From Bolinopsis microptera (lineage: Eukaryota; Ctenophora; Tentaculata; Lobata; Bolinopsidae), in assembly GCF_026151205.1 (NCBI RefSeq), contig NC_087074.1:8349726-8413725 (forward strand): a stretch of 64,000 bases of DNA, written 5' to 3'. The position numbers and the translations under genes were made by a program. Under the pieces are notes generated by a model. That model had not been told where the DNA came from. It searched no databases and was given only the letters and a program-made list of their open reading frames with translations. Position 1 is the first letter of the stretch. Every line of letters begins with the position of its first letter. This document shows, piece by piece, positions 1-64,000 of the stretch.

Positions 1-205
1 CCATACTGTGAAAGAAGCTTTAACGGGAGCTTTAACAATGCTTAAAGCCAGCTTATTTTTTAATAAGTTGGTTGAATGGCGAGTAATTTTGTGTTTAAAT
101 GTAAAGTTTGCTTAAATAATTTGTACTAATATAGTAATATAATTGGTCGAAATTTCTATGTTTACTGTATGGTCAAAGTTCTTATGTGAATGACAAACAC
201 TGATA

Positions 206-373
206 CAGTGGCGTAACGAAGGGCCCCGCTGACCCCGCTGACCCCGCTGTAGTCGTTTGAATGTGGGACAATTTTGAAAAACTTAACTTCAGTACTATCA
301 AAACTTTTTTAAACAAATTTTAGAGAGGGGCGCTAAAAGGGGAGGGGCGCCAACATGCAACGTTTCGCCACTG
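206..373. mobile_element. hAT-like MITE, copy 1 (168 bp)
   Basis: The element starts CAGTGGCGTAACG and ends with the inverted complement of CAGTGGCGAAACG, a nearly perfect 13-bp terminal inverted repeat. The flanking 8-mers (cactgata on the left, cgttgata on the right) match at 6 of 8 positions, as expected for a decayed hAT target duplication. A second copy in opposite orientation lies at 51568-51728. No coding capacity. The superfamily call rests on the CAGTGGCG-type ends and 8-bp duplication only. Confidence 0.65.
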
Positions 374-554
374 CGTTGATAACCAAAAGTGATTAAGAAA
401 CCTTAAAATCGTCATAACTGATTTCATAACAAAGAAATTATGGGATGTTAACATATGCCTTTTCTCAGGCAGCAGTATCTTTTGATATTGATTTTCCAAA
501 GTTGCAATAGCACATTATTTCTGTGTAACAATTTGAACCTGTAATAGGAAGGTC

Positions 555-2013
555 ATGACGTCTGAAACTTTGAAGAAGGAGCTGATATTCTACGGAAGTT
601 ATCACAGCGATGCTATCAACAAACTCATCCACGCTGTCTGTGTGCCCCTTCTTCTTTGGACAGGTGGGATATAATATATATATTGTAATACGGAATTCAC
701 TGTCAACCAAATTGTTCGAAGACAGAAAATCTGGTGTATATTTTATTGTAATAATTGTTTTTCAATCCTCTCTTCTCAGGTATGGCAATGTTGGCCCCTA
801 TCGACATAACGACAGTAACGGTCTCAGACTTCACTCTAGATATTACTGTATCTTATCTTGCTACTCTTATCTACATTCTCTACTACATCTACCTTTTCCC
901 TGCCGTCGGACTTATAACTTTACCTATACTCTCTGGAATGGTGAGTCAAATAGTTAGTTCCACAGAAAATTATTGTTGCTACTGGCTGTGCGGTCAACTT
1001 TTTTTACTGACATTATACCCTTCCTGTCTGATTTCATTATTGGTCATTTTATTGTTCATATTGATGGTAGGACTGAGCATTCCAACGCTGACATTAAGTC
1101 TCGCATTAGCTAATTTACGATGGACAACAAAGAGTATAGTAATAAAAGTCGGTTTATTACTGTACTTTCTGTTCATTCTGTGGAAATTGTTCCTAAAAAC
1201 ATTAATAATTAATATGGGATATTGACAATAAAAAACATGATCTGTTTTGTATAGTAATATTCTTACTTTGATTTAACCAAGGAGATAATATGACAAAGAT
1301 GAATAACCTTGTTGTACAGTATATGAAGCGTCCAAATCACGACTGAAAACTGATAGAATTGACAGTAAGTGACAAGAAAGATTTCACCACTTCACCAGGC
1401 ATACGGGGCACACGAGTATTGGAACGCTGACTGTGAGGATAAGTGGATGTGGCTTGTAGGGATTCACGTGGTCTCCTGGGTCGCTCAATTCGTTGGTAAT
1501 ACTCATATCTCACTTTATTTGTCCGAATTTGGTCGCCTTTGCAGCTATTTGCAGTTGCCTTCAAATCTTTTCGGTGGCAAAATCAGGATTTTTAGGATAT
1601 ATATAAATATGGCCCACTGTTTAACCCAGTAGCACTAAATAAACATCTTCAGGGCACGGAAAGTTTGAAGGTAGACGTCCAGCTCTCTTCGACAGCCTTC
1701 TCCAGGCCTTTCTCACTGCTCCTTTCTTTGTTTTCTTCGAGTACTGCTTCTTCTTCGGACTCTTCCAAGATCTCCACCATGAAGTAAGGAATATTACATG
1801 CTCGCAATCTGTTTGATTTTGGAGCCACTGCTACATTTAATAGTAACTATTGAAGTAAGCCATAATGGTTAACCTCAGTTATGGGTATAACATGTGGCAA
1901 ACGTGTGCGAAATCAAACACGTTTCTGTTTAATATTGAAAACCCCTAAAGTAATAATCGTTATTTCAGGTTCAGAGAGAAGTTTTCAAGAATCATCAACG
2001 CAAAGACAAATAG
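555..2013 (+). CDS. Mpo1-like (DUF962) ER membrane protein, 5 exons, 180 aa
   Basis: Exons 555-663, 780-940, 1399-1495, 1653-1783 and 1969-2013 join in frame to a 180-residue protein ending in TAG. The N-terminus carries the family signature FYGSYHSDAINKLIHAVCVP (residues 12-31, conserved His17 and His26). The second half has GIHVVSWVAQFVGHGKFEGR (111-130) followed by RPALFDSLLQ. Hydrophobic stretches in exons 2 and 4 give the several membrane segments of the family. Yeast Mpo1 is an ER Fe(II)-dependent dioxygenase acting on 2-hydroxy fatty acids from phytosphingosine breakdown; the same role here is inferred from homology. All introns are GT-AG. Length is typical and the gene looks intact. 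The next gene starts about 0.8 kb downstream on the same strand. Confidence 0.9.
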
Positions 2014-2835
2014 ATAGAGGAATACCCTTCAGAAGCTTCTGAAGATTTCCCGGGGCTGACATGCAGCAACTGAAGTCCTGAAATGACATCTTTGGATCTG
2101 GTTCTAATTATCACATGTGGATTATGTGTAGAGTCCCTAGACTAGATTATAGTTGGGGCATAGTTATAGGAGTAGATGCTAGATCATTTTATCAGATATC
2201 TTAAACATTTTCAATTGTGCTCTAAACTTTTTTTAACAACTATTATTACAATTTATTGCGGAAGTCGAGATGAGAACTCGCGTATAACTTTGGGGATTTG
2301 TAACTATATTTTACTCGATATTAAAATTACCGCCTATGATATCTTCGGCTAACAACTTGTTGGTCAAATTTTGGTATGGTGAAAGTGTTAAAAACCTGCC
2401 AACTTATTTAGCCAATTTTTACTCTAATTTTGCATGCCTTGATAGCCCTAATAGCCCTCAGTTGTTTGATTTTATGTTTTATGATTTTTAGTTTTACTAA
2501 TATATAACGCCTGTTTGTATGATTTCTTAACTATTCTAGCTGGAATTAAAATTTTATGTACAAATTTGTAATGTCACTCATTTATGTAGAATTATATGAT
2601 TGAACGTATACTGTTGTTTTTACTTCAAAACTCTTGATTATTCGTTGAGCAATTCAACCGTGCCATATTTGAAAACTGTCCCAACATGATATTGAATATT
2701 GATAAAGGTATTTTATCAGGAATTTGAGATCTAAGAACTGCAGACAAATTTCCTGATCAATTGCTAAATGAAATTTGAATGAGACAGTTATTAATTTAAA
2801 TTAATTACTGACAACATGAATTATTTAACTATAGG
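2014..2835. other. Intergenic spacer
   Basis: AT-rich spacer between the Mpo1-like and AP4S1 genes. I see no further exon, RNA gene or clear repeat. It must hold the 3' UTR of the first gene and the promoter of the second. Confidence 0.6.
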
Positions 2836-3513
2836 ATGATAGAGTTTCTGTTAGTTTGCAACAAGACGGGTGCAGTGCGAGTGTCCAGGAGTTACACTAC
2901 TCGCCCCCTACCTGACCCTAGGTCCATTCTTCACGACTGCTTGAAACGAAACAGCCCCAGCCAGGTCGGTTTAACAAAGTTTTTATGCAAGTTTTATAAA
3001 GTCTCAGTAGATATACGAAACATTTCACTATTTCAAGATTGCTATTCAGTTAAAGAATGATGAACTTAAATCTGAATATAATTTCAGTGCCCCCACTTCT
3101 TGACAATGGATGGGAGTGAAGAAGTGAGGATAATATTCAGACAGTACGCGTCCTTGTTTTTCGTACTCGGAGTCTCCCCTGATGACAATGTCATGGCTCA
3201 CTTTGCCTTTATTCACAACCTTGTTGAAACTCTCAACTCATACTTTAGGTAAACTATCCTAATATATGTATCATCTAAATGAACATTTTATTGGTCCTGT
3301 GTAAAGTAATGATGGGCATTTCCAAGTCCCAATTTACATTTAATTAATTAATATTTCAGCAACGTATGTGAACTGGATCTGATGCACAATGTGGACCGAG
3401 CTCACATGATTCTAGACGAGATAGTTGTTAACGGTTTTGTAACAGAGTCTAACAGATCACGGGTACTGGCCCCCATTGCTATCCTCGACAAAACTGTTGA
3501 TAAAGTCAGCTGA
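2836..3513 (+). CDS. AP4S1: AP-4 adaptor complex sigma subunit, 3 exons, 147 aa
   Basis: Exons 2836-2964, 3088-3248 and 3360-3513 join in frame to 147 residues (human AP4S1 is 144). The protein is a single longin-like small adaptin: N-terminal [20 protein letters not shown], then [46 protein letters not shown] and [20 protein letters not shown]. The last segment favours AP-4 over AP-1, AP-2 or AP-3 sigma. The family subunit sits in the heterotetrameric AP-4 coat at the trans-Golgi and helps recognise dileucine-type cargo signals. The start is the first ATG, one base after a tatag that could itself be an acceptor, so a 5' UTR exon upstream is possible. Introns are GT-AG and nothing suggests decay. 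Confidence 0.92.
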
Positions 3514-5985
3514 TAAATTGAGCTGGATAGGTCAGTTTGAGTGAGATTGTAGACATCGTGATTTAACTTCATTTGATTACCCACCAACGATGTTGGAGAC
3601 ATTTTGATGCTGTGCACGGTTTGTCAATGCACGAAATCGCATATTCAAAATCAATATGTCCTAATTTTGTCGAGCTCCCATCTTCTCCGTTTCATTGCTT
3701 AATGCTCCGCTTATTTGCATGATTTCTCCGTGATTTGTGCATCCAATTTTATAATTACCTGATGAGTGATGAACTATAAAGAAATATATAGCTTTAGCTA
3801 TTACAGTTTACTTTTAGACAGAAGTTCGACAATTATTTACAAACAAAACACTGATTTCATTTCAACAATAAATTTATATATCGTAACTGTGACGAACATG
3901 CACTTGAGATAGGACCGGTGTTGCACCAGACTAGACTTTACAACCGCGGTATATAATTACAGTTACTGTAGACCACAAAGACTCTTTAGCTGCAACACCT
4001 CTGTCCACGGTAAATTGAATAGGGCGATCATCAATCAATAACTGAGAAAATGTATTACATGTTGGCATAATGGTCCAATCTTTCTAAGATGGTTTCAAGC
4101 GAAATCGCTTCAACTTCAATCATGTAACATTAATTTAAATTTCTTTTCAGGCGCTAAGTAGTAAGTACTGCAGTGAACCGCAATTGCATTGTTATGAAGC
4201 TCGTTGAAGACGATCAACACAAGTTATTATAAAACTTCTAGAACACCAGTCGCGTATCAACTTTATGTTTCAAGAACGATTTTCAAAGAACACGCGTCTG
4301 GCCCTTATATCATCAAGAGAGGACACTTTGGTATATAGCTTGTCAGAATTGGTGAAGATTGTTTTGGTTATGCAATGCGAAAAATAGAATAAACATACTG
4401 GTTTCCAAAGAGGAGCTTTCATTCGATTGTGGAAATGTGTCATGTTAACAGCTGTGCTGTGTTGTAATTGTTATTATTCAGTTTGAACATTGATCAAGGT
4501 CCGACCCTTGATCTCCAAGAGCTAGATGTTTCATTTGTTTCCGACGGTCAGCGATTAATGATCGAGTAGATCTGATATCGATATGAATATCACTCGATCT
4601 GAAACCTGAATGTGATTTAAACTGAAAATTAAAATGAAAGTGAAAAGAAATGCTTTAAGAATTTAATCGATCCAAAAATCTCACCCGAAATGACGAGGAG
4701 ATAATCTGTGCACTGTGCAGCTAACCTAGAAGTAGAACACCTAGAAGTCCAGGTCGGATGTCCGCGACTACTCGGTGTGGTGAGATTCAATTTACAATTA
4801 CTTTTGTGCATGTTGCAGTTGCACTCCGCAATTGCATGTTGCTCAATTGTCACACCTGAGTATATTAGTATATTAACAGGTGTATAATAATTATAATACT
4901 CCTCCTCCTCGCTAGTCACTAGTTACACCAGCCGACCACACACTAGTTCTATTGATTTTATTGACATGTTTTTCACCGGCTCAAGGCGGATTTGGCCACC
5001 CCAGCTAAGAGATTTCTTGTTAATTTGCGGCCACAAGATTTGCTTCAATCTGATTGGGGGGTTGTTTACGACAACGGTGTACATGTCAGATGCTATTTAG
5101 TTTAAATTTGACATATTTTTCTCTTTAACTTTGTTTTAAAAATGAACCGCCTTTTTAAAACATAGTTAGTCTATTCATGAGACGTCTTACAGATAGGACA
5201 TGCTTGAAATGATCCAACATTTCATTAACTTCTGAAATGTTAACTTCTGTATGCGCACTGCACTCACTACGTGTTCGAGACTTGTAGCTCCGTTCTTGTG
5301 AAGTTTTAAGACGCCTGCATTTGAAGTCAATATCACATTTTCGTATCATAATCACAGTACATGTCTTAGTTTCTTTTCCATTTGTAAACTTAGTATCGTT
5401 CCGTGGATGTCGCCGTAAATGATCCATTTGTTTTATATATGGGCCACACTGTAGCTCGAAAACCGGTTTTAAACTGTGTTTAGTTTTTTATATAAGTCTG
5501 ATTTAAGTCCGTTTTATCAAAGCAATTTCTCGCTTGTTTATACTTCGGCTTTTGAATAAAATATTTTGTACATAATTGCATATTATCTGCGATCATTGAA
5601 TTAATTTTGTAGCAAGAAGCAATGATAGCTCATCGTCATGGATAATATTAATACATCATTGTCATACGTTATTTAACTGCAGCGCCGTGTCACCGATTAT
5701 GCTTGATTGATATTCGCTGGTGTTTTAAATTTGCAGAAGCCTTAAACCTAAATAATCCTTATAGTCGATTCATTCAAAAGTCAACGTTTTCGACCACAAC
5801 GTATTATTTTGTTCACCACTTATGCTTATTGATTGTTGCATGATAAATGATAATGCTTTTGATAAACGGTAGATTCCCACTCAACTCCACCATTTCTGTC
5901 GTATGTTCATTTTAGTGTATTCCTGTAACTCTCATTACTATTATTAGCTTCTTCAATTTGTGTACTTAAGTAAACCACGTACAGT
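3514..5985. other. Intergenic region, no gene seen
   Basis: About 2.5 kb between AP4S1 and the minisatellite. Open frames here are short, lack splice context and look like chance. No clear transposon ends were found. The first AATAAA after AP4S1 is near 3867. Just before 5990 there is one degenerate copy of the minisatellite unit. Confidence 0.6.
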
Positions 5986-5989
5986 TCTT

Positions 5990-8900
5990 ATAACCGTACT
6001 ACTGACTCTTATAACCGTACTACTGACTCTTATAACCGTACTACTGACTCTTATAACCGTACTACTGACTCTTATAACCGTACTACTGACTCCTATAACC
6101 GTACTACTGACTCTTATAACCGTACTACTGACTCTTATAACCGTACTACTGACTCTTATAACCGTACTACTGACTCTTATAACCGTACTACTGACTCTTA
6201 TAACCGTACTACTGACTCTTATAACCGTACTACTGACTCTTATAACCGTACTACTGACTCTTATAACCATACTACTGACTCTATAACCGTACTACTGACT
6301 CTTATAACCGTACTACTGACTCTTATAACCGTACTACTGACTCTTATAACCGTACTACTGACTCTTATAACCGTACTACTGACTCTTATAACCGTACTAC
6401 TGACTCTTATAACCGTACTACTGACTCTTATAACCGTACTACTGACTCTTATAACCGTACTACTGACTCTTATAACCGTACTACTGACTCTTATAACCGT
6501 ACTACTGACTCTTATAACCGTACTACTGACTCTTATAACCGTACTACTGACTCTTATAACCGTACTACTGACTCCTATAACCGTACTACTGACTCTTATA
6601 ACCGTACTACTGACTCTATAACCGTACTACTGACTCTTATAACCGTACTACTGACTCTTATAACCGTACTACTGACTCCTATAACCGTACTACTGACTCT
6701 TATAACCGTACTACTGACTCTTATAACCGTACTACTGACTCTTATAACCGTACTACTGACTCTTATAACCGTACTACTGACTCTTATAACCGTACTACTG
6801 ACTCTTATAACCGTACTACTGACTCCTATAACCGTACTACTGACTCTTATAACCGTACTACTGACTCTTATAAACGTACTACTGACTCTTATAACCGTAC
6901 TACTGACTCTTATAACCGTACTACTGACTCTTATAACCGTACTACTGACTCTTATAACCGTACTACTGACTCTTATAACCGTACTACTGACTCTTATAAC
7001 CGTACTACTGACTCTTATAACCGTACTACTGACTCTTATAACCGTACTACTGACTCTTATAACCATACTACTGACTCCTATAACCGTACTACTGACTCTT
7101 ATAACCGTACTACTGACTCTTATAACCGTACTACTGACTCTTATAACCGTACTACTGACTCTTATAACCGTACTACTGACTCTTATAACCGTACTACTGA
7201 CTCTTATAACCGTACTACTGACTCTTATAACCGTACTACTGACTCCTATAACCGTACTACTGACTCTTATAACCGTACTACTGACTCTTATAACCGTACT
7301 ACTGACTCTTATAACCATACTACTGACTCTTATAACCGTACTACTGACTCCTATAACCGTACTACTGACTCTTATAACCGTACTACTGACTCCTATAACC
7401 GTACTACTGACTCTTATAACCGTACTACTGACTCTTATAACCGTACTACTGACTCTTATAACCGTACTACTGACTCTTATAACCGTACTACTGACTCCTA
7501 TAACCGTACTACTGACTCTTATAACCGTACTACTGACTCTTATAACCGTACTACTGACTCTTATAACCGTACTACTGACTCTTATAACCGTACTACTGAC
7601 TCTTATAACCGTACTACTGACTCTTATAACCGTACTACTGACTCTTATAACCGTACTACTGACTCTTATAACCGTACTACTGACTCTTATAACCGTACTA
7701 CTGACTCTTATAACCGTACTACTGACTCTTATAACCGTACTACTGACTCTTATAACCGTACTACTGACTCTTATAACCGTACTACTGACTCTTATAACCG
7801 TACTACTGACTCTTATAACCGTACTACTGACTCTTATAACCGTACTACTGACTCTTATAACCGTACTACTGACTCTTATAACCGTACTACTGACTCTTAT
7901 AACCGTACTACTGACTCTTATAACCGTACTACTGACTCTTATAACCGTACTACTGACTCTTATAACCGTACTACTGACTCTTATAACCGTACTACTGACT
8001 CTTATAACCGTACTACTGACTCTTATAACCGTACTACTGACTCTTATAACCGTACTACTGACTCTTATAACCGTACTACTGACTCTTATAACCGTACTAC
8101 TGACTCTTATAACCGTACTACTGACTCTTATAACCGTACTACTGACTCTTATAACCGTACTACTGACTCTTATAACCGTACTACTGACTCTTATAACCGT
8201 ACTACTGACTCTTATAACCGTACTACTGACTCTTATAACCGTACTACTGACTCTTATAACCGTACTACTGACTCTTATAACCGTACTACTGACTCTTATA
8301 ACCGTACTACTGACTCTTATAACCGTACTACTGACTCTTATAACCGTACTACTGACTCTTATAACCGTACTACTGACTCTTATAACCGTACTACTGACTC
8401 TTATAACCGTACTACTGACTCTTATAACCGTACTACTGACTCTATAACCGTACTACTGACTCTTATAACCGTACTACTGACTCTTATAACCGTACTACTG
8501 ACTCTTATAACCGTACTACTGACTCTTATAACCGTACTACTGACTCTTATAACCGTACTACTGACTCTTATAACCGTACTACTGACTCTTATAACCGTAC
8601 TACTGACTCTTATAACCGTACTACTGACTCTTATAACCGTACTACTGACTCTTATAACCGTACTACTGACTCTTATAACCGTACTACTGACTCTTATAAC
8701 CGTACTACTGACTCTTATAACCGTACTACTGACTCTTATAACCGTACTACTGACTCTTATAACCGTACTACTGACTCTTATAACCGTACTACTGACTCTT
8801 ATAACCGTACTACTGACTCTTATAACCGTACTACTGACTCTTATAACCGTACTACTGACTCTTATAACCGTACTACTGACTCTTATAACCGTACTACTGA

Positions 8901-9153
8901 CTCTTATAACCGTACTACTGACTCTTATAACCGTACTACTGACTCTTATAACCGTACTACTGACTCTTATAACCGTACTACTGACTCTTATAACCGTACT
9001 ACTGACTCTTATAACCGTACTACTGACTCTTATAACCGTACTACTGACTCTTATAACCGTACTACTGACTCTTATAACCGTACTACTGACTCTTATAACC
9101 GTACTACTGACTCTTATAACCGTACTACTGACTCTTATAACCATACTACTGAC
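5990..9153. repeat. 21-bp minisatellite, about 150 copies
   Basis: Tandem array of ATAACCGTACTACTGACTCTT spanning about 3.16 kb. Copies are nearly identical. Variants seen: CTCCT for CTCTT (near 6092, 6574, 6678, 6825, 7077, 7245, 7351, 7392, 7497), ACCAT for ACCGT (near 6268, 7065, 7314, 9142), one AAACG near 6874, and three 20-bp units with one T lost (near 6281, 6614, 8441). Because 21 is a multiple of 3, three of the six frames stay open, giving long repetitive frames such as (VIRVSST)n on the minus strand. I treat these as by-products. The array ends about 220 bp upstream of the first coding exon of the 17-exon gene. Confidence 0.98.
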
Positions 9154-9365
9154 GATTAACTTGCATTCGTGGAAGGGGTGTAAACTTGACGATCCCATTC
9201 TCAAATGCATTCTTCTATAATCTGAAAAAATACGTCCCGAGTGTGTTGTGTATGCACTATGCATTTTAGTTATTACCGTACCCTAACTCTGTTTATATCT
9301 GAAAACGAAATTGAACACCTCCATTCTGTCAGTATTATGTGAAAGTGGTGTGTCTGATATTTGAG

Positions 9366-12300
9366 ATGTTTCAGGCGATGGTACAGACCAGATACTCCGT
9401 TCCGGCCTTCACTGAGCCTACTCTGTCGGGAGATAATGGAAATGGGCCTCCTTTTAAACTCGAAGACTTGGAAAAGGTCAAGATGTACCCCGAGCTCAAA
9501 CATTACAGGTCAGATACGATCTCAATCTGCTTGAGTATTTCTGTTTTTGTGAATCACACGTTTTATCTTAACCGTGCACTGACACGTGTTCTGTAGCATT
9601 TCTAAAGAACTTTTAGATTGAAATTTAATGGAAACAGTTTGATGTCTTCCACATCCTCTGAAACAATATTTTTTCTCCCAACATCACTTTAAATTTGATA
9701 ACTTAGCAAATCATAACCTGTGCCACTGCCAACAATAAAATGAAACAAAGTCTGCAGCAATTTTGTACAGTAAAATAGAACCACTTGCACTAGTTAACAA
9801 GACCTACTCGTTTGTGACAGTTGGTGTCAGCTAGCATGTGGTAGCATGTTATTATTATTATTAAGCGTAGGCTTTCCGTCTCTGTTTAAATTCTATTGTT
9901 GAGTTTTAAATATTTGGAGCGCTTTAAAGTGGCTTTTAAACCGAGCTGACTTGAGGACATGAACTTCGCCGGATTAGTACTCAGTAGGTATTGTCCTTAT
10001 TGCTTATACTCTAGCACCGCTGCATAGCACGAGAGATCTTAATGTTTGGACATTGGATCTGAAGAGTCAGAGTACAGGGGTAGTTACTTGATCAGTAAAC
10101 AAACATTCTCCATGACATGCTTTTCTGAACGGTGTACGTTTTGGACCTCCTCCATGCAGTACCTGGCACAATGGTAACAATAAAAGAAAATCCCATAATT
10201 TATAAACAGGTGAACTGTTAAATGCTCTACAGTCTACAGCGCCATGTCTATATAACGTTGAGTATTGACCGCTATTCTACAAGAGATTGTAACCAGCATG
10301 TAGGCGGACTACTGGTCCGGAATGTCCCAACAATTACATGACGCATGTAGATTGTAGATGAGATGGCCAGATGCCACCTGTGCCTGTCAATTCAGCAACA
10401 TAACCAACATGAAATTCGTAGCCATTCCCATTAGTACTGTCCACGAAAATCCCGGCAATGTCGACAAATCTATATCGATTCTAGCTTCAGATTGTATAAT
10501 ATAATAAAGAATATTATATTGATAAAGAATTGTTTCTGCAGATTAGAAGAAAGCTACAAAGTTAGCCAAGATACGAGGAAAATATCTATACCACTCCGCA
10601 CAACGGAAGGAATCAGGCCATTCAGTCCTGGTCGCCTCAGTGACATGGCCAGACCAGTTACAGCACCTGTTGGACCTGTCCGGCCTATCGACTTGTACAG
10701 ATCACGACACGAATTCCAGGATAGAGATTCTGAAGGAAAACCTCGCCAAATTGACTTGAGGTATAGCATATTTGAATTATATTCCGTTGGATGCGTGCGT
10801 TTAATTTTGAAATTAGGTTTAAAGATATCAACATCAATCATGCTACTAGCATGATTGTGTTATCTTTAAACCAAATTCCAAAACGCGCTGCTAGCTTTTA
10901 ACTCTACCTACTGCTTCTGTTTAACATCTATTTTATTTCAAATAGCAGCGTACGGTTATTTAGTCTCATCGATACTGATTTGAATTGATAACTGCGTCTG
11001 CTTGACTACTAAAATGCAACTTTTAAGGAAACACTACTTCAAAATATTTTGACCTGGTACACTCTAACTTACGTAATGTATACTCCTAAGGTTGTCCATG
11101 GCCAGGGAGACGTTCAAGCCCCGCCTCCCCCCAGAGCCTACTCATGTGTGTCGTAGTGACTTCCCTGAGGGCATCTGCGGTAAACCCCAAAACATTATCA
11201 TCAGATCTTTAGAGAAACGGGCCAAAAGGGAGTCCCTCAACTATTCAACGGTGAGTTCCACTTTCATTAATTGTTCTTTCTATTTCTCATTGGCCTACTG
11301 GGTTGATCAGTAACAACGAACTGTAGGGCTGTGAAACGAACAACTTGTCTAATTGCTAATAGAGATAATAAACTGGACCTTGTCTGGTCATGTGGTACGA
11401 TCAGATGAATTCTCATGCGATTTTAACTCAGTGAACATATCCCCAGACCCAACGGAAGATAAACCTCGATAGCAAGGAGTGTAGTATTAACTACCCAATA
11501 CCGCTGAAAATATTCGGAAATTGCAAACCTATCGTACTCAGGACTTGGGAAAGGGTAAGTAAGATTTACTTTATTTCGAATTTTATCTTCCGGTATCTTT
11601 TGTGCGATATTTAGGTACTGACATGGACTCAAATGGCGATGAATCTCTTTGGAACCATTCCCAAAATCATGAATCTATAAAGCTATAATGAGCATTTCAA
11701 AGTCTACAGCTTACTGTAGACTTTGAGCCATGCACAGCAATCAATACAATGTGCAAAAAAGCTTTGAAATAACAACATAATTAATACTACAAACTCAAAT
11801 TACAAATAAGAACTAACCGTAGTCAATTAGGATCAAGGATTAGTCAAGGATACAAGATTAAAAAAGAATACCCATTAATTAGAAGAATCTGCAAATATCA
11901 TGTTGTTAGAAGGGGCACGTGAGAAGTGGGTGGTCGACCTACTTGGTAATCAGTCAATCAATCGGTTAAAATAGTAACGCAATTTTCAATTCGTTCGTGG
12001 TCTCGTCAATTAACGAGAATAGGATATCTGTCTCTTGTACCGTGGGGAATCAGTCAGGAACCTTCAAGGATGCATTCCCTGCTCCCATTTAGTTCCGAAA
12101 AGTGTCTCCTCCCAACGCAGCTTGATAAATTTCGCAACTTTACCTTCAAGAACTCTCTGAAACTCCTCTCCAGAAAACAGTAAATTATAATTGAGATAAC
12201 GTTTATGTTCCTGAGGTATTTAACAGCGTGCAGCAGAGGGGGACTGTAGTCAGAATGTCTTGTCACATTGACAGTGAACCAGGGAAGGAATGAGAGAAGG

Positions 12301-15300
12301 TAAATAGTGGTAACGAGAGTGACTCCCAGTAAACTCTGCCAGTGTAGCTGGTGCACGGTTCTCCTCCTTACTTTGCATGGTATCAGGACAGATGTTAGGA
12401 TCATTGTTGATGCTAGAACCACAAAACATACGCTCTGTATAAAATCACTCTTCTCTCTCCAAACAACTTTAGGAAGCTCCGTCTGTTGGTTAGCACAGGC
12501 TGAGTTGCTAAAAACAGGGCCTGATTGCACACACAGATAGATAACGAATACCCACACCAGGGCGCAGACTGAGTGAGCAGAGCTGCTCGACCAGTTTCTA
12601 GGTCTTAGAGGGATCCTTATCATCAGTAACTTAGCAACCAACAGAGCACATGTTAGACTGCCAGCCAGTGGACAGTAGATCCAGTTAACATGATCCTGGA
12701 TGAAGCACAGGATATCACTCAGTATCATGTGGTCTGAAGTATCACGTGTCACTTCCGGTATCATTACTTTAAACACAGAAAACAGGAGATTGTTCACAGC
12801 GTGATGTTGCAAGATGACTACGATTACCCTGTGTAGTTTAAAGGAAGTGTTTTTAGTTGTCACTATGAGGATAACTGTGTTTCCTGTGAATGAGAACAGG
12901 AATATTATGAGGTTGTAGGCTGTCCAAAAGTGCCGTTCTTCGTCTTTCATATCGAGCGTGTGGTTACTCTTAGGAATCATCTTATCGTACCTAAAAGTAA
13001 TTATGGCGTACAAAATTACATTAAACTTTATTCTAAAGATTGAGAACAGCAAATAAATTGTAACACAGTATATAACGCATGGTTGCAATAAGTACAAAAG
13101 GGAAACTGTTGACTTGCACGGCAATTGAAGTTCTCCAATAGATACAAATACCACGACGAGGATAAATCATGGTACAAATTATCCTAGTGACGTCAATAGC
13201 TTTGAGAATTTGTTCGGTGTACTACGATTATACTGTTGAACACTTAATTACGATCCGTAGCATAGAAATGGAGAAACCCGAAACGGTAAGATCAGTTATG
13301 CAGCAAGGGCAGGGCAACAATTATAGTACATACTCAGACAGTATTTTCATTCGGTCAAACTCTTCAAAGTATCTGAAATATGAGCCTTTGAAGTTAAATG
13401 AAGTACCACTGTCGTCTGTCGAGCAATGTAAAGGAAAATATGCAAAATCTGTGAGCGAGAATTATATTACGGTTGAACACGAATTTATGATCAAGAGCTT
13501 AGAAACAGAGAAAGTTGAAACGCGGTAATATCAGTTATGCAAAGGTAGGGCAGAATGTTAAACTACTCAATCAAAATGTTCATTTTGGCGAGCTTTGCAA
13601 TATATCTAAATTATGAATGTGATGACGTAAATGTAATTGTAACTTTCACTTTCGAGCTGTGCGTGCGAACAAAATGCCAAAATTGTAAATGAGGTAACAC
13701 TTCCTACGATGTAGCAAATACAGAAGCAAAACCTCTCCGGGCCATATTACTATGGAGACATATAGCGCTGGCCATGGAACTGTATATATAGTGTCATTCG
13801 TTATGTCGTCACTCCATTATTTGTTAATTACTGACTGGGTTTCAAGTGAGAGATCCAGTGCAGTGCACAGAGTAACAGAAGGGCCACATTATTAGCGATT
13901 CCCTCCAACAGTGACGTCAGCTCATGACTAATATTCCGTGTAATTAGATGTACAGTGCACACGGCTGCATCCAGGCGATAGTACCTACTGGGAGTTCCAT
14001 CCTACCCTATCCTGCTCTTAGCACGGTGCGTTTACCGTACAGTGCTACATAGCACGGTGAGTTTACCCCAGGGTTGTGGTGCCTGCCACCTAAAAGACTG
14101 GTACTCCTCCTAACGGATGTCATGCAGACTCAGACCGGCACTGTATCGATTTTCGGAGAACGTTCAATTTAACAAATTGAAATAATTGTAGTCGCGCCGT
14201 GAACGAAAGAGTTGGGGGGTCTTGCTGTTACGACAGGGGAACCTAGGGTGGACCTAGGGCGGTATTCAGAGTACCTTGCACCACTCTTCAGTGCCAAGTC
14301 AGTATGAATGCTCAATTCATGCAGTAAGATATCTGGCTTCGAAAAATTGGAGAGAAGGAGGACAAGGAAAACACTGAAATGTGACCAGGAAAACTAAGAA
14401 AATGACAACATTTTGTATTGAGACTCGAGAACCTACACCAACATATTCTTGTTAAATGGATCTAATTCATCACGGACAATAGCTACAAAAATTTCCATAA
14501 CAAAGAAGGATATAGCTAAATATTTAAATAGAAGACTGCATTGTTTAGCTTTTTTATCTTTGTTTTAATGACCCATAAATAATGTAGCACAACTCGATTA
14601 AACCTGTTATATTTCAGCCATCCTCTGGTTGGACACCAAGACAGAGAGCCCAATCTGCTCCTCCATACTCGCGTCCTGGTCCAGGTTTGCTTATTGACTC
14701 AGAGTACCATAAACATTATAGCTTGTTTTAAAACTTCATCAGGATATCGAATTATTGAAACTAATAATATCTAGTGATGACTCCTTTAGGATCCCAAGTG
14801 GCACTTAGCGAGTTCACAGAGCCAACAATAAGTGAGTCTGAGATATACGACTCGACACTTCAGCCTAATTACGAGTGCGAGTGCTATGTTTTGGACGAGC
14901 CTGATGAGGAGTTAAGGTGAGTACTTTCTGTTTTAGAAATTAGTATTTTAGGAATGTTTTTAAATCATATGTAGGAATATTGAAGGAATCATACTTGATA
15001 CCAGTCAACACTTCCCCTCTCATCTCTTTGATATTAATAAAACGTGACAATTATTTTTCATGATTTACATCTCTAGCCTACTAGAAAATCTTGTGCTAAA
15101 ATATACAAACTTGAACTCAAACTTTTAAGATCATATCATACAAACTTTCACTATATCGACCATCTTCTTCAGAGTAAACGAAGGTACATCAGAGCGGCTA
15201 GCACTTTCTCACTACCTCCACATAGTTGGGGAACTAGAGAGCAGTGTCACCTACACCGAGCTAGCTCAACATCTCAGCTCCTTTACACCTGGTAGACAGT

Positions 15301-18300
15301 TAAACATTGTGGAGATTGAGGGCATCAGAGATCTTCTAGATGATTCCAGTGAGATGAAAGTTCTTGCGGCGCTCTGCATCTTAGAAAGGTCTGTCGATTT
15401 TAGTATACATACAGAATATTTATATATGCAAAATGCTTTTTCTTTTTCACTAAAGCATTTTCATATCTCATAATTATTATTTTTTAAACATTTGATAACA
15501 GTGGACAATCAAATCCATCACTGATGTTATTCGGAATTCTTATTTCAACGTCCTCCTTTTTGCAGGTTGTCCACAAAGAAAGAGTTGGGTGAAATGATGA
15601 TAAAAGAATTCTTCATGTTAGTGTTAAGGAAGTGGGTGGCACTTATTAACAGTGACGACTGCCCGAGTAAACTTCTCAATCCCATCATCAACTTTATTGA
15701 AAACGTAAGCATTGGTTGCCAACATTATTTATACTGTGACTGTTTCTATCTTAATACTCTGGAATGTTTACTTACTAGCGGTCCATCCCACCAGACTCCA
15801 GAGTGAAAACTCAATATATGGCTGTTAATGTATTCATGTAACGGTGTCTGTAACTGTAAGCACGGAAAGTTCAAAGAACTAAGCCCCATTCACTGCTTCC
15901 TATGGACTAAATCTAATAAAAACTGCAAGACGTTAAATAATGATAACAATTTTTAAGCCAATATTAAAAAAGTGACAAGTAACTCCACTGTGAGCAGGTG
16001 ACACACTCCACACACCACGACTACTGGTTGGACGATGTGTACAAGGAGCAAATAGTGGAGCAGACTACCGCAAAGATGACGTTTGATGGCACCAGGGCAC
16101 GATGCTGCACTCTGCTGCTCCGGGTCTTCAGTGACTCTCCCTGCTGTGCTAATATTCTCGCTAATACAGCTCTGCCTGAGTGCATGATGCTGCCTCAGGT
16201 TTCAGCTTATATAAAAACTTGAATCCTTTTTTTCAATCGGCTTTTGCAATTATCCTCTGTATTTCGGTTGTTACGTTCTCTAGTTTTCAATTAAGGAATT
16301 GGGTTATGTATCTTGTCTCTTGTTCAACACTAATCTCCCAGTTGCAGGTAAAGCAGACGTATTGGGATGACAGCGAAGAAGCACTATATCTAGACGAAGA
16401 CATCTTCCTCCAGGAGGAAATCCTCAAAATCTTCTGCAACATCGCCCATTCCTCGAGCTTCGGACGGAAGGTCCTCATCTGCCACGCTGTCATAGAAACA
16501 ATATCACGAGTCCTGGTGTTCGCCACGTGTCCAGTGCAGTACCAAGCAGCACTGCTGTGTTCCGCGATATGTGCTGACGTCACAGGGGTAGATCACGTGA
16601 CCAGCAAACTAACCAACGAGAGGGCAGATGAGGCGACCTGTGTTAGACACCTGGCTAACCTCTTCACTCACTCAAAATGTTTGAAAGTGAAAGCGGCCTC
16701 TGGAGCTGCTCTGTTAAGGCTGTTCAGCACCCAGAACCGTAGTCTGGCTCACCGAGGTCTGAAGATGGTACATGATGTAGTGTTCCCTAAAACTAAACCT
16801 CAGCTCTCCAAACGACCCAAAACAGCTCCACCTAGAACTGTACCTGAACGGGCTGTTAATAAGACGGATATCAAGGACATGCTTCAGAAATACATGGAAC
16901 TGTGTACGTCGAAAGGTGCGTTCGCTGATCCTAGATATTTCAGATGTAGACTCATGGCGCTCGAAGCGGTTTACACTCTTCTTCATTTCCCCCTAAAGAA
17001 AGAAGGGCGCTCAATTCCCTTTCATGCTGATCTGGCTAAATCATTCTTTGCTTTCACTGGCAGCAGACTCTTCCGGGACTTGAAGAAAATTGCAGAAAAA
17101 CACCGCTACGTGAAAATATTACAAGACAAGATCCAGAAGATCCAGATAAACCTGATCAAGAAAACAAAACGTAACGTGATGGTCTCCCAGATCTTGGACA
17201 GGCAACTTCAAGAAATAGAAAGTGATAACTCTGTCTTGAAGATTCCAGGCAGAGACTTTGAGATGGCCCGAAACGAACTGGTGTACTGTGAAACTGTCAT
17301 CAAGATACTCAGTTTAATGCTAACGACTGTGAGCAGTAGTCTCAACTTACAGACTCTCGATAGTGGATCTCTTCTCGACTCTACTAGGAGGTTGGTTAGA
17401 ATTTTATTTACTTTCGAGCAATCTGCATTTACTACTTAGTTGTATTGTTATCGTCGTCCGTATTTAACATTGTTGCATAGTTATGCTTAACGTTCAGAAC
17501 ATGTATCGTTAAGCTGCCCTGCTTAACCATACATCTTTTGTCTGTGAAATGTCTTATTTTAAGACTTACTTTTTGATTTGGCACAGCGCACCCAAGATAT
17601 CTCTCCGTAAGGGATTTGGATAGGGTTGGAGCCTCGTCTCAGTGTGTATTTTCTTAATCCGTGCTCATAGGTCACCCCTCCAAAATCTGTATTGAGGATC
17701 GATAACATTTATGAGGAAGCAGGATGGTGCAATGTATCTCTATGCTTGGTTTTCACATCTAAATATAAAATGCCCTTTATTGTACTGAAATTACCAAAAT
17801 TTAAGAAAATGGCATTCCCCTATATTATACCTGGACAAGGTTTCATTTTATGAAGACCTGATCTTGTAATTTAGAAAAGAAGGCAATATTATACAGTTAC
17901 CGTTTCTAACTGAACATCGGCTCAGCCCCTCTTTCAAACTGACATAATAGGTAGGTCTCGCAGTGTAGTCTTTCAAAAATGTGTCTCCATGCTGACACCA
18001 CCTCGTACCTGAGTATCAGATATTGAGTTATGTAATTTTGTTCCCAGCTTCTTCATTATTTTGAACCTTATCGATATTGATTGCTAGAACTATATACAGT
18101 TCAAACTTTAAGGTTTAATCGTAATAAAAATAGAATCGTTCTGTCACATCCTTCTTTAAATCGTTTTGAAGCAGCTCCGGTTTTAGTTTTAGCTAAACTC
18201 ACCAGTTTTGGTTGGTTGTAAAGCGAGTAGCAATATCAGAATACTGATGTACAATGCTTTGCTTTTCCATTGCATCATCTCAAATTGTGTCCGATAAGGT

Positions 18301-21300
18301 AACACAGGTTGCAACCCTGTGTTGTCTGTGGCAGCTGCTCGTTTCACTTAAAGTATCGTGGGGCTCCCCGAGAATATATCTATACGAAAGCAGTCAGAAA
18401 AGCGATCTAAGGCTCAAGCCCAATATTCCTTCAATATTGGAATATATTCAAGTTTTAAACCTCTCAAATATTAAATATCGAATATTGAACATTGCCCCTA
18501 GTGCTAGGTATACCCTCCTCCGTGGATCCATTCACCGTTGTTATTTAATAACATACCATTCAGAAATTAATCTAACGAACACACATCTTGAGATTATTAG
18601 TATAGATTGAGCAGTTTGTCGTTGTTAAATTTTAGAAGCCTACATCCAGTGCTCAGCTACTTCATCTCATATAATTTAGGGTATATCTCGATAGTCGATA
18701 TACACCCTCCAAGAATTATAACTGCTGAATATTTCCGATACAACTCACAGCACACCACCCTCCAAGAATTGTAACTGCTGAATATTTCAGATACAACTCA
18801 CAGTACACCACCCTCCAAGAATTATAACTGCTGAATATTTCAGATACAACTCACAGTACACCACCCTCCAAGAATTATAACTGCTGAATATTTCAGATAC
18901 AACTCACAGTACACCACCCTCCAAGAATTATAACTGCTGAATATTTCAGATACAACTCACAGTACACCACCCTCCAAGAATTATAACTGCTGAATATTTC
19001 AGATACAACTCACAGTACACCACCCAGCACCCTCAAAGAATTATAACTGCTGAATATTTCAGATACAACTCACAGTACACCACCCTTCAAGAATTATAAC
19101 TGCTGAATATTTCAGATACAACTCACAGTACACCACCCTCCAAGACTCGCTCTACAACAAGTATGCTCTGAGTGTACTGCCTGGCCGAGTTAACAGTCCC
19201 TCAAAACCCGCTGTGGGAGACAACTCAGAACAACATCTAGCTTTGGTTAGGAGACTTCTCACCTTCCAAGTGGTGGAGACGTTAGTGCCGTGGCTTTATT
19301 GTGTATATCCTCCTATCACCGTGAGTATAAGTTCTACAAATTATTAAATTCTAAATTAGATTCAGATCGGATAATCCATTCTCTATAATTAAAGGCCCAA
19401 AATTGCGGAGGAGTGGCCGTGACTTCAGTTTCTGTTTCCCATTTTCATGTCAAAGGAAATTATATTAATTCATATAATGCTTTTGGACACGAAGGGAAAC
19501 ACACAAATCTTCGTAAAACTACATCATTAGAGCCTGTAAAAACATCTAACTTTAAGATAAGCACTCTATCAAATAAAATTCATACATAATCATCAGAGTT
19601 CATTAACTCAAAAGTAAAAATTGTAACAAAGACAAAATTTAATCAGTCAATATTCGTGGTTATATAAATTCAACGTGAAAAACTGTTGCCAAAATAAGAC
19701 TTAGAATGAAATCGTTCGTTTTGCGATTCAGCTTTTTCACATTCATTCTCGTTTAATTGTTCTTGTAGACAGCTATTTCAAAAGCTAACCACCCCCTAAC
19801 CAGTAACCACCAATATGAACCATCTGAACGACACACTTTACAGGCACAGGTGCTTTTGTCTCAGCACTTACCTAATATTTTTGAAATTACTTACTCCGAA
19901 GTATAACCTAATTTTCATCACACTTGCTTTACCATTTTCGATAAAATTGGGGGAAAATTTTAACAAAATATACGAACATATATACCACGTTGCAGTATTA
20001 AATTTAACAAAATTTAATATTTGGAATAAAATTAAATTCTGGTCGATGGTAAACCCGATGGTACCCAACTTTTTAGTTCTATTGTATTGGTAAAGGGAAA
20101 TCAGGGTGTGAAAAATTACTGTAATTCATCAGAGCAAAATCAGTCTTAAATATACGATAAAGTCTTTCAATAAGTTCCGGACCCTGCTGGGAAAGCGTCT
20201 CTTTGGCCCGCAGTGCAGACGTTTGGTTCCTCGGATCACTTGTATGGTCGTAGGAACCAAAAAGTTTCGTTGAGGTGTTGATTTTATTTTGTATTTCGTG
20301 GCTGAGAAGATTGCTGTATTCTAATGGCAAAATGTAGTCGTAGGTAACCCCAGGGATGTACAATGTTCGATACTGTGGAGTAAAATGGACGTTTAATCTA
20401 TCTAAATTATCCACAAGCCAACGGAGAAACTGGTTAAAAGTTGGATGACTAGGACTGCTTGTGATATTATCTATCATATTCATCTTCCTGGATATCATAT
20501 GAGCCATAGAGGTAAATGCTCTGCCCTGTGTGTGTTCTCCAGAAAGTTTGTCTCTATACCCCGACACGAGCCTTGTCCAGGGGTTACGAACTACTGTAAA
20601 ACTGAATATATCATCTTCTAGGCTTGCTTTGTTAGCCGCCTCTGATACGGCATTATTGGACATACGGAATGGTTCTGAGTATATCGAATGAACTTTCCAA
20701 ACGGCTCGTGGATCTAAATTCTTATTCAGCGCACCTTCAGCTTTCAGTAGAAACTCTATCCAGTTCGAACACCCAGATTTTGGTATTCCTGTAAATATGG
20801 TTTTTATTTTTGGAAAGTAGTAAGTGTGTTTTGCATTTCTTTCATTTTTCCCAGTCCACTTATTGGGAGATTCGTGAGTCGTGTAACCTAACAGTGATAA
20901 AGTCTTGTTTAATTGTTCTTTAACCCAGCCTTGAGATGGAGGTGGTAGATGGAGGTCGGTGGAACTGTTGGAGACGTGGACCCCAATTTCAATTTTAGGA
21001 CGATTTCCTTTGAATTCACTGATGAAAAAACTGCGTTTGAGTTCAAATAATGTTAAGACCAGGAAAATGATTAACACAGCCCATCTTCCATTCATTGTTT
21101 TAGCCTGCAAATGTAAAGCTCATAATGGGGAATTGTTCAAAATCGACAGCAAAACAAATTTGACAGAAGTATGTTCTACTAAAAACGTTCAAGCATCCAC
21201 GGGGAGGGGGAGGGGGGCTGGCGCTTTGAATGTGGGACAATTTTTAAAACTTAACCTTTTTTCTTTTTTTTTCTTTTTTTTAAAAGCCCCTCGTAAGGGG

Positions 21301-24300
21301 ATTGTCTCTGATTTATTGTTTACATCATAATAAGTTAAAATTAAAAACCCCAATGGGCACTCCAGAAACATAACTACTAGAAAATATATCAAAACTAAAT
21401 AGAAAAACTGAGGTCAAATGTGATAAAATCGCAACAAACTGCAAATAATTGAAAATAAATGTTGAATTCGTTATTTAATGGCACGCAGCAGATTATAAAA
21501 AATGTTATAAAAGTCAGAAAACTGAGGGGCTTAAATTCCGGTCTTTTTGGGCTGAGCGACTTCATAATTTTGCACCGGTTTAACTACGAAAATTTAATGC
21601 GTGTTTTCGAATATAATAGGCGGGTTTATACTTTTGGATTTCAGCTGCGATACTGCTTCTCATCATTTTCTTCCCCAATTGTTAACTTTCGACATTTCAC
21701 CACTTGAAGTTAATCCAAAATGTTTTGAAAAAGGTTTTGAGGGTTGACACAACAAGAGTAAACGCATATTAATCCTTATAGTAACTGTACAGCAACCTTA
21801 ATGAAACTGTACAATAACCGTAAAGTAACCGTTTAATAGCCACATAGTAACCACATAGTAACCGTAACTATATTCGCAGGAGAAGGTGGTAAGATGTCTG
21901 TCCTCACTGTTTACATTCAGTTCAGTACACTCCCTCACTCTACATTGCGACACTGCAGACAAGGAGGAACCTTTTAACGTCCCTGACTTCCTTAACCTCC
22001 AACCCTCCGATGTAAGTAGTTTTCAGTGTGACTTACATAGGATTATTTATAACAGATATTAGTATTACAAGTAATTTGTTTTTGGTTCAAAAGAAATCTT
22101 CCAACACTTCTGGCGTTGTTCCATCTATACCATATTATATACTATCGCATGAGCGACTAAACCTCATTCTTTCATTATAACCAGGAACAGTGATTCCTAA
22201 TTCGGAGCTAGAGTTTTAATTTTCACTGCATAACCCGAACTTCTTTTAAAACGTAGGTTGCTCAATATATGAAGAGTACAAGCGTCACCCCAAAACATAT
22301 CAGTAACAGGGACAGTCGGCCAGTTCGCTTCACAGAGTAAGTGATAATATAATAATAATGAGTGCAGATTTTATTCTAACTTTTTAATAGTCTGTCACTT
22401 CAAAACAGTAAGTAACACTATAATAAACATCAATCACACTATAAACACTATAAACATCAATCACAACTAAACATTTTCTGTTCACGCAAACTTTCCGGCT
22501 TATTAAACCCTTCCTTTCGTTAAATTTTTCGTTAAATTTTTAGTTATAGTATGCTAATGATGGTCGATGATGCTACAGATTAACGATACATACTTTCAGG
22601 CCGCCTCGAACAGCAGAAAGTAATCACGGTAGAATAGTACGACCACCTGTTATAACGATTCCAGTAGCAGGGGTTGTGAAACCAGTTGTAGTTGTTGAGC
22701 AGTGTACACATCATATAGGCAAGTATCGATATGTTTATTTGCAGTCACCATTGGTTGCATAAACACTGTTATTTTGGTTTTACATCTTTGCTTTCATAGT
22801 TAAGAACTCACTATATCATGAAGCACAATATACACAGCTCAGCTTCAGTACGATTGTTATGAAATCATCTGAAGCTACTACAAACAAGGGCCTCTAAAAT
22901 AACATCACACCTTCAGGACACTTGTGCTCAGGAGTTCTCACACAAAACCTACTGATTTGCAACAATCACACGGTCTCCCGTCTTACTGCTCAACTGCTGA
23001 GAGACATCGCCAAGTCAGTTACTGTAAGTACAGCCAATCTCATATTAAAATGTTTGGGAACGGGCAACCAATAACTATAACAATAATAATATTTATATTT
23101 TCTAGTTAATTCCCATCCGCCTGCACTTGCATATCAATGATAAATTGACAAAATTGCTTTATTATTTTCAGAGGGAACAGCTGCTGTGCATGGTAGACGA
23201 TTATCTGCTAGAAAAGCTGACGGAGTATATCATTTTGTGTAATGGTGATGAGGAGAGAATATTTGTTGGTAAGTCTAACTCTAATGACACTCTAAGTAAC
23301 TCTAATGATAATATAAGTGACTCTAAGTAACTCTGAGATCTCTAATGACACTCTAAGTGGCTCTAAGTGACCCTAATGAAACTATTCGAAAAATCGTACA
23401 ATTTTACTAAGCTGAACGTTATATTAAAGTCTCAACAGCCAATAATTCTAATTAAGATAAATTAAGATTGAAAGTCATCGCAAATTAAACTTATGACCAC
23501 TTTTCAGCCCTGGATATTCTAGAAACGCTGATTGAGTTCCAGCCTACGTTAGGAAAGTTATACAACACGGTGGGCGGCTTGAACACCCTAGTGGCTAAAC
23601 TCCTTGGAGCGGCTTCTGAGCAGCTCAAGCAAAAACTATTGAAGATAATCAATAGCCTCCCAAACGATGGTGAGGGCTATTTATGGAATTCTTAACCTAA
23701 CCGTGAATATCTTTGGAATTGATATATTTCACGAATACTTTGTCTTCAAGTTCAATGGACTTACGACGTGTGTGGTTCAATGTTATTGGCTAATAATGGA
23801 TTCCCACGCGGCAGTTTATTATATTTAATGCCACCAACGTGTCTCCAACATTGACCAAAGTAAATCCATTGTTAACATTTATTATATCGGTTAACAATGG
23901 ATTTACTTTCTCCCCGGCAATTTGGGAGTCTAATAAGTAAACCAATAATATGTAAAAAATAAAAAATAACACAAACAATAGAGTTCATATACACACATGT
24001 ATATTGTACATTGTACATTGTATATTGTATATTGTATATTGTACATTGTATGTATTTACGCATTACTAGAAAGCCCGTGGTCAAAGGGAAGAAGGTAATA
24101 TTATTTGTATCTATCTTTGGTAACTTCAGTTTTTATCGCATCAAAAAAATATTCGTCACAAACGAAGATACCGCCGAATTAAATGTAAAACACGTTAAAC
24201 ACAACGTAATTACCACAAAACCGATCAAAATGCCGTTCTAACAATCTTTGCAAGTGAACGTGCGTGTAACAACCATCGTTACTATGGTTACTAATACTAT

Positions 24301-26569
24301 GCAACTTTTATTTGTTTACCTAATTTGCACGTGGGCGGTCGTACATACATTCTACAAAAACAATTCTTTGAATTATAAGTAAGACTAGAAAGCCCGTGGT
24401 AACAGGGACGAAGCTAGTAGTATTCTTTGAAAGAAAGTTATAATCGCATCAAAAAATATCCATCTCAACCGAAGATACAGCCGATTTAAATATAAAACAC
24501 TTTGAACACAACTTAATTACCACAAAACCGATCAAAATGACGTTAAAACAATCTTTGCACGTGCATGTGTGCATTAAAACACCGTTGCTATGGAACCTTT
24601 TGGTTGTTACTTAAATTCCTATTTCTCGTCTAATTTGCACGTGGGCGGTCGTACATACATTCTACAAAAAGAATTCTTTGAATTATAGTAGAGACTAGAA
24701 AACCCGTGGTCACAGGGAGGAAGCTAGTAGTTTTATATTTTTTTGGCAGTCAGTTTTTATCAAATCAAAAATATCCATCACAACCGAAGATACAACCGAT
24801 TAAGATGTAGCTCGCACTGAACACAAATAACAACAAAAACGATCAAAATGCCATTCCAACAATCTTTGCACGTGCACGTGCGTGTAATAACCCTCGTTGG
24901 CAACTTGGTCGTTTAGCTCCGGACAGTCTATGCAACGTCTATGCAACGTCCATGCACAATGAACACTCTATGCACACTCCCTGCACGGTCAGTCTATGCA
25001 ACGTCTATGCAACGTCTATGCAACGTCTATGCAACGTCCCTGCACAGTACCATATGAACACCGGCTACTAGCCGGCTACTAGCCGGCTACTAGCCGGCTA
25101 GTAGCCACTTTTGTAATAACAGCTCCTCAACTTCACATTACCAACCGGCTACTAACCGGCACTTGAAAAGTGGTCACTAGCCGGCTACTAACCGGCTACT
25201 AGCCGGCTAGTGACCACAAAGTGGCTACTAACCGGCTACTAAGCGGTCACTAGCCGGCTATTAGCCGAGCTATAAAGCAGACCTACTAGTTAGTAGCCAC
25301 TTGGTGGTTACTAGCCGGTTAGTAGCCGGTTAGTAGCCGGCTAGTGACCGCTTTTCAAGTGCCGGCTAGTAGCCGGTTTAGAACCGGCTACTAATAGGTC
25401 TGCTTTAGAGCTCGGCTAATAGCCGGCTAGTGACCGCTTAGTAGCCGGTTAGTAGCCACTTTGTGGTCACTAGCCGGCTAGTAGCCGGTTAGTAGCCGGC
25501 TAGTGACCACTTTTCAAGTGCCGGTTAGTAGCCGGTTGTTAATGTGAAGTTGAGGAGCTGTTATTACAAAAGTGGCTACTAGCCGGCTAATAGCCGGCTA
25601 GTAGCCGGTGTTCATATGGTACTGTGCAGGGACGTTGCATAGACGTTGCATAGACGTTGCATAGACTGACCGTGCAGGGAGTGTGCATAGAGTGTTCATT
25701 GTGCAGGGACGTTGCATAGACGTTGCATAGACGGTTCTTTTGTTGTTGCACGGACGTTGCATAGACGTTGCATAGACTGTCCGGAGCTAAACGACCAACT
25801 TCCCCCCTCGTTACTATGGTTACTATAAAACTTCTTATTTTCATCTAATTTGTACGTGGGCGGTCGTACAGACAGCAGAAATAATTCTTTGAATTATAGG
25901 TCAGATAATATAAGATAATGTTTATGGAGTAATATTAAGGCTGTTCGCCAAAAATTGGATTTAATAACTATTGGTGATATATTTATGATATATATGATGT
26001 AACCAGCGACCCCTAAAGAAGATGAGCCTATCGTTTTATCATCTAAGAGCTTATAATTTTAAAATTTTACCGCAAATTCCTTGACCTTCAATTAAAAATT
26101 GCTGCAAAATAAAAATTGCTTAAAAATGCTAAATAACAATTTTCAGTTAGAGAACCTTATCTTACTTGTCTACCGACCAAATTATTGATAAATTGCATCT
26201 CAAACATTTACCACCCATATCAGATCGCTGGTGTCAAGCTAACAAAGTGGATTGCGTCAGTGACTGCAAGCATATTGATGTCTGGCATAAGGTTGGAACA
26301 TTTTCTTACAAAGAACCTACTTCAACTTTACTTCTAACTCTCGACCTCCAATAATTGAGAATGTTTTTTATCGTGTTCTTTAAATTCAATTAATAACATT
26401 GGTTTAAGGTTTACGTAACATAAAAGTAAGTTACATTCCTCCAGGTAACGAGCAAATGGGAAAACCAAGACAACGTCAGCAAGTTAATGTCAGTGGAACT
26501 CTAGCAATAGCTCCTCTAGTACCACCTAGTAATCTAGTCGTTATACCACCAACAACTGTGTCTTGTTAA
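9366..26569 (+). CDS. Large armadillo/HEAT-like helical protein, 17 exons, about 1113 aa
   Basis: I do not recognise a named family. Exons: 9366-9508, 10542-10760, 11091-11250, 14618-14684, 14790-14916, 15173-15388, 15566-15704, 15998-16198, 16348-17390, 19116-19320, 21880-22011, 22257-22336, 22600-22718, 22917-23023, 23172-23268, 23508-23669, 26445-26569. All phases agree and the sum is 1114 codons including TAA. The N-terminal ~270 residues are polar and Pro/Ser/Arg-rich, probably disordered. From about residue 310 the protein is a run of amphipathic leucine-rich helices (for example EEILKIFCNIAHSSSFGRKV, VKAASGAALLRLF, QYQAALLCSAICADV) like armadillo/HEAT repeats, with a basic helical stretch near residues 680-720. 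The tail is Val/Pro-rich. Such proteins are usually scaffolds, often ciliary; that is inference. If tttcag at 9369-9374 is an acceptor, translation starts at 9378 and 5' UTR exons lie upstream. Intron 13 has a GC donor. Introns 3 and 10 hold antisense genes. Confidence 0.82.
12054..12980 (-). CDS. Rhodopsin-like G protein-coupled receptor, single exon, 308 aa
   Basis: Intronless frame lying antisense in intron 3 (11251-14617) of the 17-exon gene. The frame is open further upstream but the first ATG is at 12980, giving MIPKSNHTLDMK with an N-glycosylation site (NHT) before TM1. Seven hydrophobic segments follow, roughly residues 18-41, 52-74, 91-120, 137-157, 180-202, 216-238 and 254-276. GN in TM1 (FTGNTVIL), Cys92 at the start of TM3, FLPW in TM6 and NVISIIIYCFLERSFREF in TM7 plus helix 8 fit family A. 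The usual D/E-R-Y after TM3 is absent (AKLLMIRIPL) and NPxxY is degenerate. Ligand unknown. Probably an orphan from a lineage-specific expansion; the full 7TM length argues against a pseudogene. Confidence 0.75.
   Translation of the reverse strand: MIPKSNHTLDMKDEERHFWTAYNLIIFLFSFTGNTVILIVTTKNTSFKLHRVIVVILQHHAVNNLLFSVFKVMIPEVTRDTSDHMILSDILCFIQDHVNWIYCPLAGSLTCALLVAKLLMIRIPLRPRNWSSSSAHSVCALVWVFVIYLCVQSGPVFSNSACANQQTELPKVVWREKSDFIQSVCFVVLASTMILTSVLIPCKVRRRTVHQLHWQSLLGVTLVTTIYLLSFLPWFTVNVTRHSDYSPPLLHAVKYLRNINVISIIIYCFLERSFREFLKVKLRNLSSCVGRRHFSELNGSRECILEGS
13225..13560. repeat. Diverged direct duplication of about 70 bp, 255 bp apart
   Basis: The segment near 13226-13310 (tgttgaacacttaatt, then a cagttatgcagcaaggg stretch) reappears near 13481-13556 as gttgaacacgaatttatg and cagttatgcaaaggtaggg. 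The duplicated blocks create a small open frame (119 codons from 13169) with an internal repeat, whose first codon is ATG. It lies in intron 3 of the host gene next to the receptor and I have no evidence that it is translated. Confidence 0.5.
18704..19144 (+). repeat. 53-bp tandem repeat (8 copies plus a partial) carrying a splice acceptor
   Basis: Unit starts accctccaagaattataac and includes ctgaatatttcag|atacaac followed by tcacagtacacc. Copies begin at 18704, 18757, 18810, 18863, 18916, 18969, 19029 and 19082, with a partial at 19135 that runs into unique exon sequence. The third part of each unit is the real 3' splice site and first bases of exon 10 of the 17-exon gene. Only the last acceptor (exon starts 19116) opens into the full exon. 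Using an earlier one reads into the in-frame TAA in gaattataa. Confidence 0.95.
20079..21095 (-). CDS. HNK-1-type carbohydrate sulfotransferase (CHST8-14 group), 338 aa
   Basis: Intronless gene antisense in intron 10 (19321-21879) of the 17-exon gene. The first ATG is at 21095; the frame is open a few codons further but without an ATG. Type II Golgi membrane topology: short basic N-terminus (MNGR), signal anchor WAVLIIFLVLTLFELK, then a luminal domain with several N-glycosylation sites (NSS, NKT, NIT, NTS, NQT, NYS, NFS). The 5'-phosphosulfate-binding loop is FTGIPKSGCSNWIEFL (compare PKVGCTNW in the family). The 3'-phosphate site is VVRNPWTRLVSGYRDKL (compare VRNPFERLVSAYRDKF). The enzyme should transfer sulfate from PAPS to a hexose or hexosamine on glycans; the acceptor cannot be told from sequence. 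Length (338) is normal and all motifs are intact. Confidence 0.9.
   Translation of the reverse strand: MNGRWAVLIIFLVLTLFELKRSFFISEFKGNRPKIEIGVHVSNSSTDLHLPPPSQGWVKEQLNKTLSLLGYTTHESPNKWTGKNERNAKHTYYFPKIKTIFTGIPKSGCSNWIEFLLKAEGALNKNLDPRAVWKVHSIYSEPFRMSNNAVSEAANKASLEDDIFSFTVVRNPWTRLVSGYRDKLSGEHTQGRAFTSMAHMISRKMNMIDNITSSPSHPTFNQFLRWLVDNLDRLNVHFTPQYRTLYIPGVTYDYILPLEYSNLLSHEIQNKINTSTKLFGSYDHTSDPRNQTSALRAKETLSQQGPELIERLYRIFKTDFALMNYSNFSHPDFPLPIQ
21223..21256 (+). repeat. Fragment related to the hAT-like MITE at 206-373
   Basis: tttgaatgtgggacaattttt and the following aaaacttaacc match positions 258-290 of MITE copy 1 almost exactly. The fragment is flanked by a G-rich stretch on the left and a long T/C tract on the right. 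Terminal repeats are not visible. Confidence 0.4.
23857..23909. repeat. Perfect 20-bp hairpin
   Basis: AAAGTAAATCCATTGTTAAC (23857-23876) is followed 13 nt later by its exact reverse complement (23890-23909). Weaker complementarity continues outward (tattggctaataatgg on the left, ctaataagtaaaccaata on the right), so this is probably the core of a palindromic MITE in the last intron of the 17-exon gene. Confidence 0.75.
24066..24384 (-). mobile_element. Helitron-like non-autonomous element A (tandem unit 1, 319 bp)
   Basis: Read on the minus strand the element begins TCTTACTTATAATTCAAAG and ends with the hairpin-type sequence preceding CTAG. On the plus strand it therefore starts CTAGAAAGCCCGTGG. 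The base before CTAG on the plus strand is A, as expected for insertion between A and T. No open frame. It is joined directly to element B. Family features used: 5' TC, 3' hairpin followed by CTRR, and A^T target. Confidence 0.75.
24385..24694 (-). mobile_element. Helitron-like non-autonomous element B (tandem unit 2, 310 bp)
   Basis: Same family as element A, sharing cacgtgggcggtcgtacata and the aattctttgaattata terminus. On the minus strand its CTAG end abuts the TCTTAC start of element A with no base between. Its own 5' end TCTCTACTATAATTC abuts the CTAG of element C in the same way. Confidence 0.75.
24695..25905 (-). mobile_element. Helitron-like element C, split by a foldback transposon
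   Basis: Third tandem unit. The plus-strand left end is CTAGAAAACCCGTGG at 24695 and the right end is 25905, where the minus strand reads TCTGACCTATAATTC preceded by A. Without the inserted foldback element (24899-25804) and one copy of its 8-bp duplication the unit is about 297 bp, matching elements A, B and the inverted copy at 29724-30032. Confidence 0.75.
24899..25804. mobile_element. Foldback transposon, 906 bp, with 8-bp target duplication
   Basis: The element is almost entirely one imperfect palindrome. It starts GGCAACTTGGTCGTTTAGC and ends with the complement of GGGAAGTTGGTCGTTTAGC. The flanks are exact 8-bp direct repeats, ccctcgtt at 24891-24898 and 25805-25812. Each arm (about 430 bp) has an outer array of 12-bp acgtctatgcaa units and an inner array of tagccggctac units, and the arms mirror each other around position 25300-25350. 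No open reading frame of interest. The 8-bp duplication suggests mobilisation by a hAT-type or similar transposase. Confidence 0.88.
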
Positions 26570-28370
26570 ACTTAATACTACCACTTCTGTTGGTTGAATT
26601 GATGAAATAAGTCTGATGGACAGGTTAAGAATTATGATTATTGTCCTACTCCTAGTATGGGCTGAAAATTGTATATCGTGCCTCATTGGACTAAATGAAG
26701 AGATTTACTTATTTCTAATGGAGAATATTATAATGATTGCAAGAAGATAATTTATCGGATTATAATTTAAAACCATGAATGGTAGTATAGACTAGCATCA
26801 ACAATGGATTGTAAATTTATTTTAAATTCAGTGTTATTTGTACTATCTTACTATTATGCGGACCGTGGAAAGTTCTTCCTGTTTCTTTTACTGACTTCCA
26901 GATACACCGTCAGTTTGAACAGAACCCAGAACTACAAATCACATAGTTATAAATAGGAATTTATTTAAAGAAAGTTTAACATTTTGCTCCCTCCAACATC
27001 ACCACTCTAAGTCAAGCACGTTCAATTTGCGACAAGACTGTATCATAGTTATACTCTAATATATTCTCTAGTCATTTTCATATCATGATGATTATTTAAT
27101 CTTTAACAATATATCTGTTCATATATGGTATTGTTTAGTTCTATATGTAATACTCAAGATTTGATACGAATTCAATGTAAATGTTAAAACAAATATACTG
27201 TTTCATTTATTCACTTTCCCCGCAATTAAAATCTACGCGGACAAATTTAAAATGAAATCGACAAAAAGATTGCGAAGTACGATTCAGATTAATAAAGACT
27301 TATATTAAAGATGTCTGATTAATTAGGAAAATTAGAAATTTATTTAGGCTTAGCCTAGTCGAGTCCAAAATCGTATATCGAGAGGTAGGACGGTAGGTAC
27401 TACTACTAGGTACGGACTTCAGAAAACTGAAAAAAATATGTTAGGCTTATAATGATTAGGGTAGCATGAACCGTGGAAAAATTGGTTTCCAGGAATCCAC
27501 TTTCACAAGCATTTCTTGACACACTCGTAGTCGTCTGCTGAGTGCTGGCCATGTCAACAATTTTAAAAGTTTTCCTAGAAATCACTTTTCTCCGCAGTTC
27601 ATACTACCCTGATCATTATGAACCGAAAACATTTTTTGGTTTTTCGAAGTCCGGACCTACTCCTGATCAATATACGATATTGGAATCGAGGCTTCCCCTT
27701 TGTAATGCGGTCTCGAAGGGCAGACCTCCCGTATGCAATACGAGCTCGGAAGCGGGGAGTCTGCCTTTACTTTTAGAGGTACGTATTGAAAATGACTCGG
27801 GCCAAAAATTGTTTGAGCCAAAAATGTTTAAAGTGCCCAAGTACTAAGTAAAGTGCCCAAGTAATTTGATGACCAAAATTGATGGTATAAAATAGAAAAT
27901 TACTCACAGGTTTTCCCATTTTCTCCGCATAGAAAATGTTTTCATTTTATTGTTTATGCCATTGGGAATATAATAGGAGACCGACAGTGTTGTTATATAC
28001 TTATCTTCCACAAATACCGAAATTTCACCGCCGCGAAAACTATATGTATTTCTTATTTTAATCTATAAAATGTACAAAATCGAATGAATTGTCTAGATTA
28101 GCTGCTGAGGGAATGAAAAGCCCCCGTTAACAATAACAGTTAAACGTACAGCGGTTTTGGATTAAAAAATTTATTGTAAAATAACCTAGCGTGGCACCTG
28201 ATATGAGGGGGGGTGGGGTAAAAATTTTCCAAAAAATGATTATGTAATGTGTGATCACTGTGAACGACCCCTAACTCCTCAGGGAAAAATTGTTACCTAA
28301 TATAATTTGGGGTCTTTTGGAATCAGTACATCCAAAACTTTGTACATTTTTGTCCTTTATAATTATATGT
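26570..28370. other. Intergenic, repeat remnants only
   Basis: Downstream of the 17-exon gene. No gene is supported. The part 27640-27780 is a member, in reverse orientation, of a dispersed repeat also present near 34168-34238 and 39310-39440 (core tacaaaggggagcctcgact). The open frame at 27542 reads through that repeat and is discounted. Confidence 0.55.
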
Positions 28371-28372
28371 TA

Positions 28373-28703
28373 TTTGACCAAAACCCATAATCATGGGTAG
28401 AGTAAACCGCTGCCAGTGTCTCTCTTTTCCAAACAAAAGGAAATGATATTAATTTGAGGAACCGTCCGCAAATGCAAATTGATACCGAGAATGAAATCGG
28501 TCGCTCGCTTTTTCCATTCAATACCTAAGCTTTATTACAATTCGTAAGCCGTGAATGAATGGGAAACGCGAGCGACCGATTTCATTCTCGGTATCAATTT
28601 GCATTTGCGGACGGTTCCTCAAATTAATATCATTTCCTTTTGTTTGGAAAAGAGAGACACTGGCAGCGGTTCACTCTACCCATGATTATGGGTTTTGGTC
28701 AAA
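28373..28703. mobile_element. Hairpin MITE with TA target duplication (331 bp)
   Basis: Inverted repeat arms of about 130-140 bp. It starts TTTGACCAAAACCCATAATC and ends with the exact complement, with TA on both sides (28371-28372 and 28704-28705). The loop is about 60 nt. Arms are nearly identical, so the element is young. TA duplication points to the Tc1/mariner or pogo group. Confidence 0.8.
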
Positions 28704-28705
28704 TA

Positions 28706-29723
28706 TCATCTCTTTTTGATTATAATATCAGAATAATTTACAAAGTTAATAAGTAGGTAATTTCAACGATTTCGAAATTTTACCTTTGAAAACGTTTCCT
28801 TGTGTTTAGGTAGGCATATCTGTCGATAACAGACTGAATATGACACTTTTTACTCATTCAAGTAGGCATTAAATTAATATACATATAATGCCATTTAAAT
28901 ATCGTGGGAAAGCAGAATATATCCGAAATCACGAATGAGCAAAATTCTCACCTTTCGCACGTGCAAACTTTGAGCGGACGTTGCGTGCGCATACAATATT
29001 GAATTACCGTAAATTTTTGCATAGTGTTATTTCATATATAGTTTGATAAGCATGCAAAGTTTCAGAAGATTTCAAAAAGAACTTAGGTCACAACGGGACT
29101 CCAAAGTTGATAAAAATCGTGAAAATAACATTTTTCAGTGATTTTAGCTATTTTAAATCAATTTGGGCGTGTCTCCACGTGTGCAACTTTTCGATTTTTA
29201 ACTTTATAATCTAAGCCTATAACACAATTTAGACCTTTAGGAACGAAAATTGAGCTCCAGAACTCAAGGGATGGCCCAACACCAGAGAATACTAATTCAC
29301 AACTTTTGTGTTTTTATAAAATTATTCTTCAAAAAAGCACTAACTAAAACTTCAATAGCAAATATCTTTATGAAGGAGCAAGATAAGAAAATTTTTCGGT
29401 AGATTTTCAGAATGCTTGAACAATTCTCTAAGGTGAAAATGACCTCAGATTTTGAATAAAATTACTAATACTTCTTAATGGTGTAAAATCGTTTTGAAAA
29501 GTTGTTATTCTGTCAAAAATCAAGTTTTAAAAACAACTAATTTGATTACGTCATCAAGTGTTGATGATTACGTTAGATTATTTTTTGATATAATGTAAAC
29601 TGAAGTGTGAACAATTATCTTTAAAACCTGTGGTTCTAGATGACTGTATCGTTTATACTTTTGAATCTACGGACACTTGAATGTAAGCTACAATTGACTG
29701 CAAATTGACTGCAAAAGCGTCTA
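28706..29723. other. Intergenic, no feature identified
   Basis: About 1 kb of AT-rich sequence with no exon, repeat unit or terminal repeat that I can support. It may be the body of an old transposon. Confidence 0.4.
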
Positions 29724-30032
29724 TCTCTATTATAATTCAAAGAATTGTTTTTGTACAATGTTTGTACGACCGCCCACGTGCAAATTAGGTAAAAAGCAAA
29801 AGGTTGCAAAGTAACCATGGTAACGAGGGTTATTAATATTACCCGCACGTGCACGTGCAATGATTGTTTTAACGTCATTTTGATCGGTTTTGTTGATATT
29901 ACGTTGTGTTTAGTGCGAGCAACATTTTAATCAGCTGTATCTTCATTGGGGATGAATACTTTTTGACACAATTCAAACTGACTGCCAAAAATACTATTCT
30001 TAGGTTCCTTCCTGTGACCACGGGTTTTCTAG
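29724..30032 (+). mobile_element. Helitron-like element of the A/B/C family, opposite orientation (309 bp)
   Basis: Begins TCTCTATTATAATTCAAAG right after an A and ends CCTGTGACCACGGG, then ttttCTAG, followed by T. The CCTGT/ACGGG stem four bases before CTAG is the expected 3' hairpin. The 309-bp length equals the tandem units at 24.07-24.69 kb, and the shared core includes gtacgaccgcccacgtgcaa in the complementary orientation. Confidence 0.75.
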
Positions 30033-30034
30033 TA

Positions 30035-30811
30035 TCACCTTAATAACACCAGAATGTGTGTGTGTGTGTGTGTCTGTCTGTCTGTCTGTCCGTGTGTAAT
30101 TTCCGGTCGGTTATACAAAAAAAACGGTAAGAGTTACGGGACTGATTTTTTCGGTATAGTGTCGACAAAACTCTGATGAAGCCCATAGGAAATTTTTTTT
30201 TAAATCGGCCGGTGGTAAGTGGTTTTATTGATGGTTTTGTACCACAAATGTTACATAAAGTTGCTTGAGCAGAACGGCAAGAGTTACGGGGCCTGCTCTC
30301 TCTTTCTCTCGCTCTCTCTCATTACTGTGTAATATGTTATCTGCTGCATTTAAGTAGCGTCATAATTGGATTAGCCCGGTCCCCGGAAGATTTGCTGTAA
30401 TGTTATACCTTAAGCTTATTAGGGGAGGGAGTACTGTTAGTGTTTGGGGTCTGTTTGGACTGCAGAGAGAGAGAGAGAGAGAGTTCATACGACAATGTTA
30501 TGCGTGTTTTCAAATATAATATGCGGGTGTGGTGCGGAGTTAACAAGGGTTAATTTCTATAACGATTTAAATAAAAATAGAAAGCGGTTCAGGACGGGAG
30601 TGATGAGGTGTAATACTCGGTGTTCAGACCTTATGATCATGGAATGTGGTGCCTAATAATGATTAAATTATCCACAAGAAATAACTGATTATGAGATTAT
30701 TGTTTAAGAAACTATTGGGTCACCTAATGCGGGTTTTGACTCAGCGGGTAATTACTCCTACCCTTTTTAACTGCGGCAGTGAAATCCCGGCCGTAGGCCG
30801 GGTTACACTAG
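30035..30811 (+). mobile_element. Second Helitron-like element (777 bp), with microsatellites
   Basis: The 3' end is a strong match to Helitron rules: a perfect 7-bp stem CCCGGCC/GGCCGGG with GTA loop (30786-30802), then ttaca and CTAG at 30808-30811, followed by T. The proposed 5' end TCACCTTAATAAC follows an A, only two bases after the CTAG of the preceding element; this end is less certain. The interior holds (TG)n/(TCTG)n at about 30056-30090, TC runs near 30298-30318 and an (AG)n run near 30464-30482. Confidence 0.6.
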
Positions 30812-31024
30812 TATATATAATAATACCTTATTGTAGTTAGGGCAAGAGTTGATTTTTCTGTGAACAAATTCGTAACAAAGGTTTGTCTACTGGAATGTGT
30901 TGTCCATAGTCCCAGGAACCACAAAAAAAACTGTCCAGCTGAAACTTTTGGGCAAAAATTTTTATAGTCATTTTTCTTTACTTTTCGAAATAAATGGAAT
31001 TTTTCGAAATTTTTCTCAATTTTA

Positions 31025-31433
31025 TTGACCTTATTTGGACGGACATTACTTGAACGCTGGAGGCCCTAGCGTTCATCTTAATGTCCGTTCAAATAAAGTC
31101 CGTTCAATTAATGTCCGTCCAAGTTAAAGTCCGTTGAAATTTGTTCAAAAATTTTTCCATTTCGAACTTTTTGTCCAGAATATGACAATTTTTTTATTTC
31201 AGTCAATTTCAATAGCTATCATTAAACTAAACTATATCGTTGAATCAATAAAAACAAGGTATTATAAAATTTTAACAATGGATTTAAAAATCATTTGCTA
31301 AAATTAAAAGCGTCAAAAAAGGATGAAAAAATTCGGATTTTTATGGTTTTGATTGCCTTCTAGCGTTCATATTAATGTCCGTTCATAATTATGTCCATTC
31401 AAGTAATGTCCGTCCAAATAAGGTCCGATAAGG
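31025..31433. mobile_element. Non-autonomous derivative of the TA-flanked pogo/Tc5-like element
   Basis: Matches both ends of the element at 39477-40366 but lacks its transposase remnant. The right end CCGTCCAAATAAGGTCCGAT, then aagg, is followed by TA. The left end has lost the outermost bases (ttgaccttatttggacgg). Subterminal direct and inverted motifs around ATGTCCGTTCAA occur several times on both sides. Confidence 0.75.
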
Positions 31434-32517
31434 TACTTCACGACAATCTGTTGTAAAACAGGGGTTCCAGAAAACCCACTTCCCGATACACCTGAAACTT
31501 GAAATTTTTTTACAGTCGATTTGGTCAACGTATAGACGCCCTGCAAAATTTAGGATCTCTAACTCATTTTTAACATGGTTTTTATTTTTAAGGCACCTGA
31601 ATATGGCGATTTTGGGTTTTTTTACCTAATTTCGTATAACATCCTGTCATCTTTAACATTGAATTAGAATGTTTTGAACTTAAATATACCTACGAACTAC
31701 TTTCGATGAGGCTTAATGCCTGATAAATAATAAAGTGGTATAATAGTAAAGGGGGTAAATAGTAAAGGGGGTAAATAGTATTGTGAATATAATGGCACCG
31801 GTAATGCTTGCCAGCATTGTGATTATACTTTGACGGTTGCGCCTTGCGGTGATACTGATAAATTAAATTAATTATGTACTTACAGTTACTGTTGCTTTCA
31901 AAGTTCAACACACACTTACGCGAACGTACAGCGAATAGATCATTTGATTAATAAACATTCTAGGCTATCTATTTGGTATTCTACCAATGCTATAAATATT
32001 TTGGAATTTTAACATTCATTCGTTGTCTGATTGCGGGAAATGTTGATTCTTGGTCCATGATCTAGTACAACTACATAGTATTTGGTGTCGTGTTTTAGTT
32101 GTAGGTTTATAACCTACCAGGACGCGCGCCGAGTTGGACCCGTCGGTACGGTCCTAATATATGGAACAAATATCTTACGAGTATCACCCGTTAATTTTTT
32201 AGTGAATCATTCTTTTGCAATTGCAGTTTTGTAGGGCCAAATCTCTGCTACTCGTTTACTGGTATAAGTGTGGTATTTACTGGTGTTTAAGTGTGGAGAT
32301 TGCCAAACCACTTGTTATGGATTTCAATGGTGAAATAAAGCATTTTAGTCAACAAAACTCACAATTTAATTACAAGCTATACAGTTGTAGGGCGTGAATT
32401 TTGAATTAAGATATAACTTAACTTACTTGTTGGACATAATATTAACAACATTTTAAACCAAAAAGCAAAGAATCGCTTTATATTATTATTAAGAGATATC
32501 TCCTTGGATTCTACACT
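31434..32517. other. Intergenic upstream of MSRA copy 1
   Basis: No gene supported. The stretch 32095-32210 (ggacgcgcgccgagttgga, then an acgagtatcaccc part) is a fragment of the inverted-repeat element at 44.19-45.34 kb, which has the same sequence near 45165-45240. It lies about 300 bp upstream of the MSRA start codon. Confidence 0.5.
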
Positions 32518-33769
32518 ATGGGACCAAATGATAGCTCAATAAAGTTAAATGCAACAAACGCTTTACCAGGACGAGAAAAGCCATTAACGGTTGGTTCGTG
32601 TTTCTTTAAGAAATCGTGTTTTTTTTGTCAATTACTGGATTCAGGCTGAAATATAATTTGAGTCGTACATAAAAATAATATAAAGCATCCGTGATTTACA
32701 GGGGATTTCAGAAGTCCATGCTGTTAATGGAAACAGAATATTTCCACCTTTTCCTGAAGGGACCAAGTCAGCAACCTTTGGGATGGGATGTTTTTGGGGA
32801 GTTGAAAGAAGCTTCTGGAAGATAAAAGGGGTCTATTCTACTCATGTAAGTCCAGAAAATCATACAATTATATTTTAAAGACTATAAAGAGCAGTCAGAA
32901 GATATTAAACATCCGTATATTTCAGGCTGGCTATGCTGGAGGATATACTAAGAATCCCACTTACCAAGAGACGTGTACAGGAGCAACAGGGCACGCTGAG
33001 GTAGTGAGAGTTATTTTTGATCCAGAGCAAGTGAAATACAGTGCTCTACTAAAGAATTTTTGGGAGAACCACAATCCAATTGCTATAGGTGGAGAAGGAA
33101 GAAACAGAGGTATTGTACTCGCGTTTAATGTTTAGTCAATTAAAAGGAATGTATGATTTCCTTGGTTTCTTCAATTTAATTTTTAATTGACACTAAATAA
33201 GTAAATTTTTCATGTCTTTACTCATTATGTCTGCTGTTTTTGAATAACCACAAAGTAGAAAATGTGAATTTAAAAAGTAGATAACACATTGACCTCCCTC
33301 ATCCCATTCCCAGGACCAATGTATCGCTCTGCCATATTCTGTGACAATGAAACACAATTGGAACTAGCTAGGAAAAGCGCGGAGAAATTTCAGCAGAACC
33401 TAGACGAAAGGGGGGGTACCAGGTACAATTTGTCTCCTTCTATTCGCTTTATCACCTTCTATTCGCTCTAAAGGAAAAGGTATTACAAATAAAATGAATT
33501 TTGAATGGTCATACAGAAAGAAGCAATCCATAAAACAATTAAATATTTTTACCACGGGCGCAATCAAATAACATTAATTTAGTATTCAGTAAATCACACA
33601 GGAAATGCAGATCTAAATCTTGATTAATAATTGTGCAGGTGAGATAACAACAGAGATAAAACTGGACAATGTGTTTTACTATGCTGAAGATTACCACCAA
33701 CAGTATCTTCACAAGAACCCCGGAGGTTACTGTTCTCTGCGAGGTACAGGAGTTAACTGTATTTTGTAG
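32518..33769 (+). CDS. MSRA: Peptide methionine-S-sulfoxide reductase A, copy 1, 5 exons, 210 aa
   Basis: Exons 32518-32589, 32702-32845, 32926-33109, 33314-33415 and 33639-33769 give 210 residues. The enzyme reduces the S epimer of methionine sulfoxide in proteins. The catalytic motif GMGCFWGVE is intact (Cys54), as are [27 protein letters not shown] and the C-terminal [11 protein letters not shown] with resolving cysteines. The loop that reads RQGNDTG in copy 2 is GEGRNRG here, so the aspartate matching E. coli MsrA Asp129 is Asn132. The exon 4 donor inferred from phase is the weak g|GTACCA at 33416, which drops two residues relative to copy 2. The stronger-looking site ag|GTACAA, 10 bp further on, would bring a stop. 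Exons 2, 3 and 5 are almost identical to copy 2 at 51.9 kb, while introns are not. Confidence 0.85.
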
Positions 33770-33923
33770 TTTCAACATTCGTACAAACATTTCTGTTATT
33801 GTGGGGAGAAAATTTAAGATTTCTGGTATACTCTTTTTGATCTAATTTGTATACAAAGTTTTTGATTTGGCTTATCTTTTTTTACAATGCACGATGATAA
33901 GAAATTCAAAGCCAACAGTTAAT

Positions 33924-34011
33924 GTTTTTTTTAAGTTTCGACCAAACTGTCGATCATTTGTCCGAACAATAGGCATATGTTCGACAGTTTGGTCGAAACT
34001 TTAAAAAAACT
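33924..34011. repeat. Hairpin with about 28-bp stem
   Basis: ttttttaagtttcgaccaaa at 33925 onward, running to ctgtcga, pairs with tcgacagtttggtcgaaact, then ttaaaaaaac, at 33981-34010, with a 27-nt spacer. It lies just downstream of MSRA copy 1 and looks like a small palindromic element. Confidence 0.7.
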
Positions 34012-34308
34012 GTAATTTGCCACACACTTTACAAAACTTTGACAACTTTTATTGGGCTTTTTACTAAAAGAATGTTATTTATGTAGGTATAATTGCAAAA
34101 ACTGGGTAGCGGCTCAACGTCTTTTGCTTTGTTACATTATTCATCCTTTTTATGCACCGATGACAAAACCGAGATCGAATTACAAAGGGGAGCCTCGACT
34201 CCAAGAACGTATATCGAGGGTGGGGACTTTAAATGGCAAGTACTACCGGCAATCCTAAAAGATATTGAGTGGATCTTAGATTCGAATATATATAATATAG
34301 ACCCAATA

Positions 34309-36149
34309 GGCAGTATCCAGATAGCCCGAACCCTGTTCGCGAACAATTGTACGCGAACAGTTGTTCGTGAACAGTTGTTCGTGAACAGTTGTTCGTGAAC
34401 AGTTGATTGGTTACCAGATCATATGACCACATATGAAATTGAATGGTATGTACTATGTATGGTATCTTGGATGCAATTAGTTACGACTAGCAGGGTAGGG
34501 CTGAGTTCATCCGTTTCGTTTTCTCTGAGCCATAGTTGTTGTTGTTGACAGTTAAGTAAGTAGCTGTGTATTATGAAGTATAATATTAAGAAGTGTTCTA
34601 GCTCTCGACATGTGTTCACATAACGGACGTGAGCCAGGTTCGAAAGGGGCCGGTTCTCGTATCAGCCACTGCGATACCATATTCTACGTGATTGGATATG
34701 CCTATTGATTATTCGACTGCTTTTGGACGGTTATAGTTGGGTTAGCTAGTTATAGATTAAGATGCCGGTGTTAGGTAATAGGATTGCATAATTATGATTA
34801 AGATAATATGGAACTGGGAACAGGACACAGGTGGTTTGATCGTGACCTGTCAAGGACCATTAGGGTCGGTTCATTCAAGCATGCATATAATTGGCCGCTC
34901 TGACTTTAAATAAAGTACTTTAAATAAGAAGAAAAAGGTGCAGAATATACGGGAATTTTACTATTGGTCAACCACTAGACGAGGTAGCCGTCCATTGGTT
35001 GTAAGTCATGTGACCTAGGTCACATGACCATAGCAGGTGGACTAAGCTCATTAAACTATTGTAACCCCGGTCAACTCGTGCACTAACTTAGGTTTAACGT
35101 CAAAATAGTTGTTAGTACCTGCACGCCAGGTGATTCCTAAGTTATATAAATACAGTATGTTTCGTGTTCGAAAATCAGTTATAGTTATTAGTGCTTCTCA
35201 AAATAACTCGTGGTCTCTCATCTCTCAATAAAGTTAAACTAAAAAATAAAAGAACTCAACTAGAAGAAGAAGAACTCAACTAGAAGAAACACTTAAGAAG
35301 AGCTATTAACACCGGCCCACTTTTGTTAATGATATGGCTAAATTATAATCATAAATTTTACGTGTGGCAGTGCAATTGTTTCATATTCTAGCTCAAACTT
35401 AGCTCTCCTTCAAAGTTTTATCGGTTTAAAAAAAACAACAATTTCAAAGTTTGGCACCGGTAGTCTCTTAATAGGTTTCACGTCTTTGTGTGTTCAGTCT
35501 CGACGTTCCCTCATCGCATCATGACTAATATGCACGGAGTACTATAGGGCTACTTATACTGGGGGCGGAGTTTGTTGACATACCACCACTATTGTGCACC
35601 AAAGAAATATATCCATTATATTGCATATTGGTTCCGATGTAATGAGGGACAGTCTAAACTTCAAAAGTTTGAGAGCTGACAGATTAAACAATTGGTTAGC
35701 TCCTCAAATTCAGCCCTCGGTGCAAGACCGACGATAATGAAACTTCTAGATAATAAACAATGCAGTTGAGATTTGAATCTAAAAGATTGAGACATTCAGG
35801 GCAAATGAACGAGCGAGGACTATTGTTATGCAGCTGTTACGTAGCGACTCAAAAACGGCTGCATCCCCGCCTAGAAAGAAAAATCGTCTCACAGTTTTCT
35901 TAGTTATAAATTACTTCGACTTGGCGATTCAAATTTGTTTACTCCTATCAACATAATCCTCTCGAGCAATGAAACATTTCTACGCATCTGTAGTTTTGCT
36001 AACACTTTTAGTGTTTTTTAAACCTTCCTTAATCAGTTGCGTAACGTTGCCTGTTTGTTGGCAACTCATTACTGTTATTATGCAGTCATATGATCTGGTA
36101 ACACGAACACCTGTTCGGCGAACAGGGGTCGGGCTATCTGGATACTGCC
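34309..36149. mobile_element. TIR transposon with exact 8-bp target duplication, host of a solo LTR
   Basis: The left end GGCAGTATCCAGATAGCCCG (34309) is repeated inverted at the right end (to 36149); complementarity continues over gaaccctgttcgcgaaca. The flanking 8-mers are identical: acccaata at 34301-34308 and 36150-36157. Next to the left end is a 14-bp tandem repeat gttgttcgtgaaca (about four copies, 34340-34403). No transposase frame was found, so it is non-autonomous. With the solo LTR at 34769-35311 removed it would be about 1.3 kb. An 8-bp duplication fits the hAT or P groups. Confidence 0.85.
34769..35311 (+). mobile_element. Solo LTR, 543 bp, with CCGG target duplication
   Basis: Starts TGTTAGGTAA and ends AGCTATTAACA, so the ends form TGTTA/TAACA. 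The direct flanks are identical 4-mers, ccgg at 34765-34768 and 35312-35315. Inside are a TATA box (tatataaat, 35143-35151) and an AATAAA signal (35227-35232) about 80 bp later, the usual LTR order. A perfect 20-bp palindrome catgtgacctaggtcacatg lies near 35007. No internal retrotransposon domain follows, so it is the product of LTR-LTR recombination. Orientation is from the TATA and AATAAA order. Confidence 0.85.
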
Positions 36150-36157
36150 ACCCAATA

Positions 36158-36977
36158 TTGCGCAACAATGATCCAAAGTAGAGCAAAGCATAGCAAGTGA
36201 CATCGTTTCACTCTCTAACCTAATCAAGCTGGATCACAAAAGAACTGTCACAGTTTACTGTGTCGAAATCCCAAGCTGCACAGACGAACAGAGTTGTCGA
36301 GCTTTAATTCTATTTACTCTCTGCTATCTACTACCTCATCAGTTGTTCTTTTATCTGGAACCAGAATATTTGAGAATATAGGACACGTGACGTGTCTCTC
36401 TCACGCCCTTACTGTATATGTATATACGCCCTTACTGTATATGTTTCTTTCATCAGAATATGCTAATGAAATGGTTATTGTTAAGGTATATTTCAAGATT
36501 AAGTTCGCCGAAGTAAAGTATTCTCTCGTGTGATTTTTATAGTGCTTGACAACCAACATTTTGTTTGCTCAGCTTTGTCCAAACCCTGCATCTTTACGAC
36601 TGGGCTTTTGTTGAAAATTTCAGATATATTAATAATTATTAGAGAGCATTGTTTTGATTTCAAGCCTGGTACTTTTAGTCGCTATGATCCCTGTTCAAAC
36701 ACATCGTACTTTCTACAAATGGAACATTTATGACAATCCTCCACATCAGCTAACGTGTTGAGTAATTCTGCAACTCTCAGTAGAAAATTCGAGAGTTGGT
36801 AGGATAATAGTGAGTCTATAACTACAAATATTGTAGAGCTGATCCTGTAAATACGCACTAGAAGACACACTACTAGTATTTATTAAAGAGTTTCTTGAAA
36901 AACCCGATTTCTTCTTCGACCTGCCTCTTTTCAGGGCCAAATGTATGTGTCCCCTTGATGGAAGTGTAATGTTTACA
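36158..36977. other. Upstream region of DUF4773-like copy 1
   Basis: No gene supported; open frames here are short and unsupported. The last 15-20 bp before the start codon (gtaatgtttacaatgctgc) match the region upstream of copy 2 (41.87 kb), so the duplicated block begins near 36965. Confidence 0.5.
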
Positions 36978-38188
36978 ATGCTGCTTAGTAATAGTCTTGT
37001 TTTCCTCGCAGTCCTTCCTCTCTTCCGATGTACAGAAATTATTACAAATACTGGTAACTAAGTTTACTATTACAAGCTGATACTTGCTTTTTGTTTATTA
37101 TTTCTTCTGTTTTCTTGTTTCGTGCTTTTTTCTTGTGTCGTCTCATGTCGTGTTGCGAATGATATTATAATTTAATTTTAGTATATTTCGATTTCATTAC
37201 TGTAAGTATGGCATAGCATACTTATCAATATTATGAAGATAATTTGTCCTCAGATTCAGAAGAACAGGAATGCAGCAACGATGACGATCAGTATGGTTGT
37301 GGAGATTTAACCATAAGCTATCAACAACGATCTGAACTACTACAAGTCTTACAACTGTACTCAGTGCACCTCTTTGAAAGGACTCCAGGGAGAGGCGAAC
37401 TGATATCAAATAACGGTTGTGTCGAAAAAAACGGGACCGGTTCAGAATGCTGTACTGACTTGGAAATTATACCATTCCACAAGAATCTTTTGTGCGTCAA
37501 TATCACATACGTGGGAGTCAATCAAACGAAAATTGATGTTTTCCTGACATGGAACGGCCAAGTCGAAATTCATGCTGAACTCATAGACTTCAGCCAACGC
37601 ATCTGCTTAAAACTTCCGTTATTTGGAAATGATCTTGTTGAAGTTTGTGTCTATTTCACGAAGATGTCGAGGGTAAGTTTTGCGTTAAGTGTAGTGGTTT
37701 CGATCAAACATTACCCTCTTAAATTATTTCATGTGAGTCATATAACCACAATCAGACTCACAATGTAGCACTTTGTGATATCATAGGAAAGTTATAAATA
37801 ACTCTAATATGCTTTCAATGAAAACAAAAATGTTTCATGTGTTTAATGCAAATCCCGTGCAAGTAGTAATTTCAAGTTAAGGCTTAAATATAATTTGTGA
37901 TATGAATATAAAAATAAGCATCAAGAACTTTGATTTATTTCAATATTTCAGGAAAACGGCACTCTGAGTGGATGCTTGAACCTATTCTTCAGATTTATAA
38001 TTCCATCCGCATCGGTCCAATTAGGTTGTTTCGGAAATGCAAGAAGTGCTGCATTCTCCGCTCAATTAAGCACTACACAAATCCTACTCACTTTCATGCT
38101 ACCTTTTTTGAATCTTTTGGTATTCAATGATTTCAGATTTGGGTATTGGAATCCAAAAACGATTCAGTCATCAGTGTTTCTTACCTAG
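36978..38188 (+). CDS. Secreted cysteine-rich DUF4773-like protein, copy 1, 3 exons, 243 aa
   Basis: Exons 36978-37053, 37254-37672 and 37952-38188 join in frame (phases 1 and 0). Exon 1 encodes a signal peptide, MLLSNSLVFLAVLPLFRCTE. An acidic linker (DSEEQECSNDDDQYG) follows, then the conserved domain: SECCTDLEIIP, LLCVNITYVGVNQTKIDVF, LTWNGQVEIHAELID, RICLKLPL, LVEVCVYF, LSGCLNLFFRFIIP and SVQLGCFG. The CC...C...CLxLP...C...GC...LGCF pattern with an N-glycosylation site in CVNITY is what I recall for DUF4773, a secreted domain of invertebrates with unknown function. It is a disulfide-rich beta-type extracellular protein by inference. The paralogue at 41.88 kb has the same exon layout. The last ~12 residues differ from copy 2 because of a 1-bp indel. 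Confidence 0.8.
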
Positions 38189-38318
38189 CTTGCTAGTCTT
38201 TTGCTCGCTTCTCTCACTTGGTAGCTTTTATAAATTCTTCATATAGAAACAACTTTTCTATATCCTCACAAATAGAAGCTACGCTCTATTTCGGCTAGAT
38301 TAACCTACTGTTAATCTA

Positions 38319-38444
38319 CCTTACTCGGGAATATTATAGCGGGTTAATTATATTTATGACTGGGAAAATTAATGACCGGGAAAAATATGGCGGAATGTTC
38401 CAAAACCCACCACTTTATCCCAGTCATTATATTCCCGAGTAAGG
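38319..38444. mobile_element. MITE, 126 bp, TA target duplication
   Basis: Ends are CCTTACTCGGGAATATtat and its complement (attatattcccgagtaagg), with TA at 38317-38318 and 38445-38446. No coding capacity. Tc1/mariner-like by its duplication. Confidence 0.75.
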
Positions 38445-38447
38445 TAG

Positions 38448-39474
38448 CTCAAAGTCACTCATCCGTCCAGAACAAGTCGACTTTGGGTAGCTGTAATGAC
38501 ATACCATTTAATTCGACATCCTAATCTTGATGTGACCTCCTACGTGGTCGTGGGGCGTGGTGGCATGCATGCAGTAATGAGTGTAATATACACTGTATAT
38601 TATGAAATCCTGATTTAGCATGATCATTTTATAGGTATGTTGTGTGACAGTGTGAACTGTTACGTTTGTTTTCCTTATTGTTGTTCTGTGCACTAGTTAT
38701 AAACATAATGTGCTCATGTGTGACTATGTAATGGTGATGTTATCAGTTTAAATTTAAAATGTAGTGGATCTCAATTCTTACGCTTCGAGACGTGAAGGAT
38801 GATGATTAATCGGTCTACTGATACACTCGACTATCACGTGACCTACTTTAACACTTTCTCTAGGTGGCCCTGAATTATTATTTAAAATCCTAATCCTTTT
38901 AACTCTGACCCCAATCCTAACCCTATCCCAATCCCTAACTAGAACATATACTAAAACCCTTACCTGGGGACCTCAGGTTTTTCTGTTCGTAAACAGATTG
39001 AAGATACAATGCGGCGGAATGACACTGACAGGCTGAGCCGGAGCCTGTACGAGTAATTAAACAAACTTCCTTAATTGGTCATTCCACGTGATCGAGGCAG
39101 TTTTTTGCCGAGGAGTATTTTAACACTTTGTCATGTGGTGTTATTGGGAATCAGCGTTCAAAAATACATCAATTCCATTTTGGTTCAATTGTCCGGGCCC
39201 TTTTAGAAAACACTCCAGCTTCGGGTGTAGAGTGATTAAGCACGCCCAGTGAGGTACTGGTAATGTTGTGTATCTTCTCATATTTTACTTTTAGTCATTT
39301 GGCATACATTGAAAGGCAATCTCCCCGTTTCCGAAATCGTATTGCATAGGTCCAGGGGAGGCCTGCCCTCCGAGATCGAATTACAAAGGGGAGCCTTGAC
39401 TCCAAGAACGTATATCGAGGGTGGGGACTTCGAAATCGGGATACATTTGGGGTCATTGATCACATATTATTACG
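38448..39474. other. Intergenic between DUF4773-like copies, first part
   Basis: No gene. A run of degenerate TAACCC-like units sits at about 38885-38965. The dispersed repeat with core tacaaaggggagccttgact occupies 39310-39440 and contains a short open frame that I discount. Confidence 0.5.
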
Positions 39475-39476
39475 TA

Positions 39477-40366
39477 CCTTATCGGACCTTATTTGGACGG
39501 ACATTACTTGAACGCTGGAGGCCCTAGCGGTCATCTTAATGTCCGTTCAAATAAAGTCCGTTCAATTAATGTCCGTCCAAGTTAAAGTCCGTTGAAATTT
39601 TTTCAAAAATTTTTCCATTTCGAATTTTTTGTCCAGAATATGACAACTATGAGAACTTTATTGTGCCGTAAGTTAACGACGGAAAGGTTCTCTTTGGTCT
39701 GCCGGAGGCACAGAAAACTTTACTAGTATATGATGTTTTCAAGGGTCACTTGGCGGAAAAAGTCAACGAAATTATGGCACTCAACAACATAGTTCATGAG
39801 CTAGTCCCCGCCAACATGACAAACTTGTTCCAGCCTCTAGATATTACGGTAAATCGTGTTGCCAAGGACATTGTCCGACGTTGTTATAGTTCATATTACT
39901 GAGGGGAGGTAATGAAACAGTTCTAGGAAAGCTCCACGTGATGTTAAGGTTAACCTAAAGTTGTCTAAGATAAAACCACTTCACGCCGAATGGCTTGTAA
40001 AAGTTAACAATGAAATGCAGGACCGGGGTATTTTGATAAAAAGATTTCCGTAAAGCTAGAAATCACTGATGCTTGTTTAAGCATAAACTATTTCATGGAC
40101 GAAAACTAATTTGATGAAGATGATATGTGATATTAGACACTGATCATGTACACATGTTTTAACATTTTTACTGCTTAATGACTGCTTTTCTTACTTACTG
40201 TATAAAAAATGGATTTAAAAATCATTTGCTGAAATTAAAAAAACGTCAAAAAATTGAAAAAAATTCGGATTTTTAATGGTTTTGAATGCCTTCGAGCGTT
40301 CATATTAATGTCCGTTCATAATTATGTCCGTTCATGTAATGTCCGTCCAAATAAGGTCCGATAAGG
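39477..40366 (+). mobile_element. TA-flanked TIR transposon with decayed transposase (890 bp)
   Basis: Ends are CCTTATCGGACCTTATTTGG and its complement, flanked by TA at 39475-39476 and 40367-40368. The subterminal regions carry repeated ATGTCCGTTCAA-type motifs. The interior contains a fragment of a DDE transposase gene (39715-40055). A deleted derivative lies at 31025-31433. Confidence 0.85.
39715..40055 (+). pseudogene. DDE_1-type (pogo/Tc5-like) transposase fragment
   Basis: Reads LVYDVFKGHLAEKVNEIM, then HELVPANMTNLFQPLDITVN and VAKDIVRRCYSSYY before a stop. After further stops KIKPLHAEWLVKVNNEMQ continues, ending in a stop near 40053. The YDVFKG aspartate matches a catalytic Asp of the DDE_1 family, and the N-x-T-x-x-x-QPLD-x-x-x-N block is characteristic. 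The DNA-binding half and the first catalytic Asp are missing, so the copy cannot be functional. Confidence 0.8.
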
Positions 40367-40461
40367 TAATTTTTACTCTTCAGTACGTGATTTTTACACT
40401 CTGCACTCCTTCCTTAGTTAACATAATATGATAATGACGTCTTGATGATATAGCTGGACAT

Positions 40462-40562
40462 GGTTGCCACTGCCAGTACTACTGCCAGCCAAACGGGACC
40501 TTTATTCGACATTTCGAATAAAGGACCCGTTTGGCTGGCAGTATTACTGGCAGTGGCAAACC
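40462..40562. repeat. Near-perfect hairpin, about 45-bp stem
   Basis: The left arm begins ggttgccactgccagtacta and runs to ttattcga; the right arm is its complement ending tactggcagtggcaaacc. The loop is only a few bases (cat). There are two or three mismatches or one-base gaps. It is flanked by no obvious duplication. It is probably a palindromic MITE, though a transcribed hairpin cannot be excluded. Confidence 0.75.
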
Positions 40563-41880
40563 GCAACTTAATAATGATTGGAGCAGAGAGGTCATGTGCA
40601 TGTCAGATGGATGATCACGTGTCAAGTGTTCCGACGCGCGCACCATGAGTCACTTCTAGGTTATATTGTCACAATTGTGAAGCAGTGGATTCTCGTAAGT
40701 TCTTGTAAGTTAGCGTTTGGGTTCGTTCATTGATGATTGATCCATAACCTTAAGGATGCCAATTAACAACCGCTCGAGCTTTTAGCTTATATTGTTTTAG
40801 TCCTATACAATGTATAGTTATACTACTCCTTGCTAGATAGAAATTCCGTTAACTTTAAGGTCGAGTCTATGACTATAATCGGGTCTTTGTTTAACTTGAC
40901 TGCAGAAAGCTATATTTTGATATATTATAACACATTTGTGATTCGTATTTCATCTTGCAACTTGATAATTTTTCCTTTCCGTTATATTACTAAGCTTGCT
41001 TCATTTGTAACATCAATGTGCGGCCTGTTTTTCGTGTTTCATTACCGGGACACCAATGCACAAAAGCAAGCTAAACCCTTATAATTAAGAAACTTTTTTA
41101 GTATAGTTCAGCTGCCAGCTGGTGGTAAAAGTTATGACTAAATATGCATTAATTTTGCTATTATTCCATATTTATCCAACACATATGTAATTGGTAATGG
41201 TAGATTTAGTTATCCATACTCAGTCGTGGGACATGGTGTTGTCATGGTTATTGATTTGCTGTTGTGTCTCTTTCTTCCTGTCATTGTACTATTGTATTGG
41301 GACAGGACTCATCGAATATTTTGTTACTGAAGGAAGTTGGGACAAACTCTAAAGAGGAACTGCGAATTCTGATGCGGGACAGGGATATATGGAGGGGGTT
41401 ATCTGGCGTAGATCGGACTTAGTTCCGACATAGTAGTAGTAGTAACTAGTAGCATAGTTTCCTAAAATGTTTGAATGTCGGTCTTAGCACAGTTAAAATA
41501 GCTTGAATGTATCACCATGGTGTGACCGGCGGCCGACCGGCGTTGTGCTCACTGCTCCCAGTCTAAGACCGGAATGTTCAACACTCACACTATAGTAGTT
41601 TTAATCTGCTGAAGCTGCCAAGTTATGTTAAACATGTAACATGATCCGTGAGTTGAATTTGATGGCACACTGCATATTATTCTTACGTTTGCATATTATA
41701 TTATAATATATACGAATAAGTAATGGGCGTGCTATTGAGAATAGTTGGTTAATATTTATCCAGTTTTGTTATTTTACTAGTTCCTTTGGTTCTTTTCGTT
41801 CTTTCTCTATCTAATGAAAACTTAGTTTCCAAAAGCACTATGACTATAAGATCAACTTGAAATAGTCCGTAATGTTGACA
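40563..41880. other. Intergenic, no feature identified
   Basis: AT-rich sequence upstream of the second DUF4773-like gene. I see no supported exon or complete repeat. The last 15-20 bp are shared with the upstream region of copy 1. Confidence 0.45.
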
Positions 41881-43121
41881 ATGCTGCCCAGTCTGGTTTT
41901 CCTCGCAGTCCTTCCTCTCTTCCGATGTACAGAAATTATTACAAATACTGGTAACTAAGTTTATTATTACAAGCTGATACTTGGTTTTTGTTTAGTGTTT
42001 CTTTTGTTTTCTTGTTTCGTGTTTTGTTTTCTTGTGTCGTGCTGTTCGTGTCGTGTCGAGATAAATATAATTTGCTTTTAATATATCCTAAGTCGATTAC
42101 TGAAATTATAGCATAAAATGCTTATCAATATTACGAAGATAATTTGTCCTCAGATTTTGAAAACAAGAATAAATGCAAGGACGATCAGTACGGTGGTGGA
42201 AATATAACCATAAGCTATCTACAACGAGCTGAAATAGTACAACTCTTTGAAAAGACTCTTAGGGGAGGCGAACTGATATCAAATAACGGTTGTGTTAATA
42301 AAGGGGAAAACGGGACCGGTTCCGAATGCTGTACTGACTTGGAAATTATACCACACCACAAGAATCGTTTGTGCGTCAATATCACATACGTGGGAGTCAA
42401 TCAAACGGCAATTGATGTTTTCCTGACATGGAACGGCCAAGTCGAAATTCATGCTGAACTGATAGACTTTAACGAGTGCATTTGCTTAAAACTCCCGATA
42501 TGGAAGATTGGAAATCTTGTTGAAGTTTGTGTCTATTTCACGAAGATGTCGAGGGTAAGTTTTGCGTTAAGTGTAGTGGTTTCGATCAAACATTACCCTC
42601 TTATATTAATTATTTCATGTGAGTCATATAACCACAATCAGCCTCACAATGTAGCACTTTGTTCCTGATATCATAGAAAAGTTATAAATAACTCTAATAT
42701 GCTTTCAATGAAAACAAAAATGTTTCATGTGTTTAATAAATCGCAAATCCCGTGCAAATAGTACCTCAAAGTTAAGCCTCAAGTACAATATTTGATATGA
42801 ATCGAAAAATAAGCATCAACTTAATTCCTTGTACATGTTAATATGTGAGCACTTTAATCAATTTTAATATTTCAGGAAAACGGCACACTGAGTGGATGCG
42901 TGAACCTATTCTTCAGATTCATAATTCCCTCCGCATCGGTCCAATTAGGTTGTTTCGGAAATGAAAGAAGTGCTGCATTCTCCGCTCAATCAAGCACTAC
43001 ACAAATCCTACTCACTTTCATGCTACCTCTTTTGAATCTTTTGGTATTCAATGATTTCAGATTTGGGTATTGGAATCTTAAAAAAGATTCAGTCATCAGT
43101 GTCTCTGACCTAGCTCGCTAG
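41881..43121 (+). CDS. Secreted cysteine-rich DUF4773-like protein, copy 2, 3 exons, 238 aa
   Basis: Exons 41881-41950, 42154-42554 and 42876-43121 join in frame to 238 residues. Signal peptide MLPSLVFLAVLPLFRCTE, then a polar linker shorter than in copy 1 (the 10-residue LQVLQLYSVH-type segment is missing). The domain has the same cysteines: ECCTDLEIIP, RLCVNITYVGVNQTAIDVF, CICLKLPIW, LVEVCVYF, LSGCVNLFFRF and LGCFG. Copy 2 has an extra Cys in NECICLKLP. It ends ...WNLKKDSVISVSDLAR, longer than copy 1 because of a 1-bp indel. An AATAAA lies at 43212-43217. Function unknown; extracellular by its signal peptide. Confidence 0.8.
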
Positions 43122-43211
43122 CCTTTGCTCGTTTCTCTCACTTTGACTTAGCAGCTTGAAAAGAAGCTAGCCTTGAAACAATTCAGATCATTCTTAGAGT
43201 GTAAATCGAGT

Positions 43212-43217
43212 AATAAA
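43212..43217 (+). promoter_or_regulatory. Candidate poly(A) signal for DUF4773-like copy 2
   Basis: AATAAA 91 bp after the stop codon, the nearest such hexamer downstream. Not confirmed. Confidence 0.35.
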
Positions 43218-44120
43218 ATATAAGTATACTTATTACTTATAATGACACATTATCTTATCACTTATGAAGTTATTTATTGATCTATCGACTATCATCCATA
43301 AAAATATATAGTATTAATAAATGTATCAGTATAATATCATGGATTACAATTTATTGTTCTGGAAATGATATTGCATATTGATATAATATTGTATTTCAGT
43401 ATTTGTATACAGTAGAATGTGCATGAATATTGAATAATGAATATGAATATTTATATATTTATAGTCTGGTATTGGTAGTAACGATTATGTTAAAAAGGTA
43501 TTAAGATTTTAGAATTTGCGAACTTAATAACTATATACTACTATATACAGCTAGTACTACTACTTTATTATTATAAGCATTTGGCATAATGCATATAATT
43601 GAAAGCCAATATTGCAGAATGCAGATCAGAGTGTTATGTTGTGTGTGTGCTAATTAATGTTTTGGGGATCAATCCACCCACTCGTACTAGTACTCGTAAT
43701 GACAATCTACCTTTGTCATTTGTGTCCGACTGCAGTTTAGGCCTGGGTTATTGCCCGGCAAACGTGGTAAATGGTAAATCGGGGGTTAACGTATTTTTAT
43801 TATAAGTAAAACTTTAACAGACAACTTTTAACTTGCTTTTTTATATTAACTGCTTTTGGTTTCCCACGAGGTAGTAGCATGCTGCATGCTAAATTATTTT
43901 TGATCCGACTTGATCTGCAAACCAATATTTTGAATATTCTAAATCTAATCATTATCAGTTTTATAGCTGAGAGTAAGATAAGCTATTTTTCTCTTTTTAA
44001 GAAAAACGAGCCATATTTAATTGTTAATAAACCAGCAGCGTTATTGCGTTAATAGTATACAAGCTTTAGCTAAGGAAATTTCGCTTAGATATTGTCGTTT
44101 CACAAAGTTTCACTAAACCC

Positions 44121-44275
44121 CTGTAGCAGTTCTACGATACACAGGGGGAGCCGCGCACTCGTCCGCGGCGGGTCATACAACGTATGACAAGTAAATAAAA
44201 CTTGTCATACGTTGTATGACCCGCCGCGCACGAGTGCACGTGCGCAGCTCCCCCTGTATCGTAGAAACTTTACAG
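44121..44275. repeat. Imperfect hairpin centred on a tgtcatacgttgtatgac palindrome
   Basis: ctgtagcagttctacgatac on the left pairs with gtatcgtagaaactttacag on the right (16 of 20). The inner part (gggggagc, gcggcgggtcatacaacgta) pairs with its complement across a short AT-rich loop near 44195. It overlaps the left arm of a larger inverted repeat (44190-45335). Confidence 0.7.
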
Positions 44276-45335
44276 CGACAGTGGGGGTCACCACGTGATA
44301 CAAAATAAAACGTAATTCTAATTATTTAAATATTTAGATAATGGTTAGTTTTTGGGGTTTATGTGATAGTTTGAATAAAAATTAGAATTGAAGGACAATT
44401 TTTTGCCTCAACTGCATGTTAACAATAACATATTAAAAATTGAAATTAACGTTTAAAAAGCTAAGTACGCAGATGAGATAGCTTAGCTGCTTAGGTTTTT
44501 AAATATACAATATAACAACGCCCAAAAGCGGTGCGCCCTACTTAGAAAAAATTTATACGAAAATCATTTGTCCAGTCTTCGATTCGATCATCACCGCGTA
44601 TTATATCATATATATATAGTTATACAGCGACAATTAAGCGTGCTAAATCACTTTACAGTCGATTTTCGAGATCAAATTGTTCTAAAAATGCCGAACCCCC
44701 GACAGTTGAAACAAACTTGAATCGATGTATTTCATTTTTTTTTGTAGCGCGATGCGTTATTGTGCCGCGCCGCGCACTCAATGTTAACAGGTGATACTCG
44801 TAAAATATTTGTTCCATGTATATAGACAGAACCGTCAACGAGTCCAACTCGGCGCGCGTCCTGGTAGGTTGTAAACCTACTAAACCTATAACTCAATGAG
44901 GCTTATCACAGCGACATGGATCGGCGAAATGCGCTACTGTGCCGCGCCGAGCTGCGATGAATTGACATCGTCAATTAAATATTTTCGGACGATGATTCCG
45001 AATAACCCCCCACACCCCATGTGCCATGGCCATGACATAGAATTAAAATGCTCCCCTGGCGAGATATTGGCGAAAAACTGTTTTGTGTTTGATCGATCAC
45101 GTAATATTACCGTATAAGGAAGTTAATTTTATAAGTTAGGGTGTAGCTAGGTTAATAACCTATACTAGGACGCGCGCCGAGTTGGAGTCGTCGACGGTCC
45201 TATTTAAACAAATATTTTACGAGTATCACCAATCACCCGTCAAATTTTTGTATCACGTGGTGACCCCCACGGTCGCTTCACTGTAGCGTCTTCGCACTCC
45301 GTGCGCGGCGGGTCATACAACGTATGACAATCAAA
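44190..45335. mobile_element. Long inverted-repeat element, about 1.15 kb
   Basis: The left arm (44190-44315: acttgtcatacgttgtatga, then a gtgggggtcaccacgtgata part) is matched inverted at the right (45240-45335). A second inverted pair lies inside: gtgatactcgtaaaatattt, then a ccaactcggcgcgcgtcctg part, near 44790-44870, against ggacgcgcgccgagttggag and its continuation near 45168-45230. Fragments occur at 32.1 kb. The centre (44925-44985) resembles, inverted, the sequence at 48800-48870 next to the LINE. No coding region supported. Confidence 0.65.
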
Positions 45336-45648
45336 TTTAGGATTAGGGTTTCAGCAAATGCTTTTGTTAAGGATTGAGTTAGGGTTAGGGTTATGATTAA
45401 ATAAGAGGGTTAGGGTTTCGAATAGTCGTCCAGAACCAGCTAGAGAATGGAGAACGGGTTGAAAAAGTCACGTGACAGTCAAGTGTAGAGTAATTAATCT
45501 TACTGGGCCGCGATCACAGATCATCAGCCTGTCATTCCGCTGAATCTCTATTCGGATTATAATATATATAATATATAAACAAAAGCTCTAAGAAACAGAT
45601 AGTAAACAAAGTAAACATTTCTGTCCCCTATTCTTTCTCAAACAAAAG

Positions 45649-48648
45649 TCATGCAATTTGCATACTTCTCCATTTAACTCTATTCTGAGCGATTAAAGTT
45701 AAATTGTTTAAATCACATAAATTATTTAACGATAATTTTCGAACACTAAGGTCGTGTAGAATCAGTGAGAAAAGGTTTGACTGCGGTCTTCCACGCCGCC
45801 CTTGAAGCTGTAAGGTGTTAACAGCAAAAACAAGCGACGAATAGGCTGGACCATCTGTAGGCCCACGCAGTACATGTCCGAGCATCCTCCACCGACTACG
45901 AGCCACTTTAGCTGACAATGGTTCGCTATTGCAGCGTTTATACAAGTTCTTGTTGGAAATGATGTGAGGGTATTTGTAATTCAAAATTGATCGCAGATGA
46001 CGTCTGTGAGCAATATCTAATTTTTCCAATACTGATTTAGGGGCAGCCCAGCAAGATGAATTGTACATTAAAACGGATACTACCAGAGCCTCATTCAACA
46101 GAAGCCTCTTGCTCAGAGGGATCTTATGGTTCCAAGCTTTCTTGTATTTGTTAAACGCGGCATATCCCAGACATATCCTTCTAGAGATGTCCTCCTTACT
46201 ACAAAGCATGGAGCCAAGCGTGATACTCTTTCTCCAGAGCTCGTTCCCTGCAATTGGCTTACCCTGATCGTCTTTAGCTCCCTTTTCAGCTAAGTACACA
46301 TGAGTGAAATCAGTTTTGTCTTCGTTAACGAAGAGATTCCAATCTTTAAGGACTTCTGTTGCAATAGGCAACAGCTCCCTCAAATTGTCCTCATCTTCAT
46401 CATTGAAGTCGATATCATCAGCATACTCACTGTCAAGTGGAAGACCGATATCGGTAATAGGTGGGTTAGGCCTATTCATTGCAGTTTCAAGCCTGTTACG
46501 GAGGTCACGCAAGGCACCCGCTAAGACAAGTGTGAACAAACATCCAGACAGACAGTCACCTTGGAATGCACAGAGAAAACTCTGGAATTCAGCAGACAGT
46601 GTACCGTTGATATTGACTTTGAGCTTGGTGTTGGAAAGCAAAAGTCTTACCAAACGGACTTCGTCATCATCACAGCCACACTAAACAAGAAGATCGAGGA
46701 TGGTAGATCGTCGTATAGTGTCAAAGGCACTAGACATATCGATCCCCATACGATGGTATTCCCACCTCTTCCTCTGGACAACTGATAACATCACACGCTG
46801 GCACCATACAATGTCAGCACATGATCTACCCTGCTTGTAAGCACATTGCCATGGACCAGTGAAGGCATTGACTTTATTCTCAATTCTCTTCAAGGTTGCC
46901 ATTGAAAGAATCTTTCTAACAGCATCTGAGAGAGTGAGGGGTCGTAGATTCTTCACTGAACCAATGGGCTTATTTGGCTTCTGTAAGGGGGTAATGTTTG
47001 CCTGTCCAATGGGGTCAAGGTAGGAATTGGTCTCGAAGCTTCTATTGATAATGTCTGCAAAACGTCTGTGTACTGATCCAGTAGAATACTTGAGAAGCTC
47101 GTTAGGAATTCCATCTGGGCCGTTAGCTCGACCATTTTTGAGACTTCTGGCAGCTGATCCGATTTCTTCACTTGTGAATGGCTTAACTAGTGGGCGAGGA
47201 GGTCCTACAAAAGGTTCTAAAGGTGCTTCATCACGAGTAAGTTGTTGCTCAAGGTACTTAGCAACTACGGCAGCTTTACCAGTGTCTGTTGCAATATTGC
47301 ACCTTTTCTCATCATGAACACCAATACAAGAAGGGGCTTTAGGTAAGTTCAGGGTTCGAACATCTTCAAACATTTTCTTACTATCTGTTGTTGAACTGAT
47401 GGTATTACAGATAGCATCAGCAGCAGCTGATCGTATGTTAGAAAGTCTCTGCTTGATCTGATTGGTGAGGCAGTTAATAGATGATCTAAGTGAGGTTCTG
47501 TCTAAAGACTGGTTATCATTAAGCTGCTGTCTCAACAAGTAACGCTGGCTAGATAAGTTTTTCACCTCATCATCGTCGCTGCGATTACGTTTCCTGTGTC
47601 TGATGACACCAATTGACGATTTTGCAGCATCCTTTATGGACTCAAGTAAGCCATTCAAGTCTGAATTTGGATCCAGAGCAGAAACAGTGTTACTTAAGTT
47701 ATCATCTAAGGATTGACGATATTTCACCTGAATGGTGGGGTTCGAGGTGTTGAACTTTAAGGATGTCTTGGAGTGGCGTTTATAGCAAAGACAGATGTCC
47801 TTAAAGTCTACTCTAGTGACAACAAATCTGTGATCAGAGTATGTCAAAGTGCCTGCATAAGATCTAGAATCTTGTAGCATTGGCTTCGACCTACTCCGAC
47901 ACAGGATGAAATCGATCTGAGAATAGACCGGGATCGTCTTTTTACTATTTCGCCCGGCACTCCAGTCCTTCCTCCAGCCAGTGTAGGTGGTCGTATGTCG
48001 AGCAGGATGATAAAAACCAGTGTTGGAGGCAAAGAGGTCAAATTCTGATAACAAGTCTAACAAGTTTTCCCCCATATCGTTGCGCAAACCCATACCATGT
48101 TTACCCATGAAACGACCAAAACCAAAGTCCTTATCTGAAGTAGTCATTTTTCCCAACTTTGAATTAAAATCCCCCAAAACAAATATCTCAACATTAGCAG
48201 GGACATTTAGAGCGTCCCTAACTTGGCCGTAGAAATTGATCAACAGTTGTTGATCATTTTCTGCAAGTTTCTTGTGTGGTCCATATACATTGACCACCCT
48301 ACATTTGATAAATTTTCCTGATTTTGTAGGGAGTTCTAGGTCCAAAAAGCTTACTCGATCACTAATACTGTTCCAGCATACCACATAGTCAATAAATCGG
48401 GCACTGATAACAAAACCAAAATTCGGATTATAAACATACATATAATAGAGGTCCCCAGGAGGAGCCGCAAACTTGGGGAAGTTAAGCTGCTTCTTTCGTC
48501 CTCGCACATCGCACCGCCCATCACGATGTTTCTTGCTACGATTAATATAAACTTGAAAATGCTTTTGAGTAGCATCATGCCATATATTATGCATAAGCTT
48601 TCGAGGTTGGAGGACTTCGCCGATTCGAAGCGCCGCGCGAACTAACAT
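45649..48648 (-). mobile_element. Non-LTR retrotransposon ORF (endonuclease + reverse transcriptase) with one in-frame stop
   Basis: Reading from ATG 48648, 655 codons run to a TAG at 46683-46681, then the same frame continues from 46680 to the stop at 45649. Only this one codon breaks a frame of 1000 codons. Domains in order: APE-type endonuclease (FVLGDFNSKLG near residue 160; YSQIDFILCRSRSK; LTYSDHRFVV), a linker, and reverse transcriptase (RANGPDGIPNELLKYS; PNKPIGSVKNLRPLTLS; GIDMSSAFDTIRR; after the stop GDCLSGCLFTLVLAG and the catalytic EYADDIDF). A C-terminal region with HRRHLRSILNYKYPHI and RWRMLGHVLRGP follows. The endonuclease N-terminus looks abnormal (LRIGEVLQPRKLMHN where a family member would have a WN-R motif). 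Clade not assigned. Confidence 0.88.
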
Positions 48649-49608
48649 TCTTGCTTCAAAATTGACGATATCAATTGGCTGACATCGTCAATCAGGAATT
48701 AATCGAATGTGATCTTCGTCCATCAACATTGCCCATCAATCAAGCTAGTTGAAAATAGTATACTACCAAAATGGCCATGGTTTGATTTACGATGTCAATT
48801 GTCAATCCTTTGCTTAATTGAAGATATCAATTCTTTGCAGCTCGGTGAGGCCCAGTAGCGCATCCGCCGATCTAACGAAGTGTGGTTGCGAGAAACATTA
48901 TTGGATGCTCGCCAGTAACGCATTGTGCTACAATCCTTTGCATGTTCTATGTTGAAGCTCGTAGCGTTCAACATGGTAATCATAATTTGAAATGTGTCCC
49001 GGTGGTGATCTATTTTCCCTAGAATAAGATTGAAAGCTACTGATGACAGAAGCTTGCTTGTCCCTTAGCTCGATTAATGGCTAAGTATACTAAATTAAAA
49101 ATTGTAATTTTCCTGTGTGCTGTGGTTATTGTTTATAATAATGATTGCAATTATTATGGTCGTCACCTCTTATTGTAGGCAAGACATGTGTCCTGTCATT
49201 GAAATTATGGTCCTTGTTGATGTGTCCTGATATAAATTATATCTGAGTGACTGTAGCTGCATTAGCATGATTGTAACACAGCAAGATTCTTTTGAACTGA
49301 ATACTCTAAATAGATAAGATCACTCTCATTAAACTATATAAAAAATAAGTATAAAGAATAAGGAAAAGGAACGGGAATGAAGCCAATACCAGAAGTGAAA
49401 CCCCACCAAAGAATAATTGATCCTTAGGTAGACCTGGTGAAATAAAGTAACTGAACTGTAAGTTTAAGAAAAGACGGAAGGAATAAAGGAGAGAGGAAAT
49501 AATGTTATGTGAACATCATCAGCAGATGACTTGGCACACCGGTTTCGGGGGTTTAATACCTGTACCGGTTTAATGTGCCAAGACCCCCTAGCAATCACTC
49601 GTCAGTGA
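48649..49608. other. Region between the LINE and the second reverse transcriptase
   Basis: No gene. The part 48800-48870 is an inverted relative of 44925-44985. An inverted pair cttggcacaccggttt and aaccggtttaatgtgccaag at 49530-49583, just past the stop of the next ORF, forms a hairpin and may be the 3' end of that retroelement. Confidence 0.5.
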
Positions 49609-51507
49609 TCACCTGTTCACGTTAAATGTGATGTCAAGGATGTCGCTGACATCAAGTATACTGTATTTGTACAGAATACTAGGTCGGTCTTTCAGAAGCT
49701 TTCTGAATTTACTCTTCAGGAGTCTGTCATTATAACATCTTGAAAGAAGTGTCCTATAAAGGGTGTTGGTAGAACACAGAAAAGAATCAAGGTCAGAGAT
49801 AATGGAAGAGTAACGAAGGACCTGACCGTAAAAAACATTATAACCAACAGAAGAGGAAATATTACTGTTAGGAAAGGTGTACATGACCACAGGAAAGTTG
49901 AAGTCATCAAGTTTGTTGTAAAGCTTGGTGGCGACGTGTCCGGAGTTATTCATCGAGATGTTGATGTCGAGATAGTTTACGGACTTATTGTCGTCACCAC
50001 TCCTCTCCATAAGCAGGTCAGGTGGATAAATGGACCTGATTAGGTTAGAGAAATGCAAATAGTTCATGGTGTTGAGGTCGTCGACATATCTGCAGTTTCT
50101 TGAGAGGAGCTTAGCGAGACCGAACTTCTTTTCTTTGATTAGGCGTGTCATGTAGTTGAATTCACACTTCCCTAGCGAAAGATCAGCGAACTGGCTACTA
50201 GAATTCCCTCCCATGGGAATGCCTTTCGTTTGTCTTAAAATCTGATCCCCAAAACAAACAAAAGTGTTAAACAGAATAAATGTAATAGCTGTTTTGAGTT
50301 TATCAGCAGAAAAACATAAGTATCCGTTATATTCCTTTTTAGAGAAAAAATTGTTGTTCTTATACAGAGAAACACAAATAAATTTATTCGTATTACTAAA
50401 GAGGAGATCTATTAGCTCGAAAAGCAGTGACTGTACAACCTGAAGGTCTAGATTGGTATACAGAGTGGTAAAGTCGTATACCTGCATATTAAAAATCTCT
50501 AGTCTAGGCAGCCTTTCCAGGAACTGTTTAGAGCTGTTAATGCTCCAGTCGCAGTTAATTCCAGTATTGTTGTAGATAGAGTTGCAGTATTTGGAAAAGT
50601 ATTCTTTTAAAACTTTTAAAGCTTTGTTGACTACAACTGATATCTGCTTAGTGGTACATTTACTGGCCCCAGCTATAAATCTAGACTTATAAGGATTCTT
50701 GTGAAGTTTAGGAATCCAAAAGATTCTCGGTAGACAAAGGTTGTCCTCAGAAACACGAATATTAAAGTTATCTTTAATGAAGTTCACATGTTCCTGAATA
50801 ATATCATCCTCTACAGAGTTAACCGGATGATAAGTAGAATTGCCACGACACTCTAGAGAAGTGAGATCGTAGCCAAGTTCGTTGAGAAGGGTTAAAAGAT
50901 AAAACTTCTTGCAGACAAAAACATAATTATTTGAAGCTTTATCTACGGAGCAAATAATAAAAGAAGAAGAAAGACTGTCGAGATAAGATTTAACATCATC
51001 CCTTTGTAGAATGGAATTGTAGGGAGTGAAGTTATTAGGGGAGGAGGAGAGGAAGTTAAGGCGATTGGTGAAGATCCGGGAGACCTCATCTTTCCAATCC
51101 TGGAATTCCAAACATGAAAGTCCATGTTTCCTAGCCATACGGGTGGCGAAGTTGGCTGAACACTCGTTGAGGCTCTCCAAGATTTGCTCAGGAGGAACAG
51201 ACACAGGTTCCCTAAATTTGGTACCGTAACTCATGATGCCTCTTAAATCCTCGTGCTCAATGAAAGCAAGGTCACCGGTGATGATGTGGCCTCGAGGCTG
51301 ATAGCAATAAGGGTTACTGGAACAGGGGCAATCACCTTCCAGGATGGAGGAAATAGTAGTATTATCAAGTGATTTAAGGAATCTATTATAATTAAAAAGC
51401 TTACACCCGACAGGAATATCGTACTTATAGTAAACTTTTAAGGGAAGGAAAGGCGTCAGGTTTGGAGGGAGAAGAGAATAAGAACACCACCAATAATATT
51501 GGTGGTG
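49609..51507 (-). mobile_element. Penelope-like reverse transcriptase ORF, apparently 5' truncated
   Basis: The frame is open for 633 codons from 51507; the first ATG of the reverse-transcriptase part is at 51234 (541 aa). Upstream of that ATG the same frame reads CSSNPYCYQPRGHIITGDLA and FIEHEDLRGIM with no start codon, so the protein probably began further upstream. RT motifs: CSVDKASNNYVFVCKKFY, LPRIFWIPKLHKNP, VYDFTTLYTNLDLQ, QTKGIPMGGNSSSQFADL and CRYVDDLNT, then VNYLDINIS and DDFNFPVVMYTFPN. The DxxxLYTN, GxPMG and RYVDD pattern resembles Penelope-like elements and their relatives. I see no GIY-YIG domain. The start of the open frame coincides with a short palindrome (caccaataatattggtg, near 51490). 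Confidence 0.7.
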
Positions 51508-51567
51508 TCATGACATTGTTCACTGCTTGTTATTGAAAAGTTACTCTGCTGGTTTCAAGCGTCAGTC

Positions 51568-51728
51568 CAGTAGCGTAACTTTTCCTGTTGGCACCCCTCC
51601 CCCAGCCCCCCGTCTAAAAAGTACCCCCTATTGGCGCCCCTCTCAAACATAAAATTGGACATATTAAGTGATTTAAGAGGAAACGCTGGTAAACAGCGGG
51701 GTTGGAGGGGCCCTTCGTTAAGTCACTG
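51568..51728. mobile_element. hAT-like MITE, copy 2 (161 bp)
   Basis: Ends CAGTAGCGTAAC and the complement of CAGTGACTTAACGAAGGG. Flanking 8-mers cgtcagtc and cctcagtc agree at 7 of 8 positions. It is related to 206-373 in inverse orientation (shared aacgaagggcccc and accccgctg). Confidence 0.7.
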
Positions 51729-51932
51729 CCTCAGTCCTTGAGTAGTGGAATCTTTTCATGTTGGGTCTGTGCAGCTCCTCGGTCCACTTTTACAAAATCA
51801 ATGGCTATTTTATCGAAGTAGAATAAGTATGCATTGCACCATAAAAAGACATATCTTATATTAAAATAAAGCTCAACTTTTAGGGCCACATGTATGTCTA
51901 TTCTTAAAAACTTTCTATTTGGATTTGTCACA

Positions 51933-53687
51933 ATGGGAGCAAACTATGGCTCAATAAATGCAAGCAATGCCTTGCCAGGACGTGCAGAGGCTTTAAAGGT
52001 TGGTTGAATTCTGTATTGAACTTCACTGCTTTTAGCTGAATTTAAATTTATATTGTGTTTAATTGTAGATCATGGGATTATTCTAATTCTCAAACTCAGT
52101 TCTTGAATTGAAACTTAGGGGACTGGGGGCATAATAAATAAATTCCTCTCATGCAATGTGAGATCTGATTGTTTCTAGGTTACCCTCTGCTGCATATTTA
52201 AAGGATCTCCCAGGTTTTAGTGTAAAATTGATGTACAAAATAAGATGTATATGGTTTTTCAGGGTATATCAGAAGTCCATGCATTTAATGGGAACAGAAT
52301 GTTTCCACCTTTTCCTGAAGGGACCAAATCAGCAACCTTTGGGATGGGCTGTTTTTGGGGAGTTGAAAGAAGCTTCTGGAAGATAAAAGGGGTCTATTCT
52401 ACTCATGTAAGTCCAGAAAAAATCAATTGTTTGAATTTTGAATATCTTATACCAAGTTAATAAAGGATAGTGGCACGGGGAACCGAAGTTTGGAGGGGGT
52501 TAGAAATGCTTCAATGCTAATTTGACCAAACGATTAGAATGTCCACCTCCAAGCAAGAGAACAACAAAACCACAATGTCACCTAGTCTAGGGAGTGAGCT
52601 TAAGGATTCCTTAGTTGGATCTAAAACTTTCTGCAACATTGCACATCTGTGTAAAATATCCTTCTATCATAGAATAATCTCGATCTCTAACATTCAATAA
52701 ATGGTTTTTTTGAGGCTTCACTTGTCAAAAAGCTAAGATAACTTAGCAAACTTTTTGCCATTTTCTCCATCCATGATGTTGGTCATTTACAGGTCTAACA
52801 TTTTATATGCCAATTAGAGAAGCACCAAATCCTTACCAAACTCCTATCTGCAACTTATTATATTATTACTATTATTAATTAAGAAAGATCATTTTGATAT
52901 TTCAGGCTGGCTATGCTGGAGGATATACTAAGAACCCCACTTACCAAGAGACGTGTACAGGTGCAACAGGACACGCTGAGGTAGTGAGAGTTATTTTTGA
53001 TCCAGAGCAAGTGAAATACAGTGCTCTACTAAAGAACTTTTGGGAGAACCACAATCCAACCACCAAAGATAGACAAGGAAATGATACAGGTGGTTTAGAT
53101 TTGTTGAGTCTATTGAAAGGAATATCTGATTTTCTAAGCATATTCAATATCATTATTTACTTGTTATTAGGTTTTTTCCTAGCAGTATGAATATTTGTAT
53201 ACTGTCATTGTAGCTTCATAGCATGATATTTACAAAAATTTAAGTACAGGCAGAATGTTGCAATGACCAACCACAAAACTCAGGTCCAATGTACCGCTCT
53301 GCCATATACTGTGAAGATGAAACTGATTTGGAGCTAGCAAAGAAAAGTGCAGAGAAATATCAACAGAACCTCAGTGACAGAGGGATTAGAGGTATTTTGG
53401 CTATGATTGCTAATTACGCAGCCATCTAGATAAGATTATATAAATCAATCAGTAAGCCATGGCTCAAGGGAGCAGGTTTCACTTATCTGAAAGGCATTTT
53501 TAATTTAAACCCTCCCCTTTCCATAACCCATCAATGAAACCCTCTCAATTGTGCAGGCGAAATATCGACAGAGATAAAACTGGACAATGTGTTTTACTAT
53601 GCTGAAGATTACCACCAACAGTATCTTCACAAGAACCCCGGAGGTTATTGTTCTATGCGAGGAACAGGTGTTAAATGTACCTTGTAG
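51933..53687 (+). CDS. MSRA: Peptide methionine-S-sulfoxide reductase A, copy 2, 5 exons, 210 aa
   Basis: Exons 51933-51998, 52263-52406, 52906-53089, 53284-53391 and 53557-53687 give 210 residues with matching phases. Full Msr[10 protein letters not shown] near the N-terminus, [20 protein letters not shown] (catalytic Cys52), [20 protein letters not shown] then AEVVRV (Glu95), [20 protein letters not shown] (Asp130, Tyr135), [12 protein letters not shown] and [13 protein letters not shown] with the resolving cysteines. All residues expected from the E. coli and mammalian enzymes are present, so this copy should be active. No clear mitochondrial presequence; likely cytosolic. All donors are good. 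It is the conventional paralogue of the gene at 32.5 kb. Confidence 0.93.
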
Positions 53688-54846
53688 TCTTGTACAAGAA
53701 ATCCTGTCATTTTGGGAAATTTGAGAGTTTTATATCAGACATTTTTTGAAGTGATCTGTCATTGTAAATTGTTTAAGACAACTAAACGCTTTTCGTTGTA
53801 ATTTGAACATCATATTTTCAAATAGCAGTTATTTAAACTTGACCATTTTGAAGATCTTAATTTTCCTCAAAGTGTGACCCCCTCAAGGGTGACCCTCTTG
53901 AAATAAAACAATTAATTATGTGTATTTAGTGGAATGTGATTTTGGGTATCAATCGGATTATCTGGGCAGTATTAATTTGTGGGGTGTCGTGTATGTATAT
54001 AATCTTGGTGAAGTGACTCTCAATGAAAAAAGTTTTAAGTCAAAAGCTTGGATATCATTGAATTCTTACAACAGATATGATTAACGATTTGAAACGATTT
54101 GTTTGGTTTAATGATTAATAAGTATTGATTTAATGGATTCTATTTTTAGAATTTTTATGACGTACTTTTCTTCTGTGTCAAAACTTGCACCAATGAGTTA
54201 AGTTTATATTTACTAATGACTGATTGTCCTCCATTATGCAAAGCTGTCCCAGGTCAATAGACAAAGTCCAGAAAAGTACATTTTAGAATGTAAAACAAGT
54301 CGTGTTTATCAAATTAATTGTTGCACAACACAGACTATGACATTGCACTTATATGTTACTACATACTGTTTCAGTGTGTATCCTAGAAAATTCAAGTCCT
54401 AGTAGTTTAGATGTTAAGGAGCACCGATATATACATGCCTTAAATTCCCTCCGCCCCTCAGGAATGAATAGTACAAACCCTTTTAAGATTCCTTTATTGC
54501 ATAATTGATTTTTATTTTGCCTGAGGGGCTTTCCATAAATTATTTTTTTTAAATAATTGGTCCTTTTATTGATGTTTCATATTTCACGGCAGTTTCCTTT
54601 TCAGAGTTTGAGTTTATATTTAGAAACTAACCATACTATCTTTTAGATTTATGTCACTTATGATGGCTCCGGCTGAAAGTACTATGACTCATTTTATCTA
54701 GAAGATTGTAGTTTCATTGCTTTTGAAGTAGCTATCAGTTCGCCGGTCAATGTTGGGTATAATACTCTTATGATAATATGCTATTACTTAATTACCAACA
54801 TACCTACAGAATTTTACATTTCTGTAACCGATCTCACTATTCTAGG
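53688..54846. other. Intergenic between MSRA copy 2 and HSPA14
   Basis: An AATAAA at 53902-53907 is a candidate poly(A) signal for MSRA copy 2. A short inverted pair (cgcccctcagg near 54456, cctgaggggc near 54520) could be the ends of a small MITE. No other feature. Confidence 0.5.
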
Positions 54847-56295
54847 ATGTCTGGTGTTGGCATAGCTTTCGGGAACTCGTCCGCGTTTGTTTCGGTGTGT
54901 AGAGATGGCAGATCAGAGATAGTAGCAAACAGCGCAGGAGACCGCAGCACAGCGACCGTTGTGGCGCACCAAGAAGGAGAGCTGCTGACAGGGACACCCG
55001 CAGTGCAGATGACAGTCAGACAGCCTGCTAACACTGTCAGCAGTCTGAAGAGTCTGCTGGCTTGCAAACTTGAGAGTGCGGACAGCGCGTCTCAAGCCTG
55101 CAAGTTGGAGCAGCACGGCGAGGAAATTATAGTTAATTTTAACAATGCAACCAGAAAAGGTGTCAGTGCATTGGTTAAATGTGTGTTTGAGAACTTGAAA
55201 GAAACAGCAGATAGTGCGCTGGGTGAAGATAAACACGACACTGTCATCTCCATTCCACTGACATCCTCACCGGAGTTTAGGAAGACCGTCAAGAACTGTG
55301 CCATCTCCGCTGGTTTAAACGTCCTAGATCTGATACCGGAATCAGTTGCTGCTTTGCTGTCTCTTGACAGCGCTGCTAAACCTGCTGACGGACACACTGC
55401 CGTCGTAAGAGTTGGGGGATCTTCCATGGCGGTCACTGTGGTAAAAGTTGTGGCTGGAATGTATTCTGTTGTTGATAATACAGAGGAGAAAATTGGAGGA
55501 AACCTGTTTGATCGGTCTGTAGGGAAGTTCTTGTGTGATGATTTCAACAGGAAGAACAGATGTAAAGTAGAGGAAAATCCACGGAGTTACAGCAAAGTTT
55601 TGAAGGCTTCAAAGAGTGCTAAACATAATCTTAGCACCTTAAACACAGCAGAATGTAGCATAGAAAGTTTGTTCGACGGAATGGATCTCATCTCCAACCT
55701 CTCAAGACCTAGGTTTGAGACTTTAATACAGAACGATTTGAACAAGATAAAGGAGACCGTGCAGAAAATGGTAACCAAACACAGTTCCATCTCCATAACC
55801 AGAGTAGTTCTTACAGGAGGCACTTGTAAAGTCCCCAAAGTACAATCTATCATCAGCCAACTGTTCCCTGAGTCCAGTATTGTCAGCCAGGCACCTGACG
55901 AGATCATCTCACTCGGCGCTGCTACACACGCTGGAATGCTCTCTAAGTTCCCCAACTTATCCGCTAAATCAGAAGTGGAAGGTAACGGCACGGTCGGAAT
56001 CCCTCTTACCCCCAGTAATATTGAAGTAAGAGTAGGAGATGTTGTGACACAAGCAGTCGCTAAAAACACGCCCCTTCCATATAAAACAGACATTGAACTG
56101 CCTGAGGGAAATGTTATTGTGATAGAGGCTGATGGTAAATGTATTGCTAAGGCAGAGGTGGCTGGATCAGATGATAAGAGCAAAGTTTCGTTACATTTTG
56201 AAATTCTGGAGGACTGTAGCATTGAGGCAATCATTAAAGATAGTTTTACTAATGAGAGAACTGCTGTTCATATACCACCACCGAAAGGAGCTTAA
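54847..56295 (+). CDS. HSPA14: HSP70-family protein HSPA14 (Hsp70L1/Ssz-like), single exon, 482 aa
   Basis: The chosen start (MSGVGIAFGNSSAFVSV) aligns with the start of the family's ATPase domain; the frame is open 23 codons further up, and the bases before the ATG (attctag|g) could be an acceptor from a 5' UTR exon. The nucleotide-binding domain shows GNSSAFV, NTVSSLKSLL, VISIPLTSSPEFRKTVKNCA, LIPESVAALLSL, IGGNLFDRSVGKFL, a segment with RPRFETL, and VLTGGTCKVPKVQSIISQLF. A short beta domain follows (VGIPLTPSNIEVRVGDVVTQ) and no helical lid or EEVD end, as in HSPA14 (human about 509 aa). In animals HSPA14 pairs with the J-protein MPP11 as the ribosome-associated complex that assists nascent chains. 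The DLGGGT-type loop is degenerate (RVGGSSMAV), consistent with weak ATPase. No introns, unlike most neighbours. Confidence 0.88.
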   Translation: MSGVGIAFGNSSAFVSVCRDGRSEIVANSAGDRSTATVVAHQEGELLTGTPAVQMTVRQPANTVSSLKSLLACKLESADSASQACKLEQHGEEIIVNFNNATRKGVSALVKCVFENLKETADSALGEDKHDTVISIPLTSSPEFRKTVKNCAISAGLNVLDLIPESVAALLSLDSAAKPADGHTAVVRVGGSSMAVTVVKVVAGMYSVVDNTEEKIGGNLFDRSVGKFLCDDFNRKNRCKVEENPRSYSKVLKASKSAKHNLSTLNTAECSIESLFDGMDLISNLSRPRFETLIQNDLNKIKETVQKMVTKHSSISITRVVLTGGTCKVPKVQSIISQLFPESSIVSQAPDEIISLGAATHAGMLSKFPNLSAKSEVEGNGTVGIPLTPSNIEVRVGDVVTQAVAKNTPLPYKTDIELPEGNVIVIEADGKCIAKAEVAGSDDKSKVSLHFEILEDCSIEAIIKDSFTNERTAVHIPPPKGA

Positions 56296-56600
56296 ATTGA
56301 GATGTTGATGTTTCTATTTGAAATCTTTTAATTTTCTTGATTGAGTATAGTTTTTTAACTCTAGGTTTTTGAGAAAAAAGGTTGTTTCATTGCTTGATCC
56401 CTTAATAACATCACTGATATGTTACTTTATTCAAGAATCACCATTAGATCTGAAATAATATGATTAACGTTGATTGAAATTCTGCGATCTCTAAATATGA
56501 TGTACGAGCTAATAACTTGTTAACAACATTTCACTTCACTTTTACGATTTATTTGTATTCTGTTTCTAAATGTTTAACAATAATTTACCTCAGTAAGAGT
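56296..56600. other. Short intergenic spacer between HSPA14 and GMPPA
   Basis: About 300 bp, AT-rich, presumably HSPA14 3' UTR plus GMPPA promoter. No element seen. Confidence 0.6.
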
Positions 56601-59600
56601 ATGGTGAAAGCTGTTATTTTGGTTGGTGGTCCGGGGAAAGGAACAAGATTCAGGCCACTCTCTTTAGAGGTCCCTAAACCTCTCTTCCCTCTGGCTGGCA
56701 GGGCTATGATAGAGCACCACATCAAGGCGTGCAGTGAACTTAATGATATGCAAGAGGTTCGGTATTCAGTCCTGATAAACATTAAACATCGTGACGTTTA
56801 ACTTGCAATCTAACTTTCAGAAATATAGCACTCTACTAAAGATAACTGCCGATACTAAAACAGTATACTAATCGCAGGTAATACTGATTGGGTCGGAACC
56901 GACGTCAGACATATCCAACTTCACCAGAAAGGTGAGTTTCAGTGTTAGTTCTCTGGTAAAGTTTTGTAATACAAATTTAAGAACGAAAAATGTTAAGACC
57001 TGGATTGATTTAGCATAGTAGTTAGAACTTTGTGTCCCAATCAATGTTAGATATTATAAAATAGTAACGGTTAAACAAGGTTATACTTTTTATTCATAAT
57101 GAAAAATACACAATTTATGCCATTCCAGGTATCAAACAAATATGGAGTTCCAGTTACCTATCTACAAGAGTACAAACCTCTTGGTACAGGTGAGACAGAA
57201 ATTACAAATCCGAAATACATTTCATGAGAATCAAATATGGAATAAATTGCATGCCATTAAATTATGAAATATGACTAACATGCATTATGATGTCTAAAAT
57301 TTACAACCCAATAATGTAAAAATAAAATATTACCCCAAAATACACAACATGAACAACAATACAAAATCACTGCCAACACTATACTGGATTCAAATCGGAG
57401 AAATTGACAAAGCTGGACATATTTCCCCTGATCTTAACTTGAGAACCCACACTGTCATTCACATCATACACGTTCCATATCCGATTATTATATATCTTCA
57501 ACCTCTCGTACATTCTCACGTAGATCTTCCCCTGGTAAAACACGTAAAATACGTAACCGATCGCCACAGCTATTGAGATGATAATACGTTCTCTTTTGTG
57601 CTCCTGATTTCCCGCATATGTCAGGAGGTGAATGCAACAAACAAAACAAACCACCGTAACAACCACATTCAGTGCTCCGATCAGAATATATTTAGTCTTC
57701 TGAGCTTTAATGAGCGGGTCAGCTGTCCAATGTCTCCAACTTATCTTATCCGTTATAACTCTGTACATGTAGACACAACGTGGACATCTACCCTTGAAAA
57801 ATGTGTTCATCCAGTTGATGAGACAATCCTTGTGGACAGCACCGGTCAGCAGGGAACACTCACACGCCAACATCAGGGGTTCCACCTCCAACTTGTGACA
57901 TAACCAACATGACAACCCATTCTCAATTGCTGCTAGATCAGATTCTGAGCGGCCCGTGTCACTGTCAATGTAGATGCTGTCAGATTCGTCTGCTAGAGTA
58001 CTGCAGCCTGACCTGACTGAGAGAAGTCCTTCGCTTTTCTGCGGTTTTAAACGTTTGAATTCTGGGAGTTCCTTGCGGGGAGATTTTTGTTTTACAGGGG
58101 ACGACGCCTTCATGTCTTGAGCTAGCCGATAAGTTAGTAATTAGAATTAGAAGCATTAAATATTTAAATAATCACATTTAGAACGATTCATCAGCTTTAT
58201 TAATGCTTATGCTGATCAGATCAACAATCTGCAATCGCTTATATTCCACTCTAATTATACTCTAAAATTACTTTACACTTGGAATGCTTTAAGAAGACAC
58301 GTATAAAAACGAAATATAAACACTTTATCGATGATAAAAGGATAAATAAAAGATAAATTAGAGGACAATTAAATGATAATTAAAGTCACTATTATTTGCA
58401 TTCGAGACAGGTAATTAAGCTTTACTTGTACAATTTAACGATAACAAATGAATATTGAGCTGTTCTTATCGTAACACACAAAAGAGTCTACCAAAAGTAC
58501 CTCGATAACAGACACTGATACAAAGGGACAGACGGGCACAAAGGAAGGAATGGTTAATTGCTCACATGATTATAGTAACTCATTAAGTTAAAGAGTATAT
58601 TATATTTAGTGTATTATATTACAAATAACAGAGTGTATTATATAGTTAATATACGTTATTATTAGCTGAAGTTAAAAGTACCAAGTTAAAAGTACGAAAT
58701 CATATTGTGTTCTTGAAATTAGAACAGAACAACTTAAACATTAAACAAGTAGTGGTTTAGAAGGAATCGAATGCAGTAAGGGCTGAGTTGCAACAAAGAA
58801 GAAACAATAATTAATATCATGACGATAATATCAGAACTAAATAGTATGCACTGACCGAGTGACGACTTACCGGGTCATGCTAATGTATTAAGTAGCCATA
58901 ACAACAGTGTTCGCACATTAAATTGACACCTAAGTAGCTGTAACTGGAGGTGGTTTTCACAAGTTTTGTCATATGATATTGCGTGCCCATATGCAGGAGC
59001 TAGACTTCAAGACCAAACGTGAAAACTATTTAGATCAACTAAACTATTATGTTGTGGAGACTCATAATAAGCAATTAACTGAGCAACAACTTTTGTTGGA
59101 AATTATTTTTGTTTGGCCTCTGAGTCTCGTGACCGTTTTGTGCACACATATTATAATGGTAAAACACAAAGGTCTTGGAACAGGGCAATTTTGTATCCAG
59201 TAGTTTACATGAGTAATTCTACGACAGAGAGGCTGACCTTGTTAGTACAGAATTAGAAATTAAAGGAAAGTCTTGAATAGTGTTGTACTGCTGCTGGGAA
59301 AATAAGTGCACTAATGCTTTGTTCAAGAAATCATTAAAACTTGTAAATTCACAGATATATCGAAACTACTCAAGCACTTAAACAAATACCGATTTAGTTG
59401 AAATCTGAGATCAAAATTTAATCTTCGAGATTTTAATTGATTTATGACCAATATCTTATCATTTAATGGGATCTTTTGCCATGAAAGCAGTCCTAATTGG
59501 GTGGTCAAACTTAATAATACATTATTTCAGCAGGAGGAATATTCCACTTCAGAGATCACATCAGGAAAGGGAACCCTAACAGTTTCTTCGTGCTGAATGC

Positions 59601-61582
59601 GGACGTGTGCTGTGACTTTCCACTGCAGAACATGCTCAATAGCCACCTACGACACGGGTAAGTTGGGAACTATTTCACAGTTGTCAATATAACTTGTAGT
59701 CGTGTATGCGTGGAGTAGACATAGCACCGAACACTGATTAGCACTGTTACGTCACGCTACTATATTCATTTTAAACTAATTACAACACTACAAATCTATT
59801 ACATTTATTGAGAACGTTGCAAAAGGAATTGATTTGATGTAGTCCGAGCCCCGAGGAGTCCTAATCCTCCTCGCGTCCTAAGATGTTAGATGGCGTTTCT
59901 CTTGTCTCATATAGTGGTGTTGTTACACAATTCAATTAGCGCATTCTAATGACAGCCTATTATTATTATCATTATTATATTATATCATTGTATTAAAATG
60001 AATTTCTATAGCATTATATTATATCCAATTCATGGAATTCATTGAATCCATGGAATTCATTGAATCCATGGAATTCATGGAATTGGTTTGTCCATGCTCG
60101 CTAATGGAAGAATGTTACCATTATTCCAGAGTTTCACACCAGCATCCCACAACTAGAAGAGATCACTGTTCACAGAGCCAACCAAATGCTGTAGAGCGCT
60201 GTTTTCTGGCTCCTCCAGCAGGCTGCACCAACCCGACCATTTGGACTGGTGGTTTGAAGATGAAGTACGGACTAACAGATTAAAGAATATTTCAGACCGA
60301 CTGATGCTTTTACGCGGTCCTCACAGAGCTGAGAAGTGAACCGACCTCGACACCAGACTAGAGACCTACTAGAGACCTACTAGAGGCCCACTAGAGACCT
60401 AATCACATAACATATCGCGGCCTCTGATCCTGCCTAAACTGCATCACTAATTCTTTGATAAGAGAAAATGAAATCGCAATCACGACATCAAGCGCATCCA
60501 CCGAGATTATTAGTAGAATCAAATTAATCAGGCAGGTGCATGCCTCACAAAATGACGCTAAAAAAGGAATTTTGATTTTGCAGGTTTTACTATCTAGATC
60601 TACGGTATTTAATATCGATGCAATGAATGAACAGCACAAACGCTCATATTTATGTAAGAAATATGATTCCTAGCTCATTTTCATTCCTTGGGAAAGTGCT
60701 CATTAATACCATTTCTTGGAAAATTTTATATGTAGCAAAAATAATAAGTTTCAATCTTTAGGAAACCTGAGCTACAATGTGAATGTGGACTGTCATTTTG
60801 TGAGGCCTGTAATTTTGGAAGAATCGAAGTAGGTGTGTAGTACTTATATATAAGCAGTGGATATTATGGAAGAGATGAATCTCAAGAATGCTATTTTTGA
60901 TACTGATTACAATGTCCACCTTTACATCCAGAGAAGAGTCCCTCATTCAGCAGATGGTCCTACCATGTACTTCAACCTAGCTATTGAAGGTACAGTTACA
61001 GGATATCAAAAGTAGGATTTTGCGTGAACCTTCAAGAACCTTTTAACTGACCCTAGCTCTCTTATCTATGGAATGAGATACTATAAAGAATGTAGAATCT
61101 AACTGTGAGATGAGTTATCCAGTATTTAGCAAGTATCTATTCCTCATTGCTACATTCCCCAATCCCCATTGACAGAATCTTCAGAAAATATCTATGAAAT
61201 TCCTCAATATGTTCTAGTATACACACTTCAAAGTATTTCCAAATTGTGTTGCTGCAGAAGATGCCATGTTCAAGTTCAGAAACCCGAATTTATCCAGTTC
61301 GTATTAAAATCAGAGACCGGATCAAGTACTGTAACCCCTACCGTCTGTTTAAGATAGAATGCATAACGTAACGAGATCGAACATGATATCAGTTACTTAC
61401 CATAATTTAAGTTCAATGAACAAATCAATTACATATTCAGTTACCCATGACATAACGCATTACGTACAGTCAGCACTAATTTCAGGCGGGACGATGTTAT
61501 CACGGTTATGGGAACGGAAGTGGAGAAAGCTCACAGCGCTCTGTATGGCTGTATTGTTTCTAACGATGCTAATAGTAACGAG
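56601..61582 (+). CDS. GMPPA: Mannose-1-phosphate guanylyltransferase regulatory subunit alpha, first 5 exons
   Basis: Exons 56601-56756, 56878-56931, 57129-57189, 59531-59657 and 61486-61582 join in frame to 165 codons. They cover the N-terminal nucleotidyltransferase part: [20 protein letters not shown] (residues 1-20), [60 protein letters not shown] and [12 protein letters not shown]. The human protein is about 420 residues, so the rest (starting at the equivalent of VLHYVEKP and including the left-handed beta-helix) must lie beyond 64000; I found no exon for it in the last 2.4 kb. GMPPA pairs with GMPPB and senses GDP-mannose, restraining its synthesis for glycosylation. The [12 protein letters not shown] form with PGKG inserted is the alpha, not beta, signature. 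Intron 3 (57190-59530) contains an antisense gene. Confidence 0.9.
57379..58113 (-). CDS. MARCH-type membrane RING-CH E3 ubiquitin ligase, single exon, 244 aa
   Basis: Intronless gene antisense in GMPPA intron 3. The N-terminal ~65 residues are basic then acidic and low in order. The RING-CH (C4HC3) finger is complete: Cys69, Cys72, Cys84, Cys86, His94, Cys97, Cys110 and Cys113, with Trp101 in LINWMN. Two hydrophobic segments follow (about residues 143-166, [20 protein letters not shown], and 176-193, [18 protein letters not shown]). The tail [20 protein letters not shown] resembles the MARCH1/8 region after TM2. Such ligases ubiquitinate membrane proteins to direct endocytosis or lysosomal sorting; substrates here are unknown. 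The closest human group is MARCHF1/MARCHF8 by the tail, but orthology is not proven. Confidence 0.88.
   Translation of the reverse strand: MKASSPVKQKSPRKELPEFKRLKPQKSEGLLSVRSGCSTLADESDSIYIDSDTGRSESDLAAIENGLSCWLCHKLEVEPLMLACECSLLTGAVHKDCLINWMNTFFKGRCPRCVYMYRVITDKISWRHWTADPLIKAQKTKYILIGALNVVVTVVCFVCCIHLLTYAGNQEHKRERIIISIAVAIGYVFYVFYQGKIYVRMYERLKIYNNRIWNVYDVNDSVGSQVKIRGNMSSFVNFSDLNPV
60028..60085. repeat. 18-bp tandem repeat (about 3 copies)
   Basis: Unit atggaattcattgaatcc repeated around 60034-60087 in GMPPA intron 4. It creates a repetitive open frame (MEFIES)n that is not considered a gene. Confidence 0.85.
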
Positions 61583-61989
61583 GTAATCATAATAATAGTG
61601 TCACTTTCTTCCTTGTAATACTAGGACGGGGACTTTATCTGACCTAATTAATTGCCCAAATCTCGATAATTGATATCAATCATAGTTGTTAATAGCTAAA
61701 TTTGGATTAAGTTATAATATGGTAGAATAATCCTGGTAATAACTAATAGCTCGATAATGAGCAAATAATTGATGACAAGATTGGGGCGGTGCCACAAAAC
61801 CCAGAGTACATCTCCTGTGAAAGGGTCTTCATAACATTCTTATGGAACGCGCCATACTTTTATTGGTGGGATTGTCACGCGATTTTTACGCGCACATGCG
61901 CGCTCATATCACGTACTCGGCCGGCCGGCCTGTCCGCGACCGCTCGATCGATCGAGCAGGCTGACACTCAGTAGATGAATCCATAAATT

Positions 61990-62937
61990 TGGAACATGGG
62001 CACATCGCAGTATTAGCCGTATTTGAGTGCTGGGAAGGCTCAGTTCAGTTTTCTAAGATGGATATAGGTAAAAAAAACTAGGCCTAAGAGCCATCAAAAC
62101 TCAAATAACATTACCCAGGTTCATGGAATGAACGAAATCTTATATCCATCTTAGAAAACCGAATTGAGGCTTCCCAGCACCTAAATACAGCCAATACTTC
62201 GATGTACCCATGTTCCAAAAATCTGGATTCTCAGGAGGATTATTGTGACAAAATTGGAACATTTTGGAACATTGGTAACATCGGTTCTAGACATGCAGTG
62301 ATTCCCAAACTTGGTTTGAGTGGTCCTAGGACCAATTTAAACACTTTTCGACCAATTTTAAACCGTTCTGAGCATTTTTAGGACAATATTCATTTTCGTT
62401 CATTCCATGAACCTGGGTAATGTTATTTGACTTTTGATGGCTCTTACTTACTTTAGTTACTTACTTTGGTTGTGTTTATCCTCGTAGCAGGAAGGGTCAT
62501 CAGATTTCTGACCACCTCGATGGCGAGAAGTCTACCAGGGAATTAGACCAGCTGCAGCTATAACCGGAAGTCGGAGGGTTGTCCGGTATCAAAGCAATAA
62601 ACTTGGACAAACTAACTTTAAACGACTCAAACGTAGCTTCAGCTTTAATATTATCAGGCACTTTGTTCCACAGTTTTGGTCCTCTTACAGCAAATGAGCT
62701 GTCATAGAGTGTCTGGTTGCTCGAGGAACTCAACCTAGTTTTTACATATATCCATCTTAGAAAACCGAATTGGACTTCCCAGCACTTAAATACAGCCAAT
62801 ACTTCGATGTGACCATGTTCCAAAAATCTGGATTCTCAGGAGGATTATTGTGACAAAATTGGAACATTTTGGAACATTGGTAACATCGGTTCTAGACTTG
62901 CAGTGATTCCCAAACTTGGTTTGAGTGGTCCTAGAAC
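61990..62937. repeat. Direct and inverted copies of a ~195-bp repeat in GMPPA intron 5
   Basis: A segment beginning tatatccatcttagaaaacc occurs at 62141-62335 and again at 62747-62937 in the same orientation, with about 95% identity by eye. Part of it occurs inverted at 61990-62067. The stretch aggttcatggaatgaacg near 62118 and its complement near 62396 form another inverted pair. The block surrounds a LINE tail fragment. Confidence 0.85.
62500..62735 (-). pseudogene. 3' tail of a LINE reverse-transcriptase ORF
   Basis: Reads RLSSSSNQTLYDSSFAVRGP then KLWNKVPDNIKAEATFESFK and VSLSKFIALIP before a stop. The Y-x-S-S-F-A-V-R-G-P-x-L-W-N-x-x-P block followed by FKxxLxxF is the common C-terminal end of jockey/CR1/L2-type LINE proteins. 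No RT core motifs are present, so it is a 5'-truncated insertion. It differs from the LINE at 45.6-48.6 kb. Confidence 0.75.
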
Positions 62938-63860
62938 TAATATAATATAACTAACTCCTGACACTAACCAAATTGAGATACTATGGTGAAAAACTAAAGA
63001 TTAAAGTAAATAGAGGTCAATACCGATCAAAATATCCAATGGTCTAGGTCTATTGATCGAATATCTGAAAATGTATACTCAAAATATTGGAATTGTAATA
63101 ATTTCCCGATCGGGAAAATACATCGGGAATGCTGATGTCGGGATCGTCTGCACTAATTAAAGTGGTTCAAATTGAAATAGATACCTGAAGCGGTATAATT
63201 ATATGCCAACATATTTTCATATTAGAAAATGAAATTCCTAATCGGGCTGTCTGCCGATAGAATTATAACCCTGGAACACTTCGCTGAAAATCTCCAACGA
63301 ATTTTGAGGGAGCTTTTGAGAGAAAACGACAAATTATTTGAGAGCAATTTTATGAATATCAAGATTTGGATTGTATTTCTAATAGTCTGAAAAGATGTGA
63401 TTAAATTTGAAATTAATAAGGTGGTCTAAAAGTCCGGATATAACCTACGGTTTGAGTTACTCAAAAGCCATGAAATTAAATGGTGTATTTTAAGTTTGGA
63501 AGGTTGCCATGGTCACCATAGCAACCTTAGTTAGTTCCCTAGCAACTGAAAATGAGATCATCTTTAGATGTAGCCTGTGTAATTTAATATCGTTCTACCA
63601 CATTGAACTTAAATTCCACATTCAAGCATAATAACATTAATTAGTCACATAAAGGCATTATATGTAGTTTAATTTCTGATGACGTACGATGATGCTTGTG
63701 TCATTATTAATTGATTTGATTCATTGTATCTCCAGGACTCACGAACCCTTACTCTTTTGTTTTTCTTTTGTTTTGCAGATATTTGTGGTATTTGACTATT
63801 ACACTGCTCAAGATTTACTCGCCTAAGTTTAAGTTTTGAACCGGTTCTTAAGTTAGATTA

Positions 63861-63908
63861 TGTGCTATAAATAGATATATGTGCTATAAATAGATATATG
63901 TGCCATAA
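63861..63908. repeat. 20-bp tandem repeat (2.5 copies)
   Basis: tatgtgctataaatagata repeated near the window edge. No other feature is supported between 62940 and 64000. Confidence 0.7.
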
Positions 63909-64000
63909 AATCCCTCCTGTTTTCTGATTTGCTGCTTCTAGGTCTCATGTAACATGTATAATGCGATTATACATAATCAGCTTCATTATATTTTCCCAGA

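Follow-up and report, generated by a model that had tools for sequence, protein, structure and literature searches.

A probable mirage-type minisatellite with seven identical acceptors at a predicted 3' splice site of a coding gene

When a minisatellite repeats the end of an intron together with the start of the next exon, which of the repeated acceptors does the spliceosome use? The question is raised by a tandem array identified with TRF at 18703-19145 on the plus strand of the window, i.e., the whole stretch of 64,000 nucleotides analyzed here (period of 53, 8.2 copies, 94% matches, and a score of 788, far above chance). The element CTGAATATTTC was found eight times on the plus strand of the window, every match lying within the array, and not once on the minus strand. 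Cutting the array at AAGAATT gave eight plus-strand units: five of 53 bp (units 1 to 5, at 18711..18763, 18764..18816, 18817..18869, 18870..18922, and 18923..18975), one of 60 bp (unit 6, 18976..19035), another of 53 bp (unit 7, 19036..19088), and a last unit that runs into the exon (unit 8 to the array end, 19089..19145). In the open frame, each unit divides into 23 bp from the predicted end of the intron (ATTATAACTGCTGAATATTTCAG) and 30 bp from the predicted start of the exon; judging from the sequence, the element duplicated is a 3' splice site, apparently a functional one, of a coding exon. An identical TTTCAG acceptor is present in 7 of the 8 units, with first exonic bases at 18791, 18844, 18897, 18950, 19003, 19063, and 19116 in units 2 to 8, respectively; in unit 1 the motif reads TTTCCG, and the AG is gone (CTGAATATTTCCG). 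The initial annotation had proposed an eightfold duplication of a splice acceptor in a 53-bp unit, with eight or nine equal acceptors 53 bp apart. The array and its eight units are real, but unit 1 supplies no AG, the acceptors had been overcounted, and a 7-bp insertion in unit 6 lengthens one of the seven intervals between units (18976 to 19036) to 60 bp, the other six being 53 bp. The loss of the AG in unit 1, the shift in frame brought about by the 60-bp unit, and a second donor, at 17395, that makes the penultimate acceptor productive had been overlooked.

Units 3 to 8 are identical across their first 46 positions, unit 2 differs by 1 and unit 1 by 2; the count stops at these positions because of the 7 bp inserted in unit 6, and a single additional change is present past them in unit 7. 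At the left edge unit 1 has diverged, and at the right edge unit 8 has not. Private changes (CCG in unit 1, a G in unit 2, the insertion in unit 6, and CTTC in unit 7) speak, together with the shortness of the array (443 bp) and its location on a 21.3-Mb contig, against the very improbable explanation that the copy number, or the array itself, stems from misassembly, for which the precedent is a mirage in the lancelet draft genome described as apparently misassembled (PMC3087553). In a search of the 264.65-Mb assembly, the array came up at a single locus and the exon was not found a second time. Older degenerate units were not found in five stretches flanking the array, to which the unit aligned locally no better than shuffles did (P = 0.10 to 0.74).

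The exon that precedes the array (exon 9 of the initial annotation) has its 3' part at 16282..17390 on the plus strand, with a strong coding score, and sits in a long open frame of 419 codons (16180-17436). Its 5' end varied by run, being placed at 16296 by the gene finder and at 16348 by the retrained version, and the 5' exons of the gene, which differed between runs of this simple gene finder, are candidate models only. The gene finder was trained on 9,857 codons, including the exon before the array, and over-predicts (118 exons in the first chain, at the earliest setting; 90 at penalty 9; 59 in one chain at penalty 11). Because it does so even at penalty 11, only the strong exons and the join of 17390 to 19116 were used. 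The join was predicted at penalty 11 and likewise by the retrained version, with looser penalties inserting extra exons between the two positions, and is supported by these models, not proven. No second copy of the host gene was found in a genome search, which returned one copy.

The coding exon predicted from the last acceptor (exon 10 of the initial annotation) occupies 19116..19320 on the plus strand in an open frame, its first 30 nucleotides lying inside the array. Over 19117-19320, the coding score in the expected frame was +1.4 bits, weakly the best of three (the others being -18.7 and -19.3 bits), with +2.95 bits over 19117-19176 and -1.5 bits, still the best of the three frames, over 19177-19320. 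Candidate 3' ends are 19320, 19280, and 19272, and this variation does not touch the question of the acceptor. The first is followed by the candidate 5' splice site ACC/GTGAGT (a slash marks the splice junction here and below) at 19321..19326 (phase 0; 5.69 bits, above 46% of 103 introns), and the second by GAC/GTTAGT at 19281..19286 (phase 2; 8.1 bits), both on the plus strand. The end at 19280 was the choice of the retrained gene finder, which then added a doubtful exon at 19366 (coding score, -0.6 bits); before retraining, the gene finder picked the end at 19272 (4.2 bits). A tentative next real exon lies at 21880..22011 on the plus strand (phase 0; 8.6 coding bits; acceptor, 7.7 bits) and fits the donor at 19321; between the 19320 region and 21880, short low-scoring exons were placed by the gene finder. 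The upstream intron is 1,725 nucleotides, the longest of 104 predicted introns, and the downstream intron would measure 2,559 nucleotides only with an exon end at 19320 and a next exon starting at 21880. A sulfotransferase (PF03567) occupies a single open frame on the minus strand at 20082-21119, a short way past the exon at 19116..19320; this frame would lie within the intron if 21880 is the next exon.

Searches against Pfam gave no match for the single exons, nor for the 717-amino-acid exon chain even at an E value of 10, and since no protein homologue was thus available, the placement of the exon start draws on frame, splice strength, and the weak coding score. A phmmer search of the PDB returned three matches up to an E value of 1, the best two being designed proteins (0.022 and 0.14) and one a ribosomal protein; AlphaFold run without an alignment yielded a poor model (pLDDT of 42), nearly all helix, with the exon before the array modeled as helical throughout. 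Rfam and tRNA scans of the window found nothing.

The main 5' splice site, GAG/GTTGGT at 17391..17396 on the plus strand (phase 2), scored 8.62 bits, above 94% of 103 introns with its own intron left out, and a second one, TTG/GTTAGA at 17395..17400 on the same strand and four bases on (phase 0), scored 5.64 bits, above 44% of the 103. Read in phase 2, that of donor 17391, units 1 to 5 and 7 are open for 11 codons and then meet a stop in the following GAATTATAA, or in GAATTGTAA in the case of unit 1. Unit 6 gave 31 codons before a stop, since its 60-bp length keeps the frame. We tried 66 donor-acceptor pairs (2 donors by 33 AG sites above 2.5 bits) and asked which were open through 19320. Five were: 17391 to 19116 and 17395 to 19063 (both with acceptors of 10.1 bits), 17391 to 19092 (4.3 bits), 17395 to 19129 (3.1 bits, within the array), and 17391 to 19271 (3.6 bits, with a different end phase). 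Among the strong acceptors, 19116 is indeed the only one to give an open exon from donor 17391, as had been claimed of the most distal acceptor, but the penultimate acceptor, 19063, is open as well when joined to donor 17395. A pair of donors four bases apart and a unit of 53 bp create this second productive combination, whose product is longer by 57 nucleotides (19 codons) than that of 17391 to 19116.

The same pairs bear on whether the exon might start downstream of the array, which would then be wholly intronic with its repeated acceptors incidental. We consider this improbable. The coding score over the array part of the exon (19117-19152) is weak, at +1.0 bits, and no homologue in Pfam fixes the exon start, both of which are in keeping with such a start; yet no AG above 2.5 bits downstream of 19116 keeps both the frame and the end phase from donor 17391. 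The pair 17391 to 19271 is open with the wrong end phase, and 19129, which does fit with donor 17395, is itself inside the array.

To compare splice-site strengths, matrices were re-estimated over 264 kb (the window with 100 kb added at either end), using the 104 introns predicted there on the two strands, some of which are surely wrong. The unit acceptor scored 9.73 bits, above 84% of the 103 other predicted introns when the array's own intron was left out of training; in the other scoring all seven were equal, at 10.1 bits. On the plus strand of the 264 kb, only 53 sites reach the score of the unit acceptor, and 7 of these are the array units. Across the stretch that was scored, the seven acceptors do not differ at all, and the site sequence cannot direct the choice of the spliceosome. 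RNA structure was also considered as the selector and was rejected, as all seven AGs were about equally paired in the predicted fold (unpaired probability, 0.03 to 0.14). No branch-point motif stood out clearly among 83 introns, TAAC being present in 21 of the upstream stretches as against 12 controls. A single TAAC occurs in each unit, its first base 19 nucleotides ahead of the exon (GTAAC in unit 2), by which one branch point per unit is only suggested.

Donors above 2.2 bits were not found inside the array, nor any above 0 bits in units 3 to 8, and the array is therefore not a string of mini-exons. An AG followed directly by GT, as in a recursive splice site (ratchet point), was not found at the acceptors of the array, which read CAG/AT. 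The donor and acceptor per unit (AGGT type) expected of a tandem genomic duplication were likewise not found in the array units. These features bear on whether the array is an intermediate of intron gain (by the Rogers or tandem genomic duplication route) that makes new introns or mini-exons, a path that PMC3087553 proposes for mirages; with no usable donor in the units and with repeated acceptors of the form AG/AT, so that splicing recreates no donor, we regard this origin as most improbable. The array also differs from NAGNAG tandem acceptors, in which several acceptors spaced 3 nucleotides apart compete for one donor. Competition for one donor is common to both; here, AGs a few bases apart were not found, the acceptors being 53 to 60 nucleotides apart, and each unit has its own upstream sequence.

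With site strength held equal, the choice among the seven acceptors would be set by position and exon context. We predict that the last acceptor, 19116, is the likeliest main site, with the odds leaning distinctly its way, on the basis of the long upstream intron and of reports that splicing in lancelets is undisturbed. In the account given by PMC9225289, human competing 3' sites at least 20 nucleotides apart favor the upstream one, with a bias that is strong with short flanking introns and significantly reduced with long ones; its mixed class LS behaves like exon definition, which favors the sites closest across the exon. With 1,725 nucleotides of intron upstream of the array, exon definition would be expected to soften the usual preference for upstream sites, and because the length of this intron does not rely on the 3' end of the exon, the odds are independent of the length of the downstream intron. 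Most mRNA would accordingly be expected at 19116, with a minority at the upstream acceptors that is lost to nonsense-mediated decay (NMD), and joining of donor 17395 to acceptor 19063 may give a further in-frame isoform with 19 added codons. Choice of an upstream acceptor would give premature stops, and the suggestion that the array is a source of NMD isoforms is, from the sequence, a sound prediction.

Alternatively, the donor-proximal acceptors might be the ones mostly used; most transcripts would then meet a stop 11 codons into the exon and be degraded, leaving an allele of little or no function, with the severity depending on copy number. This is a less likely outcome that nevertheless has appreciable weight, given that there are seven equal acceptors, that the phase 2 reading stops after 11 codons from units 2 to 5 and 7 and after 31 from unit 6, and that first-step 3' sites are described as favoring the upstream site overall (PMC9225289). 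By analogy, since long introns only reduce that bias, upstream choice could dominate, in which case the gene may be a recent hypomorph, the intact frame being compatible with this since the array looks young. Set against it are the long upstream intron, which reduces the upstream bias in the same study, the normal splicing reported for lancelet mirages (PMC3087553, PMC3902484), and a frame that is open in the exons on both sides of the array. Predominant use of the last acceptor remains the reading we prefer.

Three features place the array next to the structures called mirages: tandem units that extend across a predicted exon-intron boundary (8 units, each with 23 bp of intron and 30 bp of exon), a splice signal in many but not all units (7 of 8), and homogenized inner units beside a diverged edge unit (unit 1, the opposite edge, unit 8, not being diverged). 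The lancelet globin gene BflGb6 is described as having an array of intron 3' end plus exon 5' part, with 6 and 3 units in two haplotypes, in which many but not all repeats carry splice signals, the inner units but not the cluster boundaries are homogenized, and RT-PCR suggests that regular splicing is not disturbed (PMC3087553). The present array resembles it in composition, in partial retention of the splice signal, and in its homogenized inner units, and differs in having 8 units of 53 bp rather than 6 or 3 of 150 to 160 bp and in being known from the sequence of one assembly rather than with RT-PCR. The name comes from Adh3 (PMC3087553), and mirages are also described in TnC and PGBD5, with splicing of Adh and TnC reported as undisturbed (PMC3902484). 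Like ours, these are tandem repeats over splice sites; unlike ours, some are at 5' splice sites, the units measure 10 to 72 bp (Adh3) or 60 and 108 bp (PGBD5), and the hosts are lancelets (PMC3902484, PMC3087553). Human internal tandem repeats at exon-intron borders, as reported in PMC2812944, are a further case of border minisatellite expansion able to change splice-site use, but those lie in paralogs from segmental duplications, with repeats kept in exons or turned into introns. In the open-access literature searched, no mirages under that name came up outside lancelets. At 264.65 Mb, the present assembly is well below the size of lancelet genomes, and a COX1 search gave no match. By analogy, the array belongs to the known mirage kind, possibly in a new lineage. 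Taken together, we hold with good though not full confidence that the array is a mirage-type minisatellite lying across what is predicted to be a genuine 3' splice site, in a coding gene of which the assembly search returned one copy, and that most mRNA would use its last acceptor.

A likely seed of the duplication is a 12-bp direct repeat, CACCCTCCAAGA, with copies at both edges of the array on the plus strand (18703..18714 on the intron side and 19134..19145 on the exon side). In a single-copy ancestor, two such copies would have stood 53 bp apart, one in the intron and one in the exon, a placement from which slippage during replication or unequal exchange could have duplicated the intervening 53 bp (23 intronic and 30 exonic); later slips would have produced the 8 copies and the homogenized inner units. 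Pairs of this sort are frequent in the 264 kb: outside arrays, 28 direct repeats with a length of 12 bp or more and a spacing of 20 to 100 were counted, versus 1 in the control, a single mononucleotide shuffle that was not array masked. The identity of units 3 to 8 over 46 positions points to a recent expansion, and copy-number polymorphism of the array is likely.

Within the 264 kb, 47 arrays have a period of at least 10 and a length of at least 60, and they account for 6.2% of the sequence. An enrichment of arrays at splice sites was considered and rejected, as 7 of 208 sites lay in arrays versus 12.6 expected (1,000 shifts); with no such enrichment and arrays this dense, no special mechanism is needed. 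Five of the seven in-array sites were judged spurious (in two low-complexity arrays), one is that of the present array, and the seventh, 23317, was judged inferior to donor 23269 even though the retrained gene finder prefers 23317. A degenerate 21-bp array at 23276-23376 starts 7 nucleotides inside the intron after the candidate donor 23269 (GTTG/gtaagtct) and seems to belong to the gene that holds the present array; TAAGT, a portion of the donor motif, recurs in its units, and the retrained gene finder instead ends the exon before that donor inside the 21-bp array, at 23316. Arrays adjacent to a coding exon were also sought without reference to the gene chain, and 3 of 60 merged arrays were kept as candidates, the present one among them. 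The second (44 bp by 2.1 copies; window coordinate -69120..-69029, L008:880-971), about 69 kb upstream, adjoins the 3' splice site of an acyl-CoA ligase exon with first base -69025 and holds two extra acceptor copies, CAG/GTATTT, in which acceptor and donor are juxtaposed like ratchet points. This exon boundary is well anchored, judging from Pfam matches to AMP-binding and AMP-binding_C and from an ungapped alignment across GFQ/VAPAELE to a luciferase-family structure. The third (15 bp by 6.9 copies, at -9270) is associated with no known protein and was given no weight.

Several other features of the window were recorded. A tract at 5986-9153 consists of 151 copies of a 21-bp unit (TCTTATAACCGTACTACTGAC) that are 98% alike and is open on both strands, encoding YNRTTDS and VIRVSST repeats; a DNA search of the genome, with one candidate region scored, found no matches to this unit elsewhere. 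Further upstream of the array is a single open reading frame on the minus strand at 12057-13166, with no Pfam match, which we take to resemble a seven-transmembrane (7TM) protein. A multi-exon methionine sulfoxide reductase A gene lies at 32702-33725 (PF01625 on its first exons), and two similar tandem open reading frames lie at 37217-37765 and 42117-42665, the first with a subthreshold match to DUF4773 (25.1 bits; cutoff, 27). Long reverse-transcriptase-like frames occupy 45652-51507 on the minus strand, at 45652-48687 (presumably LINE type) and 49612-51507 (presumably Penelope-like, with no Pfam match).

Seven identical tandem acceptors in a natural gene hold splice-site strength constant and leave the choice to position and context, and junction counts from RNA-seq would weigh the distance to the upstream donor against the distance to the downstream donor. 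A broader reading, which we offer as speculative and unlikely, is that mirages extend beyond lancelets and, in an apparently non-lancelet animal rich in minisatellites, recur at 3' splice sites (two in 264 kb). Copy number would then tune gene output, and the pairing of donors 17391 and 17395 with the last two acceptors would yield two protein isoforms, one 19 codons longer than the other. Should the host lie outside the lancelets, mirage arrays could arise wherever minisatellites are dense.
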